Below, one piece after another: positions 1 through 64,000 of a stretch of DNA of 64,000 bases. Source of the DNA: a virus. Each line of letters starts with the position of its first letter. The first letter of the stretch is position 1. Under the pieces are notes generated by a model. It was not told where the DNA came from. It worked only from the letters and a program-made list of their open reading frames with translations, and did not search any database. The position numbers were made by a program, and so were the translations under genes. Location: positions 22,554 through 86,553 of IMG/VR virus record IMGVR_UViG_3300029267_001213, one strand, 5' to 3'.

Positions 1-1
1 G

Positions 2-658
2 TGGCCGAGAATCAAGGTGGTCAATCCTAATGAGACCATTTACGGCAATGAGAAATATGTCGTAATTCCACCGGCGGCATCATTGGCCGGTGTCATGGCT
101 CGGAATGATTCACGAGGGCCCGGCGGAATTGCTGAAGCTCCAGCGGGAATTGAGTACGGATTGATCAAGGACTGCGTAGGTCTGGAGACGGACGAAGCTC
201 TGGATCCGAAAAAGCGGGACTTGGTTTATCCGGCGTTGATTAATCCGATAACCAAGATTGGAAGTTCGCCTTATCATTCAGACGGCAGCAGAACACTGAA
301 GGAGAACGGCAACTGGCCGAGCATCGGACAGAGACGGCTGGTTACTTACATCGAGAGGGTAGCGAGAATTGCTGTACTGTATGCCAAGCACAGGAATATC
401 ACGAGAAGACTCAAGAACAGTGTTGAAGGAACGATGGAACAGTTCCTTCTTGAGCTGACCAGCTTGGGAGTTTTTGCGTCAACAAAGCCAAGAGAGGCAT
501 TCTGGATTGACGTATCAGACGAGTTGAATCCACCGAGCGTGGCATTTGCAAGACAGGTCAGAGTAAGAATTGGTCTGGCGACTGCTTATCCGGGTGAGTT
601 CATCATCATATCATTCTCACAGGATTTAAGGGCACTTGAGCAGGCGCTTCTTTTCTAA
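2..658 (+). CDS. Tail sheath protein, C-terminal part (5' truncated by window)
   Basis: The reading frame is open from the first bases, so the start lies outside the window. The visible 218 or so residues match the C-terminal part of contractile-tail sheath proteins: a YVVIPPAASLAGVMARND stretch, a GxRRLVTYIERV-like helix (IGQRRLVTYIERVARIAV), and the closing beta strand that interlocks with neighbouring subunits. It would form the contractile cylinder around the tube. The tube gene follows 12 bp downstream, the usual sheath-tube order. The identification rests on these motifs and gene order. Confidence 0.88.
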   Translation, partial: WPRIKVVNPNETIYGNEKYVVIPPAASLAGVMARNDSRGPGGIAEAPAGIEYGLIKDCVGLETDEALDPKKRDLVYPALINPITKIGSSPYHSDGSRTLKENGNWPSIGQRRLVTYIERVARIAVLYAKHRNITRRLKNSVEGTMEQFLLELTSLGVFASTKPREAFWIDVSDELNPPSVAFARQVRVRIGLATAYPGEFIIISFSQDLRALEQALLF

Positions 659-670
659 GGAGGAATAAAA

Positions 671-1132
671 ATGGCCAATGAAAGAAAAGACAGAGATAAA
701 GGCTTTCTATTTCTGGTAGAAATCGGAGGCTTTAACAAGGCGGCTTTCCGGACGTGTTCACCTATCCGGCGGGATACGGAGATTATCGAAAACTGGGAAG
801 GCGGCGAAATGATTGCGGACAAGGATCCGGGTCGGACCATGTTTGATCCGATAACACTGGAACGGGCCATGACGGATAACGAAGAACTCCGGCAATGGTG
901 CGAGGACGTGGTTAATTTCACAGAGGGCAATGCTGGTGTTCCATTGAACGAGCTGAAAAAGACTGTGGACATCATACAGCTGGACAGGACAAGAACTCCT
1001 ATCCGGAAGTACAGACTCCATGAATGCTGGCCAAATACGGATCAGATAGGACCGTGGGACAACACTACCAGCGAAAATGTTTTGGAGTCTGTGACTCTTA
1101 CATTTAAGTATTACACAAGAGAGCCGGTATAA
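671..1132 (+). CDS. Tail tube protein (T4 gp19-like)
   Basis: 153 residues, the normal size for inner tube proteins of contractile tails. It starts FLFLVEIGGFNKAAF and later has the RTPIRKYRLHECWP and ESVTLTFKYY strands typical of the T4 gp19 / TIGR02241 tail-tube family. It would stack as hexameric rings inside the sheath. A good ribosome-binding site (aaggagg) ends 6-8 bp before the ATG. It sits between sheath and tail chaperone, as expected. Confidence 0.85.
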   Translation: MANERKDRDKGFLFLVEIGGFNKAAFRTCSPIRRDTEIIENWEGGEMIADKDPGRTMFDPITLERAMTDNEELRQWCEDVVNFTEGNAGVPLNELKKTVDIIQLDRTRTPIRKYRLHECWPNTDQIGPWDNTTSENVLESVTLTFKYYTREPV

Positions 1133-1174
1133 TTATCGGCTCTATAAAAGGCCAAGAACCAGAAGGAGGATAAG

Positions 1175-2101
1175 ATGACAGAACAAGACCATACCGTAAA
1201 AAATCAGGCAAGCGAGAGTCAGACAGAACCTTTACAGGATACGAGCGTCCAGAAATCGGAAGATACTGGACCGGAAAAGTCCAATGTTAAGCCTTTTCCC
1301 AAGCCCGGCAAAATGAAAAAGATCGTTTGTCCGTCTGGATTGACTGTGACTTTAAGAAAAATGCAGACACATGAGTACGATTATTTCGATGGTGCTACGG
1401 AAAGGGATGTTCCTACCATAACAACCAGCATATTGAATTCATGCACGGAACAGGTTCACAGTCCGGTTCCAGCGTTTTATTCATTATCTAAGGAAGGAAA
1501 TCTCGACTGGATGAAGGTTCTTACCGGTGACAGACTATATGCTCTGGTGCAGCTCAGAATTCTTTCATTAGGAAGCAAGTACGAGTTTACGGTGCATTGT
1601 GAAAGGCCGTATTGTCCACGGATGATTCATTGGAAGGTAGATTTGGACGAAGACATTCCTGTTCTGGACCTGCCGGATGAATCCCTTGAAGCATTATCGG
1701 CAAATAAGCCTTTATCTTTCAAGCTTCCGGACAGCGGTAATGTAGTCAAGTTTGTTCTTCCTACAGCCGAAATTGAAGAACGGTTGATGAAGATGGAGGA
1801 TAACCAGTTTCAGACAAAGATAACGGCACAGCGTTTGCTTCACAGGATTGTAGACATCGAAGGCGTTGAGCCTAATGACCGGTCTACGTTCTTGGACAAG
1901 ATGGACATTGATGAGCTGGCGGAATTGCAGATAGCCATGGATGATGCCGATTGCGGAATAGATACGAACATCATAGTGCAGTGTGGTGGGTGTAAGGCGT
2001 CACAAGAGGTAAGTCTCCCTTTCGGACTAACTTTCTGGCTACCGAGTACCTTAGAACGAAATCGACGAAGGCGGCGGCGCTCGAGATCTTCAAAGGAATA
2101 G
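1175..2101 (+). CDS. Tail assembly chaperone / baseplate-hub type protein, zero-frame product
   Basis: 308 residues located between tube and tape measure, the slot of tail assembly chaperones. A polar N-terminus (1-45) precedes a globular body with two cysteine pairs, CERPYC and CGGC, followed by EVSLPF. This resembles the T4 gp26-like baseplate family that ends in a small zinc-ribbon-like unit. After the slippery site at 2017-2023 the last 26 residues turn into an arginine-rich tail (LERNRRRRRR) that looks like out-of-frame sequence, whereas the -1 frame reads as normal protein. The family call is tentative; the chaperone role follows from position and frameshift. Confidence 0.65.
   Translation: MTEQDHTVKNQASESQTEPLQDTSVQKSEDTGPEKSNVKPFPKPGKMKKIVCPSGLTVTLRKMQTHEYDYFDGATERDVPTITTSILNSCTEQVHSPVPAFYSLSKEGNLDWMKVLTGDRLYALVQLRILSLGSKYEFTVHCERPYCPRMIHWKVDLDEDIPVLDLPDESLEALSANKPLSFKLPDSGNVVKFVLPTAEIEERLMKMEDNQFQTKITAQRLLHRIVDIEGVEPNDRSTFLDKMDIDELAELQIAMDDADCGIDTNIIVQCGGCKASQEVSLPFGLTFWLPSTLERNRRRRRRSRSSKE
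2017..2023 (+). promoter_or_regulatory. -1 ribosomal frameshift slippery heptamer
   Basis: The sequence C CCT TTC in the zero frame is a canonical X_XXY_YYZ heptamer (CCCTTTC). Slipping back one base lets both tRNAs re-pair (CCC, TTT) and enters a frame open to 2328. The -1 frame has a stop at 1993-1995, just upstream, so the switch must occur after it, which the heptamer satisfies. A small bulged stem (ggctac / gtacc, 2036-2050) lies downstream but is weak as a stimulator. Confidence 0.7.
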
Positions 2102-2328
2102 ATCATGAGTATCTGCATACCTTGGTCATTAATGCATGTCGGATGGAATTGGGATGCGGGATAGCTGGAATAACGATGGAGCAGGCGTGGAGGATGACCA
2201 TTGAAGACTTGGAGGACATCGCCAGAGCTTCGGTAGAAACAAGAAAAGCGGGACTCGGTGTCATAAAGGCGTTGGCCGAAATCGTAGCAAAGGCAGGTGG
2301 AATGAAGCTGAGATGGTCAAGAAAATGA
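2023..2328 (+). CDS. Frameshift extension of the tail assembly chaperone (-1 frame)
   Basis: Reading from the slip point, the -1 frame gives about 101 residues with ordinary composition, including a KAAALEIFKGIDHEYL helix and an ALAEIVAKAGG helix. Joined to residues 1-283 of the upstream gene it would make a 384-residue protein. An independent start at ATG 2122 is possible (68 residues), but it has no clear ribosome-binding site and would cut off the well-formed N-terminal half. Long/short chaperone pairs made by -1 frameshifting directly upstream of the tape measure gene are known in lambda (G/GT) and P2 (E/E'). Confidence 0.65.
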   Translation, partial: RTNFLATEYLRTKSTKAAALEIFKGIDHEYLHTLVINACRMELGCGIAGITMEQAWRMTIEDLEDIARASVETRKAGLGVIKALAEIVAKAGGMKLRWSRK

Positions 2329-2335
2329 GATAGCT

Positions 2336-4792
2336 ATGGCACTCAATCAATCCATGGGAATCGGTTTCGTCATTACAGGCAAAGACCTCGCTTCCCGACA
2401 AATCAACAAAGTCAAAGGTAATCTTAGAGGGTTAGGTAAGCAGTCCGAAGAGACTCAGCAGACTATGGAGTCAGCAATGAAGATGACTGCTGCTGGCATT
2501 GGATTGCTTACTGTAGGACTGGTCGGTTTGTCTGCGGAGATGAAGCTGGCTGGAGTAGCTGGTGAATTCGAACACGTAATGGCCGGGGTGGGTGCTACGG
2601 CACGGGCTTCCGAAGCAGAAATGAAAATGCTGAAACAGGCGGCGATTGAGGCTGGTATAGCAACGCAATTTTCGCCATTGGAAGCTGGACGTGGATTAAA
2701 GGTTCTGGCAGCGCAAGGTCTGGCGGCTTCGGATCAGGTTACAGCATTGATTCCTGTACTGGACTTGGCTGCAGCTGGAGAAATATCCGTGGCGGAATCT
2801 GCGGAAGCCGCGGTCGGTGCCGTCAAAGCCTTCGGAATGGAAATGACGGATTTGACCATGACGGCGGATAAAATGATGCGGGCTACGACTATTTCAAATT
2901 TACGAGCATCTGAGTTTTCAATTACGATGGGCCGGGCTGGTGCAATGGCAAAGACATTCGGTCAGTCTCTGGATGATACGCTGATTGGCCTTGGTGCCTT
3001 AAGAAATATGAACGTTCAGGCAAGCGTAGCAACAACGTCATACAATGAGGCGGTCAGGCGTCTGGCTGTTGACCAGGCAGGACAGCGTGAGGCACAGCGA
3101 TTGGGCGTTCAGATATTCGATAAACAGACCGGCAAGATGCGGTCGGCTCTGGATATTATGCTGGACGTAGCTGAAGCTACAAAAGACTTGGGCGACAAGG
3201 AAAAAAATCGTGCATTGAATCAGATGTTCGGCGTGCGAGGCATTGCGGCGTTTAATGCTATTGCGGAAATAAATATCAAGACCATGAGAGACGGCAAGGA
3301 AGTAACCCTAAAGGGTGCCGAAGCTTTGAAAGAATATCGCAAACAGATGAGCAGTGCTGGTGGAGCATCCGAAAAGTTCAGAGAGAAACTTCTTTCGACA
3401 TACGAAGGACAGAAGACACTGTTGAAAGGTTCCATTGAGACGCTGGCTATTACGCTTGGAGAGCCTCTGGCCAATCTGTTCAAGCCCGGAGTAACGTTCA
3501 TTATTGAGAAAGTTAATGAGCTTATTAAGGCATTTCAGGATATGGATCCAGAAACAAAAAAATGGGTTGCCGGGATTGCTGTAGCAATTCCTGTAATGAT
3601 TACGGTTGGCGGTGCGATACTTACAATAGTAGGAGCGTTTGCTTTGCTGAAGCTAGCTATTGTTGCAGCTGGAATTACTCTTGCAGGAATAGGCATGGGG
3701 TTTGTATGGGTAACGGCCATTATTGCCGGACTGGTTGCAGCCGGGGCACTTCTTTATAAAGCGTATTCGGAAAATCTTGGTGGGCTTAAAGATTCCGTAG
3801 GTGACTTAGGTAAATCATTCAAAGGACTATTTGGTGCATTGAAAAATATCGGCAAGGCTTTCGTAGAAAATGAAAAAATAATGGCGGCATTAGGTTATGC
3901 TTTCACAGGTCTAGCGTGGATTGTGGGAAAAGTATTTTCGTTTATAGCGACTACCATTGAGACAGCGGTTGAAGTAATAAGAAATATTTTTGAAGGATTG
4001 GGGTTATTGCTGGAAGGTGACTTCAAAGGATTCGGTAAGAAAATGGTCCGGGCGCTTTTGTCAGCATTTACCGGAGTGGGCAAAGCTCTTGCGGAAGTGT
4101 TTGGTGTTGAGATGAAAGATATTCACAGTGAAGTAGATCTCACAATTACTTGGATTACCGAGAAATCACTTAAAGCACTTGTGGCATGGAAAAAATTTAG
4201 ACTTGAATTCCTAGTCAGCAAGGAAGGCAAGGCAGCACAGCAACTTAGATCTGATATTGAAAAACTGGAAAAAGAATTGTCCACAATGAAAACGGCTGCA
4301 GAATTGATGGCTGAACAGGAAAAAGGTCCTACAGGAAAAAGGCAGTTTGCAGGTGGTCCGGGTGTTTCGGAAATGCCAACTATAATGGATGACTTTATTA
4401 AGGAGATGGAATCTGCACAGCGCGAACAGCAAAAAATGAGCGTACCGCGAAAGAGAATTATTCACGAGACCGAAGAGTATGCAGATTACATCGAGCGCGG
4501 ACCTGAGATGTCATTCGAAAGGCGTCCTGTATCTGAAGAAATTATGCAGGAGGCTTTAGGTCAGACGGCTGTTCCTGAAGAATACAGGGAAACAGAAAGA
4601 CAGAATGTTAAACAGGCAATGCAGGAATCCATGGAAGCGACTGTTGAGCAATTAAGTACTCAATTAACGGATAAATTTTTGAATGGCATCAGCGGGATGA
4701 GTGTTACCATGGATCAGTATGAAGTTGGTCGCATTGTTACACATGGAGAGCGTGCTCGGCAGGATAGAGAATTAGGGGCCGGAGAAGAATAA
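2336..4792 (+). CDS. Tail tape measure protein
   Basis: 818 residues. Residues about 75-280 match the TP901-type tape-measure core, with GVGATARAS, FSPLEAGRGLKVLAAQGL and TTISNLRASEFSITMGR. Strongly hydrophobic, Gly/Ala-rich segments follow at about 410-480 (AIPVMITVGGAILTIVGAF), then helical and charged C-terminal sequence. The protein sets tail length and is ejected early. The ribosome-binding site is poor (gagatag), so translation is probably coupled to the frameshift product that ends 7 bp upstream. The stop overlaps the next ATG by one base. Confidence 0.88.
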   Translation: MALNQSMGIGFVITGKDLASRQINKVKGNLRGLGKQSEETQQTMESAMKMTAAGIGLLTVGLVGLSAEMKLAGVAGEFEHVMAGVGATARASEAEMKMLKQAAIEAGIATQFSPLEAGRGLKVLAAQGLAASDQVTALIPVLDLAAAGEISVAESAEAAVGAVKAFGMEMTDLTMTADKMMRATTISNLRASEFSITMGRAGAMAKTFGQSLDDTLIGLGALRNMNVQASVATTSYNEAVRRLAVDQAGQREAQRLGVQIFDKQTGKMRSALDIMLDVAEATKDLGDKEKNRALNQMFGVRGIAAFNAIAEINIKTMRDGKEVTLKGAEALKEYRKQMSSAGGASEKFREKLLSTYEGQKTLLKGSIETLAITLGEPLANLFKPGVTFIIEKVNELIKAFQDMDPETKKWVAGIAVAIPVMITVGGAILTIVGAFALLKLAIVAAGITLAGIGMGFVWVTAIIAGLVAAGALLYKAYSENLGGLKDSVGDLGKSFKGLFGALKNIGKAFVENEKIMAALGYAFTGLAWIVGKVFSFIATTIETAVEVIRNIFEGLGLLLEGDFKGFGKKMVRALLSAFTGVGKALAEVFGVEMKDIHSEVDLTITWITEKSLKALVAWKKFRLEFLVSKEGKAAQQLRSDIEKLEKELSTMKTAAELMAEQEKGPTGKRQFAGGPGVSEMPTIMDDFIKEMESAQREQQKMSVPRKRIIHETEEYADYIERGPEMSFERRPVSEEIMQEALGQTAVPEEYRETERQNVKQAMQESMEATVEQLSTQLTDKFLNGISGMSVTMDQYEVGRIVTHGERARQDRELGAGEE

Positions 4793-5310
4793 TGGGAAAC
4801 GATAACAAGGTCATTCTTACAAACGAGGACATGGATCCTTCGAACAATGACAGACAGTTAATACTTCAGTTTGTCCCTAATGAATTGAGCATGAGTGTAG
4901 CGGTCAAATGGGCAGAGACTCAGGTTTTAGGAATGTCTCACACGCCATTGCAGTATCAATATACAGAAAACCAGAAATTACCGATGAAGATTGTGGTCAT
5001 GCGCGGATTGATGACCAGAGACGCAATACTGGCAGACCCTCATGCGAGAAAGACGGAAAATTTTTTGTTGAGTCTTACGGTTCCCGGTCGTGACAGAAAC
5101 GGCCAATTGATGTCCAGACCGCCGGTTGTGAAATTAACATGGCCGAATATGATCACGGCGAATTGTGTACTGGCCAGCCTTAATCTGGTTCATCAGCGTT
5201 TTACCAAGGATCAGGAACGCTGGATGTATATGGCAAACTGTGAATTCATAAGAGTAAGGGATAGTCGTGTATGGGGTGATCAATTGCTGGTGAAAGGACT
5301 CATGGGATGA
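4792..5310 (+). CDS. Baseplate/tube-initiator-type protein (contractile injection system tube family)
   Basis: 172 residues with the pattern of the CIS-tube domain of contractile injection systems: LQFVPNELSMSVAVKW near the N-terminus, LPMKIVVMRG, a helix, then PPVVKLTWPNMITANCVL and a strand around MANCEFIRV. In such systems this protein sits between the tube end and the hub, often with a LysM partner. The LysM-like protein is encoded directly downstream with a 4-bp overlap, which supports this reading. Confidence 0.6.
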   Translation: MGNDNKVILTNEDMDPSNNDRQLILQFVPNELSMSVAVKWAETQVLGMSHTPLQYQYTENQKLPMKIVVMRGLMTRDAILADPHARKTENFLLSLTVPGRDRNGQLMSRPPVVKLTWPNMITANCVLASLNLVHQRFTKDQERWMYMANCEFIRVRDSRVWGDQLLVKGLMG

Positions 5311-5666
5311 CGGAACTGGAGAATATACCTGTTGGACTGTTGAGCAAGACAAGCCGGTATCAAGGATGCACGGCATGGGAAGATGACGACGGCAACTGGT
5401 ATCTCGGTAGCCCCCCTGTCGAAGTGAAGTATCAGGACTGGCCGGATAACAGAATTCATGTTGTACAGGAAGGCGACAGACCGTGGACACTGGCCGGCCG
5501 ATTTTTCAAGCCAGTTCCTTTTCCTTCCCGGCTGTGGTGGATTATCTGTCAGTTTCAGCCGGACCCTATTCATGATCCTACTGTAAAGCTTGAAGTGGGT
5601 AGAGAGCTGTTTATTCCGTCAATCGAAAAGGTACAGACAAAAATACTGCCAAGCTTAAAGGAATGA
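5307..5666 (+). CDS. LysM-like baseplate protein (T4 gp53-like)
   Basis: 119 residues. The central part, HVVQEGDRPWTLAGRFF followed by LWWIICQFQPDPIHDP and GRELFIPS, matches the LysM fold as used in T4 gp53-type baseplate wedge proteins (GD-hydrophobic-A ... LWW-I ... DP ... G-L-IP). It probably locks hub to wedge. The ATG overlaps the previous stop (ATGA), indicating coupled translation. Confidence 0.65.
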   Translation: MTELENIPVGLLSKTSRYQGCTAWEDDDGNWYLGSPPVEVKYQDWPDNRIHVVQEGDRPWTLAGRFFKPVPFPSRLWWIICQFQPDPIHDPTVKLEVGRELFIPSIEKVQTKILPSLKE

Positions 5667-5669
5667 TAC

Positions 5670-6920
5670 ATGTTGGACAGAGGAGACCCGGTCGTAGCTG
5701 TAGAGCTTATCGAAGGAGATGGACCGGATGAGTTTATCGACTTTGGCGACCGGCTTGCAGCATTTGATTATGAGGACGTGGACCACGGCAAGGACTCTTG
5801 CAATATTCTTTTAAGAAACTGGAACCTGTCATTGCTTGAAGACCGGCGATTTGCCAGAGGTCAAAAGCTCAGAGTGTCGTGGGGATACAGCGGCGGTATG
5901 GCACCACCGAGAGACGTAGTAATCAAAAAAATTCATGGACTGGATTTGCTTCAGATAGCTTGCGAAGGAAAAGTTACTGAACTGGATCAGGAAGTTAAGG
6001 TCAGAGCTTGGGAGCAGATGACCGTTGGCGAGATAGCTGCGGAGATAGCATTCAATGAACAGAATCTGGATGGTAAGTTCGTACACATTGTAGAGCCGGA
6101 CGGCATTACTCATGAGTGCATTAATCAGCATTATTCGGATGCAAGATTTCTGGCGAAGCTGGCCAGAGATCATGGATGCGTTTTCTGTTTTAACCATACC
6201 GGATTCCATTTTCATCCACGGGATATGGCGGCAGCACCGAGGAAGGTTTTGATTTATCGAACGGACCCGGGCCGTGGAGATATTATTAAACTGGTTCCGG
6301 ACAGTGACTTCAGTCGGTCGATAGGAAAGGTAGTAATAAAAAGTCGGGATCCTAATACCGGTGAAGAATTTGAAGTCGAAGCCAGCAATCAGGACACTGA
6401 CAGAGATGGACTCGGCAAGGCATGGGAGGTAGGCAATCCAGCTACGGTATCAGGAAATCTGGCCAAGCGAAACGCTACGGCTATTACAAGATACGTATCC
6501 GGTGCGACTAAGGATCAAGCCAAGCTCGAAGCGCAGAAACGATTCAAGCTGGCAGCGCAATTTCGTTTTAAGCTTACGGCGTATTGCCATGGAGACCCGG
6601 TTCATTCGGCAAGAAATGTTTACGAGCTACAGGGAGCCGGTCAGTATTTGGAAGGCAATTATTATTGTAAGCGAGCGAAGCATTCTATCAAGGGAAGTTA
6701 TCAGACAGAGCTTTATTTAATACGAGATTCGGCATTGGAAGCTCCGACGATAATAGATCCTGAGAAAAGCAATGCGGCAATCAATGATCAGGAGGTTGTA
6801 GATGACAGCCTTTTAAGACCTGTTGTAGTATGGGAAGATGGTCCTGACGGACAGCCACAGCAGGTTATACAATGGCGCGATTCAAGAGGGAATATTGTGG
6901 ATACGCCAGCACAACCATAG
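5670..6920 (+). CDS. Baseplate hub protein (gpD / VgrG gp27-like)
   Basis: 416 residues. The N-terminal beta-rich region (DYEDVDHGKDSCNILLRN; VSWGYSGG) and the middle segment with MTVGEIAAEIA and HYSDARFLAKLARDHGCVFCF match the phage late-control gene D family, which forms the trimeric hub under the tube. The motif SDARFLxKLARDxG is characteristic. The spike gene follows in the same frame after a TAG stop. Confidence 0.8.
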   Translation: MLDRGDPVVAVELIEGDGPDEFIDFGDRLAAFDYEDVDHGKDSCNILLRNWNLSLLEDRRFARGQKLRVSWGYSGGMAPPRDVVIKKIHGLDLLQIACEGKVTELDQEVKVRAWEQMTVGEIAAEIAFNEQNLDGKFVHIVEPDGITHECINQHYSDARFLAKLARDHGCVFCFNHTGFHFHPRDMAAAPRKVLIYRTDPGRGDIIKLVPDSDFSRSIGKVVIKSRDPNTGEEFEVEASNQDTDRDGLGKAWEVGNPATVSGNLAKRNATAITRYVSGATKDQAKLEAQKRFKLAAQFRFKLTAYCHGDPVHSARNVYELQGAGQYLEGNYYCKRAKHSIKGSYQTELYLIRDSALEAPTIIDPEKSNAAINDQEVVDDSLLRPVVVWEDGPDGQPQQVIQWRDSRGNIVDTPAQP

Positions 6921-6929
6921 GAGAAGACC

Positions 6930-7529
6930 TTGAACATAGTTGGTTCACATGATCACGGCGTAGATGATGAAGCTTTAGATAGGGACAGGGATCCTTTTAT
7001 CTATGACGGTACGGTTGTAGAAAATAATGATCCTGAAAAACGGTACAGAGTCAAAGTCAAAGTGCCGGGTTTATTCGAGCCGACATCAGACTGGTTGACT
7101 CCTTATGGAGGACCGTGGAGCAGCGGTGGTGGGTGTGCGATTATCGGAGCACCACCTAAAGGCGCGGTAGTGGGTGTGTTCTTTAGAGGCGGCTATAAAA
7201 ATAAGCCAGCATACATAGGTGGACCTTTTACTCCGGGAGACATTGCGGAAATACCTAATGATCCGGAAGCGGTTGGTCATCCGGACGTTAGATTTATTTG
7301 CACTCCATCATTTATAATGATGTTCGATGAACGAGAAGGACAGGTAGGTTGGAGAGTTATTGATAGAAAGTCTGGACAGGTCATAAATATAGATTCAACA
7401 AATAACTCTATGGAAATGAGAGCTACAACAGCATTAAAAGCATCGGCATCAGGGATAGTTGATATTAGTGGGGCGCAGACCAATATACAGGGAAGGCCGG
7501 TAAAGGCGAAGGAGAAGCCAATCGAATGA
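6930..7529 (+). CDS. Baseplate spike protein (gpV / gp5 OB-fold type)
   Basis: 199 residues. The middle has an OB-fold-like pattern: PEKRYRVKVKVPGLFEPTSDWLTP and GAVVGVFFRGGYKNKPAYIGG. The C-terminus is short beta-repeat sequence (ALKASASGIVDISGAQTNIQG) like a needle. It would cap the hub trimer and puncture the outer membrane. The start is TTG at 6930, with an aggag ribosome-binding site 8 bp upstream; no ATG fits. Confidence 0.75.
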   Translation: MNIVGSHDHGVDDEALDRDRDPFIYDGTVVENNDPEKRYRVKVKVPGLFEPTSDWLTPYGGPWSSGGGCAIIGAPPKGAVVGVFFRGGYKNKPAYIGGPFTPGDIAEIPNDPEAVGHPDVRFICTPSFIMMFDEREGQVGWRVIDRKSGQVINIDSTNNSMEMRATTALKASASGIVDISGAQTNIQGRPVKAKEKPIE

Positions 7530-8260
7530 GTGGAACGGCAGACGGCGGAGCATATTATCCTTTCGAGGTTCCGGAAGAAATCTGCGAGCTGTTCGATATT
7601 GAGATTAATTTCGAGCTGCCTATTCTCGGCGTTCCTTATATAGATTTCGTTGAAGAATTAATCCGGCTGCTCAAGACGGCCCTCGGTCCTTTAATTCCTT
7701 TTTTCCGGGTACTGGATGTCATTGTTCAAATATATAAGTGCGCTCAAGCAGTGCCGGATGCAATAGTGGAGTTGGATCCTACAGATTTATTTACATGCCT
7801 TGGTGAGCTGGGCAGAAAAATTGCTCAGTTACTCGAGATGGCCCCATGGCTGGCAGTACCAATTCTGATAGTAAAAATCATAGACTTATTAATTGCATTT
7901 TTACAAAAAATAAAGCGGAGACTTGAGTATCAGCTATGGTTATTAAGGCAGATATTTGTTGCGATAGATCAAGCTGCAAACATTAATGATGGTCGACTTC
8001 AAGGACTTCTTACATGTGCACATGGAAACATGCAGGGAGAGCTGGATGAGTTGACAGAAATACTGAGAGGCATTGGCCAGCTTATCGGGGTTATAAATAT
8101 TTTGATGGATCTGGCTGGCGTTCCTGAAGAGGCGCAGATACCTGAGCTTACAGCGATATTTGATGCCGGTTCAGAAAGTACTATTCAGGAAGGATTGGAT
8201 GCAATGGACGATTTTATTGAAATTTTACGAACGGCAAGATCCTTGGTACCATTGCCATAA
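7526..8260 (+). CDS. Hydrophobic helical protein of the baseplate region, unknown function
   Basis: 244 residues, mostly amphipathic and hydrophobic helices (LIPFFRVLDVIVQIY, WLAVPILIVKIIDLLIAF) with three cysteines and an acidic N-terminus. No family recognised. It overlaps the spike stop by 4 bp and precedes the gp25-like gene, so it is probably made with the baseplate. The hydrophobic stretches are long enough for membrane contact, so it may be packaged with the tail or act in penetration; that is speculation. Confidence 0.6.
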   Translation: MSGTADGGAYYPFEVPEEICELFDIEINFELPILGVPYIDFVEELIRLLKTALGPLIPFFRVLDVIVQIYKCAQAVPDAIVELDPTDLFTCLGELGRKIAQLLEMAPWLAVPILIVKIIDLLIAFLQKIKRRLEYQLWLLRQIFVAIDQAANINDGRLQGLLTCAHGNMQGELDELTEILRGIGQLIGVINILMDLAGVPEEAQIPELTAIFDAGSESTIQEGLDAMDDFIEILRTARSLVPLP

Positions 8261-8268
8261 GGTGAGAC

Positions 8269-8706
8269 ATGGAAGGATTTACAGGTAAGGATGAGTTAAC
8301 TACGGGCCGCGGCCTGTTGTTACCTTTAAGGTGGGAGGCGAATGACTTCGCAAATGGCAGTGGAGAGCCGTTGGTGCATAGCTGTTTATTAATTGCAGTG
8401 GGCACCATAGGAGATTCTCCATTTACGGACGGCGAAATACCTTGGGATACTGAGGTTGGAACTATTGTCATGGCGATGAAGCACAGAAATATGACAATCG
8501 GAAGGGCGGACAGGGCCGAGGAAGAAATATCCAGAGGGGTCCATACTACTTATCCGGTAGTTATAATCCGTGAAGTAGACGTTAAAATAAATCAGGGTGA
8601 AAGAAAGACGGCATTCCGAGTCAGTGCGCGGTATGATATGCGAAGTAAATTTGTTGAGGCGGATCAGGTCATTCATTCTGGTTTGGAATTTAATACGGAG
8701 CTGTAA
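8269..8706 (+). CDS. gp25-like baseplate wedge protein
   Basis: 145 residues with the layout of the GPW/gp25 family: an N-terminal hydrophilic arm, IPWDTEVGTIVMAMKHRN in place of the usual RPxDPxFG motif, and a C-terminal strand (RKTAFRVSARYDM). Size and position directly before the gpJ-like gene fit. The motif match is weak, so the call leans on synteny. Confidence 0.6.
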   Translation: MEGFTGKDELTTGRGLLLPLRWEANDFANGSGEPLVHSCLLIAVGTIGDSPFTDGEIPWDTEVGTIVMAMKHRNMTIGRADRAEEEISRGVHTTYPVVIIREVDVKINQGERKTAFRVSARYDMRSKFVEADQVIHSGLEFNTEL

Positions 8707-8707
8707 T

Positions 8708-10312
8708 ATGACAGATATAATTTCTCAACAATTTGGCAGCAATCAGGATTACACGTCAAACGACTTCGAGACTTTACTGGCCAGATTGCAATCATTGACC
8801 GGTTCGGTATTCCCCGGCTGGACAGAGGCTACAAGGGTTGGTTTTGCTAATGTCCTAAGAGCGCAGAATGCATTTGTCGGTGATGTCCTTTGTTATTTGA
8901 TGAACAATAAAAAGAAGGAGTGTCACTGGGGAACGCTTTCACAAAGACACAGCGCAATTAATATGGGTAAGTTAATCAGCTATCGACTTGGAGGGGCTAC
9001 TCCAGCACAGACGGAAGTTGTTTTCAGAGCAGAGAGAACCATACTTCCCGGCAAGGTGGCGGGATCCGTTTACATTCCCGAAGGAGTTATTTGCAGGACT
9101 TCAGGAACGAATATTATCAGACAGCGTTCATTGTCTGCAGTGACAATAGCTGCAGGATCAGCAGAGAGTTCTATTGTTATGGTTGAAAATAGCACTGAAG
9201 AAACAGAATCTTTTCCAGCGAACGGTAAAAAATTTCAGGAACTTGTATTGGGATATACTCCATTTGTGGAGGGTGAGTACGACATATATGGAGATAGCTC
9301 GCATCTGGCAAAGATAGACATGAGTGATTCGATTGGTCCGTTCGAGACAGTGGATTCGTTTCTGGATAGCAGGGCCAGCGATGCACATGCCGTGGTTTTG
9401 GTGGATGAAAATAATAAGGCTACTGTCAGAATAGGCGACGGACAAAACGGACGACTGGCAAATGGAACAATAACAGTAGCGTATAAATATGGCGGTGGTG
9501 AAGCTGGTCGTGTGGAAGCGGAACAATTGACCGTAGTTGAAAACGGGCCAACGGTTGACAGCAATGGCAATCCTGTTGTGGTCACTTGTTTTAATGAGAA
9601 CGCCAGTATTGAAGGTACGGGAACTGACAGAGAGACGGTAGCGTATGCAAAGCAGACAGCTCCAGCATCATCAAGAGTAGGGCAATATACTATTGCAAAA
9701 GAAGATTATGTTTTTAATGCCAAGCGTGTAGCAGGAGTGGCCAGAGCGTTATGCCTGACAAATAACGAAGAAGCGGCAATTCCAAATGGGCGGGTCAGAG
9801 TTTATATTGTACCAGAGGGCGGTGGTCAGCCTGCTTCAGCATTAATCAGCAATGTGGAAACCATGTTGCAGGTTACGCGACGGCATACGGTTACGGCAAT
9901 CCCGGAAGTAATGTCGGTGACTCCATATCTTAATATAGATGTTTATGCGGTCGTTTATCTGCGGCCTATTCCGGCTGGATATACGAGGTCTGAATATTTG
10001 GCAGTGGTCAGAGATCAAATCGAAACGGCACTGGAAGATTTCTTTATTCCTTCACTTAGTGATGGAACGGAAAATCCTAATGTAGATTTCGGTGCTAATT
10101 ATAAAGATATCAATGATAATATTATTGGTGAAATAGCATGGAGTGATATTCTAAATGAAGTCAGGGATGCAGGATACGTAAGGAAGGTTGGTTCTGGTGC
10201 GGATGAATTTTTGCTTAATGGAGAAAGAGATGATGTGTTTTTATTTCCGTATCAGTTCCCGGCGTTCGGTGAGATAACACTGATAGACGGAGACAGCGGT
10301 GAGGAATTTTAG
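8708..10312 (+). CDS. Baseplate J-like wedge protein (gpJ / gp6)
   Basis: 534 residues from the ATG at 8708, two bases after the previous stop; an upstream in-frame start at 8597 would overlap that gene by 110 bp. Features of the Baseplate_J family include RIGDGQNGRLANGTITVAYKYG, an RVGQYTIAKEDYVFNAKR helix and the C-terminal WSDILNEVRDAGYVRKVG. It dimerises into wedges round the hub. It ends in TAG and the next gene's ATG follows immediately in the same frame. Confidence 0.82.
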   Translation: MTDIISQQFGSNQDYTSNDFETLLARLQSLTGSVFPGWTEATRVGFANVLRAQNAFVGDVLCYLMNNKKKECHWGTLSQRHSAINMGKLISYRLGGATPAQTEVVFRAERTILPGKVAGSVYIPEGVICRTSGTNIIRQRSLSAVTIAAGSAESSIVMVENSTEETESFPANGKKFQELVLGYTPFVEGEYDIYGDSSHLAKIDMSDSIGPFETVDSFLDSRASDAHAVVLVDENNKATVRIGDGQNGRLANGTITVAYKYGGGEAGRVEAEQLTVVENGPTVDSNGNPVVVTCFNENASIEGTGTDRETVAYAKQTAPASSRVGQYTIAKEDYVFNAKRVAGVARALCLTNNEEAAIPNGRVRVYIVPEGGGQPASALISNVETMLQVTRRHTVTAIPEVMSVTPYLNIDVYAVVYLRPIPAGYTRSEYLAVVRDQIETALEDFFIPSLSDGTENPNVDFGANYKDINDNIIGEIAWSDILNEVRDAGYVRKVGSGADEFLLNGERDDVFLFPYQFPAFGEITLIDGDSGEEF

Positions 10313-13300
10313 ATGACACTGCCAGTAAGAAAATATTGGTGGCGACCAAGTGTGCTGGCTCCCTATGCAGGACAGGGCCTTAATATCTCCGGCAACAATT
10401 ATGAGGACTTCGAAAAGTTCATGGGATGGTTGCTGGTAAGAAAGATATTTGTTTCCGGAGTACCAAGAGAATATGAGCGCGAGCTTTCTATAGACGCCAA
10501 TGGTGCGCGGATTATTTTGCCTGTCAATACAGACTGGGCAGAAACGAATCTGGATGATGATAATGCGTTGATGGGTGATAGCAGATATTGGGTATGTGTT
10601 TATCCATATTCCTTGAGAGGTTTTATTAATCCTAGAATGGACCCGGATATACTGGGCTTTGCAGAAATACACTGGCGGGTTCCCAATGTAAGAAAATATA
10701 ATAATAATTATGGAATGCATACTGGCCTTGGAATAACACTGGGGAAAAGCCATGCGGCAGTAGCACATACAAAAAAGCAAAGTCTTATTGTTCCACCTGA
10801 AAGTGGTGGTGGCTGGAAAATAAAATCTGATTACGCTGGTTCATCATGGAACAATCCGGCATTGGAATCGGATGTTGTGCTAGACGAAATAGCAGAAGGA
10901 AAATTCCGAGCAGACCATGTGAAGAGAGATGACTCTACCGGATTGATGACCTTGAAGTTTTGGAATCCTATTACAAGAGAATATCAATTAATGTTTTCGG
11001 ATAATTCCGTTTCTTGGGATATGTATGCAGATTTTGTTCCGTTTATGATCGGCGTTCCTAATTCAGAAAGCGGTGATGATCTTGAGCATACTCTGGTTCA
11101 GTTTCAGGGCTATCCTTATGATCCTTTTATAGCACAGGTAATGCCGGTTGCAGATTACTTGTCTAATCTGGATATTATTTTTGATGGCAAAAATGCTGCA
11201 GCTTCTGGACATGGCGGTTATGAGCTCAGGGAAGATCTTGGCTGGGCAATAAGATGTACAGCGTATACGAGAGGTGGCGCATCAAGTGGGTTGGCTCATA
11301 TTATTACAGACTCTATGGCACAGGGATATGATCATCCGTGGATGCCAAGCGGAGCATTTACTATTTTATTTGATATAAATATTGATGATTGGGATCCGGG
11401 CGAGCGGAGATATATTGCTTATTGTACAGGCTCAAATACATATCCGGTTTATTGGACACTGAGTGCGGATGATGATCTCCGGGCTGAAATAACTACTGGT
11501 TCAGGTTCTATAATAATGGATTTTACAGCGGCTCTCTTTTGGAACGGAGAGCCGCATCAGGTCGGAATAAGTTTCGATGGAGTGAGCAGATGGCGATTGT
11601 TATTTGACGGACAGTATGTTTCAGAAAAAATTGATTCTACAGCAGTCATGCAGAATGAGACTTTGCTTCTTGGTGCATGGTTTGGAAATCGTGGTGTTGA
11701 AGCATGGCGTGGTGATGTTCAGATATGGGAACAGGAGCTTAATAATGATCAGCTGGTCGAGGCTTATAGCGAATTACTGAAATATAGAATTAAAAATTAT
11801 TCTTTCGAAATAGCGAAAGATGGCGCTGCAATTGCTGGCGAGGCTGAAGACTGGGATTGTACTCCTTCGGAGCTTTATGCGTTTGCAGAATTCGAACATC
11901 ATGATCAATTTAATTCTGAGCGCGAAGATTATGAGACGGACTGGAACAATAATGATGGACATATAGACCAGTGGGATAATGATGCAAGTGCACCGGCATT
12001 ATTTTCTTTAGGCAAAGAGAAAATTGCCGCAGAGACTTTTGAACGTCCGGGATGGGAAGTGCTCGGTTCGGACTATCAGAAAAACGGCTGGCCGTGGCAA
12101 TGGCCGAGCAACAGTAAGCAAGCTGTATTTTCAGGTGTGGCGTTTTATGGCATTGCGGATATTACGGTCGAATCGTTTGAGTTCGGATGGGATTCAAATG
12201 AAAATTATATTTACAGTCCACAGGACATATGGGTACTTGAGCCACAGCTTCCATTGATAATTAATAAATGGAAAAACAGCAGGGTGGCTTTTGCAATTTA
12301 TAATTTCGGACTGGCCGAATGGCGTGGAGCTGACATTGAAATAGCAGAGGGTACTTATAATACGGCAACGGATTTGGCTTCTGCATTGCAAAGCGCATTC
12401 GATGCAATCGGTCTGGCTTCTGAGTTTGGACTTACTTTCGGAACGCATCCGGACAGCCCGGCTACGAAATATACGATTAAGACAGATAACGTGGTAAGCA
12501 TAGCCGCTGTAGGCGTAGGTCCTGATATTAGCTCCGGCGAACAGCCGGATGGTCGTGCGGACTTAGGAATGCCAGCCAGAGAGACTTCAATAATTCTAGG
12601 TGATGAAAATGTAGAAGGCTATCGGGTTAATCAGCTGGATGTAATTATGAATGGTGATCTGGCCGGATTTAACTGGCTGGGAGGCAATGGTGGTTTTTCG
12701 AATCGAGCACAATTTGACGGACAGAGTGCTGAAAAATTCGAAACCGGATGGAACAATGACGAGTACACAGACAAGATGGTGGGTAATATTATTTATGCTT
12801 TGAATCCCTATGATCAGATAGGCATTACGGGAGATTATACATCAAGATATAATATTCCTGGACTTGAGTGCGTGATAGCAGACGGTCAGGAAAATGATGG
12901 AAATTATACAGTAATATCAGCCGTGTTTTTAGGTGGTATAACTATAGTTACATTTAATGAACGTATAGAGGTGGTTATTTCTGGATGGGGTTCGGTTTAT
13001 CCTAATTACAAGAGGGCAGAATTCAATGCAACAGAAGCTTATTTAATAGGTAATTCATGGCCGATCCCGGATGAGTTTGAAATATTCGGAAGAGACTTAA
13101 CGGCATTATTTGATACGGATTACGAGTTTTCTGTTACAGGTCATCCTAATGCTGGCAAGTATACAGTAAAAGCACCCGGAGCATATATGAGTGGATCGAA
13201 TATGAGAATTCCGGTTAATGAAAATTTTAATCACATGGCAGCTCAAGGTCATGTTTCGGCTCCGAGAAGAGTAGAAAATTTCGAAGATCCTTATGGACAC

Positions 13301-13327
13301 TTATGGCCAACAGAGGTTATTGATTAG
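10313..13327 (+). CDS. Large virion protein with a LamG/concanavalin-like domain (tail fibre or baseplate appendage)
   Basis: 1004 residues, rich in Trp, Asp and Gly. Residues about 340-490 read as a concanavalin A/LamG fold (FTILFDINIDDW, HQVGISFDGVSRWRLLFDG, LLLGAWFGN, AWRGDVQIWEQEL). Short related segments occur further on around ETDWNN (about 545) and ETGWNN (about 810), suggesting repeated beta modules. Its place between gpJ and gpI suggests a receptor-binding or wedge-extending protein. The exact role is unknown. Confidence 0.6.
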   Translation: MTLPVRKYWWRPSVLAPYAGQGLNISGNNYEDFEKFMGWLLVRKIFVSGVPREYERELSIDANGARIILPVNTDWAETNLDDDNALMGDSRYWVCVYPYSLRGFINPRMDPDILGFAEIHWRVPNVRKYNNNYGMHTGLGITLGKSHAAVAHTKKQSLIVPPESGGGWKIKSDYAGSSWNNPALESDVVLDEIAEGKFRADHVKRDDSTGLMTLKFWNPITREYQLMFSDNSVSWDMYADFVPFMIGVPNSESGDDLEHTLVQFQGYPYDPFIAQVMPVADYLSNLDIIFDGKNAAASGHGGYELREDLGWAIRCTAYTRGGASSGLAHIITDSMAQGYDHPWMPSGAFTILFDINIDDWDPGERRYIAYCTGSNTYPVYWTLSADDDLRAEITTGSGSIIMDFTAALFWNGEPHQVGISFDGVSRWRLLFDGQYVSEKIDSTAVMQNETLLLGAWFGNRGVEAWRGDVQIWEQELNNDQLVEAYSELLKYRIKNYSFEIAKDGAAIAGEAEDWDCTPSELYAFAEFEHHDQFNSEREDYETDWNNNDGHIDQWDNDASAPALFSLGKEKIAAETFERPGWEVLGSDYQKNGWPWQWPSNSKQAVFSGVAFYGIADITVESFEFGWDSNENYIYSPQDIWVLEPQLPLIINKWKNSRVAFAIYNFGLAEWRGADIEIAEGTYNTATDLASALQSAFDAIGLASEFGLTFGTHPDSPATKYTIKTDNVVSIAAVGVGPDISSGEQPDGRADLGMPARETSIILGDENVEGYRVNQLDVIMNGDLAGFNWLGGNGGFSNRAQFDGQSAEKFETGWNNDEYTDKMVGNIIYALNPYDQIGITGDYTSRYNIPGLECVIADGQENDGNYTVISAVFLGGITIVTFNERIEVVISGWGSVYPNYKRAEFNATEAYLIGNSWPIPDEFEIFGRDLTALFDTDYEFSVTGHPNAGKYTVKAPGAYMSGSNMRIPVNENFNHMAAQGHVSAPRRVENFEDPYGHLWPTEVID

Positions 13328-13338
13328 GAGGTAATGTC

Positions 13339-14061
13339 ATGGCGCAAGGTGAATGGGCAGACTGGGGCGAGAGCGTAGCTCAAGCAAATGTAAAGAGAGG
13401 AGTTAGCGCGGGTTATCCAAAGCCATCCGGCGGTGGATCCTTTTGTTATGCTTTTTCCTCAAAAGTCAGCGAGGCTGGTCAGGCGGTTGCAAAGTATGTG
13501 GACCTGTCGAACTTTAATCCTATTGCATCAGGCAAAGGATGCAGTGTCAGAGGAACTTTGCGAAGACATTCAAGTGCCGGTCATTCTGTATTTCTTATAG
13601 CATTGGGCCAGAGCGTGGCGGATATATACAGCGATGAAGCGTACCTGTTAGGCGTATGGGATGCGGAACCGGGCAAGATAGCTTTGCGAAAAGGAATCAT
13701 AGCTGAAGGAATTCCTGAAGATGATGATCAGATATTAGCTTCAAGCAATTTACTTTACGAAGGTGGACAATATTTGCATTTGAGATTGGACGTTATCGTG
13801 AACGGCAACGGCGATGTGGTATTAAACGTTTTGCAGAATGATTTGTCAGCGCACAACGTGGATGCTCCAGTGTGGGAGAACATTGAAGGCATGGGCGATC
13901 CTCTTAATGATGATCCGACATTCGTGGACGATGTGCTGGGTATCAATAGCGGCAGTGTTCCATTTATCGGCGGTGGTTATGTCGGATATGGATATACTTC
14001 ATCGCAGATAGGCAGAAATGCATTTGTAGATCATCTGGAGATGCTACGGCAAACGGCATAA
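13339..14061 (+). CDS. Virion-associated beta-sandwich protein, unknown role
   Basis: 240 residues preceded by a good ribosome-binding site (taggaggtaatgtc). Strand-rich with glycine turns (SVRGTLRRHSS, LHLRLDVIVNGNGDVVLNVLQNDL), similar in texture to LamG/jelly-roll folds that read sugars. It sits among fibre-like genes of the tail module and is presumably a virion protein. No family recognised with certainty. Confidence 0.55.
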   Translation: MAQGEWADWGESVAQANVKRGVSAGYPKPSGGGSFCYAFSSKVSEAGQAVAKYVDLSNFNPIASGKGCSVRGTLRRHSSAGHSVFLIALGQSVADIYSDEAYLLGVWDAEPGKIALRKGIIAEGIPEDDDQILASSNLLYEGGQYLHLRLDVIVNGNGDVVLNVLQNDLSAHNVDAPVWENIEGMGDPLNDDPTFVDDVLGINSGSVPFIGGGYVGYGYTSSQIGRNAFVDHLEMLRQTA

Positions 14062-14062
14062 G

Positions 14063-15319
14063 ATGGCGAATATTCTAGCACCATTAAGGAAGGCAAGCGG
14101 CTACTTATCTGGCCGAATTGAGCATCAATTTGCAGAGGACGGCTCTCATGTTTTCGTATTGGGTGCATTGGATGACGTTATCGAGCTGGTAGCTTTGAAT
14201 GAGAGAGTAGTTTTATATCAAAGTGGTATTGATTTGAAAGAGATAGATTTTCTTACTGGCAGATTTTCATGTCAAGGTCCAAGTCAGTCCTTGCAGGAAC
14301 ATGGCGAAAGGATGTTACCTGCAGATGCTCCGGCTGGAGAATTACTTACGATGTGGCAGATGGATCAGTGGGTTCCAGCTGGTGGAACTGTTTATTCAAC
14401 GCCGGGCATAGCAGGAGTGGGTTCTAACGCTATTTTGCATTTTAACCCTACAGGCAAGGCTAAGGTTTGGAATCCGTCACCGGAAAATATTAATTGGCTT
14501 GGCAAAGCACCTGAATTCGAAATTAATTATAGTACTGTTCATGATGTAGCATACATTCCAAGTGGTACGGCTATTTATTCTATAGCCAATTCAATTGAAG
14601 AAAGACAGTTTGACTTCTGGCTATCAGTCGATTCTATGGATCCCAGTTATCAAAATACTGAGTACAGACAATTGTGGGCACAGGGTCCGCAGTTTCCGGG
14701 CATGAATCCTCGGCCGGGGATATCAATAGCATTCGAGCCGGTTACAATGGGCGGTGGACTTGTTGTGGACATATCTCCGGACGGTGTGAATCCGGGTGAA
14801 AAATACGGACCCATACTTCCCGGCGATGGATGGTCTGTAGGGGGAGGGCCTTTTCTGTTTACCGTACAGCTTGGACAGCGGGCAGTGAGCAATACAACAA
14901 AGCTTTTTATAAACGGCGTAAAAAAATGGGAAGGAACCAGAACTATTAATCAAGGCGGAGTGCATAGTGTATTGGTTGGTGGTGCAGTGGATGCTGGTTT
15001 TACATTCCCATTTGCAGCATGTGGTCTTGGAACGAATATATATGAGATTCGTATTCTTAATAAGCTGAGAAGCGAAGCGTCCGTAAAATGGACAGCGGAT
15101 GGAATGTCCAGAAAATACGGATGGTGTTTTGAAATAATGATAAACAACAGACCGAGAGCCAGACGATGGATAAGACCCGGCAATGCTCAGACTCTTGAGG
15201 ACGTTAAGGCATGGGTGCATGACTTTTCGACCAGCGAGGATGTAAGCTTTCAATTAAGACTGGGACACTATCCGGAAGATCCGGCTTTCGTTTATAACTC
15301 TACTTTATACGCGGTGTAA
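14063..15319 (+). CDS. LamG-domain tail/fibre protein
   Basis: 418 residues. Residues about 165-360 look like a LamG/concanavalin fold: RQFDFWLSVDS, LFTVQLGQRAVSNTTKLFINGVKKWEG, then IYEIRILNKLRSE, the last pattern being typical of the closing LamG strand. It starts one base after the previous stop. It probably contributes to host-surface recognition. Confidence 0.6.
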   Translation: MANILAPLRKASGYLSGRIEHQFAEDGSHVFVLGALDDVIELVALNERVVLYQSGIDLKEIDFLTGRFSCQGPSQSLQEHGERMLPADAPAGELLTMWQMDQWVPAGGTVYSTPGIAGVGSNAILHFNPTGKAKVWNPSPENINWLGKAPEFEINYSTVHDVAYIPSGTAIYSIANSIEERQFDFWLSVDSMDPSYQNTEYRQLWAQGPQFPGMNPRPGISIAFEPVTMGGGLVVDISPDGVNPGEKYGPILPGDGWSVGGGPFLFTVQLGQRAVSNTTKLFINGVKKWEGTRTINQGGVHSVLVGGAVDAGFTFPFAACGLGTNIYEIRILNKLRSEASVKWTADGMSRKYGWCFEIMINNRPRARRWIRPGNAQTLEDVKAWVHDFSTSEDVSFQLRLGHYPEDPAFVYNSTLYAV

Positions 15320-15322
15320 AAA

Positions 15323-16819
15323 ATGTTTGTCTGGTGGCTGGTAATAAATTATTTAACTGCGGCGACTGTAAGGTTTCCGGCAATATTGCTGGATGTTATT
15401 TTTCCGATTCGTTTGGACGAAGACAAAGATCATGTTCTGGCGATTAATAGAAGTCCTGAACCAGACGAGACAGACATTCCTAGAGAGGGACCTGTAAGAT
15501 TACAGATAGCATCTCTTGGCAAGGCGGATGTAGATATTGAAAATACGCTTGTTTATATAAACAGCGTTCTGGCATTTGATGGCAGCTCATTTTCTGTAGA
15601 CAGAAATTTGTGTTTTCAATCGGGATGGAACAGGGACGGTTGGTCGTGGGTCGGTGCGGCTGATGAGATAGGTATTCAGTCATCAGACCCGGACATGCTT
15701 TATGAAATAGCAATTTATCCGGATGAAGACTTTGAGTCTGAAGAAGAAATTTCTGTCCGGGTTGTTTCGCAGACAGTTCATTCATCGGCAACAATGGATG
15801 AGACTTATTCATTCACTATCGAAGATTATTCAGCTCCAGAAATTCTTTTATTAACACCGGTGGACGAATTTACACTGGATGTAGAATTCAATGAGCCGGT
15901 CAGGATGGAGGGAGACGGCGATTTATCAGACGCGCTTACGCTGGGCAATTACAGCATAGAGCGACAGAATGAAGATCCTTTTCCGGCTGTACATCTGGAA
16001 GTGGTTGCGGTCGAAGCCGTGGATGATTCCACTGTCCGGCTGACGTTTCAGTGGGAATCTACTCCGGTGCAGATTTATGAGCTTACAGTCGAAAATGTTG
16101 AGGACATAAAAGGTAATGCAATTGATCCGGATAATAATACGGCAACATGGTCCGGATATGAATGGCCAGTTCCAGAGGGACGCGAGTTCAGCATTTACTA
16201 TAACATGCTTCCGGGCATTGCCAGACAGCTTGATGAGAACTTGGACCTGCGAAGGTTAACGGCATGCTTCGAAGAAATTCTTTATTTGCTTTTATGGTGG
16301 ATAGATAAATTCACATGGCAGGTTGACATTGATCGGGCTACGGAATCTCAGTTGGATGAGTTACTTCTGGATATGGGCAATCCGTTTAACTTCGAGATGG
16401 ATGTCAATCAGAAGCGAAAATTGCTTCGAGTGCTTTGGGAGATATATCAATCCAAAGGAATCGACCGAGCAATGGAGAATGTAATTTATTTATTTTTAGG
16501 ACTGGAGGTCAGGGTCCGGGCGTTTGTAGATTTTCTGGACGAAGAAGGACAGAACTATATGTGGCGGCTAGGTCATTCAAGACTAGGAACGGATACGGCC
16601 CTGTGGCCTACGAGCGAATGGAGTCAGCTGGCATTTAATGTTTACAGCGATGTAATTCTTACAGATGACCAGCGCGGCAAGATTGAACAGATAATAGAAA
16701 TCATGCGTCCGGCGGAAAGTCATTTTGCCTTTCTTATAGAACCGGATACAATACCAGAAACAGATCACTGGCAGCTTGGTCGCAGCCGTCTTGGTGTTGA
16801 GACTTTCCTGCATGAGTGA
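15323..16819 (+). CDS. Tail protein I-like baseplate protein with Ig-like N-terminal half
   Basis: 498 residues. The C-terminal half matches P2 tail protein I: MLPGIARQLDENLDLRRLTACFEE, then FTWQVDIDRATESQLDELLLDMGNPF and KRKLLRVLWEIYQSKGI. The N-terminal half resembles bacterial Ig-like domains (PEILLLTPVDEFTLDVEFNEPV; VDDSTVRLTFQ). A hydrophobic run at 1-30 looks like a membrane segment, which is odd for a baseplate protein. The RLGHSRLG and QLGRSRLG repeats near the C-terminus are an internal duplication. Confidence 0.7.
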   Translation: MFVWWLVINYLTAATVRFPAILLDVIFPIRLDEDKDHVLAINRSPEPDETDIPREGPVRLQIASLGKADVDIENTLVYINSVLAFDGSSFSVDRNLCFQSGWNRDGWSWVGAADEIGIQSSDPDMLYEIAIYPDEDFESEEEISVRVVSQTVHSSATMDETYSFTIEDYSAPEILLLTPVDEFTLDVEFNEPVRMEGDGDLSDALTLGNYSIERQNEDPFPAVHLEVVAVEAVDDSTVRLTFQWESTPVQIYELTVENVEDIKGNAIDPDNNTATWSGYEWPVPEGREFSIYYNMLPGIARQLDENLDLRRLTACFEEILYLLLWWIDKFTWQVDIDRATESQLDELLLDMGNPFNFEMDVNQKRKLLRVLWEIYQSKGIDRAMENVIYLFLGLEVRVRAFVDFLDEEGQNYMWRLGHSRLGTDTALWPTSEWSQLAFNVYSDVILTDDQRGKIEQIIEIMRPAESHFAFLIEPDTIPETDHWQLGRSRLGVETFLHE

Positions 16820-16830
16820 GGAGGACAGAG

Positions 16831-18897
16831 ATGAATAAATTCGATTGGTACTTTGATCAGCTTGTTTCAGAGGGAGACTTGGACGATGCATTCGACAATG
16901 TAGAACAGGCGCTCTGGAACATTGCTGGAGATCAAGATTTCTCCGGCATAAGCTCTGGCATTGTTGCACAGGAATGGACTTGGCCGTCATGGTCGATAGC
17001 TATTACAGCTCCGGGCACTGGAAACGATAAGCTCGGCAGACGATTGTTCCTTGATGCAGCTGCAGAAATTGATTGCTCTGAAGATGAAAACGGAACGAGC
17101 ACGTCGGTGGGCGCAGGTAAGGAAAGATTCATTTCTGTATTTGCAGAATATGATAGAGAGCTTTCCAATCCACAGACGGACGGCAATGGAGTTCCGGTTT
17201 ATGCTACGGTAACGGAGAAGGTTAATTTCCGTGTAGTCATGGGTTCTGAAGTCACAGCGCCGGCCACGGATTCAGACAAACCGGCATTGGATTCTGAAGA
17301 CATACTGGTTGCGGATATTAAAATCGACGAGAACACCGGATCCAACGGCATACAGAATGCGGATATTAATCCTCATAATGGGACCACTATTAAAAACAGG
17401 CGTGAGGATTTCATCAGAGATGAGGATGCAAATAAAGCGTGGTCTACTACCAAGGAAGCACTGGCGGAGTTAATACAGCTTTACAGTTCGGGTGGTGGGT
17501 CTATTCCGGTGAACATAACTGAAGACTGGCATAATGCAGAATCTCTGAGTTCCGACAATGTGGAAGATGCTATTAATGAGATCATAAACGAGCTGGCGGA
17601 TGACACTGGAGATACGGCATGTGGTGCTGACAGAATCGGGGCAGATGCAGAGACGGGTTCTCCTGATTCATTGTCTCAGGGCAGCATCAGAGATCAGCTG
17701 GAAGAACTTCTGGACATAGCAAATGCAAGAGTTAGAAAAGATATTGCGGATACCATTACTGCAAATCATACATTGACCAATGGCATTAAGTCAGAGGGCA
17801 TAATTCAGCTGCTTACGGATGACGCTTTCCTGAAAGGTGCGGACGCTGGAGTGGGCGGCGAAGACAATGTGGTTCCATTAGTCAAGACTGCTACAAAAAG
17901 CAGTGCAACAGGTATCCAGTGGGGAGATGATTATGCCAGTATTATAGATACTTTCAATTGCACATGGGATCAGTCGGGCGGTAAGTTTAAGAGAGAAACA
18001 GCATCATTTGATTCTTATGCGGTCATGGTCACGGTTCAGGGAATTGTACTTGCATATAAAAGCAAACAGGATGCGGACCATGCGACCGGATGGGATAAGG
18101 GGATTATTGGTTCAGGTGGCTGGACGAATGCGTCAACCATTGCCAACGGACCAGACGGCAAAGTTACCGAAGTAGGACTTTCGTCCGGTAAGTGGCTGGC
18201 TGTAAATTGCAAATGGGACCCGACATTATTTACTGGTGCTGGCGGCTGGGACATGATTGACGGTTCGGAAGATGCTTATGCCATAAAGACAGACGTGGTC
18301 GGATATGTTGTTTACTGGAAAGACCATAACAGACTTGATGGCGGTGGCAGTGGCAATGGCGTTTGGAAAGAAGATGATGTTGTTTTCGGAACTGGCACAG
18401 GATCGCCGGAACAGCAGTCATGGAACGGGACATGGTCGTGGGGCGGTCCTGCATCGTCGAGATCTGAAATGCTGTTTAGTTCTTCCGACGGACCGGAAGT
18501 ACAGGAAACTCCAGCCGGAGGCGTGATAGTAAAACGCGGTCAGACGGTAAATCTCGGCAGTGTAACCTTATGGCAGAGCAGAGCGTTGGTCGCGGGCGAG
18601 GTAGCGATCATCGAAGCCAAGATCATAGGCATACAAGATGATAATTCTGAAGCAGCTGCATATTGGAAGGTAGGTTCTGTTTATCATAACGGAACCAATT
18701 TGGTATGGGTGTATGGCAGTGGTGATCAGGAGGTAGTGCCCGAGAAAGAATCTAGCGGTGCTTCTGGGTGGGATGCAAACATATCTTTAAGTTCTCCGGT
18801 TATCCGAATAATCGCACAAGGGAACACCGGTGATACAGTAAACTGGAAGGCCGAGATTAAGGTAACTATCAGACGCAGCAACGAGAGTTGTGCGTAA
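16831..18897 (+). CDS. Tail fibre-like protein
   Basis: 688 residues from ATG 16831, which has a strong ggaggacag ribosome-binding site; the frame is open back to GTG 16816 but that start is less likely. Asp/Gly-rich and repetitive, with SSDNVEDAINEIINELADDTG resembling the fibre shaft repeats found in phage fibres, and a Trp/Gly-rich C-terminal half with several SxxGWD-type motifs. The position after tail protein I is the classical fibre slot (P2 gene H). Confidence 0.6.
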   Translation: MNKFDWYFDQLVSEGDLDDAFDNVEQALWNIAGDQDFSGISSGIVAQEWTWPSWSIAITAPGTGNDKLGRRLFLDAAAEIDCSEDENGTSTSVGAGKERFISVFAEYDRELSNPQTDGNGVPVYATVTEKVNFRVVMGSEVTAPATDSDKPALDSEDILVADIKIDENTGSNGIQNADINPHNGTTIKNRREDFIRDEDANKAWSTTKEALAELIQLYSSGGGSIPVNITEDWHNAESLSSDNVEDAINEIINELADDTGDTACGADRIGADAETGSPDSLSQGSIRDQLEELLDIANARVRKDIADTITANHTLTNGIKSEGIIQLLTDDAFLKGADAGVGGEDNVVPLVKTATKSSATGIQWGDDYASIIDTFNCTWDQSGGKFKRETASFDSYAVMVTVQGIVLAYKSKQDADHATGWDKGIIGSGGWTNASTIANGPDGKVTEVGLSSGKWLAVNCKWDPTLFTGAGGWDMIDGSEDAYAIKTDVVGYVVYWKDHNRLDGGGSGNGVWKEDDVVFGTGTGSPEQQSWNGTWSWGGPASSRSEMLFSSSDGPEVQETPAGGVIVKRGQTVNLGSVTLWQSRALVAGEVAIIEAKIIGIQDDNSEAAAYWKVGSVYHNGTNLVWVYGSGDQEVVPEKESSGASGWDANISLSSPVIRIIAQGNTGDTVNWKAEIKVTIRRSNESCA

Positions 18898-18907
18898 GGA
18901 GATAATA

Positions 18908-19141
18908 ATGTCGAAAAAAGAGAAAGAGCCGAAACGGATAAAGGTTGTGCTGGGTCTTGGTTCCCGTAATAAGAAAGACATACCAAGTGATCCGAGCATT
19001 CAGAAACTAATTACTGAGGATAAGGAAAGAAAAAAGTCTGAGGCTAAGGCAATTGAAAAGGTTCAGGTGGCTCGTGAAAAAAGAGCTGCTATAAAAACAG
19101 AACGAAAAAAGAAAGCTGAAAAGACTAAGACTGAAAAATAA
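18908..19141 (+). CDS. Small basic coiled-coil protein, unknown
   Basis: 77 residues from ATG 18908 (ribosome-binding site aaggagataata). More than a third Lys/Arg, with a helical C-terminal half (KAIEKVQVAREKRAAIKTER). No family recognised. It is the last gene before a hairpin and a 130-bp gap, so it closes the tail operon; it could bind nucleic acid or be a structural decoration. Confidence 0.55.
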   Translation: MSKKEKEPKRIKVVLGLGSRNKKDIPSDPSIQKLITEDKERKKSEAKAIEKVQVAREKRAAIKTERKKKAEKTKTEK

Positions 19142-19272
19142 AAAACAGCCCGGCTAACCAGAGAGTGAATGATCAGCCGGGCTAAAAAGGGTAACGGAGT
19201 TAATATAGCAGAAAAAAAATTAATGTCTACTCTGGTTAATCAGAGTACACTGAAGACACGGAGGAAAAAACG
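19142..19272 (+). other. Intergenic gap with two hairpins between tail and lysis modules
   Basis: Besides the hairpin at 19147-19183, a second perfect 7-bp stem with a 6-base loop lies at 19228-19247 (tactctg / cagagta). Between them is an A-rich stretch. A good ribosome-binding site (ggagg) precedes the gene at 19273. No convincing sigma70 promoter is seen. Confidence 0.5.
19147..19183. terminator. Hairpin, terminator-like
   Basis: Perfect 9-bp inverted repeat agcccggct / agccgggct around a 19-base loop at the end of the tail operon. The T-run side needed for intrinsic termination lies on the minus strand (the + strand has a long A run upstream); downstream on + it is followed by aaaaagg. 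It therefore fits leftward termination, or Rho/processing-type ending of the rightward transcript. Confidence 0.4.
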
Positions 19273-19581
19273 ATGGACTTTTTTGAAATACTTTTAAGCG
19301 TGAATTTCCTTTTACTGGCTGCAGGAGCCGGAGTAATTCTGGAGATACTGAGAAAGGTTCTCCCTGATAAAATCGAAAAGCACAAAGTGTTTAAGATAAT
19401 CCTTCCTTTACTGCCATTCATTCTGGCAACAGCCGGTTCTTTTATTCCGGGATTAAGCCCTGCGGAAAATCTGGCACAGTCGGTCGTGTTTGGATTACTG
19501 GCCGGCGCTTTGGCTGGATCTGTTTATCCGGCAGTTAAACGATTTATTAAAATGTTCGTAAAGAATAAGGCAGCGGAATGA
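19273..19581 (+). CDS. Holin-like membrane protein
   Basis: 102 residues with three probable membrane spans (about 5-25, 42-60, 70-90) and a basic C-terminus (KRFIKMFVKNKAAE). Size, topology and the following membrane genes suggest a holin. The N-terminus has few charges before the first span. No close family was recognised, so the function is inferred from architecture. Confidence 0.55.
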   Translation: MDFFEILLSVNFLLLAAGAGVILEILRKVLPDKIEKHKVFKIILPLLPFILATAGSFIPGLSPAENLAQSVVFGLLAGALAGSVYPAVKRFIKMFVKNKAAE

Positions 19582-19901
19582 TTCCGTGGATTACAGTTCT
19601 TAAGATTGTCGGCGTGCTGGGCGGCGTGGCAATCCTGATAGCGGTCATTAGGAATCTATGCAGACGATTCGGCTGGTTTGGTTCAGGTGGGAAAGTTACT
19701 GCGGACGATGCAAAAGAGGCATTGAAAATTCTGGAAGATGCCGTGGAGAAACATGATAAGGACAGGGACGCTATAAATTCCAGTCACACGGAAAAAAAGA
19801 AAGCTGCAAAAGCTGCCTTGGAGAAGATTCGTAATGAATCAAATAAAAAGAGTCTGGAAGATGTACTCAACAGGTCACATAAAATACGCCGCGGTCGTTA
19901 G
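19578..19901 (+). CDS. Membrane-anchored coiled-coil protein, inner-membrane spanin-like
   Basis: 107 residues. One N-terminal membrane span (about 5-25), then a long charged helical domain (DAKEALKILEDAVEKHDKDRD; KKAAKAALEKIRNESNK). This is the layout of Rz-type i-spanins. It overlaps the holin-like stop by 4 bp, and the next gene starts inside it in another frame, as Rz/Rz1 pairs often do. Confidence 0.5.
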   Translation: MIPWITVLKIVGVLGGVAILIAVIRNLCRRFGWFGSGGKVTADDAKEALKILEDAVEKHDKDRDAINSSHTEKKKAAKAALEKIRNESNKKSLEDVLNRSHKIRRGR

Positions 19902-20406
19902 TTGTTTCATAGCGATTATTCTGGCGGCACAGAATTCATATGCGGATGACCAGTGCAAGGTGCAGGACTACGAGTCGGACAGAGAGCCGGATTTCAAGTG
20001 TCCTTCTCCGGGCGAACTGGAATTGCTCGGACATGTAGACCTCGAGCGTCCTGTTGTTTTGAAGGAAGGCGATATTGCTCCATATGAAGGAGCCTTATAT
20101 ACGAAGGCGGCGATCATCGAAACAGATTTGCAGATAATGGCACTGCGGCAGTTACGATGGCTGGACGGATGGAAAAGGCGACGGCTTCATCTGGCGGATA
20201 CTGAGCTACGCAGATCAATGCACGATGCCAAGCTGGTTATAGCGGAAGCGGAAATACTTTCACTGAAACAGGAGAACAGCAGGTTGAGCGAGGAGGCGGA
20301 AGTGCAATGGTATGAGGAGCCGGTATTATGGCTGGCGGTGGGCACGGTTATTGGCGCGGTTCTCGGTGGGGGAATCGGTTACGGATATTCTCTGATTTCA
20401 CGTTAA
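19834..20406 (+). CDS. Exported protein with C-terminal membrane span, spanin-partner candidate
   Basis: 190 residues. The start is ATG 19834, with ggagaag 7 bp upstream; ATG 19861 is an alternative. A basic n-region and hydrophobic segment (YAAVVSCFIAIILAAQNSYA) look like a signal peptide; a helical region (about 95-155) and a C-terminal Gly-rich span (VIGAVLGGGIGYGYSL) follow. It begins inside the preceding gene by 68 bp. It is larger than a classical Rz1 and has no lipobox, so it may be an unusual spanin or another envelope protein. Confidence 0.5.
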   Translation: MNQIKRVWKMYSTGHIKYAAVVSCFIAIILAAQNSYADDQCKVQDYESDREPDFKCPSPGELELLGHVDLERPVVLKEGDIAPYEGALYTKAAIIETDLQIMALRQLRWLDGWKRRRLHLADTELRRSMHDAKLVIAEAEILSLKQENSRLSEEAEVQWYEEPVLWLAVGTVIGAVLGGGIGYGYSLISR

Positions 20407-20548
20407 AAAACACGGAAAAACCAAGGAAATAGCGGCATTTATTCCGTAACTATGCGGAATCATTAGGGAACTTTCTGTCTTTTTATGTCGATTTTCCTTG
20501 ATACCAATATAGAATATAATTTATACTTAAAATAAAGGAGGCAGCACG
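20407..20548 (+). promoter_or_regulatory. Non-coding gap with weak promoter candidate
   Basis: An AT-rich gap ends with tataat at 20515-20520 upstream of a strong aaggagg ribosome-binding site. The best -35 at 17-bp spacing is poor (tttcc). The partial repeats attccgtaac / gcggaatcat suggest a small stem. No open frame of note. Confidence 0.3.
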
Positions 20549-20926
20549 ATGAAACTAATAAATAAAAAACACTACATTAACAAGGACGCGGCAATTGGGA
20601 AACTGAAGAAGGACCTGATGTCTCTTTTATTCGTGAATCCATTTTGCAGATTGGAAGCAAAATTCACGAGAGACGGCTGGCGGTGCGTGGTTGTTGAAAA
20701 AGGCAACGTTATAAAGCGCCCAAGAATTGAGACTGTCGAAGCACTTGCAAGAGCCGGTTACCTGAAGGCGGACAGGCTGGACCCGGATAAAAAGAAATCT
20801 TATCTGTACAATCCGACGGAAAAACTTTTCCGGAAAGTTCTCAAACTTCAGCACAAGGCAGCGGGCCCGGCGGATGTGTTCGATGCAATGATGAGGAGGT
20901 CAGCGACTTTTAATCTGTATGCTTAA
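20549..20926 (+). CDS. Hypothetical protein
   Basis: 125 residues, basic, with strand-then-helix order: KLKKDLMSLLFVNPFCRLEAKF, DGWRCVVVEKG, then a helix IETVEALARAGYLKADRL and a C-terminal basic helix. No family recognised. It has an excellent ribosome-binding site (aaaggaggcagcacg). It is the first gene of the small-gene region, and its stop codon is the first base-paired codon of RNA element E1. Confidence 0.55.
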   Translation: MKLINKKHYINKDAAIGKLKKDLMSLLFVNPFCRLEAKFTRDGWRCVVVEKGNVIKRPRIETVEALARAGYLKADRLDPDKKKSYLYNPTEKLFRKVLKLQHKAAGPADVFDAMMRRSATFNLYA

Positions 20927-20973
20927 TCAATGATGACTGCCTATCGGCAACGGTAGGCAGAGATGATTGATTA
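20924..20973 (+). ncRNA. Two-stem RNA element, copy E1
   Basis: Outer stem 8 bp (taatcaat 20924-20931 with attgatta 20966-20973), 5x5 internal loop, inner stem 9 bp (ctgcctatc 20937-20945 with ggtaggcag 20952-20960, one G.U) and 6-base loop ggcaac. Copies E2 and E3 share the design with different bases in the stems, so pairing rather than sequence is preserved. Confidence 0.6.
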
Positions 20974-21166
20974 ATCACTGTTCTTTGAAATGCGAATCGG
21001 AACGAAGACATCAGCTTCCAAGAAAAATGTCCCGTTCCACTTTTAACAATTCTTGGCGAGTATCAAAGCGGCCAGAAAAACTGAGGCAAAAAGTAAGACC
21101 TCTTAAACAAATCCTTACCGGATGGCGGCGATACTTTTCCTAGCCGACAGGCAAAACGGAAAGCCA
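20974..21166 (+). ncRNA. Non-coding, possibly structured RNA between E1 and E2
   Basis: About 190 bp with no plausible gene. It contains a nested stem (ggaacg ... cgttcc, inside it gacat ... atgtc, around 20999-21038) and GC-rich segments at 21115-21165. It is bracketed by two copies of the two-stem element, so it may be a processed RNA. This is inference from structure only. Confidence 0.35.
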
Positions 21167-21225
21167 GCTTAATTGTTGTTAGAGTGCATCATTGGTAGAT
21201 GGTGCACTCAATAGAATGATTAAGC
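21167..21225 (+). ncRNA. Two-stem RNA element, copy E2
   Basis: Outer stem 8 bp (gcttaatt with gattaagc, one G.U), 7x8 internal loop, inner stem 9 bp (gagtgcatc 21182-21190 with ggtgcactc 21201-21209) and a 10-base loop. The inner stem has the same length as in E1 and E3, but its bases are changed in a compensated way (TGCA pairs replace CCTA/TAGG). Confidence 0.55.
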
Positions 21226-21234
21226 GAGCAAAAA

Positions 21235-21262
21235 AAAACGTCCACCACCAGATCATAAAAAA
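21235..21262 (+). repeat. CGTCCACCACC leader motif, copy A
   Basis: aaaacgtccaccaccag followed by atcataaaaaa lies between RNA element E2 and the HNH gene. It shares 15 bases exactly with the copy at 36952 and differs by one inserted c from the copy at 25130. Confidence 0.35.
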
Positions 21263-21286
21263 CAGATTAAAAAAAAGGAGGCGACC

Positions 21287-21682
21287 ATGAATAGGAAAGA
21301 AAAGAATCAAGGCATGAATTGGGTTAGGCAGTCAACAAGGTTGGCTATCTATCTCAGAGACGGACTTGCTTGTGCGTATTGCGGCGACTCATTGGAACAA
21401 GGCGCACAGCTCACGTTGGATCATTTGAAGCCGCATTCGAAAGGCGGAACGAATGAGGCGAAGAATTTAGTAACGTGTTGCCATAGGTGCAACAGTGCAC
21501 GCGGCAACAGGCCGGTGAAAACATTTTGCAAGACGGTAGCCGAGTATCTTAATCACGATGCGGATCCGGATGAGATTCTCAAGCATGTCAGGCGGACAGC
21601 TCGCAGGCAGTTACCACGGAAGGAAGCACGCAAGCTGATAAAGCGCAGAGGTTCCGTGGCGAGAGTACTGGCGAGAATGTAA
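21287..21682 (+). CDS. HNH endonuclease
   Basis: 131 residues. It has the HNH core with zinc-binding pairs: CAYCGD near residue 29, LDHLKPHSKGGTNEAKNLVTCCHRCN with the catalytic His in DH, the Asn and the second Cys pair. A basic C-terminal tail (RRTARRQLPRKEARKLIKRR) probably contacts DNA. It is a free-standing nuclease, possibly a homing enzyme or a packaging or host-DNA nicking nuclease. Strong ribosome-binding site aaaggaggcgacc. Confidence 0.85.
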   Translation: MNRKEKNQGMNWVRQSTRLAIYLRDGLACAYCGDSLEQGAQLTLDHLKPHSKGGTNEAKNLVTCCHRCNSARGNRPVKTFCKTVAEYLNHDADPDEILKHVRRTARRQLPRKEARKLIKRRGSVARVLARM

Positions 21683-21721
21683 GCGAATAAAAAAATGTAA
21701 ACCATAAAAAGGAGGCGAGTT

Positions 21722-22075
21722 ATGAGAATTAATTACACATGCAAAAAATGCGGTCAGATAATTCCGAAGAAAGATATTGATGAATTTCAGGATGGATTGA
21801 AATGCGGCGGTGATCCTGAATGGGATTGTATTCCTGCATGGTGTGGTGATTGTGCTGAAAAATGTTCGGCTGGCTCGGCAGAGCCGTATGATGAAATACA
21901 GGAAAAGAATCCTGTAAAATCATATTTGGCGGACATCAAATACAATGTAGATTTACTTCTGGCAGATAAGGATTTCATGGAAAACTTTGAAGACAGCGAG
22001 CATGTTGTTACGGAACTGGAGAAGGCCAGAAAGATACTTTGCAATGTATGGGATTACATTGGTGAGAGAAAATAA
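21722..22075 (+). CDS. Small zinc-ribbon protein, unknown
   Basis: 117 residues. N-terminal cysteine pairs CKKCGQIIPKKD and CIPAWCGDCAEKC suggest a zinc ribbon; the second half is helical and acidic. The ribbon recurs at the C-terminus of the protein at 24759 (CENCGKRI ... YCADCAE), implying a mobile domain within this region. Function unknown. Confidence 0.6.
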   Translation: MRINYTCKKCGQIIPKKDIDEFQDGLKCGGDPEWDCIPAWCGDCAEKCSAGSAEPYDEIQEKNPVKSYLADIKYNVDLLLADKDFMENFEDSEHVVTELEKARKILCNVWDYIGERK

Positions 22076-22089
22076 AGGAGATCAGAACA

Positions 22090-22284
22090 ATGAAAAAAGC
22101 AATAAAGAAAATAAAAGTTAATTCAATGGGTGAGGCGCACAAAATAGCAATGGCGGTTGCTTTTAATTCTGGCAGGACAATCGAGGCCAGAGAAATGTTC
22201 GGCTGCTTTTTAATAATAAAAAATTCAGAGACTGTTTTGGCCATAGTTGGGGTTGGTCAAAAAAGTAAAGGAGATGTACAATGA
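22090..22284 (+). CDS. Hypothetical protein
   Basis: 64 residues, basic N-terminus followed by a helix and a hydrophobic strand (FGCFLIIKNSETVLAIVGVG). Ribosome-binding site aaaggagatcagaac. Overlaps the next gene by 4 bp. No family recognised. Confidence 0.5.
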   Translation: MKKAIKKIKVNSMGEAHKIAMAVAFNSGRTIEAREMFGCFLIIKNSETVLAIVGVGQKSKGDVQ

Positions 22285-22514
22285 GTAAAATAGAAACCGA
22301 CAGAAGAGAAATACTGGACGCTATTCATGCATTGGAATACGCAAATGAAAACGATTATGCATTGGATGGCATTACAGACGAAGATGTAAAAAATTTCAGA
22401 GCTGTAGGCGGGGCAATATTTGAACTGAGAAAAAATTCTGCTGTTCGGAATTTATGCAGGAGCTTGAATCTCAGCATGGAAGACGTTCTGAACATTGCCA
22501 TAAGATTTATGTGA
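22281..22514 (+). CDS. Hypothetical helical protein, paralogue of the N-terminal half at 24759
   Basis: 77 residues. It shares the pattern R-x-EI-x2-AI ... ENDY-x4-GITD-x2-V-x2-FR-x2-G and LCRSLNLS-x2-DVLNIA with the gene at 24759-25127. The C-terminal helices resemble a helix-turn-helix but there is no diagnostic motif. The ATG overlaps the previous stop (ATGA). Confidence 0.55.
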   Translation: MSKIETDRREILDAIHALEYANENDYALDGITDEDVKNFRAVGGAIFELRKNSAVRNLCRSLNLSMEDVLNIAIRFM

Positions 22515-22522
22515 GCGATGCA

Positions 22523-22702
22523 ATGACAAACAGGAAAGGTAAAATAAGGAAAGTAAAAATAACCAATCAAAGGCGAGCGAAGTGTTTCTACTGCAAGCGC
22601 ACGGAACCAAGCTCAAAACGACTTCGAGAATTTGAAGCAATGCCGGACGAAGAATTCGACAGATTTTATTGCGGATGCCGGGATCCTGTTTCTAGACGAT
22701 AA
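22523..22702 (+). CDS. Small zinc-finger protein
   Basis: 59 residues from ATG 22523; an in-frame start at 22454 would lie inside the previous gene. Very basic N-terminus, then CFYCKRTEPSSKRL and CGCRD, a possible zinc-binding site. The ribosome-binding site is weak, so translation is likely coupled to the gene ending at 22514. Function unknown. Confidence 0.45.
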   Translation: MTNRKGKIRKVKITNQRRAKCFYCKRTEPSSKRLREFEAMPDEEFDRFYCGCRDPVSRR

Positions 22703-22816
22703 CCTTTTTTCAATCAGAAATAATTTTATAGCCAAGCGAAAGCCGGAACATTGTTTCCGGCTTGTCGGAGTGTGGCGACTCCGGCCTGATGAGCAGCCGA
22801 AAAAAAGAGGTGAGCT
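22703..22816 (+). other. Intergenic gap with two abutting hairpins
   Basis: Two stems follow without a gap: 9 bp (aagccggaa / ttccggctt, 22740-22763, 6-base loop) and 8 bp (gtcggagt / actccggc, 22764-22785, 6-base loop). Directly after comes ctgatgag and an A-run with the ribosome-binding site of 22817. There is no T-run, so a regulatory leader is more likely than a terminator. Confidence 0.5.
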
Positions 22817-23020
22817 ATGAAAAACAAAAAGGCGAAAAAGAAACTGAATGAGGCGGAACGAGAGTACAGCAAAGTACTTCGGACATATTCCGATACGATG
22901 CTGGCCGAAACGATTGAGACGCTTGTGAGAGAGCACAAGAATCTCAGGATGAAAAAGACCATGGCAATTCATGAAGCACAGCGGCGTGGTTTTGCTGGCA
23001 TTTGCCAGTCAAAAAAATAG
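22817..23020 (+). CDS. Small helical basic protein
   Basis: 67 residues, almost wholly helical and charged (LNEAEREYSKVLRTYSDTMLAETIETLVREHK), likely a coiled coil. No family recognised. Stop TAG, followed 10 bp later by the next gene. Confidence 0.5.
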   Translation: MKNKKAKKKLNEAEREYSKVLRTYSDTMLAETIETLVREHKNLRMKKTMAIHEAQRRGFAGICQSKK

Positions 23021-23029
23021 GAGGCGAAA

Positions 23030-23299
23030 ATGAAGGGCAAAATTAAAATCGAATCGTTGAAGCGGTTCTTAGCAGTGAAGGTGGACGAGGCAACGTTACA
23101 ATCGGATGAGTATCGCAAAAAGGGCGAACACAAGGCGGCAGATATAGCGCATGGCCGGACGGATGCTTATGTGTATTTGTTCGATTTGTTTTTAAGAATT
23201 GATGATGCTGAGAATCCGGACAGTGATTTGAATCATCGAGTGCAGACAATATCTGCACAGATAAGGAGATTACAAAATGAAAAAGCGAAAGGGATCTAA
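23030..23299 (+). CDS. Hypothetical protein
   Basis: 89 residues, helical; contains DEYRKKGEHKAADIAHGRTDAYVYLFDLFLR and ends IRRLQNEKAKGI. Ribosome-binding site aataggaggcgaaa. Its last 23 bases overlap a 22-residue frame with its own ribosome-binding site. No family recognised. Confidence 0.5.
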   Translation: MKGKIKIESLKRFLAVKVDEATLQSDEYRKKGEHKAADIAHGRTDAYVYLFDLFLRIDDAENPDSDLNHRVQTISAQIRRLQNEKAKGI

Positions 23300-23345
23300 T
23301 AAACCGAAGCCGATTAGCAATGAGGACGTCAAACATTGGGCGTAG
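23277..23345 (+). CDS. Possible 22-residue mini-protein
   Basis: Very short, Lys/Pro-rich frame ending DVKHWA. It is listed because a textbook ribosome-binding site (aaggagattacaaa) precedes its ATG inside the preceding gene. It could be a real micropeptide or simply a translational relay; nothing else supports it. Confidence 0.3.
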   Translation: MKKRKGSNKPKPISNEDVKHWA

Positions 23346-23368
23346 CCAAATAAAAAAGAGGGTGAATC

Positions 23369-23845
23369 ATGAACATTATTAAAAAGAACAGCGGTCACAA
23401 AATAGCAATGGTCAGCCATGCGAGAGCTTGTCAGAATAAAAATAATTATGAAGATGAAAATCTTCCAAAGGACAAGGCTACTCTGGTATTTTTCCTTATG
23501 AGAAAATGGCTGGAGATTGGAAATAAAAATGCATGGATCAGAGAGAGTATGGATCCTCCATTCAATGTGGAATCATTTTGCCCGTGTTTGTCCAGAGAAG
23601 ACCTTCAAGAAAAATTCGAACATGGGAACTGGTGTCTCGGTCAGGCGTTTTATTACCTGAAGGATGGCAAGGGTTATTGCTTTATCAATCAGATCAACGG
23701 CGGTGATGAATGGCTGGTTATCAGAAACTGTATTCAGTTTGAAAGTGTGACCATGGCGGCTGTAATACGGGACGGAAAATTTGAGGACTTTCTTGACCGG
23801 ATCGAAAAGGCTACAGACAGCCAGTTAGCAAGACTGGAATACTAA
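23369..23845 (+). CDS. Hypothetical protein
   Basis: 158 residues, mixed helix/strand, several Cys (FCPCLS, NWCLGQAF) and two Trp-rich segments. LGQAFYYLKDGKGYCFINQINGGDEWLVI looks like an antiparallel sheet. No family recognised. Ribosome-binding site gagggtgaatc. Confidence 0.5.
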   Translation: MNIIKKNSGHKIAMVSHARACQNKNNYEDENLPKDKATLVFFLMRKWLEIGNKNAWIRESMDPPFNVESFCPCLSREDLQEKFEHGNWCLGQAFYYLKDGKGYCFINQINGGDEWLVIRNCIQFESVTMAAVIRDGKFEDFLDRIEKATDSQLARLEY

Positions 23846-23855
23846 GGAGAGGACA

Positions 23856-24086
23856 ATGCCAAAGAAACAGAACAAGGAAAAGAAAATTCGGGAACTGGAC
23901 AAAGAGATAAGAAAGACATTCCGTGAAATTTCGGACATCGGTTACGAGCTTTTCGATCTCTCAGGCGTAACATGGCAGGAGCAGGAGATACTTGAAGAAC
24001 GGTTTAAGGACCTGCATGTAAAAAAGAACCGGTTAGTCAGAAAGTTCAAGCGTCTTACCGGGGAGGGAAAATACGATGCCTTATAA
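23856..24086 (+). CDS. Small coiled-coil protein
   Basis: 76 residues, two charged helices (IRELDKEIRKTFREISDIGYEL and ILEERFKDLHVKKNRLVRKF) that probably pair. No family recognised. Overlaps the following gene by 11 bp. Confidence 0.5.
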   Translation: MPKKQNKEKKIRELDKEIRKTFREISDIGYELFDLSGVTWQEQEILEERFKDLHVKKNRLVRKFKRLTGEGKYDAL

Positions 24087-24567
24087 AATTGAATGGAACG
24101 GCGGAGATTATAGCAACGTGGAACACGGAAGGTTTTATTGGGATGGCGAGTGCGGTCCATGCGGAAGGCCATCTGTAAAACGCAAAGGAGGGGTGAATAA
24201 AAATATACCGATTGTGGTTGATGCGTTTCTGGATTGCAGAGGGTATTCTCCGCAGTTGATCAGGATGCAGGGGTTATCTTTCATTGCTGGTGAGATTGTA
24301 GCGAAAGCATTGCACGACAGAATATCTTTCCTGCGGTGCAGTCATCCGGCAATAGGTTATGGTCCCGGCGGCAAGAAAACATACTTCTTGGTTCATCCCG
24401 GATTGATTGATCGTTTTATGACAGTATCCGGCTGGGGTGGTCGTAATGACAAGGAGAAGGGTCGGTCGGATGCCATAGGCGAAGTGGCATTGGCGATGAT
24501 AGATTTAATTCCTTCGGCGGATGAATGCGAAAAGATGGCAGCCAGCATCAAGGAGAAAGCAAAATAA
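24076..24567 (+). CDS. Hypothetical protein
   Basis: 163 residues. Gly-rich loops (GYGPGGKKTYFLVHPGLI; GWGGRNDKEKGRSD) between helices; an N-terminal CGPCGR motif. No family recognised. The ATG is internal to the preceding gene's end, with a gggaggg ribosome-binding site. Confidence 0.5.
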   Translation: MPYKIEWNGGDYSNVEHGRFYWDGECGPCGRPSVKRKGGVNKNIPIVVDAFLDCRGYSPQLIRMQGLSFIAGEIVAKALHDRISFLRCSHPAIGYGPGGKKTYFLVHPGLIDRFMTVSGWGGRNDKEKGRSDAIGEVALAMIDLIPSADECEKMAASIKEKAK

Positions 24568-24580
24568 AGAGAGGTAAGCA

Positions 24581-24766
24581 ATGGCTAAGAAATATTATCA
24601 GGTCACTTTGACAGTGACGGTCGAAGAAAATGATCTTATCGAATCAGAACTGGATGTTGAAGGATGGATATGGAATCAGCTTCATGAAGAGAATGAGTAT
24701 ATGGAACTTAATGCTATTAATGCAACAGAACATGTAAACCTTAAAAAGGAGGCGGGCTATGAATGA
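24581..24766 (+). CDS. Small acidic hypothetical protein
   Basis: 61 residues: an N-terminal strand KKYYQVTLTVTVEENDL then an acidic helix (LHEENEYMELNAINA). Ribosome-binding site agagaggtaagc. Overlaps the next gene by 8 bp. Unknown function. Confidence 0.5.
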   Translation: MAKKYYQVTLTVTVEENDLIESELDVEGWIWNQLHEENEYMELNAINATEHVNLKKEAGYE

Positions 24767-25127
24767 CATAAGAAAGAAACTGATGGACATGGACCGGGAA
24801 AAAATTTACAGCGCGATTCTAAAGCACGATTCAGAAAACGAGAATGATTATACTCGGGAGGGAATAACAGACCGAGAGGTGAGGATGTTTCGCATAATAG
24901 GAATGCGCGGGATGGATGCCTTGTGGGTTGACGTAAAAGATTTGGCGAAGATGTTGAATCTGTCCGGCGAGACAGTCATGTCTATAGCGGAAGAATATTT
25001 TTCAATCTGCGAAAACTGCGGCAAGCGTATTACGGAATATGATATTAAAGTTTATCGGGACGGTGTAAATCATCCGGATGGCATTCCGTCATATTGTGCA
25101 GATTGCGCGGAATTAGAATCAGCATAA
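24759..25127 (+). CDS. Two-domain protein: helical domain fused to zinc ribbon
   Basis: 122 residues. Residues 1-80 are similar to the whole protein at 22281 (ENDYTREGITDREVRMFR; MLNLSGETVMSIAEE). Residues 83-118 (CENCGKRITEYDIKVYRDG ... YCADCAE) are similar to the N-terminus of the protein at 21722 (CKKCGQIIPKKDIDEFQDG ... CGDCAE). It therefore looks like a fusion, or the ancestor, of two separate neighbours. Ribosome-binding site aaaggaggcgggct. Confidence 0.6.
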   Translation: MNDIRKKLMDMDREKIYSAILKHDSENENDYTREGITDREVRMFRIIGMRGMDALWVDVKDLAKMLNLSGETVMSIAEEYFSICENCGKRITEYDIKVYRDGVNHPDGIPSYCADCAELESA

Positions 25128-25129
25128 AT

Positions 25130-25163
25130 AAAACCGTCCACCACCAGCCCCATAAAAAAGGAG
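25130..25163 (+). repeat. CGTCCACCACC leader motif, copy B
   Basis: The short sequence aaaaccgtccaccaccag stands directly before the a-rich ribosome-binding site region (cataaaaaaggag) of the gene at 25171. A near-identical string occurs at 21235-21252 before the HNH gene, and a third inside the replication gene at 36952-36968. It could be a regulatory site or replication iteron; unproven. Confidence 0.35.
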
Positions 25164-25170
25164 AGGCAAT

Positions 25171-25368
25171 ATGGATTACAAAACAAGAACAACATTAACA
25201 GAAAACAATGAAGGCAAATGGACGGTATCTGTTCAGGCATATGATAAGACCGTCTGGACAGGCGGGTATTATCATTCTTTTGGTGAGGCTTGTGCAGCTG
25301 CCGAGCGTGCAATAGGCGACGTTTATCAAATGATTGCAAGGCGCGAAGGAGGAGAAAAAAAATGTTGA
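25171..25368 (+). CDS. Hypothetical protein
   Basis: 65 residues: strand-rich start (TRTTLTENNEGKWTVSVQAYDKTVWTGGY) then a helix (FGEACAAAERAIGDVYQMI), a beta-beta-alpha layout. No family recognised. Overlaps the next start by 7 bp; the aaggagg within its end serves the next gene. Confidence 0.5.
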   Translation: MDYKTRTTLTENNEGKWTVSVQAYDKTVWTGGYYHSFGEACAAAERAIGDVYQMIARREGGEKKC

Positions 25369-25652
25369 ACCTTTCAGACAGCATGCTCAAGGAATTGAGA
25401 ATTCTCAAAAGACATTCGGACGGCAAGATGGCATTCGGCATGAAGATCAAGGATAAGCCTCCGGTGTGCAGAACTGAAATGTTACTTAGCGTAGCTAATG
25501 AATTCGTTCAAAAAGGTTATGCAACATTCATGGATATTGATAAATCCAGAGTGAAGATAACCAAGGAGGGAGAAAAGCTCGTAGAAAAATTTTTTAATCG
25601 CAAGACATACAAGGCCGATAAGCGGTTTAATTATCTGGCACAGTCCAAGTAA
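25362..25652 (+). CDS. Possible winged-helix small protein
   Basis: 96 residues from ATG 25362. Helix (SDSMLKELRILKRHSDGKMAFG), helix (CRTEMLLSVANEFVQKG) and a hairpin (YATFMDIDKSRVKITKEGEKLVEKF) follow the order of winged-helix DNA-binding domains. The alternative upstream start has no ribosome-binding site. The call rests only on predicted secondary structure. Confidence 0.45.
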   Translation: MLNLSDSMLKELRILKRHSDGKMAFGMKIKDKPPVCRTEMLLSVANEFVQKGYATFMDIDKSRVKITKEGEKLVEKFFNRKTYKADKRFNYLAQSK

Positions 25653-25669
25653 TAAAAAGGAGGGTAACA

Positions 25670-26332
25670 ATGAACGGAACAAAAAACGCAGACAGGCCGA
25701 AGGAATTCGGACAGGTATGTGTATGGCCGGGAACGGTAGTGAAGACGGCGAGGGCTGAAGGAGACAGCGTAAAAGATTTCGAAGAGCATGTGCGAAAAGA
25801 ATTTGGCGTGCGGGTAATGTATCTTGAGGAGATTACAACAGCCCCGGACATCGAGAATGGTAAACCTGTTGAAGGCACAGGCGGAAGGAATGATTTGTTT
25901 TTCGCTGTACACAATGAGGACGTTGAAAAGTTCGCAGTGCCGAGGCTGTCGGTGGGAATCCGCTGGATAGGCGATGTCCTGTCAAAAGAAAATTATCTGA
26001 GTCCAATATATCCGGAGAGGGTATTTGAGTACGTTTTGAGAAAAGATGTGCTTACGAAATACGCGGATGATGATGGCGAAGATGATGATTGTGATTCCTA
26101 CTTCGAAGACATTGAGCGTCTGGAAGAAATCCGTGAAAGGATGCATGAGCTTCTGGAGGAGGCCGAAGAAATAGTTCGTAATTTCGAAGGCGGCGATATG
26201 GCATACCAGAGGGCGAAGAGTTACTGGCTGGCACATATCAAAACGGCATTGGACGATGAGCATGATTATCTTGGCGGTTCAATGGTAACCATGGAGGACA
26301 CTATTAACGAGATGGAGAAAGTAAACCAGTAA
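25670..26332 (+). CDS. Conserved phage protein of unknown function
   Basis: 220 residues. The N-terminal half carries a pattern I recognise from phage hypothetical proteins: FGQVCVWPGTVV, FEEHVRKEFGVRVMYLEEITTAPD, GGRNDLFFAVHNEDVEKFAVPRLSVGIRW. The C-terminal half is acidic and coiled coil (FEDIERLEEIRERMHELLEEAEEI). Function is not known for this family to my knowledge. Confidence 0.6.
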   Translation: MNGTKNADRPKEFGQVCVWPGTVVKTARAEGDSVKDFEEHVRKEFGVRVMYLEEITTAPDIENGKPVEGTGGRNDLFFAVHNEDVEKFAVPRLSVGIRWIGDVLSKENYLSPIYPERVFEYVLRKDVLTKYADDDGEDDDCDSYFEDIERLEEIRERMHELLEEAEEIVRNFEGGDMAYQRAKSYWLAHIKTALDDEHDYLGGSMVTMEDTINEMEKVNQ

Positions 26333-26356
26333 AAACAGAAAGGAGTAACAGAAAGC

Positions 26357-26602
26357 ATGATTTGTGTAATGGCAAAAATCAGGAGAGGTGAGTTCACTGT
26401 AGGTGGTCAGAAATTCGAACCTGTCGAAATGAACAGGCTGTTCGATGTGCCCGTAGACAACGTGGCGACAGCAGAAAAGGAGGTAAAAAAACAGATCGAA
26501 AAAATAAATAAAACTGGACGGCAGGGAAACTACGAGTATATCGGTCCCTGTAAAATGGCAGACAGCGGTGTTCAGCCCAAAGTCAAAGCCAAGGCTGAGT
26601 AA
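26357..26602 (+). CDS. Hypothetical protein
   Basis: 81 residues from ATG 26357, or 77 from ATG 26369. Basic, with FTVGGQKFEPVEMNRLFDV and a helix AEKEVKKQIEKINKTG. Ends in a charged tail. No family recognised. Confidence 0.45.
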   Translation: MICVMAKIRRGEFTVGGQKFEPVEMNRLFDVPVDNVATAEKEVKKQIEKINKTGRQGNYEYIGPCKMADSGVQPKVKAKAE

Positions 26603-26635
26603 CTCAAAACGAAACAGAGAAAGGAGAAGAAACAG

Positions 26636-26956
26636 ATGGCGAAAAAAACAGGAAAAGGATCAAGCAACAAAGCCCCGAGCGCAACAAATCAGGAACCCAA
26701 GACAGACCCGAAACCTCCGGCACCGAAGACAAGCGAAGTCGTTTTCGAAAAAAAGGAAACGAAGACTCTGGTGATTGAAGATGACTCCAAGAAACGGGCC
26801 ATTTTTATCAAGGAGAAAGGCGAGAGAAAATCGTTGGTCATCCTTCGTTTTGCAAAGCAGCTTTATGTCAAAATGTCGGATGAGCAGCGCAAGGAGGTCG
26901 CGGAGGCATCCCTGAATGCAGTCATAAGCTCATTCAATAAACAGGGATGGAAGTAA
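26636..26956 (+). CDS. Small protein with disordered N-terminus
   Basis: 106 residues. The first 45 are Lys/Pro/Thr-rich and look disordered; the rest is strand then helix (KRAIFIKEKGERKSLVILRFAKQLY; SDEQRKEVAEASLNAVI). Ribosome-binding site aaaggagaagaaac. Element E3 begins 8 bp after its stop. Confidence 0.5.
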   Translation: MAKKTGKGSSNKAPSATNQEPKTDPKPPAPKTSEVVFEKKETKTLVIEDDSKKRAIFIKEKGERKSLVILRFAKQLYVKMSDEQRKEVAEASLNAVISSFNKQGWK

Positions 26957-26963
26957 CAGCGGT

Positions 26964-27014
26964 TTAATTACTGCTAGGGCCTACCAGCAATGGTAGGTCC
27001 ACTGGAGTAATTAA
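26964..27014 (+). ncRNA. Two-stem RNA element, copy E3
   Basis: Outer stem 8 bp (ttaattac with gtaattaa), 5x6 internal loop, inner stem 9 bp (gggcctacc 26977-26985 with ggtaggtcc 26992-27000, one G.U) and a 6-base loop agcaat. The inner hairpin resembles E1 (CCTAYC ... GGTAGG, GCAA in the loop) while outer bases of that stem differ with pairing kept. It fills the 83-bp gap before the gene at 27040. Confidence 0.6.
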
Positions 27015-27039
27015 GCTCCCATAAAAGGAGGCGAAAAAA

Positions 27040-27270
27040 ATGGACGCAGGAATAGAGCTTTGTTCTTTATGTGATTATGAGCTTTATAATTTGCTGGATA
27101 GTCTCATAGCAAAAAAGCAACGGTACTACGAGATGACAGCATTGGGCAAAGACGAAAAGCTCATGGAGATGCTTCGAGATGTTTATCATCTGGATATCGA
27201 AAAAATAGATTTGGATATTCAGCGTGTCGAAGAAGAACTGGACATTCGATTTTCGGAAGAGACCTATTAA
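27040..27270 (+). CDS. Small helical protein
   Basis: 76 residues, mainly helical, acidic C-terminal half (MLRDVYHLDIEKIDLDIQRVEEELDIRF). No family recognised. Ribosome-binding site aaaaggaggcgaaaaaa. Confidence 0.5.
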   Translation: MDAGIELCSLCDYELYNLLDSLIAKKQRYYEMTALGKDEKLMEMLRDVYHLDIEKIDLDIQRVEEELDIRFSEETY

Positions 27271-27285
27271 CAAAAGGAGGCGAAA

Positions 27286-27585
27286 ATGAAAAACAAAATA
27301 GCGACTAATCGGCTTCTTGATTCGGTATGGACATTAGAATACCAAGAACTGAACACGGGTGAAATAGAAATCATTTCGTATTCAAGGGATAACCCATACG
27401 GATATGATCGGGAAAGAGAAGTGCCAATGGTCAGGCTTGTTGAGGAAGACCCGAACAGGACCGTGAAGGCAGTAAGGTTTGCAGAATACGAACAATTCGG
27501 ACGTTGCACGAAGTGGGGTGAGTCTATTCCTGTTGCAAATCCAAAGCCAGTTTTTCAGTATCCATATCAGGGTCAGGTACAATGA
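27286..27585 (+). CDS. Hypothetical protein
   Basis: 99 residues, strand-rich (LDSVWTLEYQELNTGEIEIISYS; PMVRLVEEDPNRTVKAVRFAEYEQFG). Ribosome-binding site aaaaggaggcgaaa. Overlaps the next gene by 4 bp. No family recognised. Confidence 0.5.
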   Translation: MKNKIATNRLLDSVWTLEYQELNTGEIEIISYSRDNPYGYDREREVPMVRLVEEDPNRTVKAVRFAEYEQFGRCTKWGESIPVANPKPVFQYPYQGQVQ

Positions 27586-27965
27586 AAAAAAGAAGACAAA
27601 AAAAGCCTACATTCATTGAGAGAAAGATACTGATGAAGTATCTCAATCTTAGGCGAGTAGAATGTAAGGTTAAAGAAATGTCAGCATTGCTGAATGAAAA
27701 TTATTATGAAGCTGTTATCGCAAATGCAGAACGAAAAATTGTTCATACTATCCAAAGAGAGCTGGCAACCTTTTCGAATGAACATCTGCAATCCATAACG
27801 GCACATTACATAGAAAGGGCTAATGAAGAAATAGACGTTTATACAAAAAAGCGACATAGGAAAATCGAGGAAGAAAGAAAGGCGTATTGCAAACAAAAAA
27901 GGAGGCGCGATGACGAAGAAACAGGAACCGAAAAGAAAAGCAGCCATGCTGGCAAAGTGTCATGA
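27582..27965 (+). CDS. Basic helical protein
   Basis: 127 residues, strongly basic, long helices including IANAERKIVHTIQRELATF and a Lys/Arg-rich C-terminus (YTKKRHRKIEEERKAYCKQKRRR). Its end carries the ribosome-binding site (aaaaaaggaggcgcg) and first 56 bases of the next gene. Unknown; nucleic-acid contact is possible. Confidence 0.45.
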   Translation: MKKRRQKKPTFIERKILMKYLNLRRVECKVKEMSALLNENYYEAVIANAERKIVHTIQRELATFSNEHLQSITAHYIERANEEIDVYTKKRHRKIEEERKAYCKQKRRRDDEETGTEKKSSHAGKVS

Positions 27966-28194
27966 CTGCATGGGACATTATGCTGATGGCATGGTTGACT
28001 GCGAGAACGTTGGATGTCCTTTATATTCATGGATGCCTTACAGAGAAAAAGATGCAGACCTTGAATGGATGAAGTACAATCCAAAGCGTAAAGGTAAAGT
28101 AGTTAAGGAGAAAAAGAAACTTACTCCAGAGCAGCGTGAAATACTGAGTAAGCGCATGAAAAAGACAAGGAGAAAGTTAAAGAAAGGAAATTAG
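27910..28194 (+). CDS. Small conserved Cys-rich protein
   Basis: 94 residues. KCHDCMGHYADGMVDCENVGCPLYSWMPYRE is a four-cysteine module seen in hypothetical phage and bacterial proteins, probably metal-binding. A basic helical tail follows (PEQREILSKRMKKTRRKLKKG). Function unknown. Confidence 0.6.
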   Translation: MTKKQEPKRKAAMLAKCHDCMGHYADGMVDCENVGCPLYSWMPYREKDADLEWMKYNPKRKGKVVKEKKKLTPEQREILSKRMKKTRRKLKKGN

Positions 28195-28197
28195 TTC

Positions 28198-28608
28198 ATG
28201 GCACCGAAGAGACAGCCCAAGCGATTCAAAAAAAGAGAGCGCATGAAAAAAGGCATGGAGCTGCGGCGTCTGGCTCAGGATGCGGTAAGTAAGATTGACG
28301 AAACGGCACAAGTTCAGTGGGGGTGGGATCAAGGACATATGCTGATAGTAATATTTAAGCGCAGGGATATACTTGATGAAGCAAAAAAACATGCATCAGT
28401 CGGATGCAAGCCCGGGCACTACAGCGTACCAATGGCTACAGATTTCATTCATAAGAAAGAAACTGAGGCGAAGGATGAGCTGAAAAAAGCAATCAGGACT
28501 GCCATTGGCAAAGATACTCCGGTAGCGATACATGCATATAATCGGGCTTATGAAGATGTGCTCGGCGTTAAACATGTAGGAGGAGGCGATGTCAGGAATA
28601 TTAAATGA
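28198..28608 (+). CDS. Hypothetical protein
   Basis: 136 residues, basic N-terminus, QVQWGWDQGHMLIVIFKRRD strand pair and a helical C-terminal half. No clear ribosome-binding site; coupled to the gene ending 3 bp upstream. No family recognised. Confidence 0.5.
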   Translation: MAPKRQPKRFKKRERMKKGMELRRLAQDAVSKIDETAQVQWGWDQGHMLIVIFKRRDILDEAKKHASVGCKPGHYSVPMATDFIHKKETEAKDELKKAIRTAIGKDTPVAIHAYNRAYEDVLGVKHVGGGDVRNIK

Positions 28609-28933
28609 TGTTCTGGACAGATGTTATGGATACGGTGGACCACTACTGAGCAGCGACCGTGAGGCAATTCAGGAATACGTCAGGCAGCCAAGCGAGGAAG
28701 GATGGAACAGAATAAAGGATGTCGTGGTCAATCCTAATTACGGACTGGGACTGAGTGTTGAAAATGCTCTGGTCGGATGGATGCTAAATCTGGATGCTTC
28801 TGTCTTTTCAAGAGAGAACATGCGTCAGCAAATTATCAATCGAAGGATTCAGCCACCCAGCGGATTCAATCTGGTGCAAGCTTTAAAATTCGTAACAGCA
28901 AGGTATGAAAAACAGAAAGGCAATCGGGCGTAG
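28589..28933 (+). CDS. Hypothetical protein
   Basis: 114 residues. The motif YGYGGPLLSSDREAIQEYVRQPSEEGWNRIKDVVVNP suggests a helical fold; NPNYGLGLSVENALVGWML follows. Ribosome-binding site aggaggcg. Last gene before the 0.7-kb non-coding hub. Confidence 0.5.
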   Translation: MSGILNDVLDRCYGYGGPLLSSDREAIQEYVRQPSEEGWNRIKDVVVNPNYGLGLSVENALVGWMLNLDASVFSRENMRQQIINRRIQPPSGFNLVQALKFVTARYEKQKGNRA

Positions 28934-28941
28934 CCAGTGAT

Positions 28942-29050
28942 TTTCCTTTCCGGCATACAGCCGATAGAACCAGATAATGCGGACAGGGTTTTAAGATTCG
29001 CCTCTTTTTTACCTGTTTGTGGTTCTGTCGGTTGTATGCTGGGAAGGAAA
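28942..29050 (+). ncRNA. Long hairpin RNA with 31-bp stem
   Basis: Arms 28942-28972 and 29020-29050 pair over 31 consecutive positions. Four pairs are not Watson-Crick at DNA level and all four are G.U in the + strand RNA. Inside lie an 8x1 internal loop, a further 7-bp stem (28981-28987 with 29012-29018) and a loop of about 24 bases. No T-run follows, so it is not an ordinary terminator. Confidence 0.6.
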
Positions 29051-29269
29051 GCGCAATTAAGCAGCGATACTTCAGTGAATGAACAAGGGTTAAGCATACG
29101 ACATTAAAAAAGAAACCGGCTACAAAATGATACATAAAGAAAGGGGTGATATACCTAAGACAACAGCGACGCGGACTTCTTTAATAAAATTGGATAGATA
29201 ACTTTTCTATGAGCAAACTTTTTCAAGAAAGATACTAAGTGCTATTAAAAGTATGGAGCCGGTATTGTT

Positions 29270-29303
29270 GCATGGTTCGGTAATGATTTCATGCGGGTAG
29301 GTT
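29270..29303 (+). repeat. 34-bp direct repeat, copy 1
   Basis: Begins gcatggttcggtaatgattt and ends gggtaggtt. It matches copy 2 at 29334-29367 in 30 of 34 positions, with a period of 64 bp. Non-coding, upstream of the MoxR operon; possible protein-binding site or part of repeated RNA leaders. Confidence 0.55.
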
Positions 29304-29333
29304 CCCTATGAAGAAAAACGGCGTTTTGAAAAC

Positions 29334-29367
29334 GCATGGTTCAGTAATGATTTCAGCCGGATAGGTT
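29334..29367 (+). repeat. 34-bp direct repeat, copy 2
   Basis: Second copy of the repeat at 29270. The two are separated by 30 bp that contain the small palindromic hairpin gcgtttt-g-aaaacgc, so a repeat-hairpin-repeat unit is formed. Confidence 0.55.
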
Positions 29368-29439
29368 TTGTATGGCGACAACATACAAATAGAATGATCT
29401 TCTTTCTTTACCGGTACCTAATACTGCAGCATTATTTTT

Positions 29440-29479
29440 GCATTATGGCTGTACATCATACAGCAATTTTATATAATGC
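29440..29479 (+). other. Two-stem hairpin in non-coding hub
   Basis: Outer stem gcattat / ataatgc (7 bp) enclosing an inner stem gctgta / tacagc (6 bp, 5-base loop) with an asymmetric internal loop. The design recalls elements E1-E3, but the inner stem and loop sizes differ, so it is kept apart. Confidence 0.4.
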
Positions 29480-29645
29480 GTAGTACCTTAGTACATAGTA
29501 AATCTTACGTTCTATTATTTTGATTGATTGAATATGAAGACGAATTGTCTTTAATCAAATTTATTAAAAGGCAATGTATTGAATCAACAGGTAATTTAAT
29601 TACCTTAAAAAACTGGAAAAAGAACCAGAGAAAGGAAAGGGTAAC

Positions 29646-30812
29646 ATGGACAGAGAGAGAATCGCTTTTAATAATCTGGCGAAGGAACTGAAGACGGCAT
29701 ATCTCGAGCGCGGAGAGCTGGTTGATCAGGTATTGGCATGTCTGGTCAGTGGGAAGCATATCTTCCTGCTGGGCCCTCCCGGTACAGCGAAGTCGAGCCT
29801 TTTGAAAGCGGTATGTAATTCAATGGAGGACTCAAGATATTTTTCGTGGCTACTTACGCGGTACACGACTCCGGAGGAACTGTTCGGACCGCCGTCAATC
29901 GAAGGCCTAAAGAACGACAGATTCGAAAGAGTAACAAAGGGAAAGCTTCCGGAGGCGGATCTGGCATTCATTGATGAGATATGGAAGGCCAGCAGTTCAA
30001 TAATAAATACCTTACTCACTATCATGAACGAGCGCGAGTTTTACAACAATGGTGGTGGTAAGCCGATGCAGTGCCCGTTAAAATTCTTGGCGGCTGCATC
30101 AAACGAAATGCCGGCGGATGATGAGCTTCAAGCGATGTACGACAGATTTCTGGTGAGGACGGTTGTGCAGCCTGTAGTTTCTGAATCAGCGACAAGAGCT
30201 TTGCTTACGCAGGATGATCCTCAGAAAATGATAAAAGAAAAAATCACTGCGAAGATTCTGAAAAAAGCTATGGACACAGCCAGCAAGGTCAATGTGCTGG
30301 ACGATACTGTGGACACGGTGATTAAGATTCGTAAGACTCTCAAGGCGGACGAAGGCATTGTTGCCAGTGACAGAAGATGGAAAGAAATCTTTTCATTCCT
30401 GAAAGCGGTTGCATGGCTGAGCGGAGATGATGAGGTCATCCCGGAACATCTGTCAGCTACTGTGGACTGCTTATGGGAACAGCCGGATCAGCGTAATACA
30501 GTTGCAAGCGTTGTAGGCAAGATTTCTTCTCCGGCAGTTGCTGAAGCGCGTGAGCTTCTGGATGCGGCCAAGGACGAAGCCAAGAAGGCACTTGAGGCTG
30601 CGAACAATTCGGATGCTGGCAATAATCCCGAGATGCTTTCACAGCTCGGAAAGGCGAACAGTCGTCTGGACAAGAGTGTGAAACAGGTTCAGGCGTTGTA
30701 TAACAAGACAAAAAGCAAGGCGTCGATGGAAAAGATAAAAGCCATTTCGGAAGAACTTTCAGGACTCTGCAATGAAGTGAAGGAGACGGCGCGGAAGACT
30801 CTGAAAATATAA
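29646..30812 (+). CDS. MoxR/RavA-family AAA+ ATPase
   Basis: 388 residues. Walker A GPPGTAKSS at about 43-51, a Walker B segment LAFIDEIWK at about 108-116, the MoxR-type TTPEELFGPPSIEGL and the sensor segment KFLAAASNEMPADDELQAMYDRFLVRTVV. The C-terminal 90 residues are helical and Ala/Lys-rich, as in RavA-like proteins. MoxR ATPases remodel protein complexes together with a VWA partner, and such a partner is encoded next. Ribosome-binding site aaaggaaaggg. Confidence 0.88.
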   Translation: MDRERIAFNNLAKELKTAYLERGELVDQVLACLVSGKHIFLLGPPGTAKSSLLKAVCNSMEDSRYFSWLLTRYTTPEELFGPPSIEGLKNDRFERVTKGKLPEADLAFIDEIWKASSSIINTLLTIMNEREFYNNGGGKPMQCPLKFLAAASNEMPADDELQAMYDRFLVRTVVQPVVSESATRALLTQDDPQKMIKEKITAKILKKAMDTASKVNVLDDTVDTVIKIRKTLKADEGIVASDRRWKEIFSFLKAVAWLSGDDEVIPEHLSATVDCLWEQPDQRNTVASVVGKISSPAVAEARELLDAAKDEAKKALEAANNSDAGNNPEMLSQLGKANSRLDKSVKQVQALYNKTKSKASMEKIKAISEELSGLCNEVKETARKTLKI

Positions 30813-30822
30813 GGAGGGTGCT

Positions 30823-32451
30823 ATGGTGATCGATAAGAAATTTTTCGATGACAATGAAGCGCCGGCAGTCAAGAAAGAAGTCATCAAGGAAAGTGTGCGC
30901 GGTCCTGATTTGAAGATGGACATGCCGAGAAATAGCTGGGAGAGAGTGCAGTGGGAAAAGTTCCTGAATGATACGGAAGGCAATGAAGTACCGGATGGAC
31001 TGGATCCACGAGGGATGAACAAAGAAAAAAACGAACAGATGGTCAGTCCTACGTGGCCGGGCTTTTCCCGGGAATTGTTTTCCCGGCTGTTGAATGCAGA
31101 TCAGGTTGAATGGAAAAAAGAACCAAGTCCAGAACATGCATGGGCCGATCTTGCACATAAGTCAGCGGACGAAGTGCGGGAATGGGATAATCTTCAGCGG
31201 CGATGCTACGATGATGAGACGTGGTCGGCTATGGCGGCATTGAGCATTGCAAGTTCTGTGAAGGAAGTGGTTATCGGCATTGCGACTACTGAAGATTTAC
31301 AACAGGAACGAGAACAGGCTGCAGGACTTCAGGCTCTTGCTCAGTGGATGCAGAATCAGGCAGACAAAGAACAGGATCCTGCGAGACAGCAACAGCAACA
31401 GGAGAAGGCGGACAATCTCAACCAGCAAGTTGAAGACCTTATGAATCAGATTCAGCAAAAGGAACGACAGGCACAACAGCAGGCGAGTCAGGTAGATCCT
31501 TCTACGATGAGACAGGCGGTGCGTGCGGGTATTAATCAAGCACAGAATCGAATTGAAGAAACTGAGCGAGCGATGTCCATGCTTGGGGCAGGTAAGGATC
31601 CGGGCAAGCTTCAGCGTTCTGGCGGTTCGCAATTGAAGACAGCTCTTGCCAAGAAAATCATGGAGAGCGAAAAGCTTAGACAGATAGCGAAACAGGCTGG
31701 ACGACTTAGAACCACTGCATTGAGAAAGGCCAGAACAAAATGCAAGACCGGCCGGTCTGAATATTACGGCGTGGAGCTTGGTGATGACATCGGACGGATG
31801 TTGCCGAGTGAATTGATCAAGCTTGTTGATCCGGCGCTGGAGAGTCTTTTTTATCGGGGACTTCATGAAAAGTCTTTGTCTCAGTATCGAGTGCGGTCAA
31901 GGGAGCGTGAGAATCGCGGACCGATAGTTGTGGCGATTGATACATCCGGATCCATGTACGGAGATAAGGAAGTGTGGTCGAAGGCGGTTGCCTTGGCATT
32001 GATTTCCGTAGCGATGGAACAGAAGCGACCGTGGGGTGTAATGTTGTGGGATACTTCACTTCAGGACACGGTTTTATCTGCAGACGGAATGGCACGGCCT
32101 GAACAAATGATGGAATGGCTTGAGGCGTTTTCAGGAGGCGGTACACATATGGATGTACCTTTGAGAGAATCCATGCGGATGATTAATGAATGTAAGGAGC
32201 TGAGAAAGGCGGACGTGATTCTTATCACGGATGGTTGTGCGAACATTTCAAAAAGTGTTCAGGAAAAATATCTGAAAGCTTCCGAAGAAAACGGATGGTC
32301 AACGTTCGGCGTGCAAATCGGTGGCGGATGGGAATCAGGTCTTGAACTGCTGGCAGATATTTGCGGCAAGCAAAATGTACACGAGATAAGCGATATGCTT
32401 TCGCGTGAAGATGAGGACAGAATTCTGGAGCGAATAGTTCCGGGCAATTAA
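30823..32451 (+). CDS. VWA-domain protein, MoxR partner (ViaA/CoxE-like)
   Basis: 542 residues. The C-terminal third is a von Willebrand A domain with a complete metal site: DTSGSMYGD at about 371, the Thr in GGGTHMD, and a later Asp in LITDG. The middle (about 160-260) is a Gln-rich coiled coil, and the N-terminal part is helical. With the MoxR gene 10 bp upstream it forms an ATPase-adaptor pair such as RavA-ViaA. The client in this phage is unknown. Confidence 0.85.
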   Translation: MVIDKKFFDDNEAPAVKKEVIKESVRGPDLKMDMPRNSWERVQWEKFLNDTEGNEVPDGLDPRGMNKEKNEQMVSPTWPGFSRELFSRLLNADQVEWKKEPSPEHAWADLAHKSADEVREWDNLQRRCYDDETWSAMAALSIASSVKEVVIGIATTEDLQQEREQAAGLQALAQWMQNQADKEQDPARQQQQQEKADNLNQQVEDLMNQIQQKERQAQQQASQVDPSTMRQAVRAGINQAQNRIEETERAMSMLGAGKDPGKLQRSGGSQLKTALAKKIMESEKLRQIAKQAGRLRTTALRKARTKCKTGRSEYYGVELGDDIGRMLPSELIKLVDPALESLFYRGLHEKSLSQYRVRSRERENRGPIVVAIDTSGSMYGDKEVWSKAVALALISVAMEQKRPWGVMLWDTSLQDTVLSADGMARPEQMMEWLEAFSGGGTHMDVPLRESMRMINECKELRKADVILITDGCANISKSVQEKYLKASEENGWSTFGVQIGGGWESGLELLADICGKQNVHEISDMLSREDEDRILERIVPGN

Positions 32452-32472
32452 AAAAAAGAAAGGGGTAACAAA

Positions 32473-33405
32473 ATGAACATGAGAAATTTATCAGCAAAAG
32501 GGAGAGTGGATGCAATCGTAAAGGCGGTAGAATTTGATGGAGCACTACTTGGACATATTGTCTGGTGGACTCTCAGGGAGGCGGAAGTGGATTGCGATGC
32601 TCTGAAAAAAGCGATGGAAGATGCTGGCATTGATTCTGAACAGCTCGGCATAAAAGAACCGAGCGCCAAGCGTATTTTAGGCCGTGCAGTAGGGAAGCTT
32701 TCGATAGAGCTTTCATCCAAAGAACGAAGGAATGGATCAACGTATCTTTTCAGGCCGGTACCTCTCGAAGACAGGACAGCAGCGTTTGCTATTGTATCCG
32801 AGAAGGAAAAGACAACTTCTGAAAAAGTGGAGAAGCTGATTCACAAGACTGTGGATGTCGTATCTGTGGACAAGGAAGGAGAGATATACAGCGAAAAGAA
32901 TCATGATACGGCAGACAAGCTGATAGAAAAATATAAGCGTCTGAAAGGCAAACTGGCTCCACCGGAAGTCAGAGCCGCTATGATGCAGCTCATGGTCAGT
33001 TGGGATTCTTTCCGGCTCAGAGACGGAGGGGGAATATATTTTGTTCCGGCTGGATTCGACAAGGAGCTGGCAGCATTGAAGGTCGCGGTAGAGTCCGTTG
33101 GTGCGTCGGTGTTTTATATCGTGCCGGTACCGGATGTGGCGGGAGCAAGAGAAGGTATAGCCAGTGCAGCCAAAGGAAGTCTGGAATCAGAACTTGCAGC
33201 TATCCAGCAGGAGATGGAAAAATTTGACGACAGCACCAGAATGAAAACACTGGAAAGCAGAATCGGGACACTTCAGGATGTACTGCGAAAGGCCCAGTTA
33301 TATAATGATGCGCTTGGCATGGCACAGTCTGACGTTAAGCGCATGGTTAGAAAATTGCAGACAAAAATTGAAGCGATTGTATTGGGCAGAGAAGATGCAG
33401 CATAA
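32473..33405 (+). CDS. Third gene of the MoxR-VWA cassette, unknown
   Basis: 310 residues. A helical N-terminus, LIEKYKRLKGKLAPPEVRAAMMQLMVSWDSFRLRDGGGIYFVP in the middle and a coiled-coil C-terminus. The FRLRDGGGIYFVP segment is similar to what I recall of a protein family found beside phage MoxR genes, but I cannot name it with confidence. It may be the client or a regulatory subunit. Confidence 0.55.
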   Translation: MNMRNLSAKGRVDAIVKAVEFDGALLGHIVWWTLREAEVDCDALKKAMEDAGIDSEQLGIKEPSAKRILGRAVGKLSIELSSKERRNGSTYLFRPVPLEDRTAAFAIVSEKEKTTSEKVEKLIHKTVDVVSVDKEGEIYSEKNHDTADKLIEKYKRLKGKLAPPEVRAAMMQLMVSWDSFRLRDGGGIYFVPAGFDKELAALKVAVESVGASVFYIVPVPDVAGAREGIASAAKGSLESELAAIQQEMEKFDDSTRMKTLESRIGTLQDVLRKAQLYNDALGMAQSDVKRMVRKLQTKIEAIVLGREDAA

Positions 33406-33429
33406 TATTAGCGATAGTAAATAATATGA

Positions 33430-33458
33430 TTGACAGCATAATAATATTTCCTTAATAA
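33430..33458 (+). promoter_or_regulatory. Sigma70-type promoter upstream of the replication module
   Basis: ttgaca at 33430-33435 and taataa(t) at 33453-33458 with exactly 17 bp between. It lies in the 89-bp gap before the HTH gene and would start the replication operon. The best consensus promoter in the window. Confidence 0.6.
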
Positions 33459-33494
33459 TGCAGATTGTGAAGAGGCGAGAGAGGAGCATGTCGT

Positions 33495-33881
33495 ATGAGC
33501 AATTCTAAAAACATAAGGACGGCAAAGCTGAATCGCAAACAGGCTATCAGCAAACGGAAGGTGAAGCTGAACAAAACACGCCCGGGCATTATTATTGATA
33601 AGGACAAGTTATATCAGCGAGTATGTGAGATAGCGGATGAGCGCGGAGTAACACTGGCGGACCTTGCAAGAGATGCTGGTGTTACTCCGGCATGGTTGAA
33701 TACAGCTTTGACCAGCAAGTCGGGAATGACTCTGGACACTCTGGCAGTGTTTGCTCACATATGCAAAACGAAGCCGGGAAAATTATGCGATGAGTTTGCA
33801 GAGATAGTCCCATTAAAGAGAGGAAGGAATGACAAAAAGAAAAAGAGCCAGACAAAGACGGCAGTATCTATCTCAAAGTAG
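33495..33881 (+). CDS. Helix-turn-helix protein (Cro/CI-like)
   Basis: 128 residues. Basic N-terminal 35 residues, then an XRE-like HTH: LYQRVCEIADERGVTLADLARDAGVTPAWLNTALTSKSGMTLDTLAVFAHICKTKPGKL, with the typical ADLA and second-helix pattern. It directly follows the promoter at 33430 and is therefore a candidate autoregulator of the replication operon. Ends in a Lys-rich tail overlapping the nuclease gene by 53 bp. Confidence 0.75.
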   Translation: MSNSKNIRTAKLNRKQAISKRKVKLNKTRPGIIIDKDKLYQRVCEIADERGVTLADLARDAGVTPAWLNTALTSKSGMTLDTLAVFAHICKTKPGKLCDEFAEIVPLKRGRNDKKKKSQTKTAVSISK

Positions 33882-35211
33882 TGCTGGTGATTTCGGTTCC
33901 TGTCCGAGAAAATTTTATTACTCTCGGATATTGGGATTGAGCCTTCGTCCTGAACATCAGCCTTTATACTTGGACGAAGGTAAGTTGTGGCATGAGCTTT
34001 TGGACAGGAGTATTTACGGTGAAGTGAAAAGACTTTGTCAGGACATGCCGAAGGCTATAAGCATTCAGGATGCTGTAGATGAATGGACGAAGGAACACAT
34101 CAGACAACTTGAGGAGAGACAAAAGAATCAGCAATTCGATTTCGTTTCGGATTCGGTAACTGTTGAACAGATTGAGGACAAGGCTCGCATGTGGATTGAC
34201 ATTGCCAATAGATACCGGGACAAATATTTGCAAAAGGACATTGAGAATTATCAATTGCTGGGTACGGAAGTTAAATTTCGTTTTCCTTTAAGAGTACCTT
34301 GCAACAAGTGCAATGGCGAGACTCTGATGGATGGGCCTTACTGCGGTAAATGTTCCGGTACGGGTCTCGGTCGCAAGTCACCGAAGTGGGATGCAATGGG
34401 CATCATAGACCGCATTGTACGCGAGCGAAAAACGAATCGAGTTCTGGTTATCGAAAGCAAGACAACGGGGGATACTCCAGTAGGATATATGACTGGTGCA
34501 TGGTCCCGGGCACAGTCCCGGCTTTACCTGTTGGGTGCGGAACACTGGTTGAAGGAGCAAGGCGTTGATTCTACAGCGGACGGCATCATATATGATGTAG
34601 TCAGAAAGAAAGTTCCTTCGGTTCCGAAGATGACTCAGTGCAGGACTTGTAAGAGTACCGGCGAGATGGATAAGCCTACGTTGGAGCGATATGCAAAGCG
34701 CATGAAGAAAAAGAATCCTGCGAAGGCGTTATTTGCGGAGGGACAATTGCAGAGCATGGGAGAATCTGATTCAGCACCTTGTCCGGAATGCGAAGGTACT
34801 GGAGTGGGCGGTATAAGTCGTGCGGCGTGTGATACTACGGTAGATGTTTTTCGAGCTACGGTTGAAAAATATCCACATATCAAGGAAGCGGAATATCTGG
34901 AAACACTGCTTAAGCTGGAGCAGGTTGGGGATGTGCGATTTATGAACAGAGAGGAGTTTTTTGTCGAGCGCAAAAAACAGTATGAGTGGATGCTGGATGC
35001 ATATTTCAAAGCGAGAGAAATTGATACCATGCGGTACTGGTATCGAAACGAGTCAGCTTGTGACCGGCCTTTTCCTTGTGCATTTTCAAGACTCTGCATT
35101 GATGGCGGCGAAGGTGCCATGGATTACTACTGGACACGAGACGAAAAGGAAGAGCAGGAGCGTGAAGAACAGGAACGGCAGCAAGCTGCCAATGAAGATC
35201 CATTTTTATAA
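33829..35211 (+). CDS. PD-(D/E)XK nuclease, RecB/Cas4-like, with zinc-knuckle insertions
   Basis: 460 residues. It begins SQSSAGDFGSCPRKFYY, the entry motif of Cas4/RecB nucleases, continues with LDEGKLWHELLD, and has the catalytic pair MGIIDRIVRE (Asp about 190) and LVIESKTT (Glu and Lys about 206), followed by SRAQSRLYLLG. C-terminal cysteines (CDRPFPCAFSRLC) with the early Cys could hold a 4Fe-4S cluster. Unusual: DnaJ-type CxxCxG knuckles are inserted before the core (CNKCNGE, CGKCSGTG) and after it (CRTCKSTGE, CPECEGTG). Probably acts in recombination. Confidence 0.78.
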   Translation: MTKRKRARQRRQYLSQSSAGDFGSCPRKFYYSRILGLSLRPEHQPLYLDEGKLWHELLDRSIYGEVKRLCQDMPKAISIQDAVDEWTKEHIRQLEERQKNQQFDFVSDSVTVEQIEDKARMWIDIANRYRDKYLQKDIENYQLLGTEVKFRFPLRVPCNKCNGETLMDGPYCGKCSGTGLGRKSPKWDAMGIIDRIVRERKTNRVLVIESKTTGDTPVGYMTGAWSRAQSRLYLLGAEHWLKEQGVDSTADGIIYDVVRKKVPSVPKMTQCRTCKSTGEMDKPTLERYAKRMKKKNPAKALFAEGQLQSMGESDSAPCPECEGTGVGGISRAACDTTVDVFRATVEKYPHIKEAEYLETLLKLEQVGDVRFMNREEFFVERKKQYEWMLDAYFKAREIDTMRYWYRNESACDRPFPCAFSRLCIDGGEGAMDYYWTRDEKEEQEREEQERQQAANEDPFL

Positions 35212-35224
35212 AGGAGGGTAACAA

Positions 35225-36034
35225 ATGGGAGTGAATGTTAATGAGCAATGGGACATGCTAAAAGGAGGGGCTGGAGCTGTGAAGGTTACATCAGCCAAGG
35301 AGTATGCGTCACAGAACAAAGTTAAGATACTTGTTATTGGCGGGACAGGAACTGGCAAGACTTATTTGTGCGCTACAGCTGCGGAAGGAGACAAGGTGGT
35401 TATTGGTCTGGCTGAGCCACAAGGAATGACTACTATCAGAATGGCGAATCCTGAAGCCATTGTATTTCCTATCGGATGGCGAGAGCCGGATCATGAGCTG
35501 TATGAAAAACTGGCGAACGGAGAATTAAACAGAGATGTGCTCGGAGCTTATGATCTGGATCAGTTCGCTGGTTTCGTTCAGGAGCATCATGCGGAAATTG
35601 ATGCTGCGGCGCTGGATGGCATTACCGAGGCGCAGGAAGTAATACAGAATTATTTTCTGTTACTAAGCGGAAAAGGTCATGAGACTCCATCGCTGGACGA
35701 GTTTCAGAAAATCACAAAGCGAGTTCATAAATATATCAGGAAACTTCGAGATTTGCCGGTAAACTTTTTATGTACTGCCTTACAGCAGGAAGATGTTTTG
35801 TCTGACAGCAACAAGGTAATCAAGCGGATGCTGATAGGCGGTCAGCGATTGCGTGAGCGTATTCCGCAGATGTTTACAGCGGTTGGTATGCTTGGGCGAG
35901 TTGAAGGCGAGGAAGAAAGTCAGCATGTAGCGATGTTTTCAGGTCGTAAAGATTGCCAGACGAAACCTTATGGCAAGTTGAGACTTGAACAGCCGCCGGA
36001 TTTCAAAGAGTGGGTCAAGCTCATTACTGAGTAA
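35225..36034 (+). CDS. Sak4-like RecA-fold ATPase (recombination)
   Basis: 269 residues with Walker A GGTGTGKT at about 39-46 and the compact RecA core of phage Sak4/AAA_24 proteins. Near the end: GRKDCQTKPYGKLRL. Such proteins load or act as single-strand annealing recombinases next to an SSB. The gene lies between the Cas4/RecB-type nuclease and an SSB-like protein, the usual neighbours of Sak4. Ribosome-binding site aaaggagggtaac. Confidence 0.72.
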   Translation: MGVNVNEQWDMLKGGAGAVKVTSAKEYASQNKVKILVIGGTGTGKTYLCATAAEGDKVVIGLAEPQGMTTIRMANPEAIVFPIGWREPDHELYEKLANGELNRDVLGAYDLDQFAGFVQEHHAEIDAAALDGITEAQEVIQNYFLLLSGKGHETPSLDEFQKITKRVHKYIRKLRDLPVNFLCTALQQEDVLSDSNKVIKRMLIGGQRLRERIPQMFTAVGMLGRVEGEEESQHVAMFSGRKDCQTKPYGKLRLEQPPDFKEWVKLITE

Positions 36035-36089
36035 ACAAATTAGGACGGTGCAGAAGGCACATGTCTGTTTATGTCGTAAACTTTTTAAC

Positions 36090-36106
36090 TAGGAATTTGA
36101 TTCCTA
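36090..36106 (+). other. Small hairpin before the SSB-like gene
   Basis: taggaat / attccta form a perfect 7-bp stem with a ttg loop in the 93-bp gap between the Sak4-like and SSB-like genes. A run of T precedes it (aactttttaac) rather than follows. Possible processing or operator site. Confidence 0.3.
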
Positions 36107-36127
36107 AGAAAGGACAAGGAGGGTAAC

Positions 36128-36664
36128 ATGTCAGAGAAAGGCACATGGAAGCCGGGAGAATCATTTGATCCGACAAAAGAGTATGGCGAAGGTGGAGGAG
36201 GTATTCCCGATCCGGATAAATATTTTGCCATGGTAAGCGGTGTCGAGGTTGGAGAAAGCAGCAATCATAATCCTCAGATCGTTGTGAGTCTTCGGCTCAT
36301 TCAGGGCAGTAAAACAAAGGGACAGTTCAGAGGAACGAGATTCAGAGACTGGCTAGTGCTTACAGAAAATTCAATCTGGCGATTGGAAAATCTGTGCAAG
36401 GCTATCGGACTTACTGAAAGTTTCGATCCTACGGATGCCGAAGTTGTTAATGAGCTTTTTTATCAGAAAATTCTGTATGCCAATGTGGGCAAGGACGGTG
36501 ACAAGACGAGAGTAGTTAAGCCGTTTTTCGAACAGGCCAGCAAGGAGGACCAGAAAAGGTTCAAGCAATTTGAAGTTCCTGAAGACTGGGATGATAGGTC
36601 TTTCGAGTTTCCGAGCGAAGAAGAGTCTGAAGAAAGTAGCGAAGCAGATCCGTTTGCGAGCTAA
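36128..36664 (+). CDS. Single-stranded-DNA-binding-like protein (DUF669-type)
   Basis: 178 residues. After a Gly-rich start, PDKYFAMVSGVEVGESSNHNPQIVVSLRLIQGSKTKGQFRGTRFRDWLVLTE has the OB-like strand order and wording of DUF669-type phage proteins. The C-terminus is strongly acidic (PSEEESEESSEADPFAS), as in SSB tails that dock partners. Neighbour to the Sak4-like ATPase and the initiator. Confidence 0.68.
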   Translation: MSEKGTWKPGESFDPTKEYGEGGGGIPDPDKYFAMVSGVEVGESSNHNPQIVVSLRLIQGSKTKGQFRGTRFRDWLVLTENSIWRLENLCKAIGLTESFDPTDAEVVNELFYQKILYANVGKDGDKTRVVKPFFEQASKEDQKRFKQFEVPEDWDDRSFEFPSEEESEESSEADPFAS

Positions 36665-37542
36665 TGCTGGATCAGTTTCTCAGCGAGCCTAAAGTAGGCC
36701 AGCTGTCGGACGCTGGTTTTAGGTTGTTGTTAGCTATGCTCAATGGCAAAGTAGATGCTAAAGGGCGAGGGCGAGCACATCCTATTTATTGGCGTTCGGC
36801 AGCTTGGCCTTTCAGAGAAATTCAAATTGAAGAAGTGCAGTGTGCATTGAAGGAGCTGGTGAGTGCAGGAGAGATTATTCCTTATCAGCGAAACAAGGAA
36901 TGGTATATTGTAGTTCCAAGAGCTTTGAAGATTCAGTCAGAGACCGAGCAAAAAACGTCCACCACCCCAGCCCCACCGACAGCGGTTTTGAAAAAGGCAT
37001 TGGATGGTTTTCAGCATTCGGATGCAATCATCAAGGAGCTGGTTGATGATCAAGTATGGAGTGCGGAAAAGCGTGCAAAGCACAGGGGTCAAATAGACCG
37101 AAGAGCATATCAGCTCGGACTGGGTCTTGATTGGGAAGGGGATTCTGCAAGTTCAGATTATTATAAACGCGCACCGATGAAAGTGGTGCATCGGTTATAT
37201 GCAATATGGGTGCAGGTTACAGGAAGACATCCCGGCAAGACCAAGCTTACAAAAAAAAGAGAACGTATGCTTAAAGATCGAGTGAAGGAGTATGGCCCTG
37301 AAAGAGTACTGGCAGCAATAAAAGGAGTACGACTGGATCCGTGGAATTCAGGACAGGACCCACGGACAGGTGGAAAGAGATATGATGACTTAACATTAAT
37401 ATGCAGGAACGGAGAAAATATAGAAAGGTTTGCGGATTTATACGAACAGGCACAGCGCGGTGAAATTTTACCGGATGAGATCGAAGATGATAATACGATA
37501 GCTAGAAGACTGAGAAAACGGAGACAATTAAATGGCGATTAA
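36664..37542 (+). CDS. Replication initiation protein (O-like)
   Basis: 292 residues. The N-terminal winged-helix part (GQLSDAGFRLLLAMLNGK ... IQIEEVQCALKELVSAGEI) resembles phage replication initiators, followed by a linker and a C-terminal domain with TKKRERMLKDRVKEYGPERVLAAIKGVRLDPWNSG and RYDDLTLICRNGENIERFADLYE, typical of helicase-loading phage proteins. Overlaps the SSB stop by 1 bp and the primase-helicase start by 11 bp. The linker DNA contains the CGTCCACCACC motif. Confidence 0.7.
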   Translation: MLDQFLSEPKVGQLSDAGFRLLLAMLNGKVDAKGRGRAHPIYWRSAAWPFREIQIEEVQCALKELVSAGEIIPYQRNKEWYIVVPRALKIQSETEQKTSTTPAPPTAVLKKALDGFQHSDAIIKELVDDQVWSAEKRAKHRGQIDRRAYQLGLGLDWEGDSASSDYYKRAPMKVVHRLYAIWVQVTGRHPGKTKLTKKRERMLKDRVKEYGPERVLAAIKGVRLDPWNSGQDPRTGGKRYDDLTLICRNGENIERFADLYEQAQRGEILPDEIEDDNTIARRLRKRRQLNGD

Positions 37543-39490
37543 GGAAGAGAGTGGCCGAGAGTATGTAGAAAGAAAAGGCTGGCATGTTGCGGGTATTGAG
37601 CGAACGTCAGCCGGTGAGCAATTGATATTAAAAATTTGCCCCTTGTGTAAGTCCGAAGCGTCGGGCCGGCACAAGGGGCTTTTTCATATAAACGCAAGCA
37701 ATGGATTATGGCTTACATATTGCTGCGGACAGAGTGGTAATCTCTGGCAATTAAAAAGGGAGCTGGGCGATCTAAAAATGAGGAGCATTGAGGAAGTTAC
37801 TTCATGGGGCATGAAGAAAGAAGATTCCAAGATGGCTCAAAATTTTAAGCGAGTAATTGCCAAACGTCGAGAGAAGGGGCCGTTTTCCAAAGTTGATCAA
37901 AACGAAGTAAAAAAATGGGCAAGAGACTTATTGGGAAAAAGCGATGAAGCGAAGACTGCCTTGGAATATCTGACTAAAGTAAGATGTTTAAGCAAACAAG
38001 TTATCAAAGAATCAAGACTTGGATATACAACACGGTACGCGGCGAATGGTGAAGAAGTCGGTGTTGTATCTATTCCAATTTTTTACCGGGAAGAAATTGT
38101 AAATGTGAAATTTAGAGTTTTACCTGAAGACTTGGACAAGGCGGAGGGACAAAGATTTCTCAGGATGCCCGGATGCAGAACTGTTCTGTACGGCATAGAT
38201 GATGTCAAGCCGAATACCGAGCGAATAATATTATGTGAGGCTGAGATAGATCGGTTATCCATGCTGGATTACGGCTTTGATAAATCAAGCGTGGTTTCTC
38301 TGTCAGCTGGTGCGAGCAAGCTGGACGATGATTCATTGGAGTGGATGGTACCTTTTAATGAAATACTTATTCTTATGGACAGCGATGATCCGGGCGAAAA
38401 GGCCGCGGATATTATTGCGGACCAGCTAGGACGATACCGATGCAGGAGAGTTCGGCTTCCATTGAAAGATCCCGGAGATTGTTTAAGGGCTGGCATTAGC
38501 AGAGAGGATATTCAGCGATGCGTTGAATCGGCTGCGGAATGCTTTACTCATAGAGTACAATCTCCGGGCGATTTGAGAGAAGAGGTTTTGAACTGGATGG
38601 ATGATCCGGGTCAGGCTAAAGGTAGGACTACCGGATGGACCGAAGTGGACGACTTGATAGGCGGGGTAAGGGATGGGGATTTTGTTATTGTTACCGGCGA
38701 GACAGGCGTAGGCAAGACGACGTGGCTTACTGCATTGATGCATAATAGGTCGGTGGATAATGATTCTACATTGATAGCGTCTTTTGAAATGCGGCCAGCG
38801 AAAATACTGAGAAAGATGACCAGTATGGAAATTGGCGAGAGTCTTTTTAAGGTTACACCGGATGTGGTTGAGGATGCGCTGGACCGGATAGAAAAGCGTA
38901 AGATATATTTTCTGGATGCATACGGTCATTTTTCTGTAGCGGCATTGGAAGACGTTGTGGAGTACGGTGTCAGGAGATTCGGAGTGCAGCGTGTGGTTAT
39001 AGATAACTTGCAATTCTTTTTAGACGACAGTGAGTTCGGCGGTGATGAGCGCAAGGCCGTAGACAATACTATAATGAGATGTAAGTATCTTACGGACAGA
39101 TTAAATATTACGATTTATTTGGTAGTGCATCCTAAGACACAGCGAATATTTAGAGGTAAGGTTTTACCGCCAGAGATTCATGATTTGCGCGGAAGTGCTA
39201 TGATTAAGACGGTTGCGGATTTGGTCTTGAGAGTGGGACGACCTAATGAAAAAGACAAAAAGAAAAATAAGCCGCTGTATGAAAACAACAGAATGAGCGA
39301 GTCTTTAATAACTTCATTAAAAATCAGGGAGGATTTTGTAGGCAAACTGGATTCATGTTTGTTGGCATTTAATTGTGATTCTTTAAGATATGGAGATTCT
39401 TCATTGTTGCCATTGTCAGAACCAGATGCAGACGAAGATTTAATAGATAACATTCCAGCTGGATGTGAGCTGGATTTTCAAATGTTCTAA
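37532..39490 (+). CDS. DNA primase-helicase (T7 gp4-like)
   Basis: 652 residues. N-terminal zinc-binding motif CPLCKSE ... YCCGQSGN (about 37-70), TOPRIM region with LCEAEIDRL (about 233) and LILMDSDDPGEKAA, then a DnaB-type helicase with Walker A GETGVGKTT at about 388-396 and a downstream RVVIDNLQFF Walker B. It would prime and unwind at the fork. Full length. Confidence 0.88.
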   Translation: MAIKEESGREYVERKGWHVAGIERTSAGEQLILKICPLCKSEASGRHKGLFHINASNGLWLTYCCGQSGNLWQLKRELGDLKMRSIEEVTSWGMKKEDSKMAQNFKRVIAKRREKGPFSKVDQNEVKKWARDLLGKSDEAKTALEYLTKVRCLSKQVIKESRLGYTTRYAANGEEVGVVSIPIFYREEIVNVKFRVLPEDLDKAEGQRFLRMPGCRTVLYGIDDVKPNTERIILCEAEIDRLSMLDYGFDKSSVVSLSAGASKLDDDSLEWMVPFNEILILMDSDDPGEKAADIIADQLGRYRCRRVRLPLKDPGDCLRAGISREDIQRCVESAAECFTHRVQSPGDLREEVLNWMDDPGQAKGRTTGWTEVDDLIGGVRDGDFVIVTGETGVGKTTWLTALMHNRSVDNDSTLIASFEMRPAKILRKMTSMEIGESLFKVTPDVVEDALDRIEKRKIYFLDAYGHFSVAALEDVVEYGVRRFGVQRVVIDNLQFFLDDSEFGGDERKAVDNTIMRCKYLTDRLNITIYLVVHPKTQRIFRGKVLPPEIHDLRGSAMIKTVADLVLRVGRPNEKDKKKNKPLYENNRMSESLITSLKIREDFVGKLDSCLLAFNCDSLRYGDSSLLPLSEPDADEDLIDNIPAGCELDFQMF

Positions 39491-39503
39491 AAGGAGGAGA
39501 ACC

Positions 39504-40106
39504 ATGCCAAAGAAAAAGATGACGAGTAAGAAAAAGACTACAAAAAAACCAGCTACAAAAAAGCCCACGGCTCCAAAGGTGACAGCGAAGGTGACGAAAG
39601 ACCCGAAAATTTCGGCGGTGATTTGTCCCAGTTGTAATGGAGTGTTGGTTCCGGAGGGACATCAGCGAAAGGCGGTGCGGTTAATCTGTTCACAGTGCGG
39701 GACGAAAGTCCCGGTCAATGCGCCCATAGTTAAGGTGGTTGTCAGCAAACAGTGTCTGGCCAAGGCCATGAAGAACCTTACACTGCCATTAGCGATAGCT
39801 CCTACCAAGGCCAGAGAAACGAAGTACGACCGGCGATTAGTTGTTACGTGTACGAGCGAGCAGCATAATCAGTTCATGAGAGCTTTTATGGCGTGCAGAC
39901 AATTAAACGACGTTAAGGACGAAGACCGTTCATGGCTTGGTCAGGTTCTGGAATTAATCTGTGCGGATTTTCTTTCTGGCGTTCCTAGTGATATATTGAC
40001 CGATGTAGACAAGGTGCTGGGAGAGATGCAGAACAAGGAAGACAAGAGACAGAAAAAGATGAAGTTTGGTGAGGACAATGGTAAAGAAAAAGAAAAGCAA
40101 AAGTAA
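39504..40106 (+). CDS. Lys-rich zinc-ribbon protein
   Basis: 200 residues from ATG 39504 (ribosome-binding site aaaggaggagaacc); the frame is open further upstream. The first 30 residues are nearly all Lys/Thr. A zinc ribbon (ICPSCNGVLVPEG ... LICSQCGTKVPV, about 47-75) and a helical C-terminal half follow. Probably binds nucleic acid and may serve replication or late transcription; no family recognised. Confidence 0.55.
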   Translation: MPKKKMTSKKKTTKKPATKKPTAPKVTAKVTKDPKISAVICPSCNGVLVPEGHQRKAVRLICSQCGTKVPVNAPIVKVVVSKQCLAKAMKNLTLPLAIAPTKARETKYDRRLVVTCTSEQHNQFMRAFMACRQLNDVKDEDRSWLGQVLELICADFLSGVPSDILTDVDKVLGEMQNKEDKRQKKMKFGEDNGKEKEKQK

Positions 40107-40740
40107 ATCTACCGGACCCGGTGTGCCTGTCGAATATATCGACGGATTGCTTAATCGGTGCAAGACATGTGCTCACAGTGCGGATGGACCGTTATGCTTT
40201 ATTAAAAAAGCGTTGTTGGAATCAAAGAACAAGGATGGTGCATTGGACTGCTGGCCTGAAGCTGTACGATTGAGCAAAGAACTTAAGCCGTATCAGTGCG
40301 GCATGTATGTTGTGGTCGATGCAAAGCCCTGTCCTAAGTGCGGACGAAGGATAGCTCAATTTTATGAGGAGGGTACACGTCCCGGTAAAATTGATGTAGT
40401 GGATGCTGATAATTGGGCATACATTCTTTATCCGGTGCCAGATGAATATAAGGAAGATACTGTTGAGCTGGTGGTAATGGATATAGACAACGAAAACAGA
40501 AAACTTGTTAGCGGTATTTATCTTGGCGGGTCTGTAGATCAGGGACTGGTTGATGAGGCGGGTAAGATGTTTCCGAAAACTAAGTTTAAGATTTTACTCG
40601 GCAGACAATCTCATTGGGATACATGTCCTGAATTAGAAAGGAATAAGGTCCATAAGAAAGATGACGGAGACGCCGATAGCGGTACTAGGAGTGGACCCCG
40701 ACAGTCAGCACTCGGGCTGGGGACTGATCAGGCCGAATGA
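40078..40740 (+). CDS. Cys-rich protein of the replication module
   Basis: 220 residues from ATG 40078. Two Cys clusters: CKTCAHSADGPLCFIKKALLESK...DCW and CPKCGRRIAQFY. The C-terminal half is alpha/beta. No family recognised. It overlaps both neighbours (29 and 80 bp), indicating coupled translation with the resolvase. Confidence 0.5.
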   Translation: MVKKKKSKSKSTGPGVPVEYIDGLLNRCKTCAHSADGPLCFIKKALLESKNKDGALDCWPEAVRLSKELKPYQCGMYVVVDAKPCPKCGRRIAQFYEEGTRPGKIDVVDADNWAYILYPVPDEYKEDTVELVVMDIDNENRKLVSGIYLGGSVDQGLVDEAGKMFPKTKFKILLGRQSHWDTCPELERNKVHKKDDGDADSGTRSGPRQSALGLGTDQAE

Positions 40741-41248
40741 AGGAATAGAATTCTGCGGTCTGGTCTGGCATGTTCTGGTTCGGAACGGCCCGGCCAAGAA
40801 ATTGACTGAAGTGGTGAGCGATATAGATGGAATCATCCTTAGCTGCATGGAGATATGCAAAACGAAAGGATGGCGACTTGTGGTGGTTTGCGAGAATCAG
40901 TTTTCGGCAAAGAACTGGAAGTCATCTTTTATGATTGTAGAGATACGCAGAACATGGGAAACACTGGCAGCGAGACACGGATTGCAAACGGACAAGATGA
41001 TGCCTTTGAACTGGAGAAGTTTTGTTTTCCCCGGACAGAACAGGCGGACTACAAAAAAGCGCATATGGAAAAGACTTGCCAAGGAGTTAGTATTAAATGA
41101 GCTTTTAGAGAACAAGAAACACATGACCAATGAAGAGAAAGAAAAATTCGAGCGAAGCTTGTTTAGCGATACGGCTGAAGGTTGTTGCATTGGCAAGGCG
41201 TGGATGCGATATAATCGCGGTTGCAAAGTGCAGCGAAAATTATGCTAG
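40661..41248 (+). CDS. RuvC-like Holliday junction resolvase
   Basis: 195 residues. RNase H-like acidic residues are in place: Asp in GVDPDSQHSGWGLI (about 11), Glu in VVVCENQF (about 69), and the C-terminal Asp in SDTAEGCCIGKAW (about 170). It resolves branched DNA before packaging. The start is inside the previous gene by 80 bp, unusually deep. Confidence 0.78.
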   Translation: MTETPIAVLGVDPDSQHSGWGLIRPNEGIEFCGLVWHVLVRNGPAKKLTEVVSDIDGIILSCMEICKTKGWRLVVVCENQFSAKNWKSSFMIVEIRRTWETLAARHGLQTDKMMPLNWRSFVFPGQNRRTTKKRIWKRLAKELVLNELLENKKHMTNEEKEKFERSLFSDTAEGCCIGKAWMRYNRGCKVQRKLC

Positions 41249-41256
41249 GAGGAGTC

Positions 41257-42243
41257 ATGCCAAAGATAAGACGATTGAAATATAAAAATTATGCTGGACT
41301 GCAAATTAAGGGCACGGTGCCGGTAAAAATATCACCTTATGGAATGCAGGAACATTTAGGTCGGGCAGCTTATCTGACAGAACAGGTTGAATCTAATGGC
41401 ATGTATGGCTCGGTAATGAATTATGACAACACCGGCATGACTGCTGGGTTGCATCAGGCAATAGCTGTATATCCGAAAGAGCTGGAGGATAAGGATTTTA
41501 ATGCTGCGGATGATCAAGGACCATTGTGGAAGTTGTTGCGGAGAATTGATCTGGTTCATTCTAATGAATGGACAAAGCTGGCAATAGCTTTTTTCGATGA
41601 GTGCAATTGGTACGTAGCGTTGGACGGTTCACTTCGGGATTATACTTCGGGGCGACTTATATCCGGAAAAGAAATCAGAGATGAATTTACCGGATCGAGC
41701 AATGGGGTTGTTCCTGTAAGGGGAAAGGGAAGAGAGCGTGCTGAAAGATGGATAGAATTGTTTCATCGTGTAATGATTGATCCGGAAACTTATTCTGTAC
41801 AGGTCAAGGTAGGACAGGAACATATTACTAAGCGCGCAAGCCGGACAAGACTTTGGATGTCAAACAATTCCAGTTATAAAAAGAAAACTATTCAGGAAGC
41901 GGTTTATGGCAATAAGCATATTTCTGCAGTGACCATAATTGAAGATATAGAGCCAGAACTCGAATTAGCCATGTGTATGTTCTGGAGCAATACAGTAAAC
42001 GCGCCGGGTGCGGCATTAAAAAGGTTATGTCGTGTAATACACTTGAAAGATTCGAAAGGGCCGGTAGCTTTTGCTAAAGCACTTGTCAGAGCTTTAGGCA
42101 ATACTACCTTCGGACGCTGGGATGATGACATTAAAGGTGGTCGATACCAGCGGACGAGATCAGCGGCAATGCAATCGGGGTTATGGAATGCGGAATTGTT
42201 CAGGGGCAAGACTGCTATAATGCCGAAAGATTTGCCGGGATAA
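41257..42243 (+). CDS. Probable lysozyme-like endolysin
   Basis: 328 residues from ATG 41257 (ribosome-binding site aggaggagtc). YLTEQVESNGMYGSVMNYDNTGMTAGLHQAIAVYP has the arrangement of a lysozyme-superfamily active site: a Glu, a short turn, an Asp, then a Gly-x-Thr-x-Gly-x-x-His/Gln segment. The later Gly/Trp-rich part could hold wall-binding. The secreted transglycosylase gene follows. No exact family named. Confidence 0.45.
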   Translation: MPKIRRLKYKNYAGLQIKGTVPVKISPYGMQEHLGRAAYLTEQVESNGMYGSVMNYDNTGMTAGLHQAIAVYPKELEDKDFNAADDQGPLWKLLRRIDLVHSNEWTKLAIAFFDECNWYVALDGSLRDYTSGRLISGKEIRDEFTGSSNGVVPVRGKGRERAERWIELFHRVMIDPETYSVQVKVGQEHITKRASRTRLWMSNNSSYKKKTIQEAVYGNKHISAVTIIEDIEPELELAMCMFWSNTVNAPGAALKRLCRVIHLKDSKGPVAFAKALVRALGNTTFGRWDDDIKGGRYQRTRSAAMQSGLWNAELFRGKTAIMPKDLPG

Positions 42244-42267
42244 ATTACACGGAGGTAATTAAAGTAG

Positions 42268-42828
42268 ATGTATAGATATATAGCGATGTTTATTTTGGCG
42301 TGTTCGCTTTTGTTCTGTCCATTATGGAGCAAGGCGCAGATATGCGTCGGTGGAGATTGTGTTTCCTATCCGGATTTGGTCAGAACAACCAGAGGGATAA
42401 TATGGATATTACGCACAGAAGGAGCAAGGCTTTCAGATTACAGATTGAAGTTTGCAGAATCGTTTGCATGGGCAATTGTACCACCGGCGAAAAAGTACGG
42501 AGTAGATTTAGATGCGATGGTGGTTACGGCTTATGCCGAGTCATCATTTTATCCGGAGGCAATAGGAAAGAAAGGTGAGTTCGGTTTATACCAAATACAT
42601 CCGGACAAAGCCAAACGAATGAAGCGATGGATTAGCGTTCGTGAGAATGCTGATTACGGAGCGCGGTTATTGGCGCGAGCTACGAAAAGATGCAGAGAGA
42701 AGTTCGGAGACGAAGTAACTTGGGAACATGTGTTCGGTCATTATCGTAGCGGGTACTGCAATCCGGAGTATGGCGAAAAAAAAGCCAGACTGGTACGTAA
42801 TTTGAAAGCGGCATTAAAGGAGGAGTAG
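42268..42828 (+). CDS. Secreted lytic transglycosylase (SLT domain)
   Basis: 186 residues. Signal peptide at 1-24 (MYRYIAMFILACSLLFCPLWSKA). The SLT core shows the catalytic Glu in AYAESSFYPEAIGKKGEFGLYQIHP (about 91) and the closing HYRSGYCNPEYG. It cleaves peptidoglycan glycan strands with anhydro-muramyl ends in the periplasm. It lies next to the lysozyme-like gene and 22 kb away from the holin-like gene. Confidence 0.82.
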   Translation: MYRYIAMFILACSLLFCPLWSKAQICVGGDCVSYPDLVRTTRGIIWILRTEGARLSDYRLKFAESFAWAIVPPAKKYGVDLDAMVVTAYAESSFYPEAIGKKGEFGLYQIHPDKAKRMKRWISVRENADYGARLLARATKRCREKFGDEVTWEHVFGHYRSGYCNPEYGEKKARLVRNLKAALKEE

Positions 42829-42829
42829 G

Positions 42830-43150
42830 ATGAGTAAATTAAAGGTCGTAATAATAACAGGACGTGGCACAGGCGGCATAAGGCTGACGGAAGAACTGAA
42901 GCCTATGGCATTGCATGGTCGAAAATATGACGAGATAAAAAATGAGGCCAAGAAAAAGTTGCTGGATCGCGGATATGAAATTGAGACAATTTCTCAAGAT
43001 ACTGCTGGTAATATTATCGGATATGTATATGACCCGAAAAAATTCGGCAGGGAACAGGACAGGCAACTTTTATCAAAGACGGTGCCTAAGCCAAGGCGTA
43101 TGCCTGAAAGAATCAGCGGTCGTGCGGTAAGGCGAATGAATAAAAATTAA
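42830..43150 (+). CDS. Basic hypothetical protein
   Basis: 106 residues, beta strand start (KLKVVIITGRGTGGI) followed by helix and NIIGYVYDPKKFG, and a very basic tail (PKPRRMPERISGRAVRRMNK). Small alpha/beta protein, no family recognised. Confidence 0.5.
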   Translation: MSKLKVVIITGRGTGGIRLTEELKPMALHGRKYDEIKNEAKKKLLDRGYEIETISQDTAGNIIGYVYDPKKFGREQDRQLLSKTVPKPRRMPERISGRAVRRMNKN

Positions 43151-43190
43151 AAATTGGAAACGCAAAACAGAAACAGAGATAGGAGACATT

Positions 43191-43547
43191 ATGACTTTAC
43201 CAGATGTAGCCGTTATTGTAGGCGATGGCCTTAAGAATGTCATAAAGCGTCTTGGACATGCTGCGGAAAGAGCTGGTGCCAAGGGCAACAGGGAAAAGGA
43301 GAAGGGATTTCTCTTGGCGGTTAAATGGATCAGCGAGGAGATGAATCAAGTTGAGCAATTACTGTCAGAGAAAGACGCGGAGCAGCTGGAGGAGACGTTA
43401 AACAAGCCAAACGATCCGGGCATTTTAATTGGCGATACCGGCAGAGAAATTGCTGAAAGACAGATAGAGCGAGAGAAGGCGGCAAGGCGGCGTCCTAGAA
43501 AACTTGGACCGCGAGGACTTGGAACTTTGCAGCCCGGAAAAAAATAA
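43191..43547 (+). CDS. Helical hypothetical protein
   Basis: 118 residues, long helices (VIVGDGLKNVIKRLGHAAERAGAKGNREKEK; ISEEMNQVEQLLSEKDAEQLEETL) and a basic C-terminus. No family recognised. A ggagac ribosome-binding site precedes it. Confidence 0.5.
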   Translation: MTLPDVAVIVGDGLKNVIKRLGHAAERAGAKGNREKEKGFLLAVKWISEEMNQVEQLLSEKDAEQLEETLNKPNDPGILIGDTGREIAERQIEREKAARRRPRKLGPRGLGTLQPGKK

Positions 43548-43548
43548 A

Positions 43549-43860
43549 ATGTGGTTCAATCCATTATCGGCCCGGCTGGAGATGCAGCGCAGGATGGAAG
43601 CTGCTGAAAAACTGATGGACATGCTTGCATCATTGGAGCCTCAGTTACGGGCTAGGGAATCAGGATTTCTTATGAGCATGTTGAAAAACAGGTGCAGTGG
43701 TCAGTGGTTTGTTACTATTAAACAGCTTAGATATTTAGCCAGCATTGCACAGAAGTACGTTGAAGATGTTATCTGGATAGGCGGTGATGAAATGGAAATG
43801 GCGTTGCCTGATAATACTATTATTTCATTAAAGGAAGAAAGGTTTCTCGAAGATGACTAA
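43549..43860 (+). CDS. Helical hypothetical protein
   Basis: 103 residues from ATG 43549, one base after the previous stop. The helical middle (ARLEMQRRMEAAEKLMDMLASLEPQLRARESGFLMSML) and SGQWFVTIKQLRYLASIAQKY resemble small DNA-binding or hub-like phage proteins, without a match. Overlaps the next gene by 8 bp. Confidence 0.5.
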   Translation: MWFNPLSARLEMQRRMEAAEKLMDMLASLEPQLRARESGFLMSMLKNRCSGQWFVTIKQLRYLASIAQKYVEDVIWIGGDEMEMALPDNTIISLKEERFLEDD

Positions 43861-44296
43861 GCCGACCGGATGGACAAAATTAATAGGCTCGATGGATGGA
43901 CCTTATGTGTTCAGCGTACATGATGAGCCGGGTGCTATAATTGAAGCGGGCTCGGTGTTTCCTTTGTTTAGAATATTAGATGCTGGACTGGTCAGTGGAG
44001 AATTAAAAATACACACTATCAGGGGTGTAGCGCAGTCCAGAGGCAAACAGAAAAAGAATATAATCATTGCTAGGGTTGTGGTGGTCGATGCCGAGGGCAA
44101 TGAGATTGAAATATACAGGCAAGCAATGAGTGAACAGCAAGCCGCTGATATGGCACAGGCACAGGACCGTTCTATCGTGCCCGGCATGGCGTGTGTTGTA
44201 TGCGGAGAACCTGTAAGCAAAGAAAATTGTGAGCATACCAGACACGGGCCAGCACATATAATGTGCGCGGAGGAACTAAACGATGGCGAGCAGTAG
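43853..44296 (+). CDS. Hypothetical protein with C-terminal zinc-ribbon-like cysteines
   Basis: 147 residues. Strands in the first half (YVFSVHDEPGAIIEAGSVFPLF; IIIARVVVVDAEGNEIEIY), a short helix, and CVVCGEPVSKENCEHTRHGPAHIMC near the end, a plausible zinc site. No family recognised. Confidence 0.5.
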   Translation: MTKPTGWTKLIGSMDGPYVFSVHDEPGAIIEAGSVFPLFRILDAGLVSGELKIHTIRGVAQSRGKQKKNIIIARVVVVDAEGNEIEIYRQAMSEQQAADMAQAQDRSIVPGMACVVCGEPVSKENCEHTRHGPAHIMCAEELNDGEQ

Positions 44297-44618
44297 ACTT
44301 GAATTTCAAATTAAGCTTATTGAGCTTGTAGAGGGACTGGATGATACGCATGAAAAGAAAGCTATATTGCTTCACTTGTTTGGAAATCCTAAAGGTGATC
44401 CTGTAGTCCTTCCCGGTACGGATGAAAAAGTTCCGCGCGGAATTATGTATGAGGATTTTCAGGTAATGGAAGTTCAGCTTCAGGCAATTGGTGATGTCAT
44501 AGATGAGCATGTTATAGAGAAGGTGAATGAATTGATAGACGAATACAATCAATTGAGATTGGATTACAATAGTTCCACGGTGCCGACTACGGCATCAGCT
44601 GTTGATAAAATAACGTAA
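44283..44618 (+). CDS. Helical acidic hypothetical protein
   Basis: 111 residues, helical N-terminus (EFQIKLIELVEGLDDTHEKKAILLHLF) and an acidic C-terminal helix (IGDVIDEHVIEKVNELIDEYNQL). No family recognised. Overlaps the previous gene by 14 bp. Confidence 0.5.
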   Translation: MASSRLEFQIKLIELVEGLDDTHEKKAILLHLFGNPKGDPVVLPGTDEKVPRGIMYEDFQVMEVQLQAIGDVIDEHVIEKVNELIDEYNQLRLDYNSSTVPTTASAVDKIT

Positions 44619-44643
44619 GGGTAACAACGAAAGGAGAGAGTAC

Positions 44644-45129
44644 ATGCCGATAAGCATTGAAGGACAGGAACTGAGTGAAATATTTATGGAGGTGGCGAAG
44701 CTTCTTAATTTGGATCCTATTGAGATGATCAAAAATATCGCCAGCTCAAGAGTGCAGTGTGCCAGAGGGATAAGGGATGAAATAAAAATCAGCGTTGAAG
44801 GCACAGAAATACAGACTTTGGAAATGGAAGTGGATGATCTTATGCGTGAAGCCGAAGCTTTGAAGGCTGAAGCCGCAGCAAAGTTGGCTAAGGTGGAAGT
44901 GTTACATGAAAAGGCAGAGCGCATGGTTTACGAAAAACTGTTTGAGATACGTCCGGATTTCAGAGACAAGAAAGATGATGTAGATATTTCTTTCAGGAAA
45001 GACAATACAGCTTTTCTGGCGAAGTATGATTATAAATCATGTTCAGACTGTCCAGCCAGACACGTATGCCCGAAGTCAGACGATAGGTCTGTTCCGGCGA
45101 AGGATGGAAAAAATGTCAGTGTCAATTGA
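44644..45129 (+). CDS. Coiled-coil protein with C-terminal Cys cluster
   Basis: 161 residues. A central coiled coil (LEMEVDDLMREAEALKAEAAAKLAKVEVLHEKAERM) and a C-terminal CSDCPARHVC cluster suggest a metal-binding end. Unknown function; overlaps the HNH-like gene by 17 bp. Confidence 0.5.
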   Translation: MPISIEGQELSEIFMEVAKLLNLDPIEMIKNIASSRVQCARGIRDEIKISVEGTEIQTLEMEVDDLMREAEALKAEAAAKLAKVEVLHEKAERMVYEKLFEIRPDFRDKKDDVDISFRKDNTAFLAKYDYKSCSDCPARHVCPKSDDRSVPAKDGKNVSVN

Positions 45130-45532
45130 AGACGCAGTGAATACGGCCATTAAAGCGTGCAGTAGTGCTGGCATTACTCCAGACCAGCTAGCTGTTGAGT
45201 TATTAAAGCGCGGTGAGGAGATGGGCCGCGGATCCGTTTGGAACCGTGGCCCTGTTCGTTCTGAGGCGTATAGAAAATTTATTACTTCCAGATTCAGCTG
45301 TGCTGTTACTGGTTCCAGCAATGTTCAGGCGGCGCATATGAATTGGTTATGGCATTATGAGAAACCGCCTTACGGTCGTGGAATGAAGACGGATGATTTT
45401 AGATGTGTTCCGTTAGACTGCGGAATTCATCGTGCGGATGATCAGCTGTCCGGTGGATTCAGTGATCAGAAATTTGAAGTCGCTCTTGCGGCTGTGGATT
45501 GTTTAATAGCATGGATAAAGAACAGCCGATAA
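45113..45532 (+). CDS. HNH-like protein (DUF968-type)
   Basis: 139 residues from ATG 45113. CAVTGSSNVQAAHMNWLWHYEKPPYGRGMKTDDFRCVPLDCGIHRADDQL resembles the HNH variant of DUF968 phage proteins: Cys, AH, G-x-G-x-K-x-x-D, PL, H...D. It may be a nuclease in DNA processing. The N-terminal helices could be a DNA-binding arm. An upstream in-frame start has no ribosome-binding site. Confidence 0.58.
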   Translation: MSVSIEDAVNTAIKACSSAGITPDQLAVELLKRGEEMGRGSVWNRGPVRSEAYRKFITSRFSCAVTGSSNVQAAHMNWLWHYEKPPYGRGMKTDDFRCVPLDCGIHRADDQLSGGFSDQKFEVALAAVDCLIAWIKNSR

Positions 45533-46119
45533 ATATAGAGGAGCTGCTGAACACTGGCAGTGTAAGACGGTCGTTACCTATGACCAGAGCAGCGGTTACC
45601 TTCAAGACTATGATTACGCAGTGGGATGTTTACATGACGGTCGGATTTTATGAGGACTGGCGTGTTGGTGAGGTGTTTGTATGCGTAGGTAAAGTAGGTC
45701 ATACTTTAAGAGAGGCAATAAACTCATGGGCACGAGCTGTGAGTTTATTATTACAGGCAGGAGAGCCGCTGGAAATTGTAATACAGAAGTTTAGCGAAAC
45801 AAATTTTGAGCCACAAGGATTCACTACGGATGAAGAGATTAATAATGCCAAGTCGATTATAGACTGGGTATCAAAAAAATTAAGGAGATATGCGGACCCA
45901 CTGAAAAACGATTTGAGATTTAGTAAGATGGAGTACCTTATTCACAAAGGAGAAAGCCAGAGAGCAGGGCAGGGCGGTCCAGCAGGGGAAGGCAGGAATG
46001 AAAGCAGGTTCTCGGATGGAGAGCAGGGCAGGGCGGTCCAGCAGGGGAAGGCAGGAATGAAAGCAGGTTCTCGGATGGAGAGCAGGGCAGGGCGGTCCAG
46101 CAGGGGAAGGCAGGAATAG
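45511..46119 (+). CDS. Stand-alone TSCPD-domain protein with repeat-derived C-terminal tail
   Basis: 202 residues from ATG 45511. Residues about 22-120 match the TSCPD domain found at the C-terminus of B12-dependent (NrdJ-type) ribonucleotide reductases: RRSLPMTRAAVTFKTMI, MTVGFYEDWRVGEVFVCVGKVGHTLREAINSWARAVSLLLQ, and FEPQGFTTDEEINNAKSIIDWV. No catalytic reductase is seen in the window. The last 50 residues are Gly/Arg/Gln-rich and come from a 59-bp tandem repeat read in three frames. Confidence 0.6.
   Translation: MDKEQPINIEELLNTGSVRRSLPMTRAAVTFKTMITQWDVYMTVGFYEDWRVGEVFVCVGKVGHTLREAINSWARAVSLLLQAGEPLEIVIQKFSETNFEPQGFTTDEEINNAKSIIDWVSKKLRRYADPLKNDLRFSKMEYLIHKGESQRAGQGGPAGEGRNESRFSDGEQGRAVQQGKAGMKAGSRMESRAGRSSRGRQE
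45961..46118 (+). repeat. 59-bp tandem repeat (2.7 copies)
   Basis: Copies at 45961-46019 and 46020-46078 are identical; a third at 46079-46118 is identical for 39 bases, then carries an inserted a that creates TAG. G-rich (gggcagggcgg). Since 59 is not a multiple of three, each copy is translated in a different frame within the TSCPD gene. The identity of the copies implies a recent duplication. Confidence 0.85.
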
Positions 46120-46124
46120 AAAGC

Positions 46125-46841
46125 ATGCCGTATTCAAAGAAACCTTGTGCTGTATGTGAGCGCATGATGAGACTACCGAAGGGCGGAATATGTTCAAGGT
46201 GTCAGCGCATACTGCATGAGCAAGCGGATGTTGAGTACATAAAAAAAATAAAAAGCAATCGTCCCGGCAATAGTTCTGTTGGTGAGGTTCCCGTAGAAAA
46301 ATATAATGAGATGTGGGTGGCGTACCAAGAGAGACAGACTATTACTCATGTAGCTAAAAGTGTTGACGGCATAGGAAAGGATGCAGCAAAAAAATATATT
46401 GAGAGGGGCGATCCGAAGCGCGGACTTCGGCCACTCCGAGCGCGGTTTATTGAGGTTCAGCAAAGGGCACAGAAAAAAGCTGATTATACTGCGGCGGATG
46501 CAAGGCGTGAGAGCTTAATAATTGCCAGACGATATGAACAGCAGATTGGTATGCATTTGAAAGATAGAGAATACATCATTGAGAAAAAAGATAAGGCTAC
46601 TGGAAAAAAGAAAAAGGAAGTTAGACTTAAAAAGAAAACTGAGTTTCCTAAGACTCTCAGTTCTGAGATAGATAAGACGGCACGGTTGAAGCAATTCTTG
46701 CTAGGAGAGGAAGACAGTCGGATAAAAATTGTCGATGAGTTCGACGGCTATACAGATGAGGAGCTGGAACATTACATTAAGACAGGCGAGGAACCTTTGA
46801 GATTCAAAACGAAGACCAAGACTGAAGGAGACACAGATTGA
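46125..46841 (+). CDS. Candidate small terminase or DNA-binding protein
   Basis: 238 residues. N-terminal zinc-like pairs (CAVCERMMRLPKGGICSRC), then a helix-turn-helix-like segment (MWVAYQERQTITHVAKSVDGIGKDAAKKYIERGD) that resembles the DNA-binding unit of small terminases, a helical middle and a charged tail. It is three genes upstream of the large terminase. No direct family match, so the role is inferred. Confidence 0.4.
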   Translation: MPYSKKPCAVCERMMRLPKGGICSRCQRILHEQADVEYIKKIKSNRPGNSSVGEVPVEKYNEMWVAYQERQTITHVAKSVDGIGKDAAKKYIERGDPKRGLRPLRARFIEVQQRAQKKADYTAADARRESLIIARRYEQQIGMHLKDREYIIEKKDKATGKKKKEVRLKKKTEFPKTLSSEIDKTARLKQFLLGEEDSRIKIVDEFDGYTDEELEHYIKTGEEPLRFKTKTKTEGDTD

Positions 46842-47113
46842 GCGAAAAAGAAAATATCAAGCTTCCAGTATCGGAAACACATGTGCGGGGCATTCAGGCG
46901 CTTATGGATTTGGCACGAGAAATTGCTGTAGCGATAGATAAAGAAATTTACGGTGCGGAAGAATCAGACGAGGAGAAAATTATTGCATTAACAAAATTAA
47001 TTTTTAATCATTTATCTCAGTGGGTATTAAAAAGATCGAAGCGCAAGCGTGTAGTCAGAGCATTGATTGCACGACTTCAGAATATGGACAATGCAGAGTA
47101 TATTGAAAAATGA
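46838..47113 (+). CDS. Small helical protein
   Basis: 91 residues, helical (VRGIQALMDLAREIAVAIDKEIYG; ALTKLIFNHLSQWVLKRSKRKRVVRALIARL). The start is TTG 46838 with gaaggag upstream. It overlaps QueE by 4 bp. Unknown. Confidence 0.5.
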   Translation: MSEKENIKLPVSETHVRGIQALMDLAREIAVAIDKEIYGAEESDEEKIIALTKLIFNHLSQWVLKRSKRKRVVRALIARLQNMDNAEYIEK

Positions 47114-47778
47114 AATATCCTATAGTGGAAATATTCAAATCGGTTCAAGGCGAAGGAATTATGATGGGTACTCCGGCAGTGTTCATTCGGTTTGCTGGAT
47201 GCAATATTAAGTGCAAGCGTTGTGATACTGATTATAGCGAGAGGGAAAAACTTACTCTTAAACAAATCATTAAACGTGCAGCTGAATTGAGACAGGACTT
47301 CGAATGGCTTGTGCTTACCGGTGGCGAACCTTTTCTGAGTATTGATGAAAAATTACTGGAAGGTCTGGCTAATGAATTCGGACGAAGACTTATTCAGATT
47401 GAAACGAACGGATCGGTCAGGCCGAATATCGGCGGACGCTATCAGAAGATGTTGAGCTTCATGAAAAAAAATGTTGAGCATATTACAGTATCTCCAAAGC
47501 TGCCATGGGATGCTATTCATCCGTGGTGGGTGTATGCGGCCAAAGAAATAAAAGTAGTGTGGCCTCCACTGGCTACGGACGTGTACAACGGCGAGGCGTT
47601 ATTAAGTCAATGCTACAGCGTGGCATTGATTCGTAAAATTCCGTTATGGATACAGCCGAGAAATACAGGCAAGAAATTGTCTGCGAAAAATATAGCGAGT
47701 GCATTAAAGAAGGTACAGCATTATTCTGCTGCAGCCAGATTGGGCATTCAGGCGCACAAGGCATGGAACATTCAATAG
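47110..47778 (+). CDS. queE: QueE, 7-carboxy-7-deazaguanine synthase
   Basis: 222 residues. Radical-SAM cluster motif CNIKCKRC with three cysteines (about 31-38), preceded by FKSVQGEGIMMGTPAVFIRFAGC, the QueE signature, and VLTGGEPFL for SAM binding. The enzyme rearranges 6-carboxytetrahydropterin to 7-carboxy-7-deazaguanine. QueD, which makes its substrate, is encoded at 62425. In phages these genes often serve 7-deazaguanine DNA modification against host nucleases, but queuosine supply is also possible. Confidence 0.85.
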   Translation: MKYPIVEIFKSVQGEGIMMGTPAVFIRFAGCNIKCKRCDTDYSEREKLTLKQIIKRAAELRQDFEWLVLTGGEPFLSIDEKLLEGLANEFGRRLIQIETNGSVRPNIGGRYQKMLSFMKKNVEHITVSPKLPWDAIHPWWVYAAKEIKVVWPPLATDVYNGEALLSQCYSVALIRKIPLWIQPRNTGKKLSAKNIASALKKVQHYSAAARLGIQAHKAWNIQ

Positions 47779-49310
47779 AGAATATTGATTCAAGGTGGCG
47801 CGAGCCAGAGCAGCATCTGGTAGATATTCCAGACGAGGAAATAACTTTATCGAGCGATAGACACGAGGCGAAGCGCAGGGCTAAAGCACTGAGAGCGATG
47901 CAGTGCAGACAGGCCAGAAAAAATCCTAATGCTTTTATAGAATATGCAATTAGAGACAAACACGGAAATCATATACGACAGGCTTGGTATCATGAAGAAT
48001 GGCAGGATGCTATTTCCAATCATCAAAGCGTTTTCATTATGGGACCAAGGCGACATGGAAAGACTACTCAGATAGTTGGACGGATTGTATGGGAGCTTGG
48101 CAATGATCCTTCATTGAGAATCAAGATAGTCTGTCAAAATGATTCGAAAGCAGCAAAGAGACTTTATGAAGTTCAGCAGCATATAGAATCGAATCCACGG
48201 GTAGCGGATGTCTTTCCTAATTTACGGCCAGCTGAAAAAGGCCGTTGGAATAATCATCAGCTTTATGTGCATCATGAGGGTATTCACAGAGAGCCAAGCG
48301 TTGAGGCATTCGGCGTTGAGTCGAGTGCATCTGGAGATCAGGCAGATTTGTTGATTGCGGACGACGTTGTGGACAGGCGGAATGCTCTTGGTCAGCCGAA
48401 AAAGCGCAAGGTAATTATTCAGGCATGGGAGTCAGACTGGGAAAACCTTTTGAATCCTGACAGCCGGGTTATTTACATATGCACTTTATGGCACCGAGCT
48501 GATTTGTCTCATAAGCTCCGAGACTCCGGCAGTTATCACGTATTGGATCATAGCATTAAGGATGAGTTTCATCCTATCTGGCCGGAAGTCTGGAGCTGTG
48601 AAGAACTGATTAAGCGTAAAGATAAGATAAGGACGATAGAATTTAATCGTGGATTCAGAAATGTAGTAACGGATGATGATGAAGCATTAATTAAATATGA
48701 TTCGTTACATTGGTATGAGCCGAAGGAAGTGAAGGTTAAGAATCCTCTTATATTCAGAGGGTATGATTTGGCAATGGGAAAAAATGCAGCAAACAGCATG
48801 TTTGCTTGTGTAACTTTGGTTGTGGATCCGGACGAGAAAAGAATCTATGTTCATCATGGCTATGAAGACAGGATTCCATGGTTTCCAGCACAGGTCCGGA
48901 GAACCATAAAAGATCATAAAGCTTTGCCAGCGGATTCAATATTAATTGAGTCCGTAAATTATCAGCGGGCGCTGGGTGAGCAGCTGGCGGAATCAGCTCC
49001 TGAATTGCTCGGATTGATTCAGGCGGTGTATCCATTAAAAGACAAAGGATTAAGGTTACAATTTATTGCGCCTTTGATAGAGTCTGGTAAGATACTGTTC
49101 AGTCAGTCATTGAATCCGCAGCGTAAAGGAGCAGGACTTGTGGTTCCATTGGTTGAGCAAATTACAGATTATCCAGTCACGGAACATGATGACTTAATGG
49201 ACGCATTTGTTATGGCGGTCATAGGGGCGAAGCCTTATGTTACCGAGATAGATGATGATGATGACTACGAGGAAGACGAGATACCGGTGCGGATTAGGAC
49301 CATAGGCTGA
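47763..49310 (+). CDS. Terminase large subunit
   Basis: 515 residues from ATG 47763, which overlaps the queE end by 16 bp; longer versions would run deep into queE. Walker A GPRRHGKT at about 94-101, Walker B LLIADDVV, and the nuclease acidic residues in RGYDLAMGK and HDDLMDAF. It is the packaging motor and nuclease. The portal gene follows after an intergenic promoter. Confidence 0.85.
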   Translation: MEHSIENIDSRWREPEQHLVDIPDEEITLSSDRHEAKRRAKALRAMQCRQARKNPNAFIEYAIRDKHGNHIRQAWYHEEWQDAISNHQSVFIMGPRRHGKTTQIVGRIVWELGNDPSLRIKIVCQNDSKAAKRLYEVQQHIESNPRVADVFPNLRPAEKGRWNNHQLYVHHEGIHREPSVEAFGVESSASGDQADLLIADDVVDRRNALGQPKKRKVIIQAWESDWENLLNPDSRVIYICTLWHRADLSHKLRDSGSYHVLDHSIKDEFHPIWPEVWSCEELIKRKDKIRTIEFNRGFRNVVTDDDEALIKYDSLHWYEPKEVKVKNPLIFRGYDLAMGKNAANSMFACVTLVVDPDEKRIYVHHGYEDRIPWFPAQVRRTIKDHKALPADSILIESVNYQRALGEQLAESAPELLGLIQAVYPLKDKGLRLQFIAPLIESGKILFSQSLNPQRKGAGLVVPLVEQITDYPVTEHDDLMDAFVMAVIGAKPYVTEIDDDDDYEEDEIPVRIRTIG

Positions 49311-49322
49311 ATATGGTATAAT
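49294..49322 (+). promoter_or_regulatory. Extended -10 promoter before the portal gene
   Basis: tataat at 49317-49322 preceded by tgg, i.e. TGnTATAAT, and ttagga at 49294-49299 with 17 bp spacing. It lies across the end of the terminase gene, 20 bp before the portal start. The extended -10 makes up for the poor -35. Confidence 0.5.
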
Positions 49323-49341
49323 AGTCGGACGGAGGGCACAG

Positions 49342-51246
49342 ATGCCAAGATCAAAAAAAGGTACACAGAACAAGTCGGGATCCATACTTAAGCGAGTGGA
49401 CGATAATGTCGTAGTGAGGTCTAGAATTATCGGCGATGCCGGGCTGGAGGCATTGAGCAAGGGACTTACCGGCAGACAGGTTGAGTCGCCTTCCGGCAGG
49501 ACAGATACAGAAAACCGTATGAGTGGCATTTTCATGAAGGCGAGTGCTATAGAGCCAGCTATTGATCCGGCCAAACTTCTGCAGATGGGCGAAGTGTCCA
49601 GTACACTGAGAAGTTGTGCAAAAGCATATTCAGTAAATATCGGGGGACGAGGATTAAGAATAGAGCCTTTCGTAGATTTGAAGTCGGAAACCGCAAGAGA
49701 TCAGATAAAAGCGGCGATGCGATATAGGCGCATATTTGAAGCGATGGAAAACAGTGATTCTGATAAGGTACCAGACAGGGCAGAATTAATGAGCATAAAT
49801 GTTGAGGATGAGGAAGTTGATACAGAGATAGATGCTTTGAAATTTGAAGCGGACATGCAATATTTCAAGCTGGAGTCTTTCCTTGATGCTGCGGTATCGG
49901 GACAGTCAATAAGCACTTTGCTCAGAAAGACCGTTTTAGAAAAGCATATTATCGGGTGGGCTGCTTGGGAAGCGTTGCGAGATACCGAAGGCAGACTGGC
50001 TCGTTTTTCATGGTTGCCCGGCTGGACAATCCGTCCTTTGAAAAAAAGCACGCCGGTTCTGGTCAGCGAAATGGAACGAATGGGAAAAGTTTATACTACA
50101 GAGCGGGCTGTTTATCGAAATTTCAGAGGGTACGTTCAGGTAACTCCAGATGGCGAGACTATTTATTTCAAAGAATTTCGAGACCCAAGAGTAATGTCAA
50201 GACAGACAGGACAATACTTTAAGGATATGGCTGCATTCAAGGCGGCTGTAAAGAACCATGAATTAAAGGATGATGATATTCCGGCGAATGAGTTGAAGTT
50301 TTTCAATGTATTCTGGCCGAGAGGTGGGACAGGACTGCCTGAATGGTCAGGAGCTACGGCGGAGGTGCTTGGCATCAGAGAAGCGTCGGAAGTCAATCTC
50401 GCATATTTCAATAATAAAGCCATTCCACCCATGGCGATCATGGTTCATGGCGGGAGACTTTCGAAGGACTCAGTTGAAGACTTGAAGAATCAGATTGAAG
50501 CACAGATTAAGGGCAAGGGAAATTTTCACAAGATACTGATTCTGGAAGCTCAGACTCCAAAGGGCAAACAGGCCAGCGGTCTTATGGAACCGCCGACAAA
50601 GCAGCGGCCAATGATAGAAATGAAGTCTCTTATGGGCGACCAGCTCAAGGATGCTTTGTTTATGGATTACATTAAACTGAGCGAGAACATGATAGGCCGG
50701 TCGATGAGAATACCGCCATTAGCCCGTGGCGGTCATGAAGACTTTAATAAGGGAACGGCACTGGCGCAGCTTCGATTTGTTGAAGACCAAGTATTTGCAC
50801 CGGAGAGGTCTGAATGGGAAGAGTGGTTTAATAATGATGTACTGGAAGGGGCATTGGGAATTACTCTCTGGAAAGTACAAATTGCAGGTACAATTAGTTT
50901 CGATCCGGAGACTATGGCAAAAATTATCAAGGAGCTTTCCGAGTCCGGCAGTATTGTGACCAAGGAAGCGCGGCAGGAAGCTGCCAAGATCCTCGGACGC
51001 ACTCTGGCACCCATTGATGAGCGGTGGACGGATTATCCATTATCAATGGTATTGCAGGGATTGACACCGATTGACAACGAAGAGAGTGAAGATAAGGAAA
51101 CCGACGGTTCGGAAATCGAAAGACTGGTTGAAGAATACCGTGAGAGATGGGCCGCAGGAGAACAGAAAAGCACTATGCGGATTGGTGATACTCTTATTAT
51201 ATCTTTACCGCAGGAGGACTTTGATAAGCTCGTAGAACCGAGATAG
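49342..51246 (+). CDS. Portal protein (PBSX/Mu gp29-like)
   Basis: 634 residues. The pattern LLQMGEVSSTLRSCAKAYSVNIGGRGLRIEPF is typical of PBSX-type phage portal proteins, as are the middle segments FWPRGGTGLPEWSGATAEVLGIREA and FFNNKAIPPMAIMVHGG. It forms the dodecameric head-tail gate. Ribosome-binding site ggagggcacag. Located next to the large terminase. Confidence 0.82.
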   Translation: MPRSKKGTQNKSGSILKRVDDNVVVRSRIIGDAGLEALSKGLTGRQVESPSGRTDTENRMSGIFMKASAIEPAIDPAKLLQMGEVSSTLRSCAKAYSVNIGGRGLRIEPFVDLKSETARDQIKAAMRYRRIFEAMENSDSDKVPDRAELMSINVEDEEVDTEIDALKFEADMQYFKLESFLDAAVSGQSISTLLRKTVLEKHIIGWAAWEALRDTEGRLARFSWLPGWTIRPLKKSTPVLVSEMERMGKVYTTERAVYRNFRGYVQVTPDGETIYFKEFRDPRVMSRQTGQYFKDMAAFKAAVKNHELKDDDIPANELKFFNVFWPRGGTGLPEWSGATAEVLGIREASEVNLAYFNNKAIPPMAIMVHGGRLSKDSVEDLKNQIEAQIKGKGNFHKILILEAQTPKGKQASGLMEPPTKQRPMIEMKSLMGDQLKDALFMDYIKLSENMIGRSMRIPPLARGGHEDFNKGTALAQLRFVEDQVFAPERSEWEEWFNNDVLEGALGITLWKVQIAGTISFDPETMAKIIKELSESGSIVTKEARQEAAKILGRTLAPIDERWTDYPLSMVLQGLTPIDNEESEDKETDGSEIERLVEEYRERWAAGEQKSTMRIGDTLIISLPQEDFDKLVEPR

Positions 51247-51264
51247 AACCAGAAAGAGGGCCCG

Positions 51265-51525
51265 ATGGATACAGGTGAATTAAAAAAGTCAGGCATTACT
51301 TACCAGTTTACAGCACAGAAACCGAAAACAAGACCGGAGAACATTGCTCAGAACATTTGTGATAAAATAAGCGAGATGGGGAGAATGAGTGGAGTCTCAC
51401 TGTCGGAGATTGGTCAAATATCTTTAAGCATTTCATCGTTTGCACAAAAAAGACCGAGACCTCCACAGCTCTGCATAAAGGAAAGGATTATAGATAATGC
51501 CGATAGGAAAGATAAAAGTTATTAA
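51265..51525 (+). CDS. Small protein with C-terminal QxxIKERI tag
   Basis: 86 residues with no cysteine pair; the body is short helices (NIAQNICDKISEMGRMSGVSLSEIGQISLSISSFA). It ends PPQLCIKERIID followed by a 12-residue charged tail. The tag is the same as in the 57-62 kb cassette, 5 kb away. Overlaps the next small gene by 29 bp; the aaaggaaagg inside the tag serves as its ribosome-binding site. Function unknown. Confidence 0.65.
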   Translation: MDTGELKKSGITYQFTAQKPKTRPENIAQNICDKISEMGRMSGVSLSEIGQISLSISSFAQKRPRPPQLCIKERIIDNADRKDKSY

Positions 51526-51661
51526 TAAGTCCGTGGTGGACTTTCAGGCGTTTATCAATGCACAGATTCAGGCGAAAGCCGGAAAGCGTCCGTCAGGCAC
51601 AGTGAGCAAGAACCAGAAAGAGAATGAAAAAGAAAGAACCTATCACAAGGGTACACGATAA
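51497..51661 (+). CDS. 54-residue protein, unknown
   Basis: Starts MPIGKIKVINKSVVDFQAFINAQIQ, basic tail KGTR. Ribosome-binding site aaaggaaagg lies within the tag codons of the previous gene. It overlaps both neighbours (29 and 38 bp), so it is part of a coupled trio. No family recognised. Confidence 0.5.
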   Translation: MPIGKIKVINKSVVDFQAFINAQIQAKAGKRPSGTVSKNQKENEKERTYHKGTR

Positions 51662-51836
51662 GGCCAGAGTAGCACTTCATTTATGCGGCCTGTCAGACGC
51701 TCCTAAGATTGAAAATTTGCTCAGAGAACTGGCTCGGTTACATCCTAATGCGACACCCATGGAGCTGGTAAATTTTGCTCGTAATGAATCAAATTTGAGC
51801 GAGATGATGGGACATGATCCGTGGGGTGATGAATGA
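51624..51836 (+). CDS. Small helical protein
   Basis: 70 residues, ends SNLSEMMGHDPWGDE. Two helices around ARVALHLCGLSDAPKIENLLRELARLHPNATPMELVNF. Overlaps the preceding frame by 38 bp. Unknown. Confidence 0.5.
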   Translation: MKKKEPITRVHDKARVALHLCGLSDAPKIENLLRELARLHPNATPMELVNFARNESNLSEMMGHDPWGDE

Positions 51837-52148
51837 CGTGGAGGGATTCAGCCGGGGATGTTCCTTTTCCGGATAAAATTAAGCAGTGAAATTGCATGAA
51901 ATGAACAGAACTTAAGTGCCGGTAATGCAAAGTGAAACCCGTTACAAAACGGGCGTGAAAAAAGCGATGTGGTTTAATGTAGGCAAGCGGGAAAGTTATT
52001 ATGGGAAAATGGGCTGCGGCTCTCTGGTGGACGGCGAAATATTCAGGGCGCAAGCAATTGAGATTGCTGGAAAAATAAAAAATAAATAAACAAAATAATT
52101 GACGCTATACAATAGGATAATGTATGCATTGATCAAAAGGAGGGTGCA
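51837..52148 (+). other. Intergenic gap of about 310 bp with promoter
   Basis: Contains a hairpin cccgtt / aacggg (about 51943-51958, 4-base loop, no T-run), a doubtful 25-residue frame from ATG 52001 (starts MGKWAAALWW) and a promoter candidate at 52099. Otherwise nothing recognisable. Confidence 0.5.
52099..52128 (+). promoter_or_regulatory. Promoter candidate for the 52-55 kb small genes
   Basis: ttgacg at 52099-52104 with, 17-18 bp downstream, the -10-like gtatgca preceded by aatg. AT-rich spacer. It stands 20 bp before the ribosome-binding site (aaggaggg) of the gene at 52149. Confidence 0.4.
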
Positions 52149-52343
52149 ATGACATTTGAAGAGAAGGTGGACGCATTGGGACATGAGCTGACTCATGGTG
52201 TGGTGGACTTCAGTGATCAGGAATATGACTTCATAAACAACATGGTCGAGCTGGTCGAGTGCTGTCATGAGCCATCAGAAAAACAGGTAAAGTGGATTGA
52301 AGACCTGTATGAAAAACGGATCTATCGTGGAGAGAGCGCATGA
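52149..52343 (+). CDS. Small acidic helical protein
   Basis: 64 residues, acidic; helices FEEKVDALGHELTHGVVDFS and FINNMVELVECCHEPSEKQVKWIEDLYEKRI. The latter resembles a helix-hairpin unit found at the C-terminus of several phage proteins. No function assigned. Strong ribosome-binding site aaaggagggtgc. Confidence 0.5.
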   Translation: MTFEEKVDALGHELTHGVVDFSDQEYDFINNMVELVECCHEPSEKQVKWIEDLYEKRIYRGESA

Positions 52344-52720
52344 AGTACGAGCCGCTGGAATATGTCATACATACTGAGCAAGGACCGATGATGGTCAAGG
52401 GTTACAAGGTCGGCAAGTATACTGCAATTCGAAATACAGGTCCGAGTACTCAAGGTGAATTCTGGACTAAGGACCATTTACCGACAGGCCGGAAAATTCC
52501 TATCGGGATAAATGATGTAAGGGAAACAGCCCGGTTGATATGTCTGGCATTTAAAAAGGAAACAACTGGTCGAGGAGTGTCATTGAATGATCCGGAAAGA
52601 CGAATGCTGACAAAGCCGGCAGTCAGACGAATCAAGGCATATGGATTATTGATTGACCAGCAAAAGGATGCCGGTCTGGAGCTTGAATCATACGAAAGTT
52701 ATCTGGAGGGTATAAAATGA
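52340..52720 (+). CDS. Hypothetical protein, paralogue of 58701
   Basis: 126 residues. Shares GxxxxxDHLPTGRK and a following LLxFQ/TARLICLA-like helix, plus an E/D-R-R-L-x-K-x-x-x-x helix and a C-terminal SYESYL-type end, with the larger protein at 58701. The N-terminal strands VIHTEQGPMMVKGYKVGKYTAIRN look like a small beta sheet. Unknown function. Confidence 0.5.
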   Translation: MKYEPLEYVIHTEQGPMMVKGYKVGKYTAIRNTGPSTQGEFWTKDHLPTGRKIPIGINDVRETARLICLAFKKETTGRGVSLNDPERRMLTKPAVRRIKAYGLLIDQQKDAGLELESYESYLEGIK

Positions 52721-53028
52721 GTCAGATAATGATGTTCGATCCGGAGAGCAAATTGAAGAAGGACTTCAAAAAATTCCATCGGAAAAATCCGCATGTGTAC
52801 GAAAAGCTAAAGCAGCTGGCACTGGACCTGAAGCGTAAAGGTCGGGACAGATATACTATCAATGGATTATTCGAAGTGCTTCGGTGGCATTATGCAATGA
52901 GGACAAATAGCGATGATGAGTTCAAGCTGAATAATAATCACCGGGCTTATTATGCCAGAGAGCTTATGAGAAATGTTCCTGAGCTTTATGACTTTTTCGA
53001 GACGAGATTTGCAAAAGGAGATTCATGA
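52717..53028 (+). CDS. Conserved small phage protein
   Basis: 103 residues. KDFKKFHRKNPHVYEKLKQLALDLKRKGRDRYTINGLFEVLRWHYAM ... NNHRAYYARELMRNVPELYDFFETR follows a pattern I recognise from many phage genomes (FxxFHxxNPxVYxxLxxLA ... LRW ... YARxLMxxxPxLxxFFxxR). Its function is not known to me. Overlaps its neighbours by 4 bp. Confidence 0.65.
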   Translation: MSQIMMFDPESKLKKDFKKFHRKNPHVYEKLKQLALDLKRKGRDRYTINGLFEVLRWHYAMRTNSDDEFKLNNNHRAYYARELMRNVPELYDFFETRFAKGDS

Positions 53029-53255
53029 TACGGAATCAGAATGATGCCTTGAAAGTTCTTAGAGCTGGTGGCGAGGTTGATGTGGTTTCAGGTTTTAATA
53101 TGGGACGATGTTACATAAAGCACAGGAACGGAAGGTTCGAGTATCTGCATGGCAATACATGGAGGGCCCTGAAACGAAGGTATAGATTTGCAGCTCGAAG
53201 AACAGGACCGTTCGAGATGCGGTATAGGTTGAAAGAGACCAGTCTAAAAAAATGA
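53025..53255 (+). CDS. Small basic beta protein
   Basis: 76 residues, very basic, strand-rich (GEVDVVSGFNMGRCYIKHRNGRFEYLHG). Likely nucleic-acid contact by charge; no family recognised. Confidence 0.5.
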   Translation: MIRNQNDALKVLRAGGEVDVVSGFNMGRCYIKHRNGRFEYLHGNTWRALKRRYRFAARRTGPFEMRYRLKETSLKK

Positions 53256-53557
53256 GATGTTGCAAAATACCTTCACAGGATCCGGCTATCCTGCATATGA
53301 CTTATTTTAAGGGATCACGGGAAATGGTTTTGAAGGTTGCTGCGCAGAAAAAGTTTCGAGGATTCAAGCCGGGCAGCTTTATAGATTTTCTATCAACAGG
53401 AGAGACAAGAAACATGTGGGTTGTGGATGAGATAGAAGAGGTGAGTGATAGTGTTTTATATTTGTTTTGCATTCGGCCTTTTCAGCTGACAGTAAAAAAA
53501 AAAATAACAAAGGAGAAGATTGATGGAAATAAAAGAATGGCAGATAAAAGTGCATGA
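53252..53557 (+). CDS. Hypothetical protein
   Basis: 101 residues. FKGSREMVLKVAAQKKFRGFKPGSFIDFL then VVDEIEEVSDSVLYLFCI suggest alpha/beta, with a basic C-terminus. The end overlaps the MazG-like gene by 35 bp, and the aaaggagaag there is that gene's ribosome-binding site. Confidence 0.45.
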   Translation: MRCCKIPSQDPAILHMTYFKGSREMVLKVAAQKKFRGFKPGSFIDFLSTGETRNMWVVDEIEEVSDSVLYLFCIRPFQLTVKKKITKEKIDGNKRMADKSA

Positions 53558-53816
53558 ATTGGCGAAAGAAAAAGGATGGTGGAATGAAAAACGTAATATA
53601 CCGGAACTGCTTTGTCTGATGCATTCAGAAATATCAGAGGCACTTGAGGCGTATCGAAAAAATGACAATGATAATTTTATGGAGGAGCTTGCCGATTTGG
53701 CGATTAGATTATTTGATGCATGTGAGGCTTGGCAGATAGATTTAGATGAAGAAATTGCCAAAAAATATGCAATTAACAAAGCCCGTGAATATCGTCACGG
53801 CGGGAAACGGTGCTAA
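53523..53816 (+). CDS. MazG-like nucleotide pyrophosphohydrolase
   Basis: 97 residues from ATG 53523. All-alpha NTP-PPase pattern: IPELLCLMHSEISEALEAYR gives the ExxE pair, and FMEELADLAIRLFDACEAWQIDLDEEI gives the ELAD metal-binding motif; ends KAREYRHGGKRC as in many phage MazG-like proteins. It hydrolyses (d)NTPs or alarmones such as ppGpp; the substrate cannot be told from sequence. Confidence 0.8.
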   Translation: MEIKEWQIKVHELAKEKGWWNEKRNIPELLCLMHSEISEALEAYRKNDNDNFMEELADLAIRLFDACEAWQIDLDEEIAKKYAINKAREYRHGGKRC

Positions 53817-53851
53817 TGATCCACTACCTGACGCGGAAGGAGGGGGCGAAG

Positions 53852-54040
53852 ATGAATGAAGAGAAACTGAAAGAAGAATTCACGATTGCGGAAATCGCAG
53901 AAAGTATAAATCTCATGCGTAAGCGGTATGAACAAGGGCAGGGCAGGTACGCTGATGCAATGTGCCGACTATCATTGCCGATGAGTGAATATCTATTATC
54001 AGAAATCGTTGCTCTGCTAACACAGGAGGAGCAATCATGA
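53852..54040 (+). CDS. Small helical protein
   Basis: 62 residues from ATG 53852, which has a perfect aaggaggg ribosome-binding site; the open frame starts earlier at 53810 without one. Acidic helix FTIAEIAESINLMRKRYEQ and LSLPMSEYLLSEIVALL. No family recognised. Confidence 0.5.
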   Translation: MNEEKLKEEFTIAEIAESINLMRKRYEQGQGRYADAMCRLSLPMSEYLLSEIVALLTQEEQS

Positions 54041-54228
54041 CTGACAGACCCAATGGGAAAGATGATCCACTGGCAAAGGAGAGTAAACGAGGCCGGGAAT
54101 TGGCAGAACAGTTAGTCGACCACATGAAAAAGATGGGTGGAGCCGAACGGTGCTGGATACCAGTGGCAGGGTATACCGTAGAGGTTGCAGTATTACCGGC
54201 AGACACGCAGGATGTGAGCCATGACTGA
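54037..54228 (+). CDS. Small hypothetical protein
   Basis: 63 residues: charged start TDRPNGKDDPLAKESKRGRELAEQLVDHMKK, strand end WIPVAGYTVEVAVLPADTQ. Ribosome-binding site caggaggagcaatc. A 13-codon frame overlapping its end (ATG 54222) could relay ribosomes to 54259. Confidence 0.45.
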   Translation: MTDRPNGKDDPLAKESKRGRELAEQLVDHMKKMGGAERCWIPVAGYTVEVAVLPADTQDVSHD

Positions 54229-54258
54229 CAAACCAGCATCAAACAAAGGAGAAAAGCA

Positions 54259-54552
54259 ATGAAGTACATTGAAGTGACAGAGTGTAATGTTACCAAGAAC
54301 GAAGGCGATGAAACAGCAAGTGGAAACATGATAACGTTTAAGACCAAATTGTACGACGGTGAAAACGAAAAAGATTACATAGGCGAGATTGCTTACAATG
54401 AAGACTTAGACGTGGACTATCGTTTGATTGAAGTTCTGGCACATGGTGCATCAGCATTAGCCCGGGCCGACTTATTGGAAGACGGTCATGATATTCTTGC
54501 TCAGGTAATTGAGAATGAAATGTACAGGACTATGAGACGGGCGTTGCTTTAG
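54259..54552 (+). CDS. Acidic hypothetical protein
   Basis: 97 residues. Strands YIEVTECNVTKNEGDE and MITFKTKLYDGENEKDYIGEIAYNE, then helices VLAHGASALARADLLEDGHDILAQVIENEMYRTM. No family recognised. Ribosome-binding site aaaggagaaaagc. Confidence 0.5.
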   Translation: MKYIEVTECNVTKNEGDETASGNMITFKTKLYDGENEKDYIGEIAYNEDLDVDYRLIEVLAHGASALARADLLEDGHDILAQVIENEMYRTMRRALL

Positions 54553-54688
54553 CCGTGCATTAAGACAGTCATGCAATTGCATAAACTAATCCGGAACAGC
54601 TATTCATTCCGACAGGCTGAAGTCTCACGAGTAGGTCGGCAGATATTCTGGTTGTATGTAAAACACATTAAAGAAATATGGAGGCGAT

Positions 54689-54922
54689 GTGCGAGTTACA
54701 AAATACAAAAAAGGCGAAAAGACAGGAATGCCGGTATCACTGTTCGGCGGTAAGTCAGGCTGGATAAAAGCCGAGATGCCAATGGACGGTATACTGATTC
54801 AGCTAAATGCTTTGGAAAAGTCATCTGGCGGGTGCTTTATATCGGATGCACAGTTGGCCGAGCTTGGATATTATACTCAGGACGAAAACAGAAAGGAGAA
54901 TGAATGCAAAAAGGAATCTTAG
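54689..54922 (+). CDS. Small hypothetical protein (GTG start)
   Basis: 77 residues. GTG 54689 has a strong ggaggcgat ribosome-binding site; the segment 54553-54688 before it holds no supported gene, only a 12-bp palindrome atgcaattgcat. Body KSGWIKAEMPMDGILIQLNALE, basic N-terminus. Overlaps the lipoprotein start by 19 bp. Confidence 0.5.
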   Translation: MRVTKYKKGEKTGMPVSLFGGKSGWIKAEMPMDGILIQLNALEKSSGGCFISDAQLAELGYYTQDENRKENECKKES

Positions 54923-55782
54923 GAATAGTGTTTTTCCTGTCCGGATGTTTTTCCATTCCGGGATATGAGAGTGTAAGTCAGGACGAGGACTGTACCTGTC
55001 CGGACGAGGAGTGTCCTGATACAGCATCAGGCAATGACGATGAGATAAGCAATAGAGATGCCGGGGTGTATGATTCTGGAAACGATGAGTCACAGGACAT
55101 TCCTGATAAACCAGATTTGGAATTTGTGACGGTGCCGGGCAATGCCTTTTACATCGGCAATATAAATGAACAGGGGCCTTGGTATCAGGTCGCAGTAAAA
55201 ACATTTTGGATAATGAAGCATGAGGTTACTGTAGCCGAGTACGGAAAGTGTGTACTGAGCGGGGCATGTACCCGGCCGGTTGATGAGTGTGATTGCATGT
55301 GGTCCGACATAGGCAACGATTATCCGGTGAGCTGTGTAAGTTGGAAACAGGCACAGGAATTTTGCAGCTGGGCGTGTGACTTCTGCAGATTGCCAAGTGA
55401 ATCAGAATGGGAATTTGCGGCGCGAAATGCAGGACAGGGCATACCGTATCCATGGGGGATAGATGCGCCAGATTGTGAGCGTGTAGCGAAAAGCGGATGC
55501 GGTCGCGGAATTGCGACTGTCTGCAGTAAGCCAGACGGCAATACCGAGCAAGGTGCGTGCGATATGCTTGGTAATTTATCCGAGTGGGTTGAGGATGACT
55601 GGCATGATAATTATTCTGGCATACCTGATAACGGCACGGCATGGATTGATATGGACAATTATTACAAGGTGATCCGTGGTGCAAGTTTTATGGACAACGA
55701 GAATGCATTGAGAACGACTTATCGAGAAAAACGAATTCAATATCATAGGGCACCATGGACAGGCTTTAGATGTGCGTATTAG
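54904..55782 (+). CDS. Lipoprotein with formylglycine-generating-enzyme/C-type-lectin fold
   Basis: 292 residues. Signal peptide with lipobox LSGC (Cys15), then a Cys/Asp-rich linker (EDCTCPDEECPD) to about 65, then an FGE-sulfatase domain: FVTVPGNAFYIGN, IMKHEVTVAEYGKC, PVSCVSWKQAQEFCSWA, CRLPSESEWEFAARNAGQG, PYPWG, GNLSEWVEDDWHDN, VIRGASFMDNENALRTTYREKR, GFRCAY. It may not have the copper/active-site cysteines of true FGE. Surface lipoprotein; perhaps superinfection exclusion or cargo from a bacterial genome. Ribosome-binding site aaaggagaatg. Confidence 0.78.
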   Translation: MQKGILGIVFFLSGCFSIPGYESVSQDEDCTCPDEECPDTASGNDDEISNRDAGVYDSGNDESQDIPDKPDLEFVTVPGNAFYIGNINEQGPWYQVAVKTFWIMKHEVTVAEYGKCVLSGACTRPVDECDCMWSDIGNDYPVSCVSWKQAQEFCSWACDFCRLPSESEWEFAARNAGQGIPYPWGIDAPDCERVAKSGCGRGIATVCSKPDGNTEQGACDMLGNLSEWVEDDWHDNYSGIPDNGTAWIDMDNYYKVIRGASFMDNENALRTTYREKRIQYHRAPWTGFRCAY

Positions 55783-55794
55783 ATTACAAAAGTC

Positions 55795-55822
55795 TTGCAA
55801 AGGAAATAAATAATCCTATATA
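55795..55822 (+). promoter_or_regulatory. Promoter candidate before 55867
   Basis: ttgcaa at 55795-55800 and tatata at 55817-55822, 16-bp spacer, in the 84-bp gap after the lipoprotein gene. A strong aaggaggg ribosome-binding site follows. Confidence 0.45.
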
Positions 55823-55866
55823 TTGCAATCAATGAAACCATAACAACGAAGGAGGGTAATAACCAC

Positions 55867-56466
55867 ATGATGAGTGAAGTAGTCAGAGACATAGTTACAC
55901 AGCGAGATGAGCGTGAGGACTGGATTCATGAGCGCAAGCTTCGAGCTGCCGTAAAAAGAGAACTGAACATTATCAGGAGAGCTGAATATCTCAGGCGCAA
56001 GAAGGAGGCGTCTGAATATCTCAGGAAAAATTTTATTCAGATGATGTACTGGCATATGGGATGCAGGAATCATCCGGAAGGACAGGAGCCAAAGACACTG
56101 GAAGAACGTTTCGGCGAATACACTGTGGCGATGGGTTATCGCAAAAGCGGGGTCCGTTCTAATGACGGAAAAAGAATGCTGGTCAGCGTATGTTTCGCAA
56201 TCAGGACGAAAGGCGATTTCTTTTCCCGGCCACAGGCAAGAATGTATATTGCTGACAGATTCAGGAACGAGGATAGAACATGGAATTTTAATGTTTGGGT
56301 TCCGGTGCAAATTATTCAGAATGCTGCTTTCGAAGACGAGGAAAAATATATTAAGGCTTATTTTCTGAACACGGTAGTCAGACAGCCGATAGTATGGACC
56401 AAGCTATCACGCCAGTTCAGAAAATTTATCAGGGATATATACTTAACAGAAGGAAACGTTACTTGA
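55867..56466 (+). CDS. Hypothetical protein
   Basis: 199 residues. The helical, very charged N-terminus (QRDEREDWIHERKLRAAVKRELNIIRRAEYLRRKKEASEYL) could be a coiled coil; the rest is alpha/beta with RMLVSVCFAIRTKGDFFSRP and WNFNVWVPVQIIQ. No family recognised. Confidence 0.5.
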   Translation: MMSEVVRDIVTQRDEREDWIHERKLRAAVKRELNIIRRAEYLRRKKEASEYLRKNFIQMMYWHMGCRNHPEGQEPKTLEERFGEYTVAMGYRKSGVRSNDGKRMLVSVCFAIRTKGDFFSRPQARMYIADRFRNEDRTWNFNVWVPVQIIQNAAFEDEEKYIKAYFLNTVVRQPIVWTKLSRQFRKFIRDIYLTEGNVT

Positions 56467-56729
56467 TGCCATTAACGGAAATGGTATGGTGGATGGGCAT
56501 TCTGATTTATCTGGTTACAATTATTTCTGTAGCTGTTGTTATTCGGTCCATTAAGATTCGAGCCGAGCTGGAAGCGGCGGAACGAAATATCAGTAAGATG
56601 ACTGAGTTTGTGGAGCAACAGACGCAGTTCGTAAAATCTATGACTGAGCATATGAATGTTCGGATTAAATATATCCAGAGCAGACTGGATGCCGAAGGCA
56701 AAGACATAGACATTCCGGATATACACTGA
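56466..56729 (+). CDS. Membrane-anchored coiled-coil protein
   Basis: 87 residues from ATG 56466 (one-base overlap with the previous stop). One N-terminal membrane span (WWMGILIYLVTIISVAVVIR) and a long helix (AELEAAERNISKMTEFVEQQTQFVKSM). Topology resembles small i-spanin or septum-type phage proteins; unassigned. Confidence 0.5.
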   Translation: MPLTEMVWWMGILIYLVTIISVAVVIRSIKIRAELEAAERNISKMTEFVEQQTQFVKSMTEHMNVRIKYIQSRLDAEGKDIDIPDIH

Positions 56730-56732
56730 CAG

Positions 56733-57230
56733 ATGGAATGGATTAATGCAGCTTATGAACGGGGCGAAATAAGCGTGGATATTTATTCCGGGCAATGGCT
56801 TGATGAGTATCAGATTGTAACTACAGAACCACTTTGTACTAGAAAAATAGAATCATATCCTTCAAGAGTAAAGGTGCCTTATTACTTTGTAGATTTGGAA
56901 GATATAATTCGAGCGCATAAGAGAAGGAATGTTCCAGTACTGGTTTACAGTTTTAAGACGGATGCAGTACAGATTACGGATGGATTTAGAAAACATGTCT
57001 TTTCTATTGCTCGGGATGCGATGTCGCAAGCCATGAGAGATTATTTGGCTTCAGGTGGTTTGGCTTCTATGGATAGATATATTCTGAATAATATGGGCAT
57101 TAAATATGAAGTGGATGGTTCAGCAACAATGATCCGATTGCCAGCCAGACAATTAATTGTGAGAGAAAAAATAAAGGAGGAATCTGTATGGGAGAAGGGC
57201 AAGCGATTAATAATCCAGAAAACAAAATAA
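56733..57230 (+). CDS. Protein with internal QxxVREKI tag near its end
   Basis: 165 residues, no cysteine pair in zinc-ribbon form. It carries RLPARQLIVREKIKEESVW, so the tag lies 22 residues before the end. The codons behind the tag (ataaaggagga) supply the ribosome-binding site for the next ATG at 57188. The body (WINAAYERGEISVDIYSGQW; KVPYYFVDLEDIIRAHKRRN) is alpha/beta and unrecognised. Confidence 0.6.
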   Translation: MEWINAAYERGEISVDIYSGQWLDEYQIVTTEPLCTRKIESYPSRVKVPYYFVDLEDIIRAHKRRNVPVLVYSFKTDAVQITDGFRKHVFSIARDAMSQAMRDYLASGGLASMDRYILNNMGIKYEVDGSATMIRLPARQLIVREKIKEESVWEKGKRLIIQKTK

Positions 57231-57619
57231 AATTGGTGCGGGCTATTATCAAGCGACAGCTTTCGTATATGCAGGACACCTTGCGGCTGGATTTCGACAT
57301 ACTAGGCATGGTGGACGGAAGACATGTTATCAGCACAAAAGACCTTGATTGGAACGGCTCTTGGGAATTGCTGAAGATGTGGAATATGGCTGTCGGTCGT
57401 GCATCGGCGGTAGAAATGTCAGGCGTAAAAATACAAAAGGACGAAGAGGGCAAGGTTGGATGCGAGTTCGAGTTGCGGTGCAGCGAAAACGTATTCGGCA
57501 GCGTTGGAAATTTTGACAGACAATTATTCAGCGCGAGAAATGAGGACGCTAGAATACTGACCAGCTGGGTGACAGACGAAACGCACGAGAAAGGTTTATG
57601 GGATTTCATTATATCTTAG
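57188..57619 (+). CDS. Hypothetical protein
   Basis: 143 residues, helical start (KIKLVRAIIKRQLSYMQDTLRLDFDILGMV) and beta middle (GCEFELRCSENVFGSVGNF). Lacks the tag; overlaps the tag protein upstream by 43 bp and the following broken gene by 22 bp. No family recognised. Confidence 0.5.
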   Translation: MGEGQAINNPENKIKLVRAIIKRQLSYMQDTLRLDFDILGMVDGRHVISTKDLDWNGSWELLKMWNMAVGRASAVEMSGVKIQKDEEGKVGCEFELRCSENVFGSVGNFDRQLFSARNEDARILTSWVTDETHEKGLWDFIIS

Positions 57620-57909
57620 ACGGCAAAAAAGCTGTCGAATGTAACGATATGCGCAAGTGGGCAGAATGGATGTAGGAAGTCGACAGGCGCGTGGCGTATG
57701 ATGAGCTTAATGATGTGCAAGTCAGCACTGTTTTCCTCGGCGTGTCTATTGCTTTATTCGAGACCATGGTATTTGGCAATGGAAGTTATGAGCTGGATAA
57801 TTACTCACGAAGATATGCAACATGGAACGAAGCTGAAGTCGGTCATAAGGAAGTGGTGGACATGGTTAAGGAGACCATGTTAGAACAGGCATTGATAAAA
57901 GGATTATGA
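57598..57909 (+). pseudogene. Conserved small phage protein interrupted by in-frame TAG
   Basis: Reading from ATG 57598 gives MGFHYILDGKKAVECNDMRKW AEWM, then TAG at 57673-57675, then EVDRRVAYDELNDVQVSTVFLG, LFETMVFG and YATWNEAEVGHKEVV. The two halves together match a phage protein family I know from the order LDGK-PVEC...W..W...RRVA...VSTVFLG...LFETMVFG...TWEEAE-GH. So the amber codon replaces one residue. Translation could restart at GTG 57691 (72 residues). The end, EQALIKGL, looks like a frameshifted tag. A dead copy, or readthrough. Confidence 0.6.
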
Positions 57910-57981
57910 TGCGAGGTGGAGAAGTGGTATCTCGGCAGGGTCATATCCTGCAGAACCCGGGTTCGAGTCCCGGCCTCGCTA
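57910..57981 (+). tRNA. tRNA with anticodon CAU (Met or Ile2 type)
   Basis: Cloverleaf: acceptor t-gcgagg with cctcgc-t, D-arm gag-aagtggtat-ctc, anticodon stem gcagg/cctgc with loop gtCATat, 5-base variable loop, T-arm ccggg-ttcgagt-cccgg, discriminator A at 57981, no encoded CCA. Position 1-72 is a T:T mismatch. The anticodon stem lacks the three G-C pairs of initiators; so elongator Met or (with lysidine) Ile is more likely. Directly followed by the tmRNA. Confidence 0.85.
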
Positions 57982-57995
57982 CTGAGAAAGTGAAT

Positions 57996-58300
57996 GGGCC
58001 TAAAAATGGATTCGACGTATGCAGCGAAACATGAGAGGCGTGTCGTGGGTGCTTGTTACCACGTAAACACAACGAGCAATGAGAACTGCGAACCAGCAGA
58101 AAGCTCTGGCTGCATAGACAGTCAGTGTCTTTTCGAGAAGTCCGGTCTGTACTTTCGAAAAAGGCATCATATCACAGGCCACAGCATTCTCCTTGAAAAC
58201 GTCTGGCTGACGGCCCTGTTTATCGGGACAAAGATAGACTACACACGTAGAATTTTATGCGGAAGGTATGCGGACGCCGGTTCGATTCCGGCTAGGTCCA
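57996..58300 (+). ncRNA. ssrA: tmRNA (ssrA), phage-encoded
   Basis: 305 nt. The 5' end gggcctaaaaatggattcgac and 3' end ggttcgattccggctaggtcca are classical tmRNA ends. The acceptor stem pairs 7 bp with the G3.U70 alanine determinant; the T-arm is intact; CCA is not encoded. A tag frame ends ALAA then TAG (58115-58117); the resume codon is GCG 58088 (tag ANQQKALAA) or GCA 58076. It rescues stalled ribosomes and marks products for proteolysis. It lies beside a tRNA, 13 bp away. Confidence 0.9.
58088..58117 (+). other. tmRNA tag reading frame
   Basis: GCG AAC CAG CAG AAA GCT CTG GCT GCA TAG encodes ANQQKALAA. The ending ALAA is the ClpXP/ClpAP-type degron. An upstream resume codon GCA at 58076 would add AMRT. 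A conserved A at position -4 exists for both, so the start cannot be fixed. Confidence 0.65.
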
Positions 58301-58363
58301 CTGAGTTGGCGATTGTTTAAGGCTTACGGCGAGTAAAATTGCTTTAAGCCACTAAAGAATCAG

Positions 58364-58624
58364 ATGGTATATATTACGTCAAAGCGTCCTGTTGTATCAA
58401 ATCCATTACAGCGATTTTATTGTCAGCATTGTGAATATGTACAATACAGACCGGGGCACTGCCTTAACTGCGGTAATCCTGTCAGGCCGATTAAAAATTT
58501 GATTCATAAGGACCAGCTACGGGACAAGCTCTGGCAGTCTTGGGATCAAGAAAATAATTTGGTCTGGATTGTGGCAATTATAATTTGCGGAATAATATTA
58601 GCGGTTGGAACATTCCTGTTTTGA
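58364..58624 (+). CDS. Zinc-ribbon protein with C-terminal membrane span
   Basis: 86 residues. Zinc ribbon (CQHCEYVQYRPGHCLNCGN, about 20-38), a basic linker, then one hydrophobic span at the end (WIVAIIICGIILAVGTFLF), i.e. a tail-anchored ribbon in the inner membrane. It lies between the tmRNA and the cassette promoter and lacks the QxxIKERI tag. Confidence 0.55.
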   Translation: MVYITSKRPVVSNPLQRFYCQHCEYVQYRPGHCLNCGNPVRPIKNLIHKDQLRDKLWQSWDQENNLVWIVAIIICGIILAVGTFLF

Positions 58625-58626
58625 TA

Positions 58627-58655
58627 TTGACCAAGCAAACTAAATCCTTTATAAA
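58627..58655 (+). promoter_or_regulatory. Promoter of the tagged mini-protein cassette
   Basis: ttgacc at 58627-58632 and tataaa at 58650-58655 with exactly 17 bp between, in the 76-bp gap ahead of 58701. Close to the sigma70 consensus. No other clear promoter is seen until 62.4 kb, so it may drive the whole cassette. Confidence 0.55.
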
Positions 58656-58700
58656 ACATTATTATATTGTAACCAGAACCAGAACAAGCAAGGAGAAGAC

Positions 58701-59183
58701 ATGCCGAAAGAATTAATCATTGACGAAACAGACATTAAAGACCTGAAGATGAGCGAGTACGAGATCGCTGTCGGATGGGCTGGCCGTAAGGCAGACGAGC
58801 AGCTGGAGATGCGAAAGGTCACTGGTTTTATGGTGTCGGAACATCTTGCAGTGAGAGACATGGAGAATGGCAATGGGTGGGCCATTGATCATCTTCCTAC
58901 CGGAAGACGATTGAATCATTGGCCATTGCTTACTTTCCAGACCGTGGTGTTGTATGCAAAAGCCATTCATAAATATTTGCATGATCCGGGAACTAAAAAC
59001 GCGGAGATTGTTTACACCGAGGATGAGCAACTTAGGATGCAGCTTTACATGAAATACCTGATAGTGAATCCTGAAAGTGAGACGACGTGGGACGAATTCA
59101 AGGAACGGCCTTTGCCTGAAGGTGTGACCAGAATATCTTTACATGAATTAAATGAAACAGAAACCAAAGTTACCAGCGATTAG
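58701..59183 (+). CDS. First gene of the cassette, hypothetical, paralogue of 52340
   Basis: 160 residues, no tag. Shares IDHLPTGRRLNHWPLLTFQT and the EDEQLRMQLYMKYL helix with the protein at 52340. Ribosome-binding site caaggagaagac. Its end overlaps the first tagged ribbon gene by 32 bp. Unknown function. Confidence 0.5.
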   Translation: MPKELIIDETDIKDLKMSEYEIAVGWAGRKADEQLEMRKVTGFMVSEHLAVRDMENGNGWAIDHLPTGRRLNHWPLLTFQTVVLYAKAIHKYLHDPGTKNAEIVYTEDEQLRMQLYMKYLIVNPESETTWDEFKERPLPEGVTRISLHELNETETKVTSD

Positions 59184-59439
59184 TTTTATGGAAGACCTTG
59201 GGATAATAAAAGTACTGTTGGCAAGATTGTCACAGCATAGGACTACCAGAATGGTTGTGACTTGCCATTATTGCGGAAATACTTTTGCGATGTATTTCCC
59301 AGCTCGTGAATATAAAAAAGACGTGAGACATTATTGGTGCCCGAGTTGTCTTTCTCATCCGGTATGCAGAGAAGGGTCAAGGCTATATCGGGTTGCGAAG
59401 GCAGAACAAGTTTGCATGAGCGAGCGAGTTGTTGACTGA
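59152..59439 (+). CDS. Tagged zinc ribbon 1
   Basis: 95 residues; zinc pairs C38/C41 (CHYC) and C63/C66 (CPSC). Ends EQVCMSERVVD: tag with Ser in place of Lys. Here the ribosome-binding site of the next gene (gaggag) lies after the stop, so the tag is not needed as a ribosome-binding site. Ribbon bodies of this sort bind nucleic acid or proteins; function unknown. Confidence 0.65.
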   Translation: MKQKPKLPAISFMEDLGIIKVLLARLSQHRTTRMVVTCHYCGNTFAMYFPAREYKKDVRHYWCPSCLSHPVCREGSRLYRVAKAEQVCMSERVVD

Positions 59440-59450
59440 GGAGTGAGCCG

Positions 59451-59759
59451 GTGTTTAGACCGTGGCAAGAAAAGTGGTTAGTGCCTATTTACAAGTTCAA
59501 CAGGCCGATTCAAATGAGCAACGGTCATGGAAACAGATACTGTTGCATAAGATGCGGTTGTGACTTGTTCTGGATGATGGAAATAAACGCAGAGGTCAAT
59601 ACTGGTTATCTTTCAAAGTCATATGTGACCGTTACAACGAAGTGTTATCAATGCGGTCGGCAGATGGGTTTTTTGTTATATAACTATCATGATAAAAATT
59701 CGCAGTTGTTGCCAATTTTTCAAGAACAGAAAATGATACGTGAGCGAATCAATGGATGA
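59451..59759 (+). CDS. Tagged zinc ribbon 2
   Basis: 102 residues from GTG 59451. Zinc pairs C32/C35 and C65/C68. Ends EQKMIRERING. The ATG of the next gene lies inside its last codons (atggatga). No recognisable SD in the tag codons (atacgtgagcga), yet the peptide is kept. Confidence 0.65.
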   Translation: MFRPWQEKWLVPIYKFNRPIQMSNGHGNRYCCIRCGCDLFWMMEINAEVNTGYLSKSYVTVTTKCYQCGRQMGFLLYNYHDKNSQLLPIFQEQKMIRERING

Positions 59760-60039
59760 GTTTAGTGTTGGTGACATAGTGGGTGTTCTGAACGATGCAG
59801 CAGAATTTGTTGCGGATTCCTTGCTCGACATGGCCGAGGTGCTTCCGATAATTTTCAGATCATCATTAGGATCTATTGAGGAGGGAATTAAAGATACTTT
59901 GTTTCGTGAAGACAGTGAGCGAATTGAAGTATTAATTACACTGTTCGGCGGTGAAGAAAAATTTATCAAGTTGGTTTGTGCTATGAAGCTTGGACATTTA
60001 CTTCAGCCGGTAATCAAGGAAAGGATCATTGATGAGTGA
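59752..60039 (+). CDS. Tagged helical protein (no zinc site)
   Basis: 95 residues from ATG 59752 (the frame opens at GTG 59740). All-helical, acidic: VGDIVGVLNDAAEFVADSLLDMAEVLPIIF and RIEVLITLFGGEEKFIKLVCAMKLGHLL. Ends QPVIKERIIDE. Having the same tag on a cysteine-pair-free helical body shows the tag is separate from the ribbon fold. Confidence 0.65.
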   Translation: MDEFSVGDIVGVLNDAAEFVADSLLDMAEVLPIIFRSSLGSIEEGIKDTLFREDSERIEVLITLFGGEEKFIKLVCAMKLGHLLQPVIKERIIDE

Positions 60040-60325
60040 CTGGCGGGATAGGTGGAAGGACGTGAAGGCCAGACAGAGAATTAAGGTAACCGAGCGCGGT
60101 AGTTACAAAGACGAAAGTGCTTTTCGATGCTCATGCGGTCATGATATTTTCTTCGTGCATATTGATTGGAAAAAGGCCAAAGAATTTTTTTCACGGAATG
60201 CATTGATAGTGAGTTGTATGCGGTGCCATATGAGAATCAGAATATCGCTGGATATGACTGGTCCTGTTTTGATACCTTTTGCAGCCAGTCAGCAAATAAT
60301 TAAGGAGAGAGTCATTGGTGATTAA
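60032..60325 (+). CDS. Tagged zinc ribbon 3
   Basis: 97 residues from ATG 60032 (the frame opens at TTG 60029). Cys pairs C33/C35 (CSC) and C62/C65 (CMRC). Ends QQIIKERVIGD. The tag codons attaaggagaga hold a strong ribosome-binding site for GTG 60315. Confidence 0.65.
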   Translation: MSDWRDRWKDVKARQRIKVTERGSYKDESAFRCSCGHDIFFVHIDWKKAKEFFSRNALIVSCMRCHMRIRISLDMTGPVLIPFAASQQIIKERVIGD

Positions 60326-60578
60326 GTCTAATCTGATTTATGATTTGAACAAAAGCACCAGACGTTTTCGTTGTAAGCAATGCGGCAATGATTTATTCAA
60401 TGAGCATATGCCTTATCAGGGCGAGCATCGAGTTGAGACATTTTATGTGTGTACTGTTTGCCAAGAAAAATATTCAGTAGAGACATTGGCTCGGCTGAAC
60501 GTACATCATAAGCGCATTGCACAAAAGGAACAGCCTGTAGTGAGAGAAAAAATAAGGAGCAAGGCGCGACATGGCTGA
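60315..60578 (+). CDS. Tagged zinc ribbon 4
   Basis: 87 residues from GTG 60315. C20/C23 (CKQC) and C46/C49 (CTVC). Tag EQPVVREKI followed by RSKARHG. The extra residues after the tag hold the next gene's ribosome-binding site (ataaggagcaa). Confidence 0.65.
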   Translation: MVIKSNLIYDLNKSTRRFRCKQCGNDLFNEHMPYQGEHRVETFYVCTVCQEKYSVETLARLNVHHKRIAQKEQPVVREKIRSKARHG

Positions 60579-60789
60579 AAAAGCAAGAAAGATATTCGAC
60601 ATGAGTAGGGTGACGCAATCGACTAGATTTTTAATGAGTGCTGGCATAAGTATGAATGAAGCGATTGATGCAGTGGAAAAATTTCGAGCAACAATTACTG
60701 AAAGAACGGGTGTCTCTGAAAGGTTTATGGAATTGCGGCGAGAGCTGTTTATGGAGCAGTTGGTTATCAAGGAGCGCATCATTGAGTAA
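60571..60789 (+). CDS. Tagged helical protein (no zinc site)
   Basis: 72 residues, fully helical, no Cys: TRFLMSAGISMNEAIDAVEKFRATITERTGVSERFMELRRELFMEQLVIKERIIE. The tag comes straight off the last helix, so it may be a helical extension in the folded protein. Confidence 0.65.
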   Translation: MAEKARKIFDMSRVTQSTRFLMSAGISMNEAIDAVEKFRATITERTGVSERFMELRRELFMEQLVIKERIIE

Positions 60790-61018
60790 ATACATAAATG
60801 ATTATTCATTGGTTCGAGTCGATTTCAGTCATAGTGCTGCGTTTACTGATACCGCAAGCACTGAAAGTTATACAAGGTCGATGGTATGGTGTCCGGACTG
60901 CGGATCGAGAATGCTTAGAAGTCATAGTACAGGCGCATTATATTGTTTCGGTTGCTTCAATATTTTTTTTATGCAGATTTTAATTAAGGAGCGTATCGTT
61001 GACGATACCACGGCGTAG
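60782..61018 (+). CDS. Tagged zinc ribbon 5 (TTG start)
   Basis: 78 residues. The start is TTG 60782 within the previous stop region (attgagtaa); the frame is open upstream but only this start gives a ribosome-binding site (caaggagcg, 8 bp). C37/C40 (CPDC) and C55/C58 (CFGC). Ends MQILIKERIVDDTTA. Confidence 0.6.
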   Translation: MSKYINDYSLVRVDFSHSAAFTDTASTESYTRSMVWCPDCGSRMLRSHSTGALYCFGCFNIFFMQILIKERIVDDTTA

Positions 61019-61214
61019 AAAACTTTTAGCAAGACGTGGGAAACTGACGTGTTATCAATGCGGCAGTACAGACGTTCATTCTATCAATACAGGAGAACTG
61101 GTATGTGATTTTTGCGGTACTCATTATACTAATGAATTCCCGGATGGTGTTCCGGGAACGACTAAGCCCCCTGTGCGATTTCAAGCCATGGTTAAGGAAC
61201 GGGTGATTGAATGA
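60999..61214 (+). CDS. Tagged zinc ribbon 6 (TTG start)
   Basis: 71 residues from TTG 60999, 10 bp after aaggagcg. C18/C21 (CYQC) and C36/C39 (CDFC), a minimal ribbon with a very basic N-terminus (PRRRKLLARRGK). Ends FQAMVKERVIE. Confidence 0.65.
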   Translation: MTIPRRRKLLARRGKLTCYQCGSTDVHSINTGELVCDFCGTHYTNEFPDGVPGTTKPPVRFQAMVKERVIE

Positions 61215-61510
61215 ATTGGGAAGAGGCTCATATTTTAGACACGCAATTTAGCAATGTTGTTTGCAGTGCTTGCAAGAAAAATAGACAGATAGTTCGTATG
61301 CATTCTAAAGTTGAATGTAATTTTAAGAATGGAGGGTATGTGCTAGTTATGTGCTGTCCATTATGCGGTCGGACTGTAATTATGGACAGAGAAGAAAATT
61401 TGCCAGACGCAAAACGGCTTAGAAATCGGGTTGGCGGAATACTAATAAATGATACAGCATATGTTGGAACACTACCTCGGCAGTTTTGTATAAAGGAAAG
61501 AATTCTGTAA
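61211..61510 (+). CDS. Tagged zinc ribbon 7
   Basis: 99 residues. C18/C21 (CSAC) and C49/C52 (CPLC). Ends RQFCIKERIL, the shortest tail after the tag (3 residues past the Glu). Overlaps the preceding stop (ATGA) and abuts the next ATG. Confidence 0.65.
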   Translation: MNWEEAHILDTQFSNVVCSACKKNRQIVRMHSKVECNFKNGGYVLVMCCPLCGRTVIMDREENLPDAKRLRNRVGGILINDTAYVGTLPRQFCIKERIL

Positions 61511-61794
61511 TGGCCAAACAAAAGAGAGGCATGCGATTTGACAGGCCAAACAGAGAGGCTATGGCGGCGACGGCAAACTGGATTACTGAGGAAGATAGAT
61601 GGATTTTTCTTTCGCTGGAGTGGGATGAAATAAAGATGCCTTGTCCATTCTGTTTTAATAAGATGTTGCATGATATGATGCAGTATCGAACGGGCTGTAG
61701 ACATTGTGGTTGTTGGTGGAATGATAGCATGTTGAGGACGTTGAATTATCGCGGATTGGAACAGGCGATTATGCGGGAGAAGGTTCATGGATGA
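61510..61794 (+). CDS. Tagged zinc ribbon 8
   Basis: 94 residues from ATG 61510, sharing one base with the previous TAA; an open frame from 61486 is less likely. C45/C48 (CPFC) and C63/C66 (CRHC), with an extra N-terminal helical region. Ends EQAIMREKVHG. Confidence 0.65.
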   Translation: MAKQKRGMRFDRPNREAMAATANWITEEDRWIFLSLEWDEIKMPCPFCFNKMLHDMMQYRTGCRHCGCWWNDSMLRTLNYRGLEQAIMREKVHG

Positions 61795-62035
61795 ATTAAT
61801 TGAGCATGAGATAGATCAATTTGTACTGGATAGCCGCTGTGAATGCGGCGGATGCATAATGAGGTATGGCAATGAAGAAGTGATGTGTAACAAATGCAAA
61901 TCAATATATAGATTATTATTTCACAAAAAGACGGTTAAAGATAAATTTAATCAGCTGGTATTCGAATCTGTAAAGATCATGACTGGCAAAAAGTGTCTAC
62001 CTGAACAGCTGGTAATTAAGGAACGAACATGCTGA
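61787..62035 (+). CDS. Tagged Cys-rich protein 9
   Basis: 82 residues. C18, C20, C23 and C34/C37 (CECGGC ... CNKC), a compact ribbon near the N-terminus, then a basic helix. Ends EQLVIKERTC, with Thr instead of Ile/Val after the Arg. Confidence 0.65.
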   Translation: MDELIEHEIDQFVLDSRCECGGCIMRYGNEEVMCNKCKSIYRLLFHKKTVKDKFNQLVFESVKIMTGKKCLPEQLVIKERTC

Positions 62036-62232
62036 TAAAAAACATAAGCGGGAATATTATTAAGGTGAAAAACGTAATGGTTCCACCGGACCGGCAACTG
62101 TTCATTACTCCGTCAGAATACAACAAGCTACCAGCTGCAGTAAAAGTACTGTTTATGGTAACCATGACAGATTGCCCGTTTGAAGAACTGGAACAGGCAA
62201 CGATTAGTGAACGGATTAAAGATGATGATTAA
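62029..62232 (+). CDS. Tagged small protein without zinc site
   Basis: 67 residues, one Cys. Short beta start (LIKNISGNIIKVKNVMVPPDRQLFITPSEYNKLP). Ends EQATISERIKDDD. The tag codons attagtgaacgg contain no Shine-Dalgarno sequence. The basic-beta body resembles small phage proteins that read LIKNISGxxIxVxxxxVPPxxxxxIxxxEYxxL, of unknown role. Confidence 0.65.
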   Translation: MLIKNISGNIIKVKNVMVPPDRQLFITPSEYNKLPAAVKVLFMVTMTDCPFEELEQATISERIKDDD

Positions 62233-62234
62233 AA

Positions 62235-62462
62235 ATGCAGAATGATAAAATTAAATTGAGCACTAGATGTTGGCTTTGCGGAGGCACAGTACCTTTCTGT
62301 CCGGAGAAAGGATGGACGCATTGCAAGGATTGTGGGCGGGAGTATATTATATCGGACAAGACCGGGGTTGCTCCGGTTTATCAGGAGACAATGAGAGAAC
62401 GAATCAAGAGAAAGGAGAAGAAGGATGACGACGATAACACTGGCAAGAAAATTTCGTTTTGA
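62235..62462 (+). CDS. Tagged zinc ribbon 10
   Basis: 75 residues. C12/C15 (CWLC), C22 and C30/C33 (CKDC). Tag YQETMRERI lies 20 residues before the end; the charged extension (KRKEKKDDDD) overlaps the queD start by 38 bp and holds its ribosome-binding site (aaaggagaagaagg). Confidence 0.65.
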   Translation: MQNDKIKLSTRCWLCGGTVPFCPEKGWTHCKDCGREYIISDKTGVAPVYQETMRERIKRKEKKDDDDNTGKKISF

Positions 62463-62853
62463 AGCTGCTCACAGACTGAATAAGCATAAAGGACAGTGCA
62501 AGCATCTGCATGGTCATACATACAAAGGGCATGTGGAGATTGAAGGTCCGGTTGGCGAGGACGGTATGGTTCTCGACTTTCAAAACATGAAAGCTTTGTT
62601 GAATATGTCGATTGGATTGCTGGATCATTCTCTTATGCTGCATGAGAATGATGAGCTGGTAAACGTCATGGCAGACCATGGTCAGCATGTGGTTACTATG
62701 CCTTACGATCCGACGGTTGAAAATCTTTCTAAGCGAATTGGCTTGAGCATTCAGAAATATCTGGATGAAGATGAAACACTGGACGCATGGGTCAAGCGGG
62801 TCGTATTATATGAGACTCCTGAATGCTGGGCCATATGGAGGCCGTTGGAATGA
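62425..62853 (+). CDS. queD: QueD, 6-carboxytetrahydropterin synthase
   Basis: 142 residues. PTPS/QueD family: FRFEAAHRL (zinc His), GQCKHLHGHTYKGHVEIEG (catalytic Cys and two zinc His), GMVLDFQNMKALL, LDHSLML and PTVENLSKRI, then ETPECWAIW. It converts dihydroneopterin triphosphate to 6-carboxytetrahydropterin, the substrate of QueE (47110). The start is deep in the preceding tagged gene. Confidence 0.85.
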   Translation: MTTITLARKFRFEAAHRLNKHKGQCKHLHGHTYKGHVEIEGPVGEDGMVLDFQNMKALLNMSIGLLDHSLMLHENDELVNVMADHGQHVVTMPYDPTVENLSKRIGLSIQKYLDEDETLDAWVKRVVLYETPECWAIWRPLE

Positions 62854-63272
62854 AAAGCCGTTTCAAAAAGATACTGGACAAGATGCAGAAGGCTGCTGAA
62901 TTATCCAGTGACTTGAACAACAGGGATGAGCGCAGGGCCAGACAGATGTCATCTATACCGGCATCAAATGATAAACAGCGATGGCGTTATCCTGACGGAC
63001 CATGGAAGTATGATCCGACTCCGGTGCCGGGTAAGTTCGGTTGTGAGCGCGGGATGATTCGAAGACATATTAATGAGCGATACATTCTTACTCGGTGCCC
63101 GAGATGTGCAGGTATTCAGTTGGTCGGTGGCATTGAAGTTACGGGTGACAATGACCGGCCGACATTATCCGAGTCAATTACTTGCAGTTGCGAAAGATGC
63201 CGAACAGAATTTATTATCAAAGAGGGCAGGATGTCTGTCTTGGACAAGGGCGAGGACGAAGAATTGCATTGA
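62850..63272 (+). CDS. Zinc-ribbon protein, untagged
   Basis: 140 residues from ATG 62850 (ATGA overlap with queD). A basic helical N-terminus; CPRCAG (about 83) and CSCERC (about 113) suggest a ribbon. It has EFIIKEGRMSV, which resembles the tag only superficially: no Gln at the right place, no Arg after Glu, and not at the end. Unknown role, next to queD. Confidence 0.5.
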   Translation: MKSRFKKILDKMQKAAELSSDLNNRDERRARQMSSIPASNDKQRWRYPDGPWKYDPTPVPGKFGCERGMIRRHINERYILTRCPRCAGIQLVGGIEVTGDNDRPTLSESITCSCERCRTEFIIKEGRMSVLDKGEDEELH

Positions 63273-63334
63273 ATAATTATCTTGATTTGGATCAATTAAT
63301 TTCTTAATCTACAGACGCAGAACAAGAGGTAGGC

Positions 63335-63658
63335 ATGTCCAGAAAAAAAATCAAAAAGCGAACGTTTAAGCGTCAATGGAAATGGCGCATTAAAATCCTT
63401 GAGCCAGACGAATACAGTCCACCAGAAAGAAAATTAAATTACGGTGAGAGAGCTGCGGACTTGGCAATCAAGCTTATCCGTGAATATTGCAAAGCGACCA
63501 GAGTGGGTCTTTCGGAGTTGGGCATTAAAGATGATGTGGATGAAGAACAGACGAATAAAGAGCTTTTGGAATTAATGAACAAGGGTGCAATAAAAATTAT
63601 AGTTAATCCTGCAATGGTGGAGGACATAGATAAGATATGGCCACTGGACACAAAATAG
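63335..63658 (+). CDS. Hypothetical basic-acidic protein
   Basis: 107 residues; very basic first 25 (RKKIKKRTFKRQWKWRIKI), then helical and acidic (GERAADLAIKLIREYCKATRVGLSELGIKDDVDEE). The end overlaps the next gene by 22 bp. No family recognised. Confidence 0.5.
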   Translation: MSRKKIKKRTFKRQWKWRIKILEPDEYSPPERKLNYGERAADLAIKLIREYCKATRVGLSELGIKDDVDEEQTNKELLELMNKGAIKIIVNPAMVEDIDKIWPLDTK

Positions 63659-64000
63659 AATGGTGTGATGCAACTTGGAATCCTTTCACCGGTTGTTTGC
63701 ATGGCTGCAAGTATTGTTATGCGAGAAAATTTTCAAGACGACTGGCTGGTATTTCCGGTACGATATATTACGAGCTTAAAAAAATGGGACTGGATCCTTT
63801 TACGCCGGTTGTGGATTTCGATAAATTGAGCAGGATGTGGCAGGTATTAAAGGATGCCAAAAAACCAAAGCGGATATTTCTCGGCTCGATGGCAGATATA
63901 GCGGGAGACTGGCAGTGGCGATTTGCTGTAGATGGAGAAATTACGGAACCGGTATGTGCTTCTCATGATGTGCAGGAAATTATCAAGGGAGTATGCGAAG
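63637..64000 (+). CDS. Phage Gp37/Gp68-like protein (DUF5131), 3' truncated by window
   Basis: The first 121 residues are visible. KIEWCDATWNPFTGCLHGCKYCYARKFSRRL matches the Gp37/Gp68 family (KIEWTDATWNPxTGC...CxxCYA), with a CxxxCxxC cluster as in radical-SAM-like enzymes; FLGSMADIAGDW follows as expected. The reaction is unknown. Located directly after the QueD segment; no close stop before the window edge. Confidence 0.8.
   Translation, partial: MATGHKIEWCDATWNPFTGCLHGCKYCYARKFSRRLAGISGTIYYELKKMGLDPFTPVVDFDKLSRMWQVLKDAKKPKRIFLGSMADIAGDWQWRFAVDGEITEPVCASHDVQEIIKGVCE

Follow-up and report, generated by a model that had tools for sequence, protein, structure and literature searches.

A C-Terminal Octapeptide Common to Fifteen Small Phage Accessory Proteins, a Probable Docking Motif

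Fifteen small proteins encoded within one accessory island of a phage were found to terminate at, or shortly after, a common octapeptide with the consensus Q-x-x-[IVM]-[KRS]-E-[RK]-[IVT]. The motif is real, it is maintained at the level of the protein, it occurs as a module on different bodies, and it is confined to this island. The tag is probably a short linear docking or targeting motif that brings 15-16 small accessory proteins to one common partner. What most of the small accessory genes of phages do is not known, and the common tag links fifteen of them; finding one partner would place all fifteen proteins in one process. If that partner is the prohead, the tag would be a C-terminal packaging code that could be used to predict or to load cargo. 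If it is a hub of the host or of the phage, the tag would represent a novel class of phage recruitment motif.

Results

Definition and Rarity of the Tag

The tagged open reading frames are denoted T1-T15, and T16 is a degenerate sixteenth (Table 1). All coordinates refer to the window, the 64,000-nt stretch of DNA that was analyzed. The first-pass annotation had listed fifteen octapeptide tails, and every one of these was recovered in place and in frame, 1-18 residues before the stop codon. Its spacing counts were also confirmed: the Gln precedes the Glu by five residues in all fifteen tags, and 13 of the 15 proteins terminate no more than 13 residues past the Glu. Thirteen of the genes are consecutive (T3-T15, 59152-62462), each overlapping its neighbor or lying almost end to end with it.

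The motif was written as a degenerate DNA pattern and used to search the whole 86,553-base contig. Sixteen matches were obtained on the coding strand, comprising the 15 tags and an internal QKMIKEKI in a large ATPase gene (29646-30812), and zero matches were obtained on the opposite strand of this contig or with a reversed control pattern. After shuffling of the C-terminal 35 residues in each of 134 plus-strand open reading frames, the mean number of motif matches was 0.017 and the maximum was 1. A scan for near misses led to T16 with the tail FQLTVKKKITKEKIDGNKRMADKSA, where Lys replaces the Glu of the tag; this degenerate tag lies 13-16 nt ahead of the next start, as in the other tagged genes. 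In its amphipathic pattern the tag leans toward a strand, without reaching significance (0.12 of permutations).

Table 1. Coordinates of the Tagged Genes and of the Two Genes That Border the Island
Feature	Coordinates	Strand	Length (aa)	Tag	Tag coordinates	Remarks
Portal protein	49342..51246	+				left edge of the accessory island
T1	51265..51525	+	86	QLCIKERI	51466-51489	without cysteine pairs; directly 3' of the portal gene
T16	53252..53557	+	101	QLTVKKKI	53483-53506	degenerate tag (Glu to Lys); MazG-like gene next
T2	56733..57230	+	165	QLIVREKI	57150-57173	without cysteine pairs
T3	59152..59439	+		QVCMSERV	59407-59430	zinc ribbon; opens the run of 13 consecutive tagged genes
T4	59451..59759	+		QKMIRERI	59727-59750	zinc ribbon; GTG start
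T5	59752..60039	+		QPVIKERI	60004-60027	acidic, modeled as helical (AF2 pLDDT 74)
T6	60032..60325	+		QQIIKERV	60290-60313	zinc ribbon
T7	60318..60578	+		QPVVREKI	60531-60554	zinc ribbon; GTG start
T8	60571..60789	+	72	QLVIKERI	60757-60780	without cysteine pairs
T9	60782..61018	+		QILIKERI	60974-60997	zinc ribbon; TTG start
T10	60999..61214	+		QAMVKERV	61182-61205	zinc ribbon; TTG start
T11	61211..61510	+		QFCIKERI	61481-61504	zinc ribbon
T12	61510..61794	+		QAIMREKV	61762-61785	zinc ribbon
T13	61787..62035	+		QLVIKERT	62006-62029	zinc ribbon
T14	62029..62232	+	67	QATISERI	62194-62217	without cysteine pairs
T15	62235..62462	+		QETMRERI	62382-62405	zinc ribbon; stop inside the QueD gene
Untagged zinc-ribbon gene	62823..63272	+				right edge of the island; in relative L091 its homologue immediately follows the portal gene

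Protein Bodies Carrying the Tag

Ten of the fifteen tagged proteins possess the two cysteine pairs that are typical of zinc ribbons, and five (T1, T2, T5, T8, and T14) do not. The bodies were compared pairwise after removal of the tags. Three of the 105 pairs scored above z = 5, each of them one zinc ribbon against another (T9/T10, T6/T7, and T10/T15; z of 5-7), and the five bodies without cysteine pairs exhibited no detectable similarity in this comparison. The bodies had previously been described as unrelated; this holds for those five but not fully for the ten zinc ribbons, which are partly alike. The sequences upstream of the tag Gln could not be aligned among the tagged proteins.

The AlphaFold2 model of T5 (single sequence, pLDDT 74) contains four helices, unlike the zinc ribbons, and the last helix runs into the tag with low confidence. 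A Foldseek search with this model returned no matches, and the AlphaFold2 model of T2 was unusable. Since the tag is found on zinc ribbons and on a body of the T5 type, with flanks that do not align, it is carried by at least two different folds. The earlier view of the tag as a module, rather than the trace of whole-protein homology, is thus borne out by zinc ribbons of several spacings and by bodies without cysteine pairs, one of which is modeled as a four-helix protein. A profile of the tails gave only chance matches in the PDB (a C2H2 finger and an antibody), and a defence-library search gave no match of weight. T10 matches an Rrn7-type ribbon (E 8.6e-5, below the Pfam cut-off), and T12 bears a weak likeness to the restriction-alleviation protein Lar (E 0.005, below the cut-off).

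Codon Usage and Position of the Tag

The pairwise nucleotide identity in all eight codon columns was found to be the same as that given by random synonymous choice according to genome usage (p of 0.08-0.98). Arg is spelled in six ways, and Glu and Gln each appear in both of their codons. Since the synonymous codons are random, selection acts on the amino acid sequence. The sole codon bias is at Lys-5, which is AAG in 8 of 8 tags versus 448 of 877 in the genes sampled, and in most of these eight Lys-type tags the next gene has its best ribosome site at AAGGA or AAGGAG. In six tags whose fifth residue is Arg or Ser (T2, T3, T4, T7, T14, and T15), the ribosome site of the next gene lies past the tag or is missing, and these same six tags keep the Gln, the hydrophobic residue at position 4, the Glu, the Arg/Lys, and the Ile/Val. 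The random codons, together with the six tags that lack an internal ribosome site, identify a protein motif that is partly overlaid by Shine-Dalgarno sequences.

The distance from the end of the tag to the next start is -1 to 20 nt in all 15 genes (mean 7.6, sd 7.2). This includes T1, T2, and T15, where the tag is near the next start although the stop codon of the gene itself is 11-18 codons further, inside the next gene; the gene after T1 was taken as a 54-aa open reading frame, itself an uncertain assignment. In the simplest reading, the genes once ended at the tag and some lost their stop, and the extra residues come from the next gene read in a different frame. Because some proteins continue past the tag, a free carboxylate directly after it is not required.

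Distribution beyond This Phage

In INPHARED, neither T2 nor T6 had a detectable match. The first-pass annotation had proposed a search for small tagged proteins in other phages, and the consensus tail peptide likewise found no match in INPHARED. Relatives of the portal protein in IMG/VR are at most 38% identical. No tag set was detected when 80 portal-relative loci were scanned for the motif, and a search of the same 80 loci for any shared tails returned only scaffold-type W-P-x-D-L motifs and chance pairs. Each of 49 whole related records contained at most two motif matches, as with the reversed control, and two of these matches were examined and rejected as tags. Scans of IMG/VR viral contigs and GTDB genomes with tag patterns gave isolated chance matches or none, and no clusters; no single pattern covers more than a few of the fifteen tags, and such scans could overlook a relative whose motif has drifted. 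None of the close relatives found in IMG/VR by portal, helicase, T2, or T12 has the array, and one of them (L018), a fragment whose helicase is identical, lacks the array region. Among the relatives scanned, none was thus found to carry the tag. Two further candidates were discarded: QPLIKERIIEIK in L014 sits in a 35-residue open frame without sign of a gene, and QPELKERIFE in L091 is a single case.

Discussion

Alternative Explanations for the Tag

An artefact of the DNA or RNA, in which the tag would be nothing but a translated Shine-Dalgarno region, is extremely improbable, and as a full explanation it is refuted. AAGGA(G) does span the Lys-Glu codons in most of the Lys-type tags, but Gln, the hydrophobic residue at position 4, Arg/Lys-7, and Ile/Val-8 are outside of it, the codons are synonymously randomized, and the motif persists where the tag holds no ribosome site. 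No conserved base pairs were predicted at the gene junctions, and no Rfam family was matched there. The tag thus withstood the codon-level analysis that had been suggested as a means of refuting it: the in-tag Shine-Dalgarno sequence is an overlay of a compact genome, which explains only AAG at Lys-5 and does not account for the tag itself. Given the compact overlap of the tagged genes, the closeness of tag and start leaves room for a role linked to translation. A tag made just before an overlapping start could pause the ribosome or guide it onto the next gene, and the proximity in 15 of 15 cases, T1, T2, and T15 included, is what such a nascent-chain mechanism would give; the degenerate T16 fits as well. 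However, compact packing by itself places C-terminal tags near the next start, the tag-to-stop distance varies from 1 to 18 residues and the tag-to-start distance over 21 nt, which is a poor fit to an arrest peptide of fixed register, and T2, T15, and T16 are followed by unrelated genes. We regard coupling of this kind as quite unlikely.

It is also unlikely that the genes are a plain paralogous family, in which an ancestral zinc ribbon was duplicated in tandem, the bodies diverged, and the tag is the best-kept part of the fold. The tandem array, the ten zinc ribbons, and the weak similarity of several pairs are in keeping with such an origin. The five bodies without cysteine pairs or detectable similarity and the four-helix model of T5 are not, and the distance from the second cysteine pair to the tag Gln in the ten zinc ribbons ranges from 6 to about 41 residues, which an element of the fold would hardly allow. 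A single ancestor for all of the tags is compatible with docking, and descent does not decide function. The first-pass annotation had also raised a T4-type prohead protease site, for which a hydrophobic residue at P3 and Glu at P1 in all fifteen tags, together with a head protease gene in the phage, could be cited. The case is a weak one: the head protease is XkdF-type and not T4 gp21, a cut after the Glu would trim only 3-20 residues, conservation also covers residues on either side of the Glu (Gln at P6 and Arg/Lys-Ile/Val at P1'-P2'), and T16 lacks the Glu. Processing at hydrophobic-x-Glu by the head-maturation protease or another protease is therefore very unlikely; the turnover signal that was proposed alongside it is conceivable, but nothing supports it. 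The bacterial sliding-clamp motif (QLxLF or QxxLxL) similarly begins with Gln, has a hydrophobic residue at position 4, and is often located near C-termini. It was rejected because position 6, where a hydrophobic residue is needed, is Glu in 15 of 15 tags, and the residue that contacts the clamp is missing.

Docking and Comparison with Known Systems

The observations require that the peptide itself has a function, and we infer docking as the most economical one. A docking or sorting signal had been the first suggestion made for the tag, and it is still the best reading of a tag that is modular and maintained as protein; the single common partner that formed part of the suggestion is putative. 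Near the C-terminus, and selected as amino acid sequence, the tag would recruit diverse bodies to this partner. More tentatively, the 15-16 small proteins of different folds, mostly from one tandem array, may constitute a recruitment system in which a C-terminal octapeptide leads an interchangeable toolkit to a single hub. In the open-access literature that was searched, no unrelated small phage proteins with a common C-terminal tag are described, and we suggest with similar reserve that a toolkit of this kind has no described counterpart there.

The partner could be the assembling head (scaffold, portal, or capsid). The small proteins would then be packaged like the internal proteins of T4 and would perhaps counter host defences against the modified genome. 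The tag might best be explained as working like the T4 capsid-targeting sequence, but from the C-terminus; that the common partner is indeed the prohead, with the tagged proteins as packaged cargo, is a possibility that we hold to be somewhat doubtful. The internal proteins of T4 (IPI, IPII, IPIII, and Alt) are likewise small accessory proteins of unrelated sequence that have only a short peptide in common, and T4 also combines modified DNA with an accessory hotspot, as this phage probably does. The parallels thus comprise size, diversity, a short common tag, location among head genes, and a genome that is probably modified. The tagged proteins share with the T4 set diverse bodies with only a short common sequence, here a putative targeting signal. 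The capsid-targeting signals known from T4 and P1 are N-terminal, and that of T4 is cleaved by gp21, whereas this tag is C-terminal, 1-18 residues from the end, and its role in packaging is putative. Because the common sequence is not N-terminal here, we do not assign the tagged proteins to the T4 internal-protein family. The numbers also differ: T4 has three IPs (at least ten have been reported across related phages) versus 15-16 tagged proteins here. The Dar proteins of P1 are accessory anti-restriction proteins sent to the head, DarB by a short N-terminal peptide; the authors of PMC9024508 found no consensus that the Dar proteins share. The only known proposal of a C-terminal head-targeting signal among the systems compared is that for the SPN3US protease (PMC7411985), which concerns one protein with a 64-residue propeptide rather than an octapeptide common to many proteins.

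Genomic Setting

The phage encodes a portal protein, a Mu F-like protein, an XkdF-type protease (Pfam Peptidase_S78_2), and capsid and tail proteins, and the island is placed between the portal and the capsid-assembly genes. It contains the tagged genes, a MazG-like gene, a sulfatase-modifying-factor-like protein, tRNA-Met, tmRNA, and QueD. Since MazG-like, tRNA, tmRNA, and QueD genes have no head role, the location of the island among head genes lends packaging little support. QueD belongs to a 7-deazaguanine set that further includes a QueE-like radical-SAM protein (47110-47778) and, elsewhere on the contig, FolE, QueC, and a DpdA-like transferase; this set suggests that the genome is probably modified. 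The homologues of the two border genes are adjacent in L091, and in the window these genes are 11.6 kb apart. In a second relative the portal and zinc-ribbon genes are likewise far apart, and the interval may therefore be a recurrent place of insertion.

Genes for Probable DNA Modification and for RNA

The proteins QueE-like, QueD, FolE, DpdA-like, and QueC constitute a 7-deazaguanine DNA-modification set, whose genes are found in the window and in L001, the remainder of the same phage contig.

Genes of the 7-deazaguanine DNA-modification set
Protein	Sequence	Coordinates
QueE-like	window	47110-47778
QueD	window	62425-62853
FolE	L001	168-749
DpdA-like	L001	3111-3983
QueC	L001	3926-4654

In window 57910-58303, the phage tmRNA gene (Rfam, 136 bits) was found to encode the tag peptide ANQQKALAA and adjoins tRNA-Met.

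Additional Features

A sixteenth, degenerate C-terminal tag, QLTVKKKI, is present at window 53252-53557, with an 11-A run spanning the Glu region. At the DNA level, the flanks of QLTVKKKI resemble the tags of the small proteins T2 and T7 (GTR, an A-rich run, ATAA, and then GGAG). The island also encodes an FGE (Sulfatase-modifying-factor) domain protein with a lipoprotein-like N-terminus (54904-55782). A chaperone-like pair within the phage genome is formed by a MoxR-like ATPase followed by a VWA-like-looking protein (window 29646-32451). Two similar neighboring proteins of ParB-like appearance (L001 5065-5655 and 5659-6213) each carry a CPHCG motif near the end.

A second C-terminal tail, xDGxYDLSAxVKxxKxAGK, is common to two proteins that stand on either side of the head protease (L001 7944-8531 and 9041-11002; further sequence L164). 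The scaffold-like proteins of relatives contain W-P-x-D-[LM]-N motifs. These motifs probably represent a scaffold-capsid contact.
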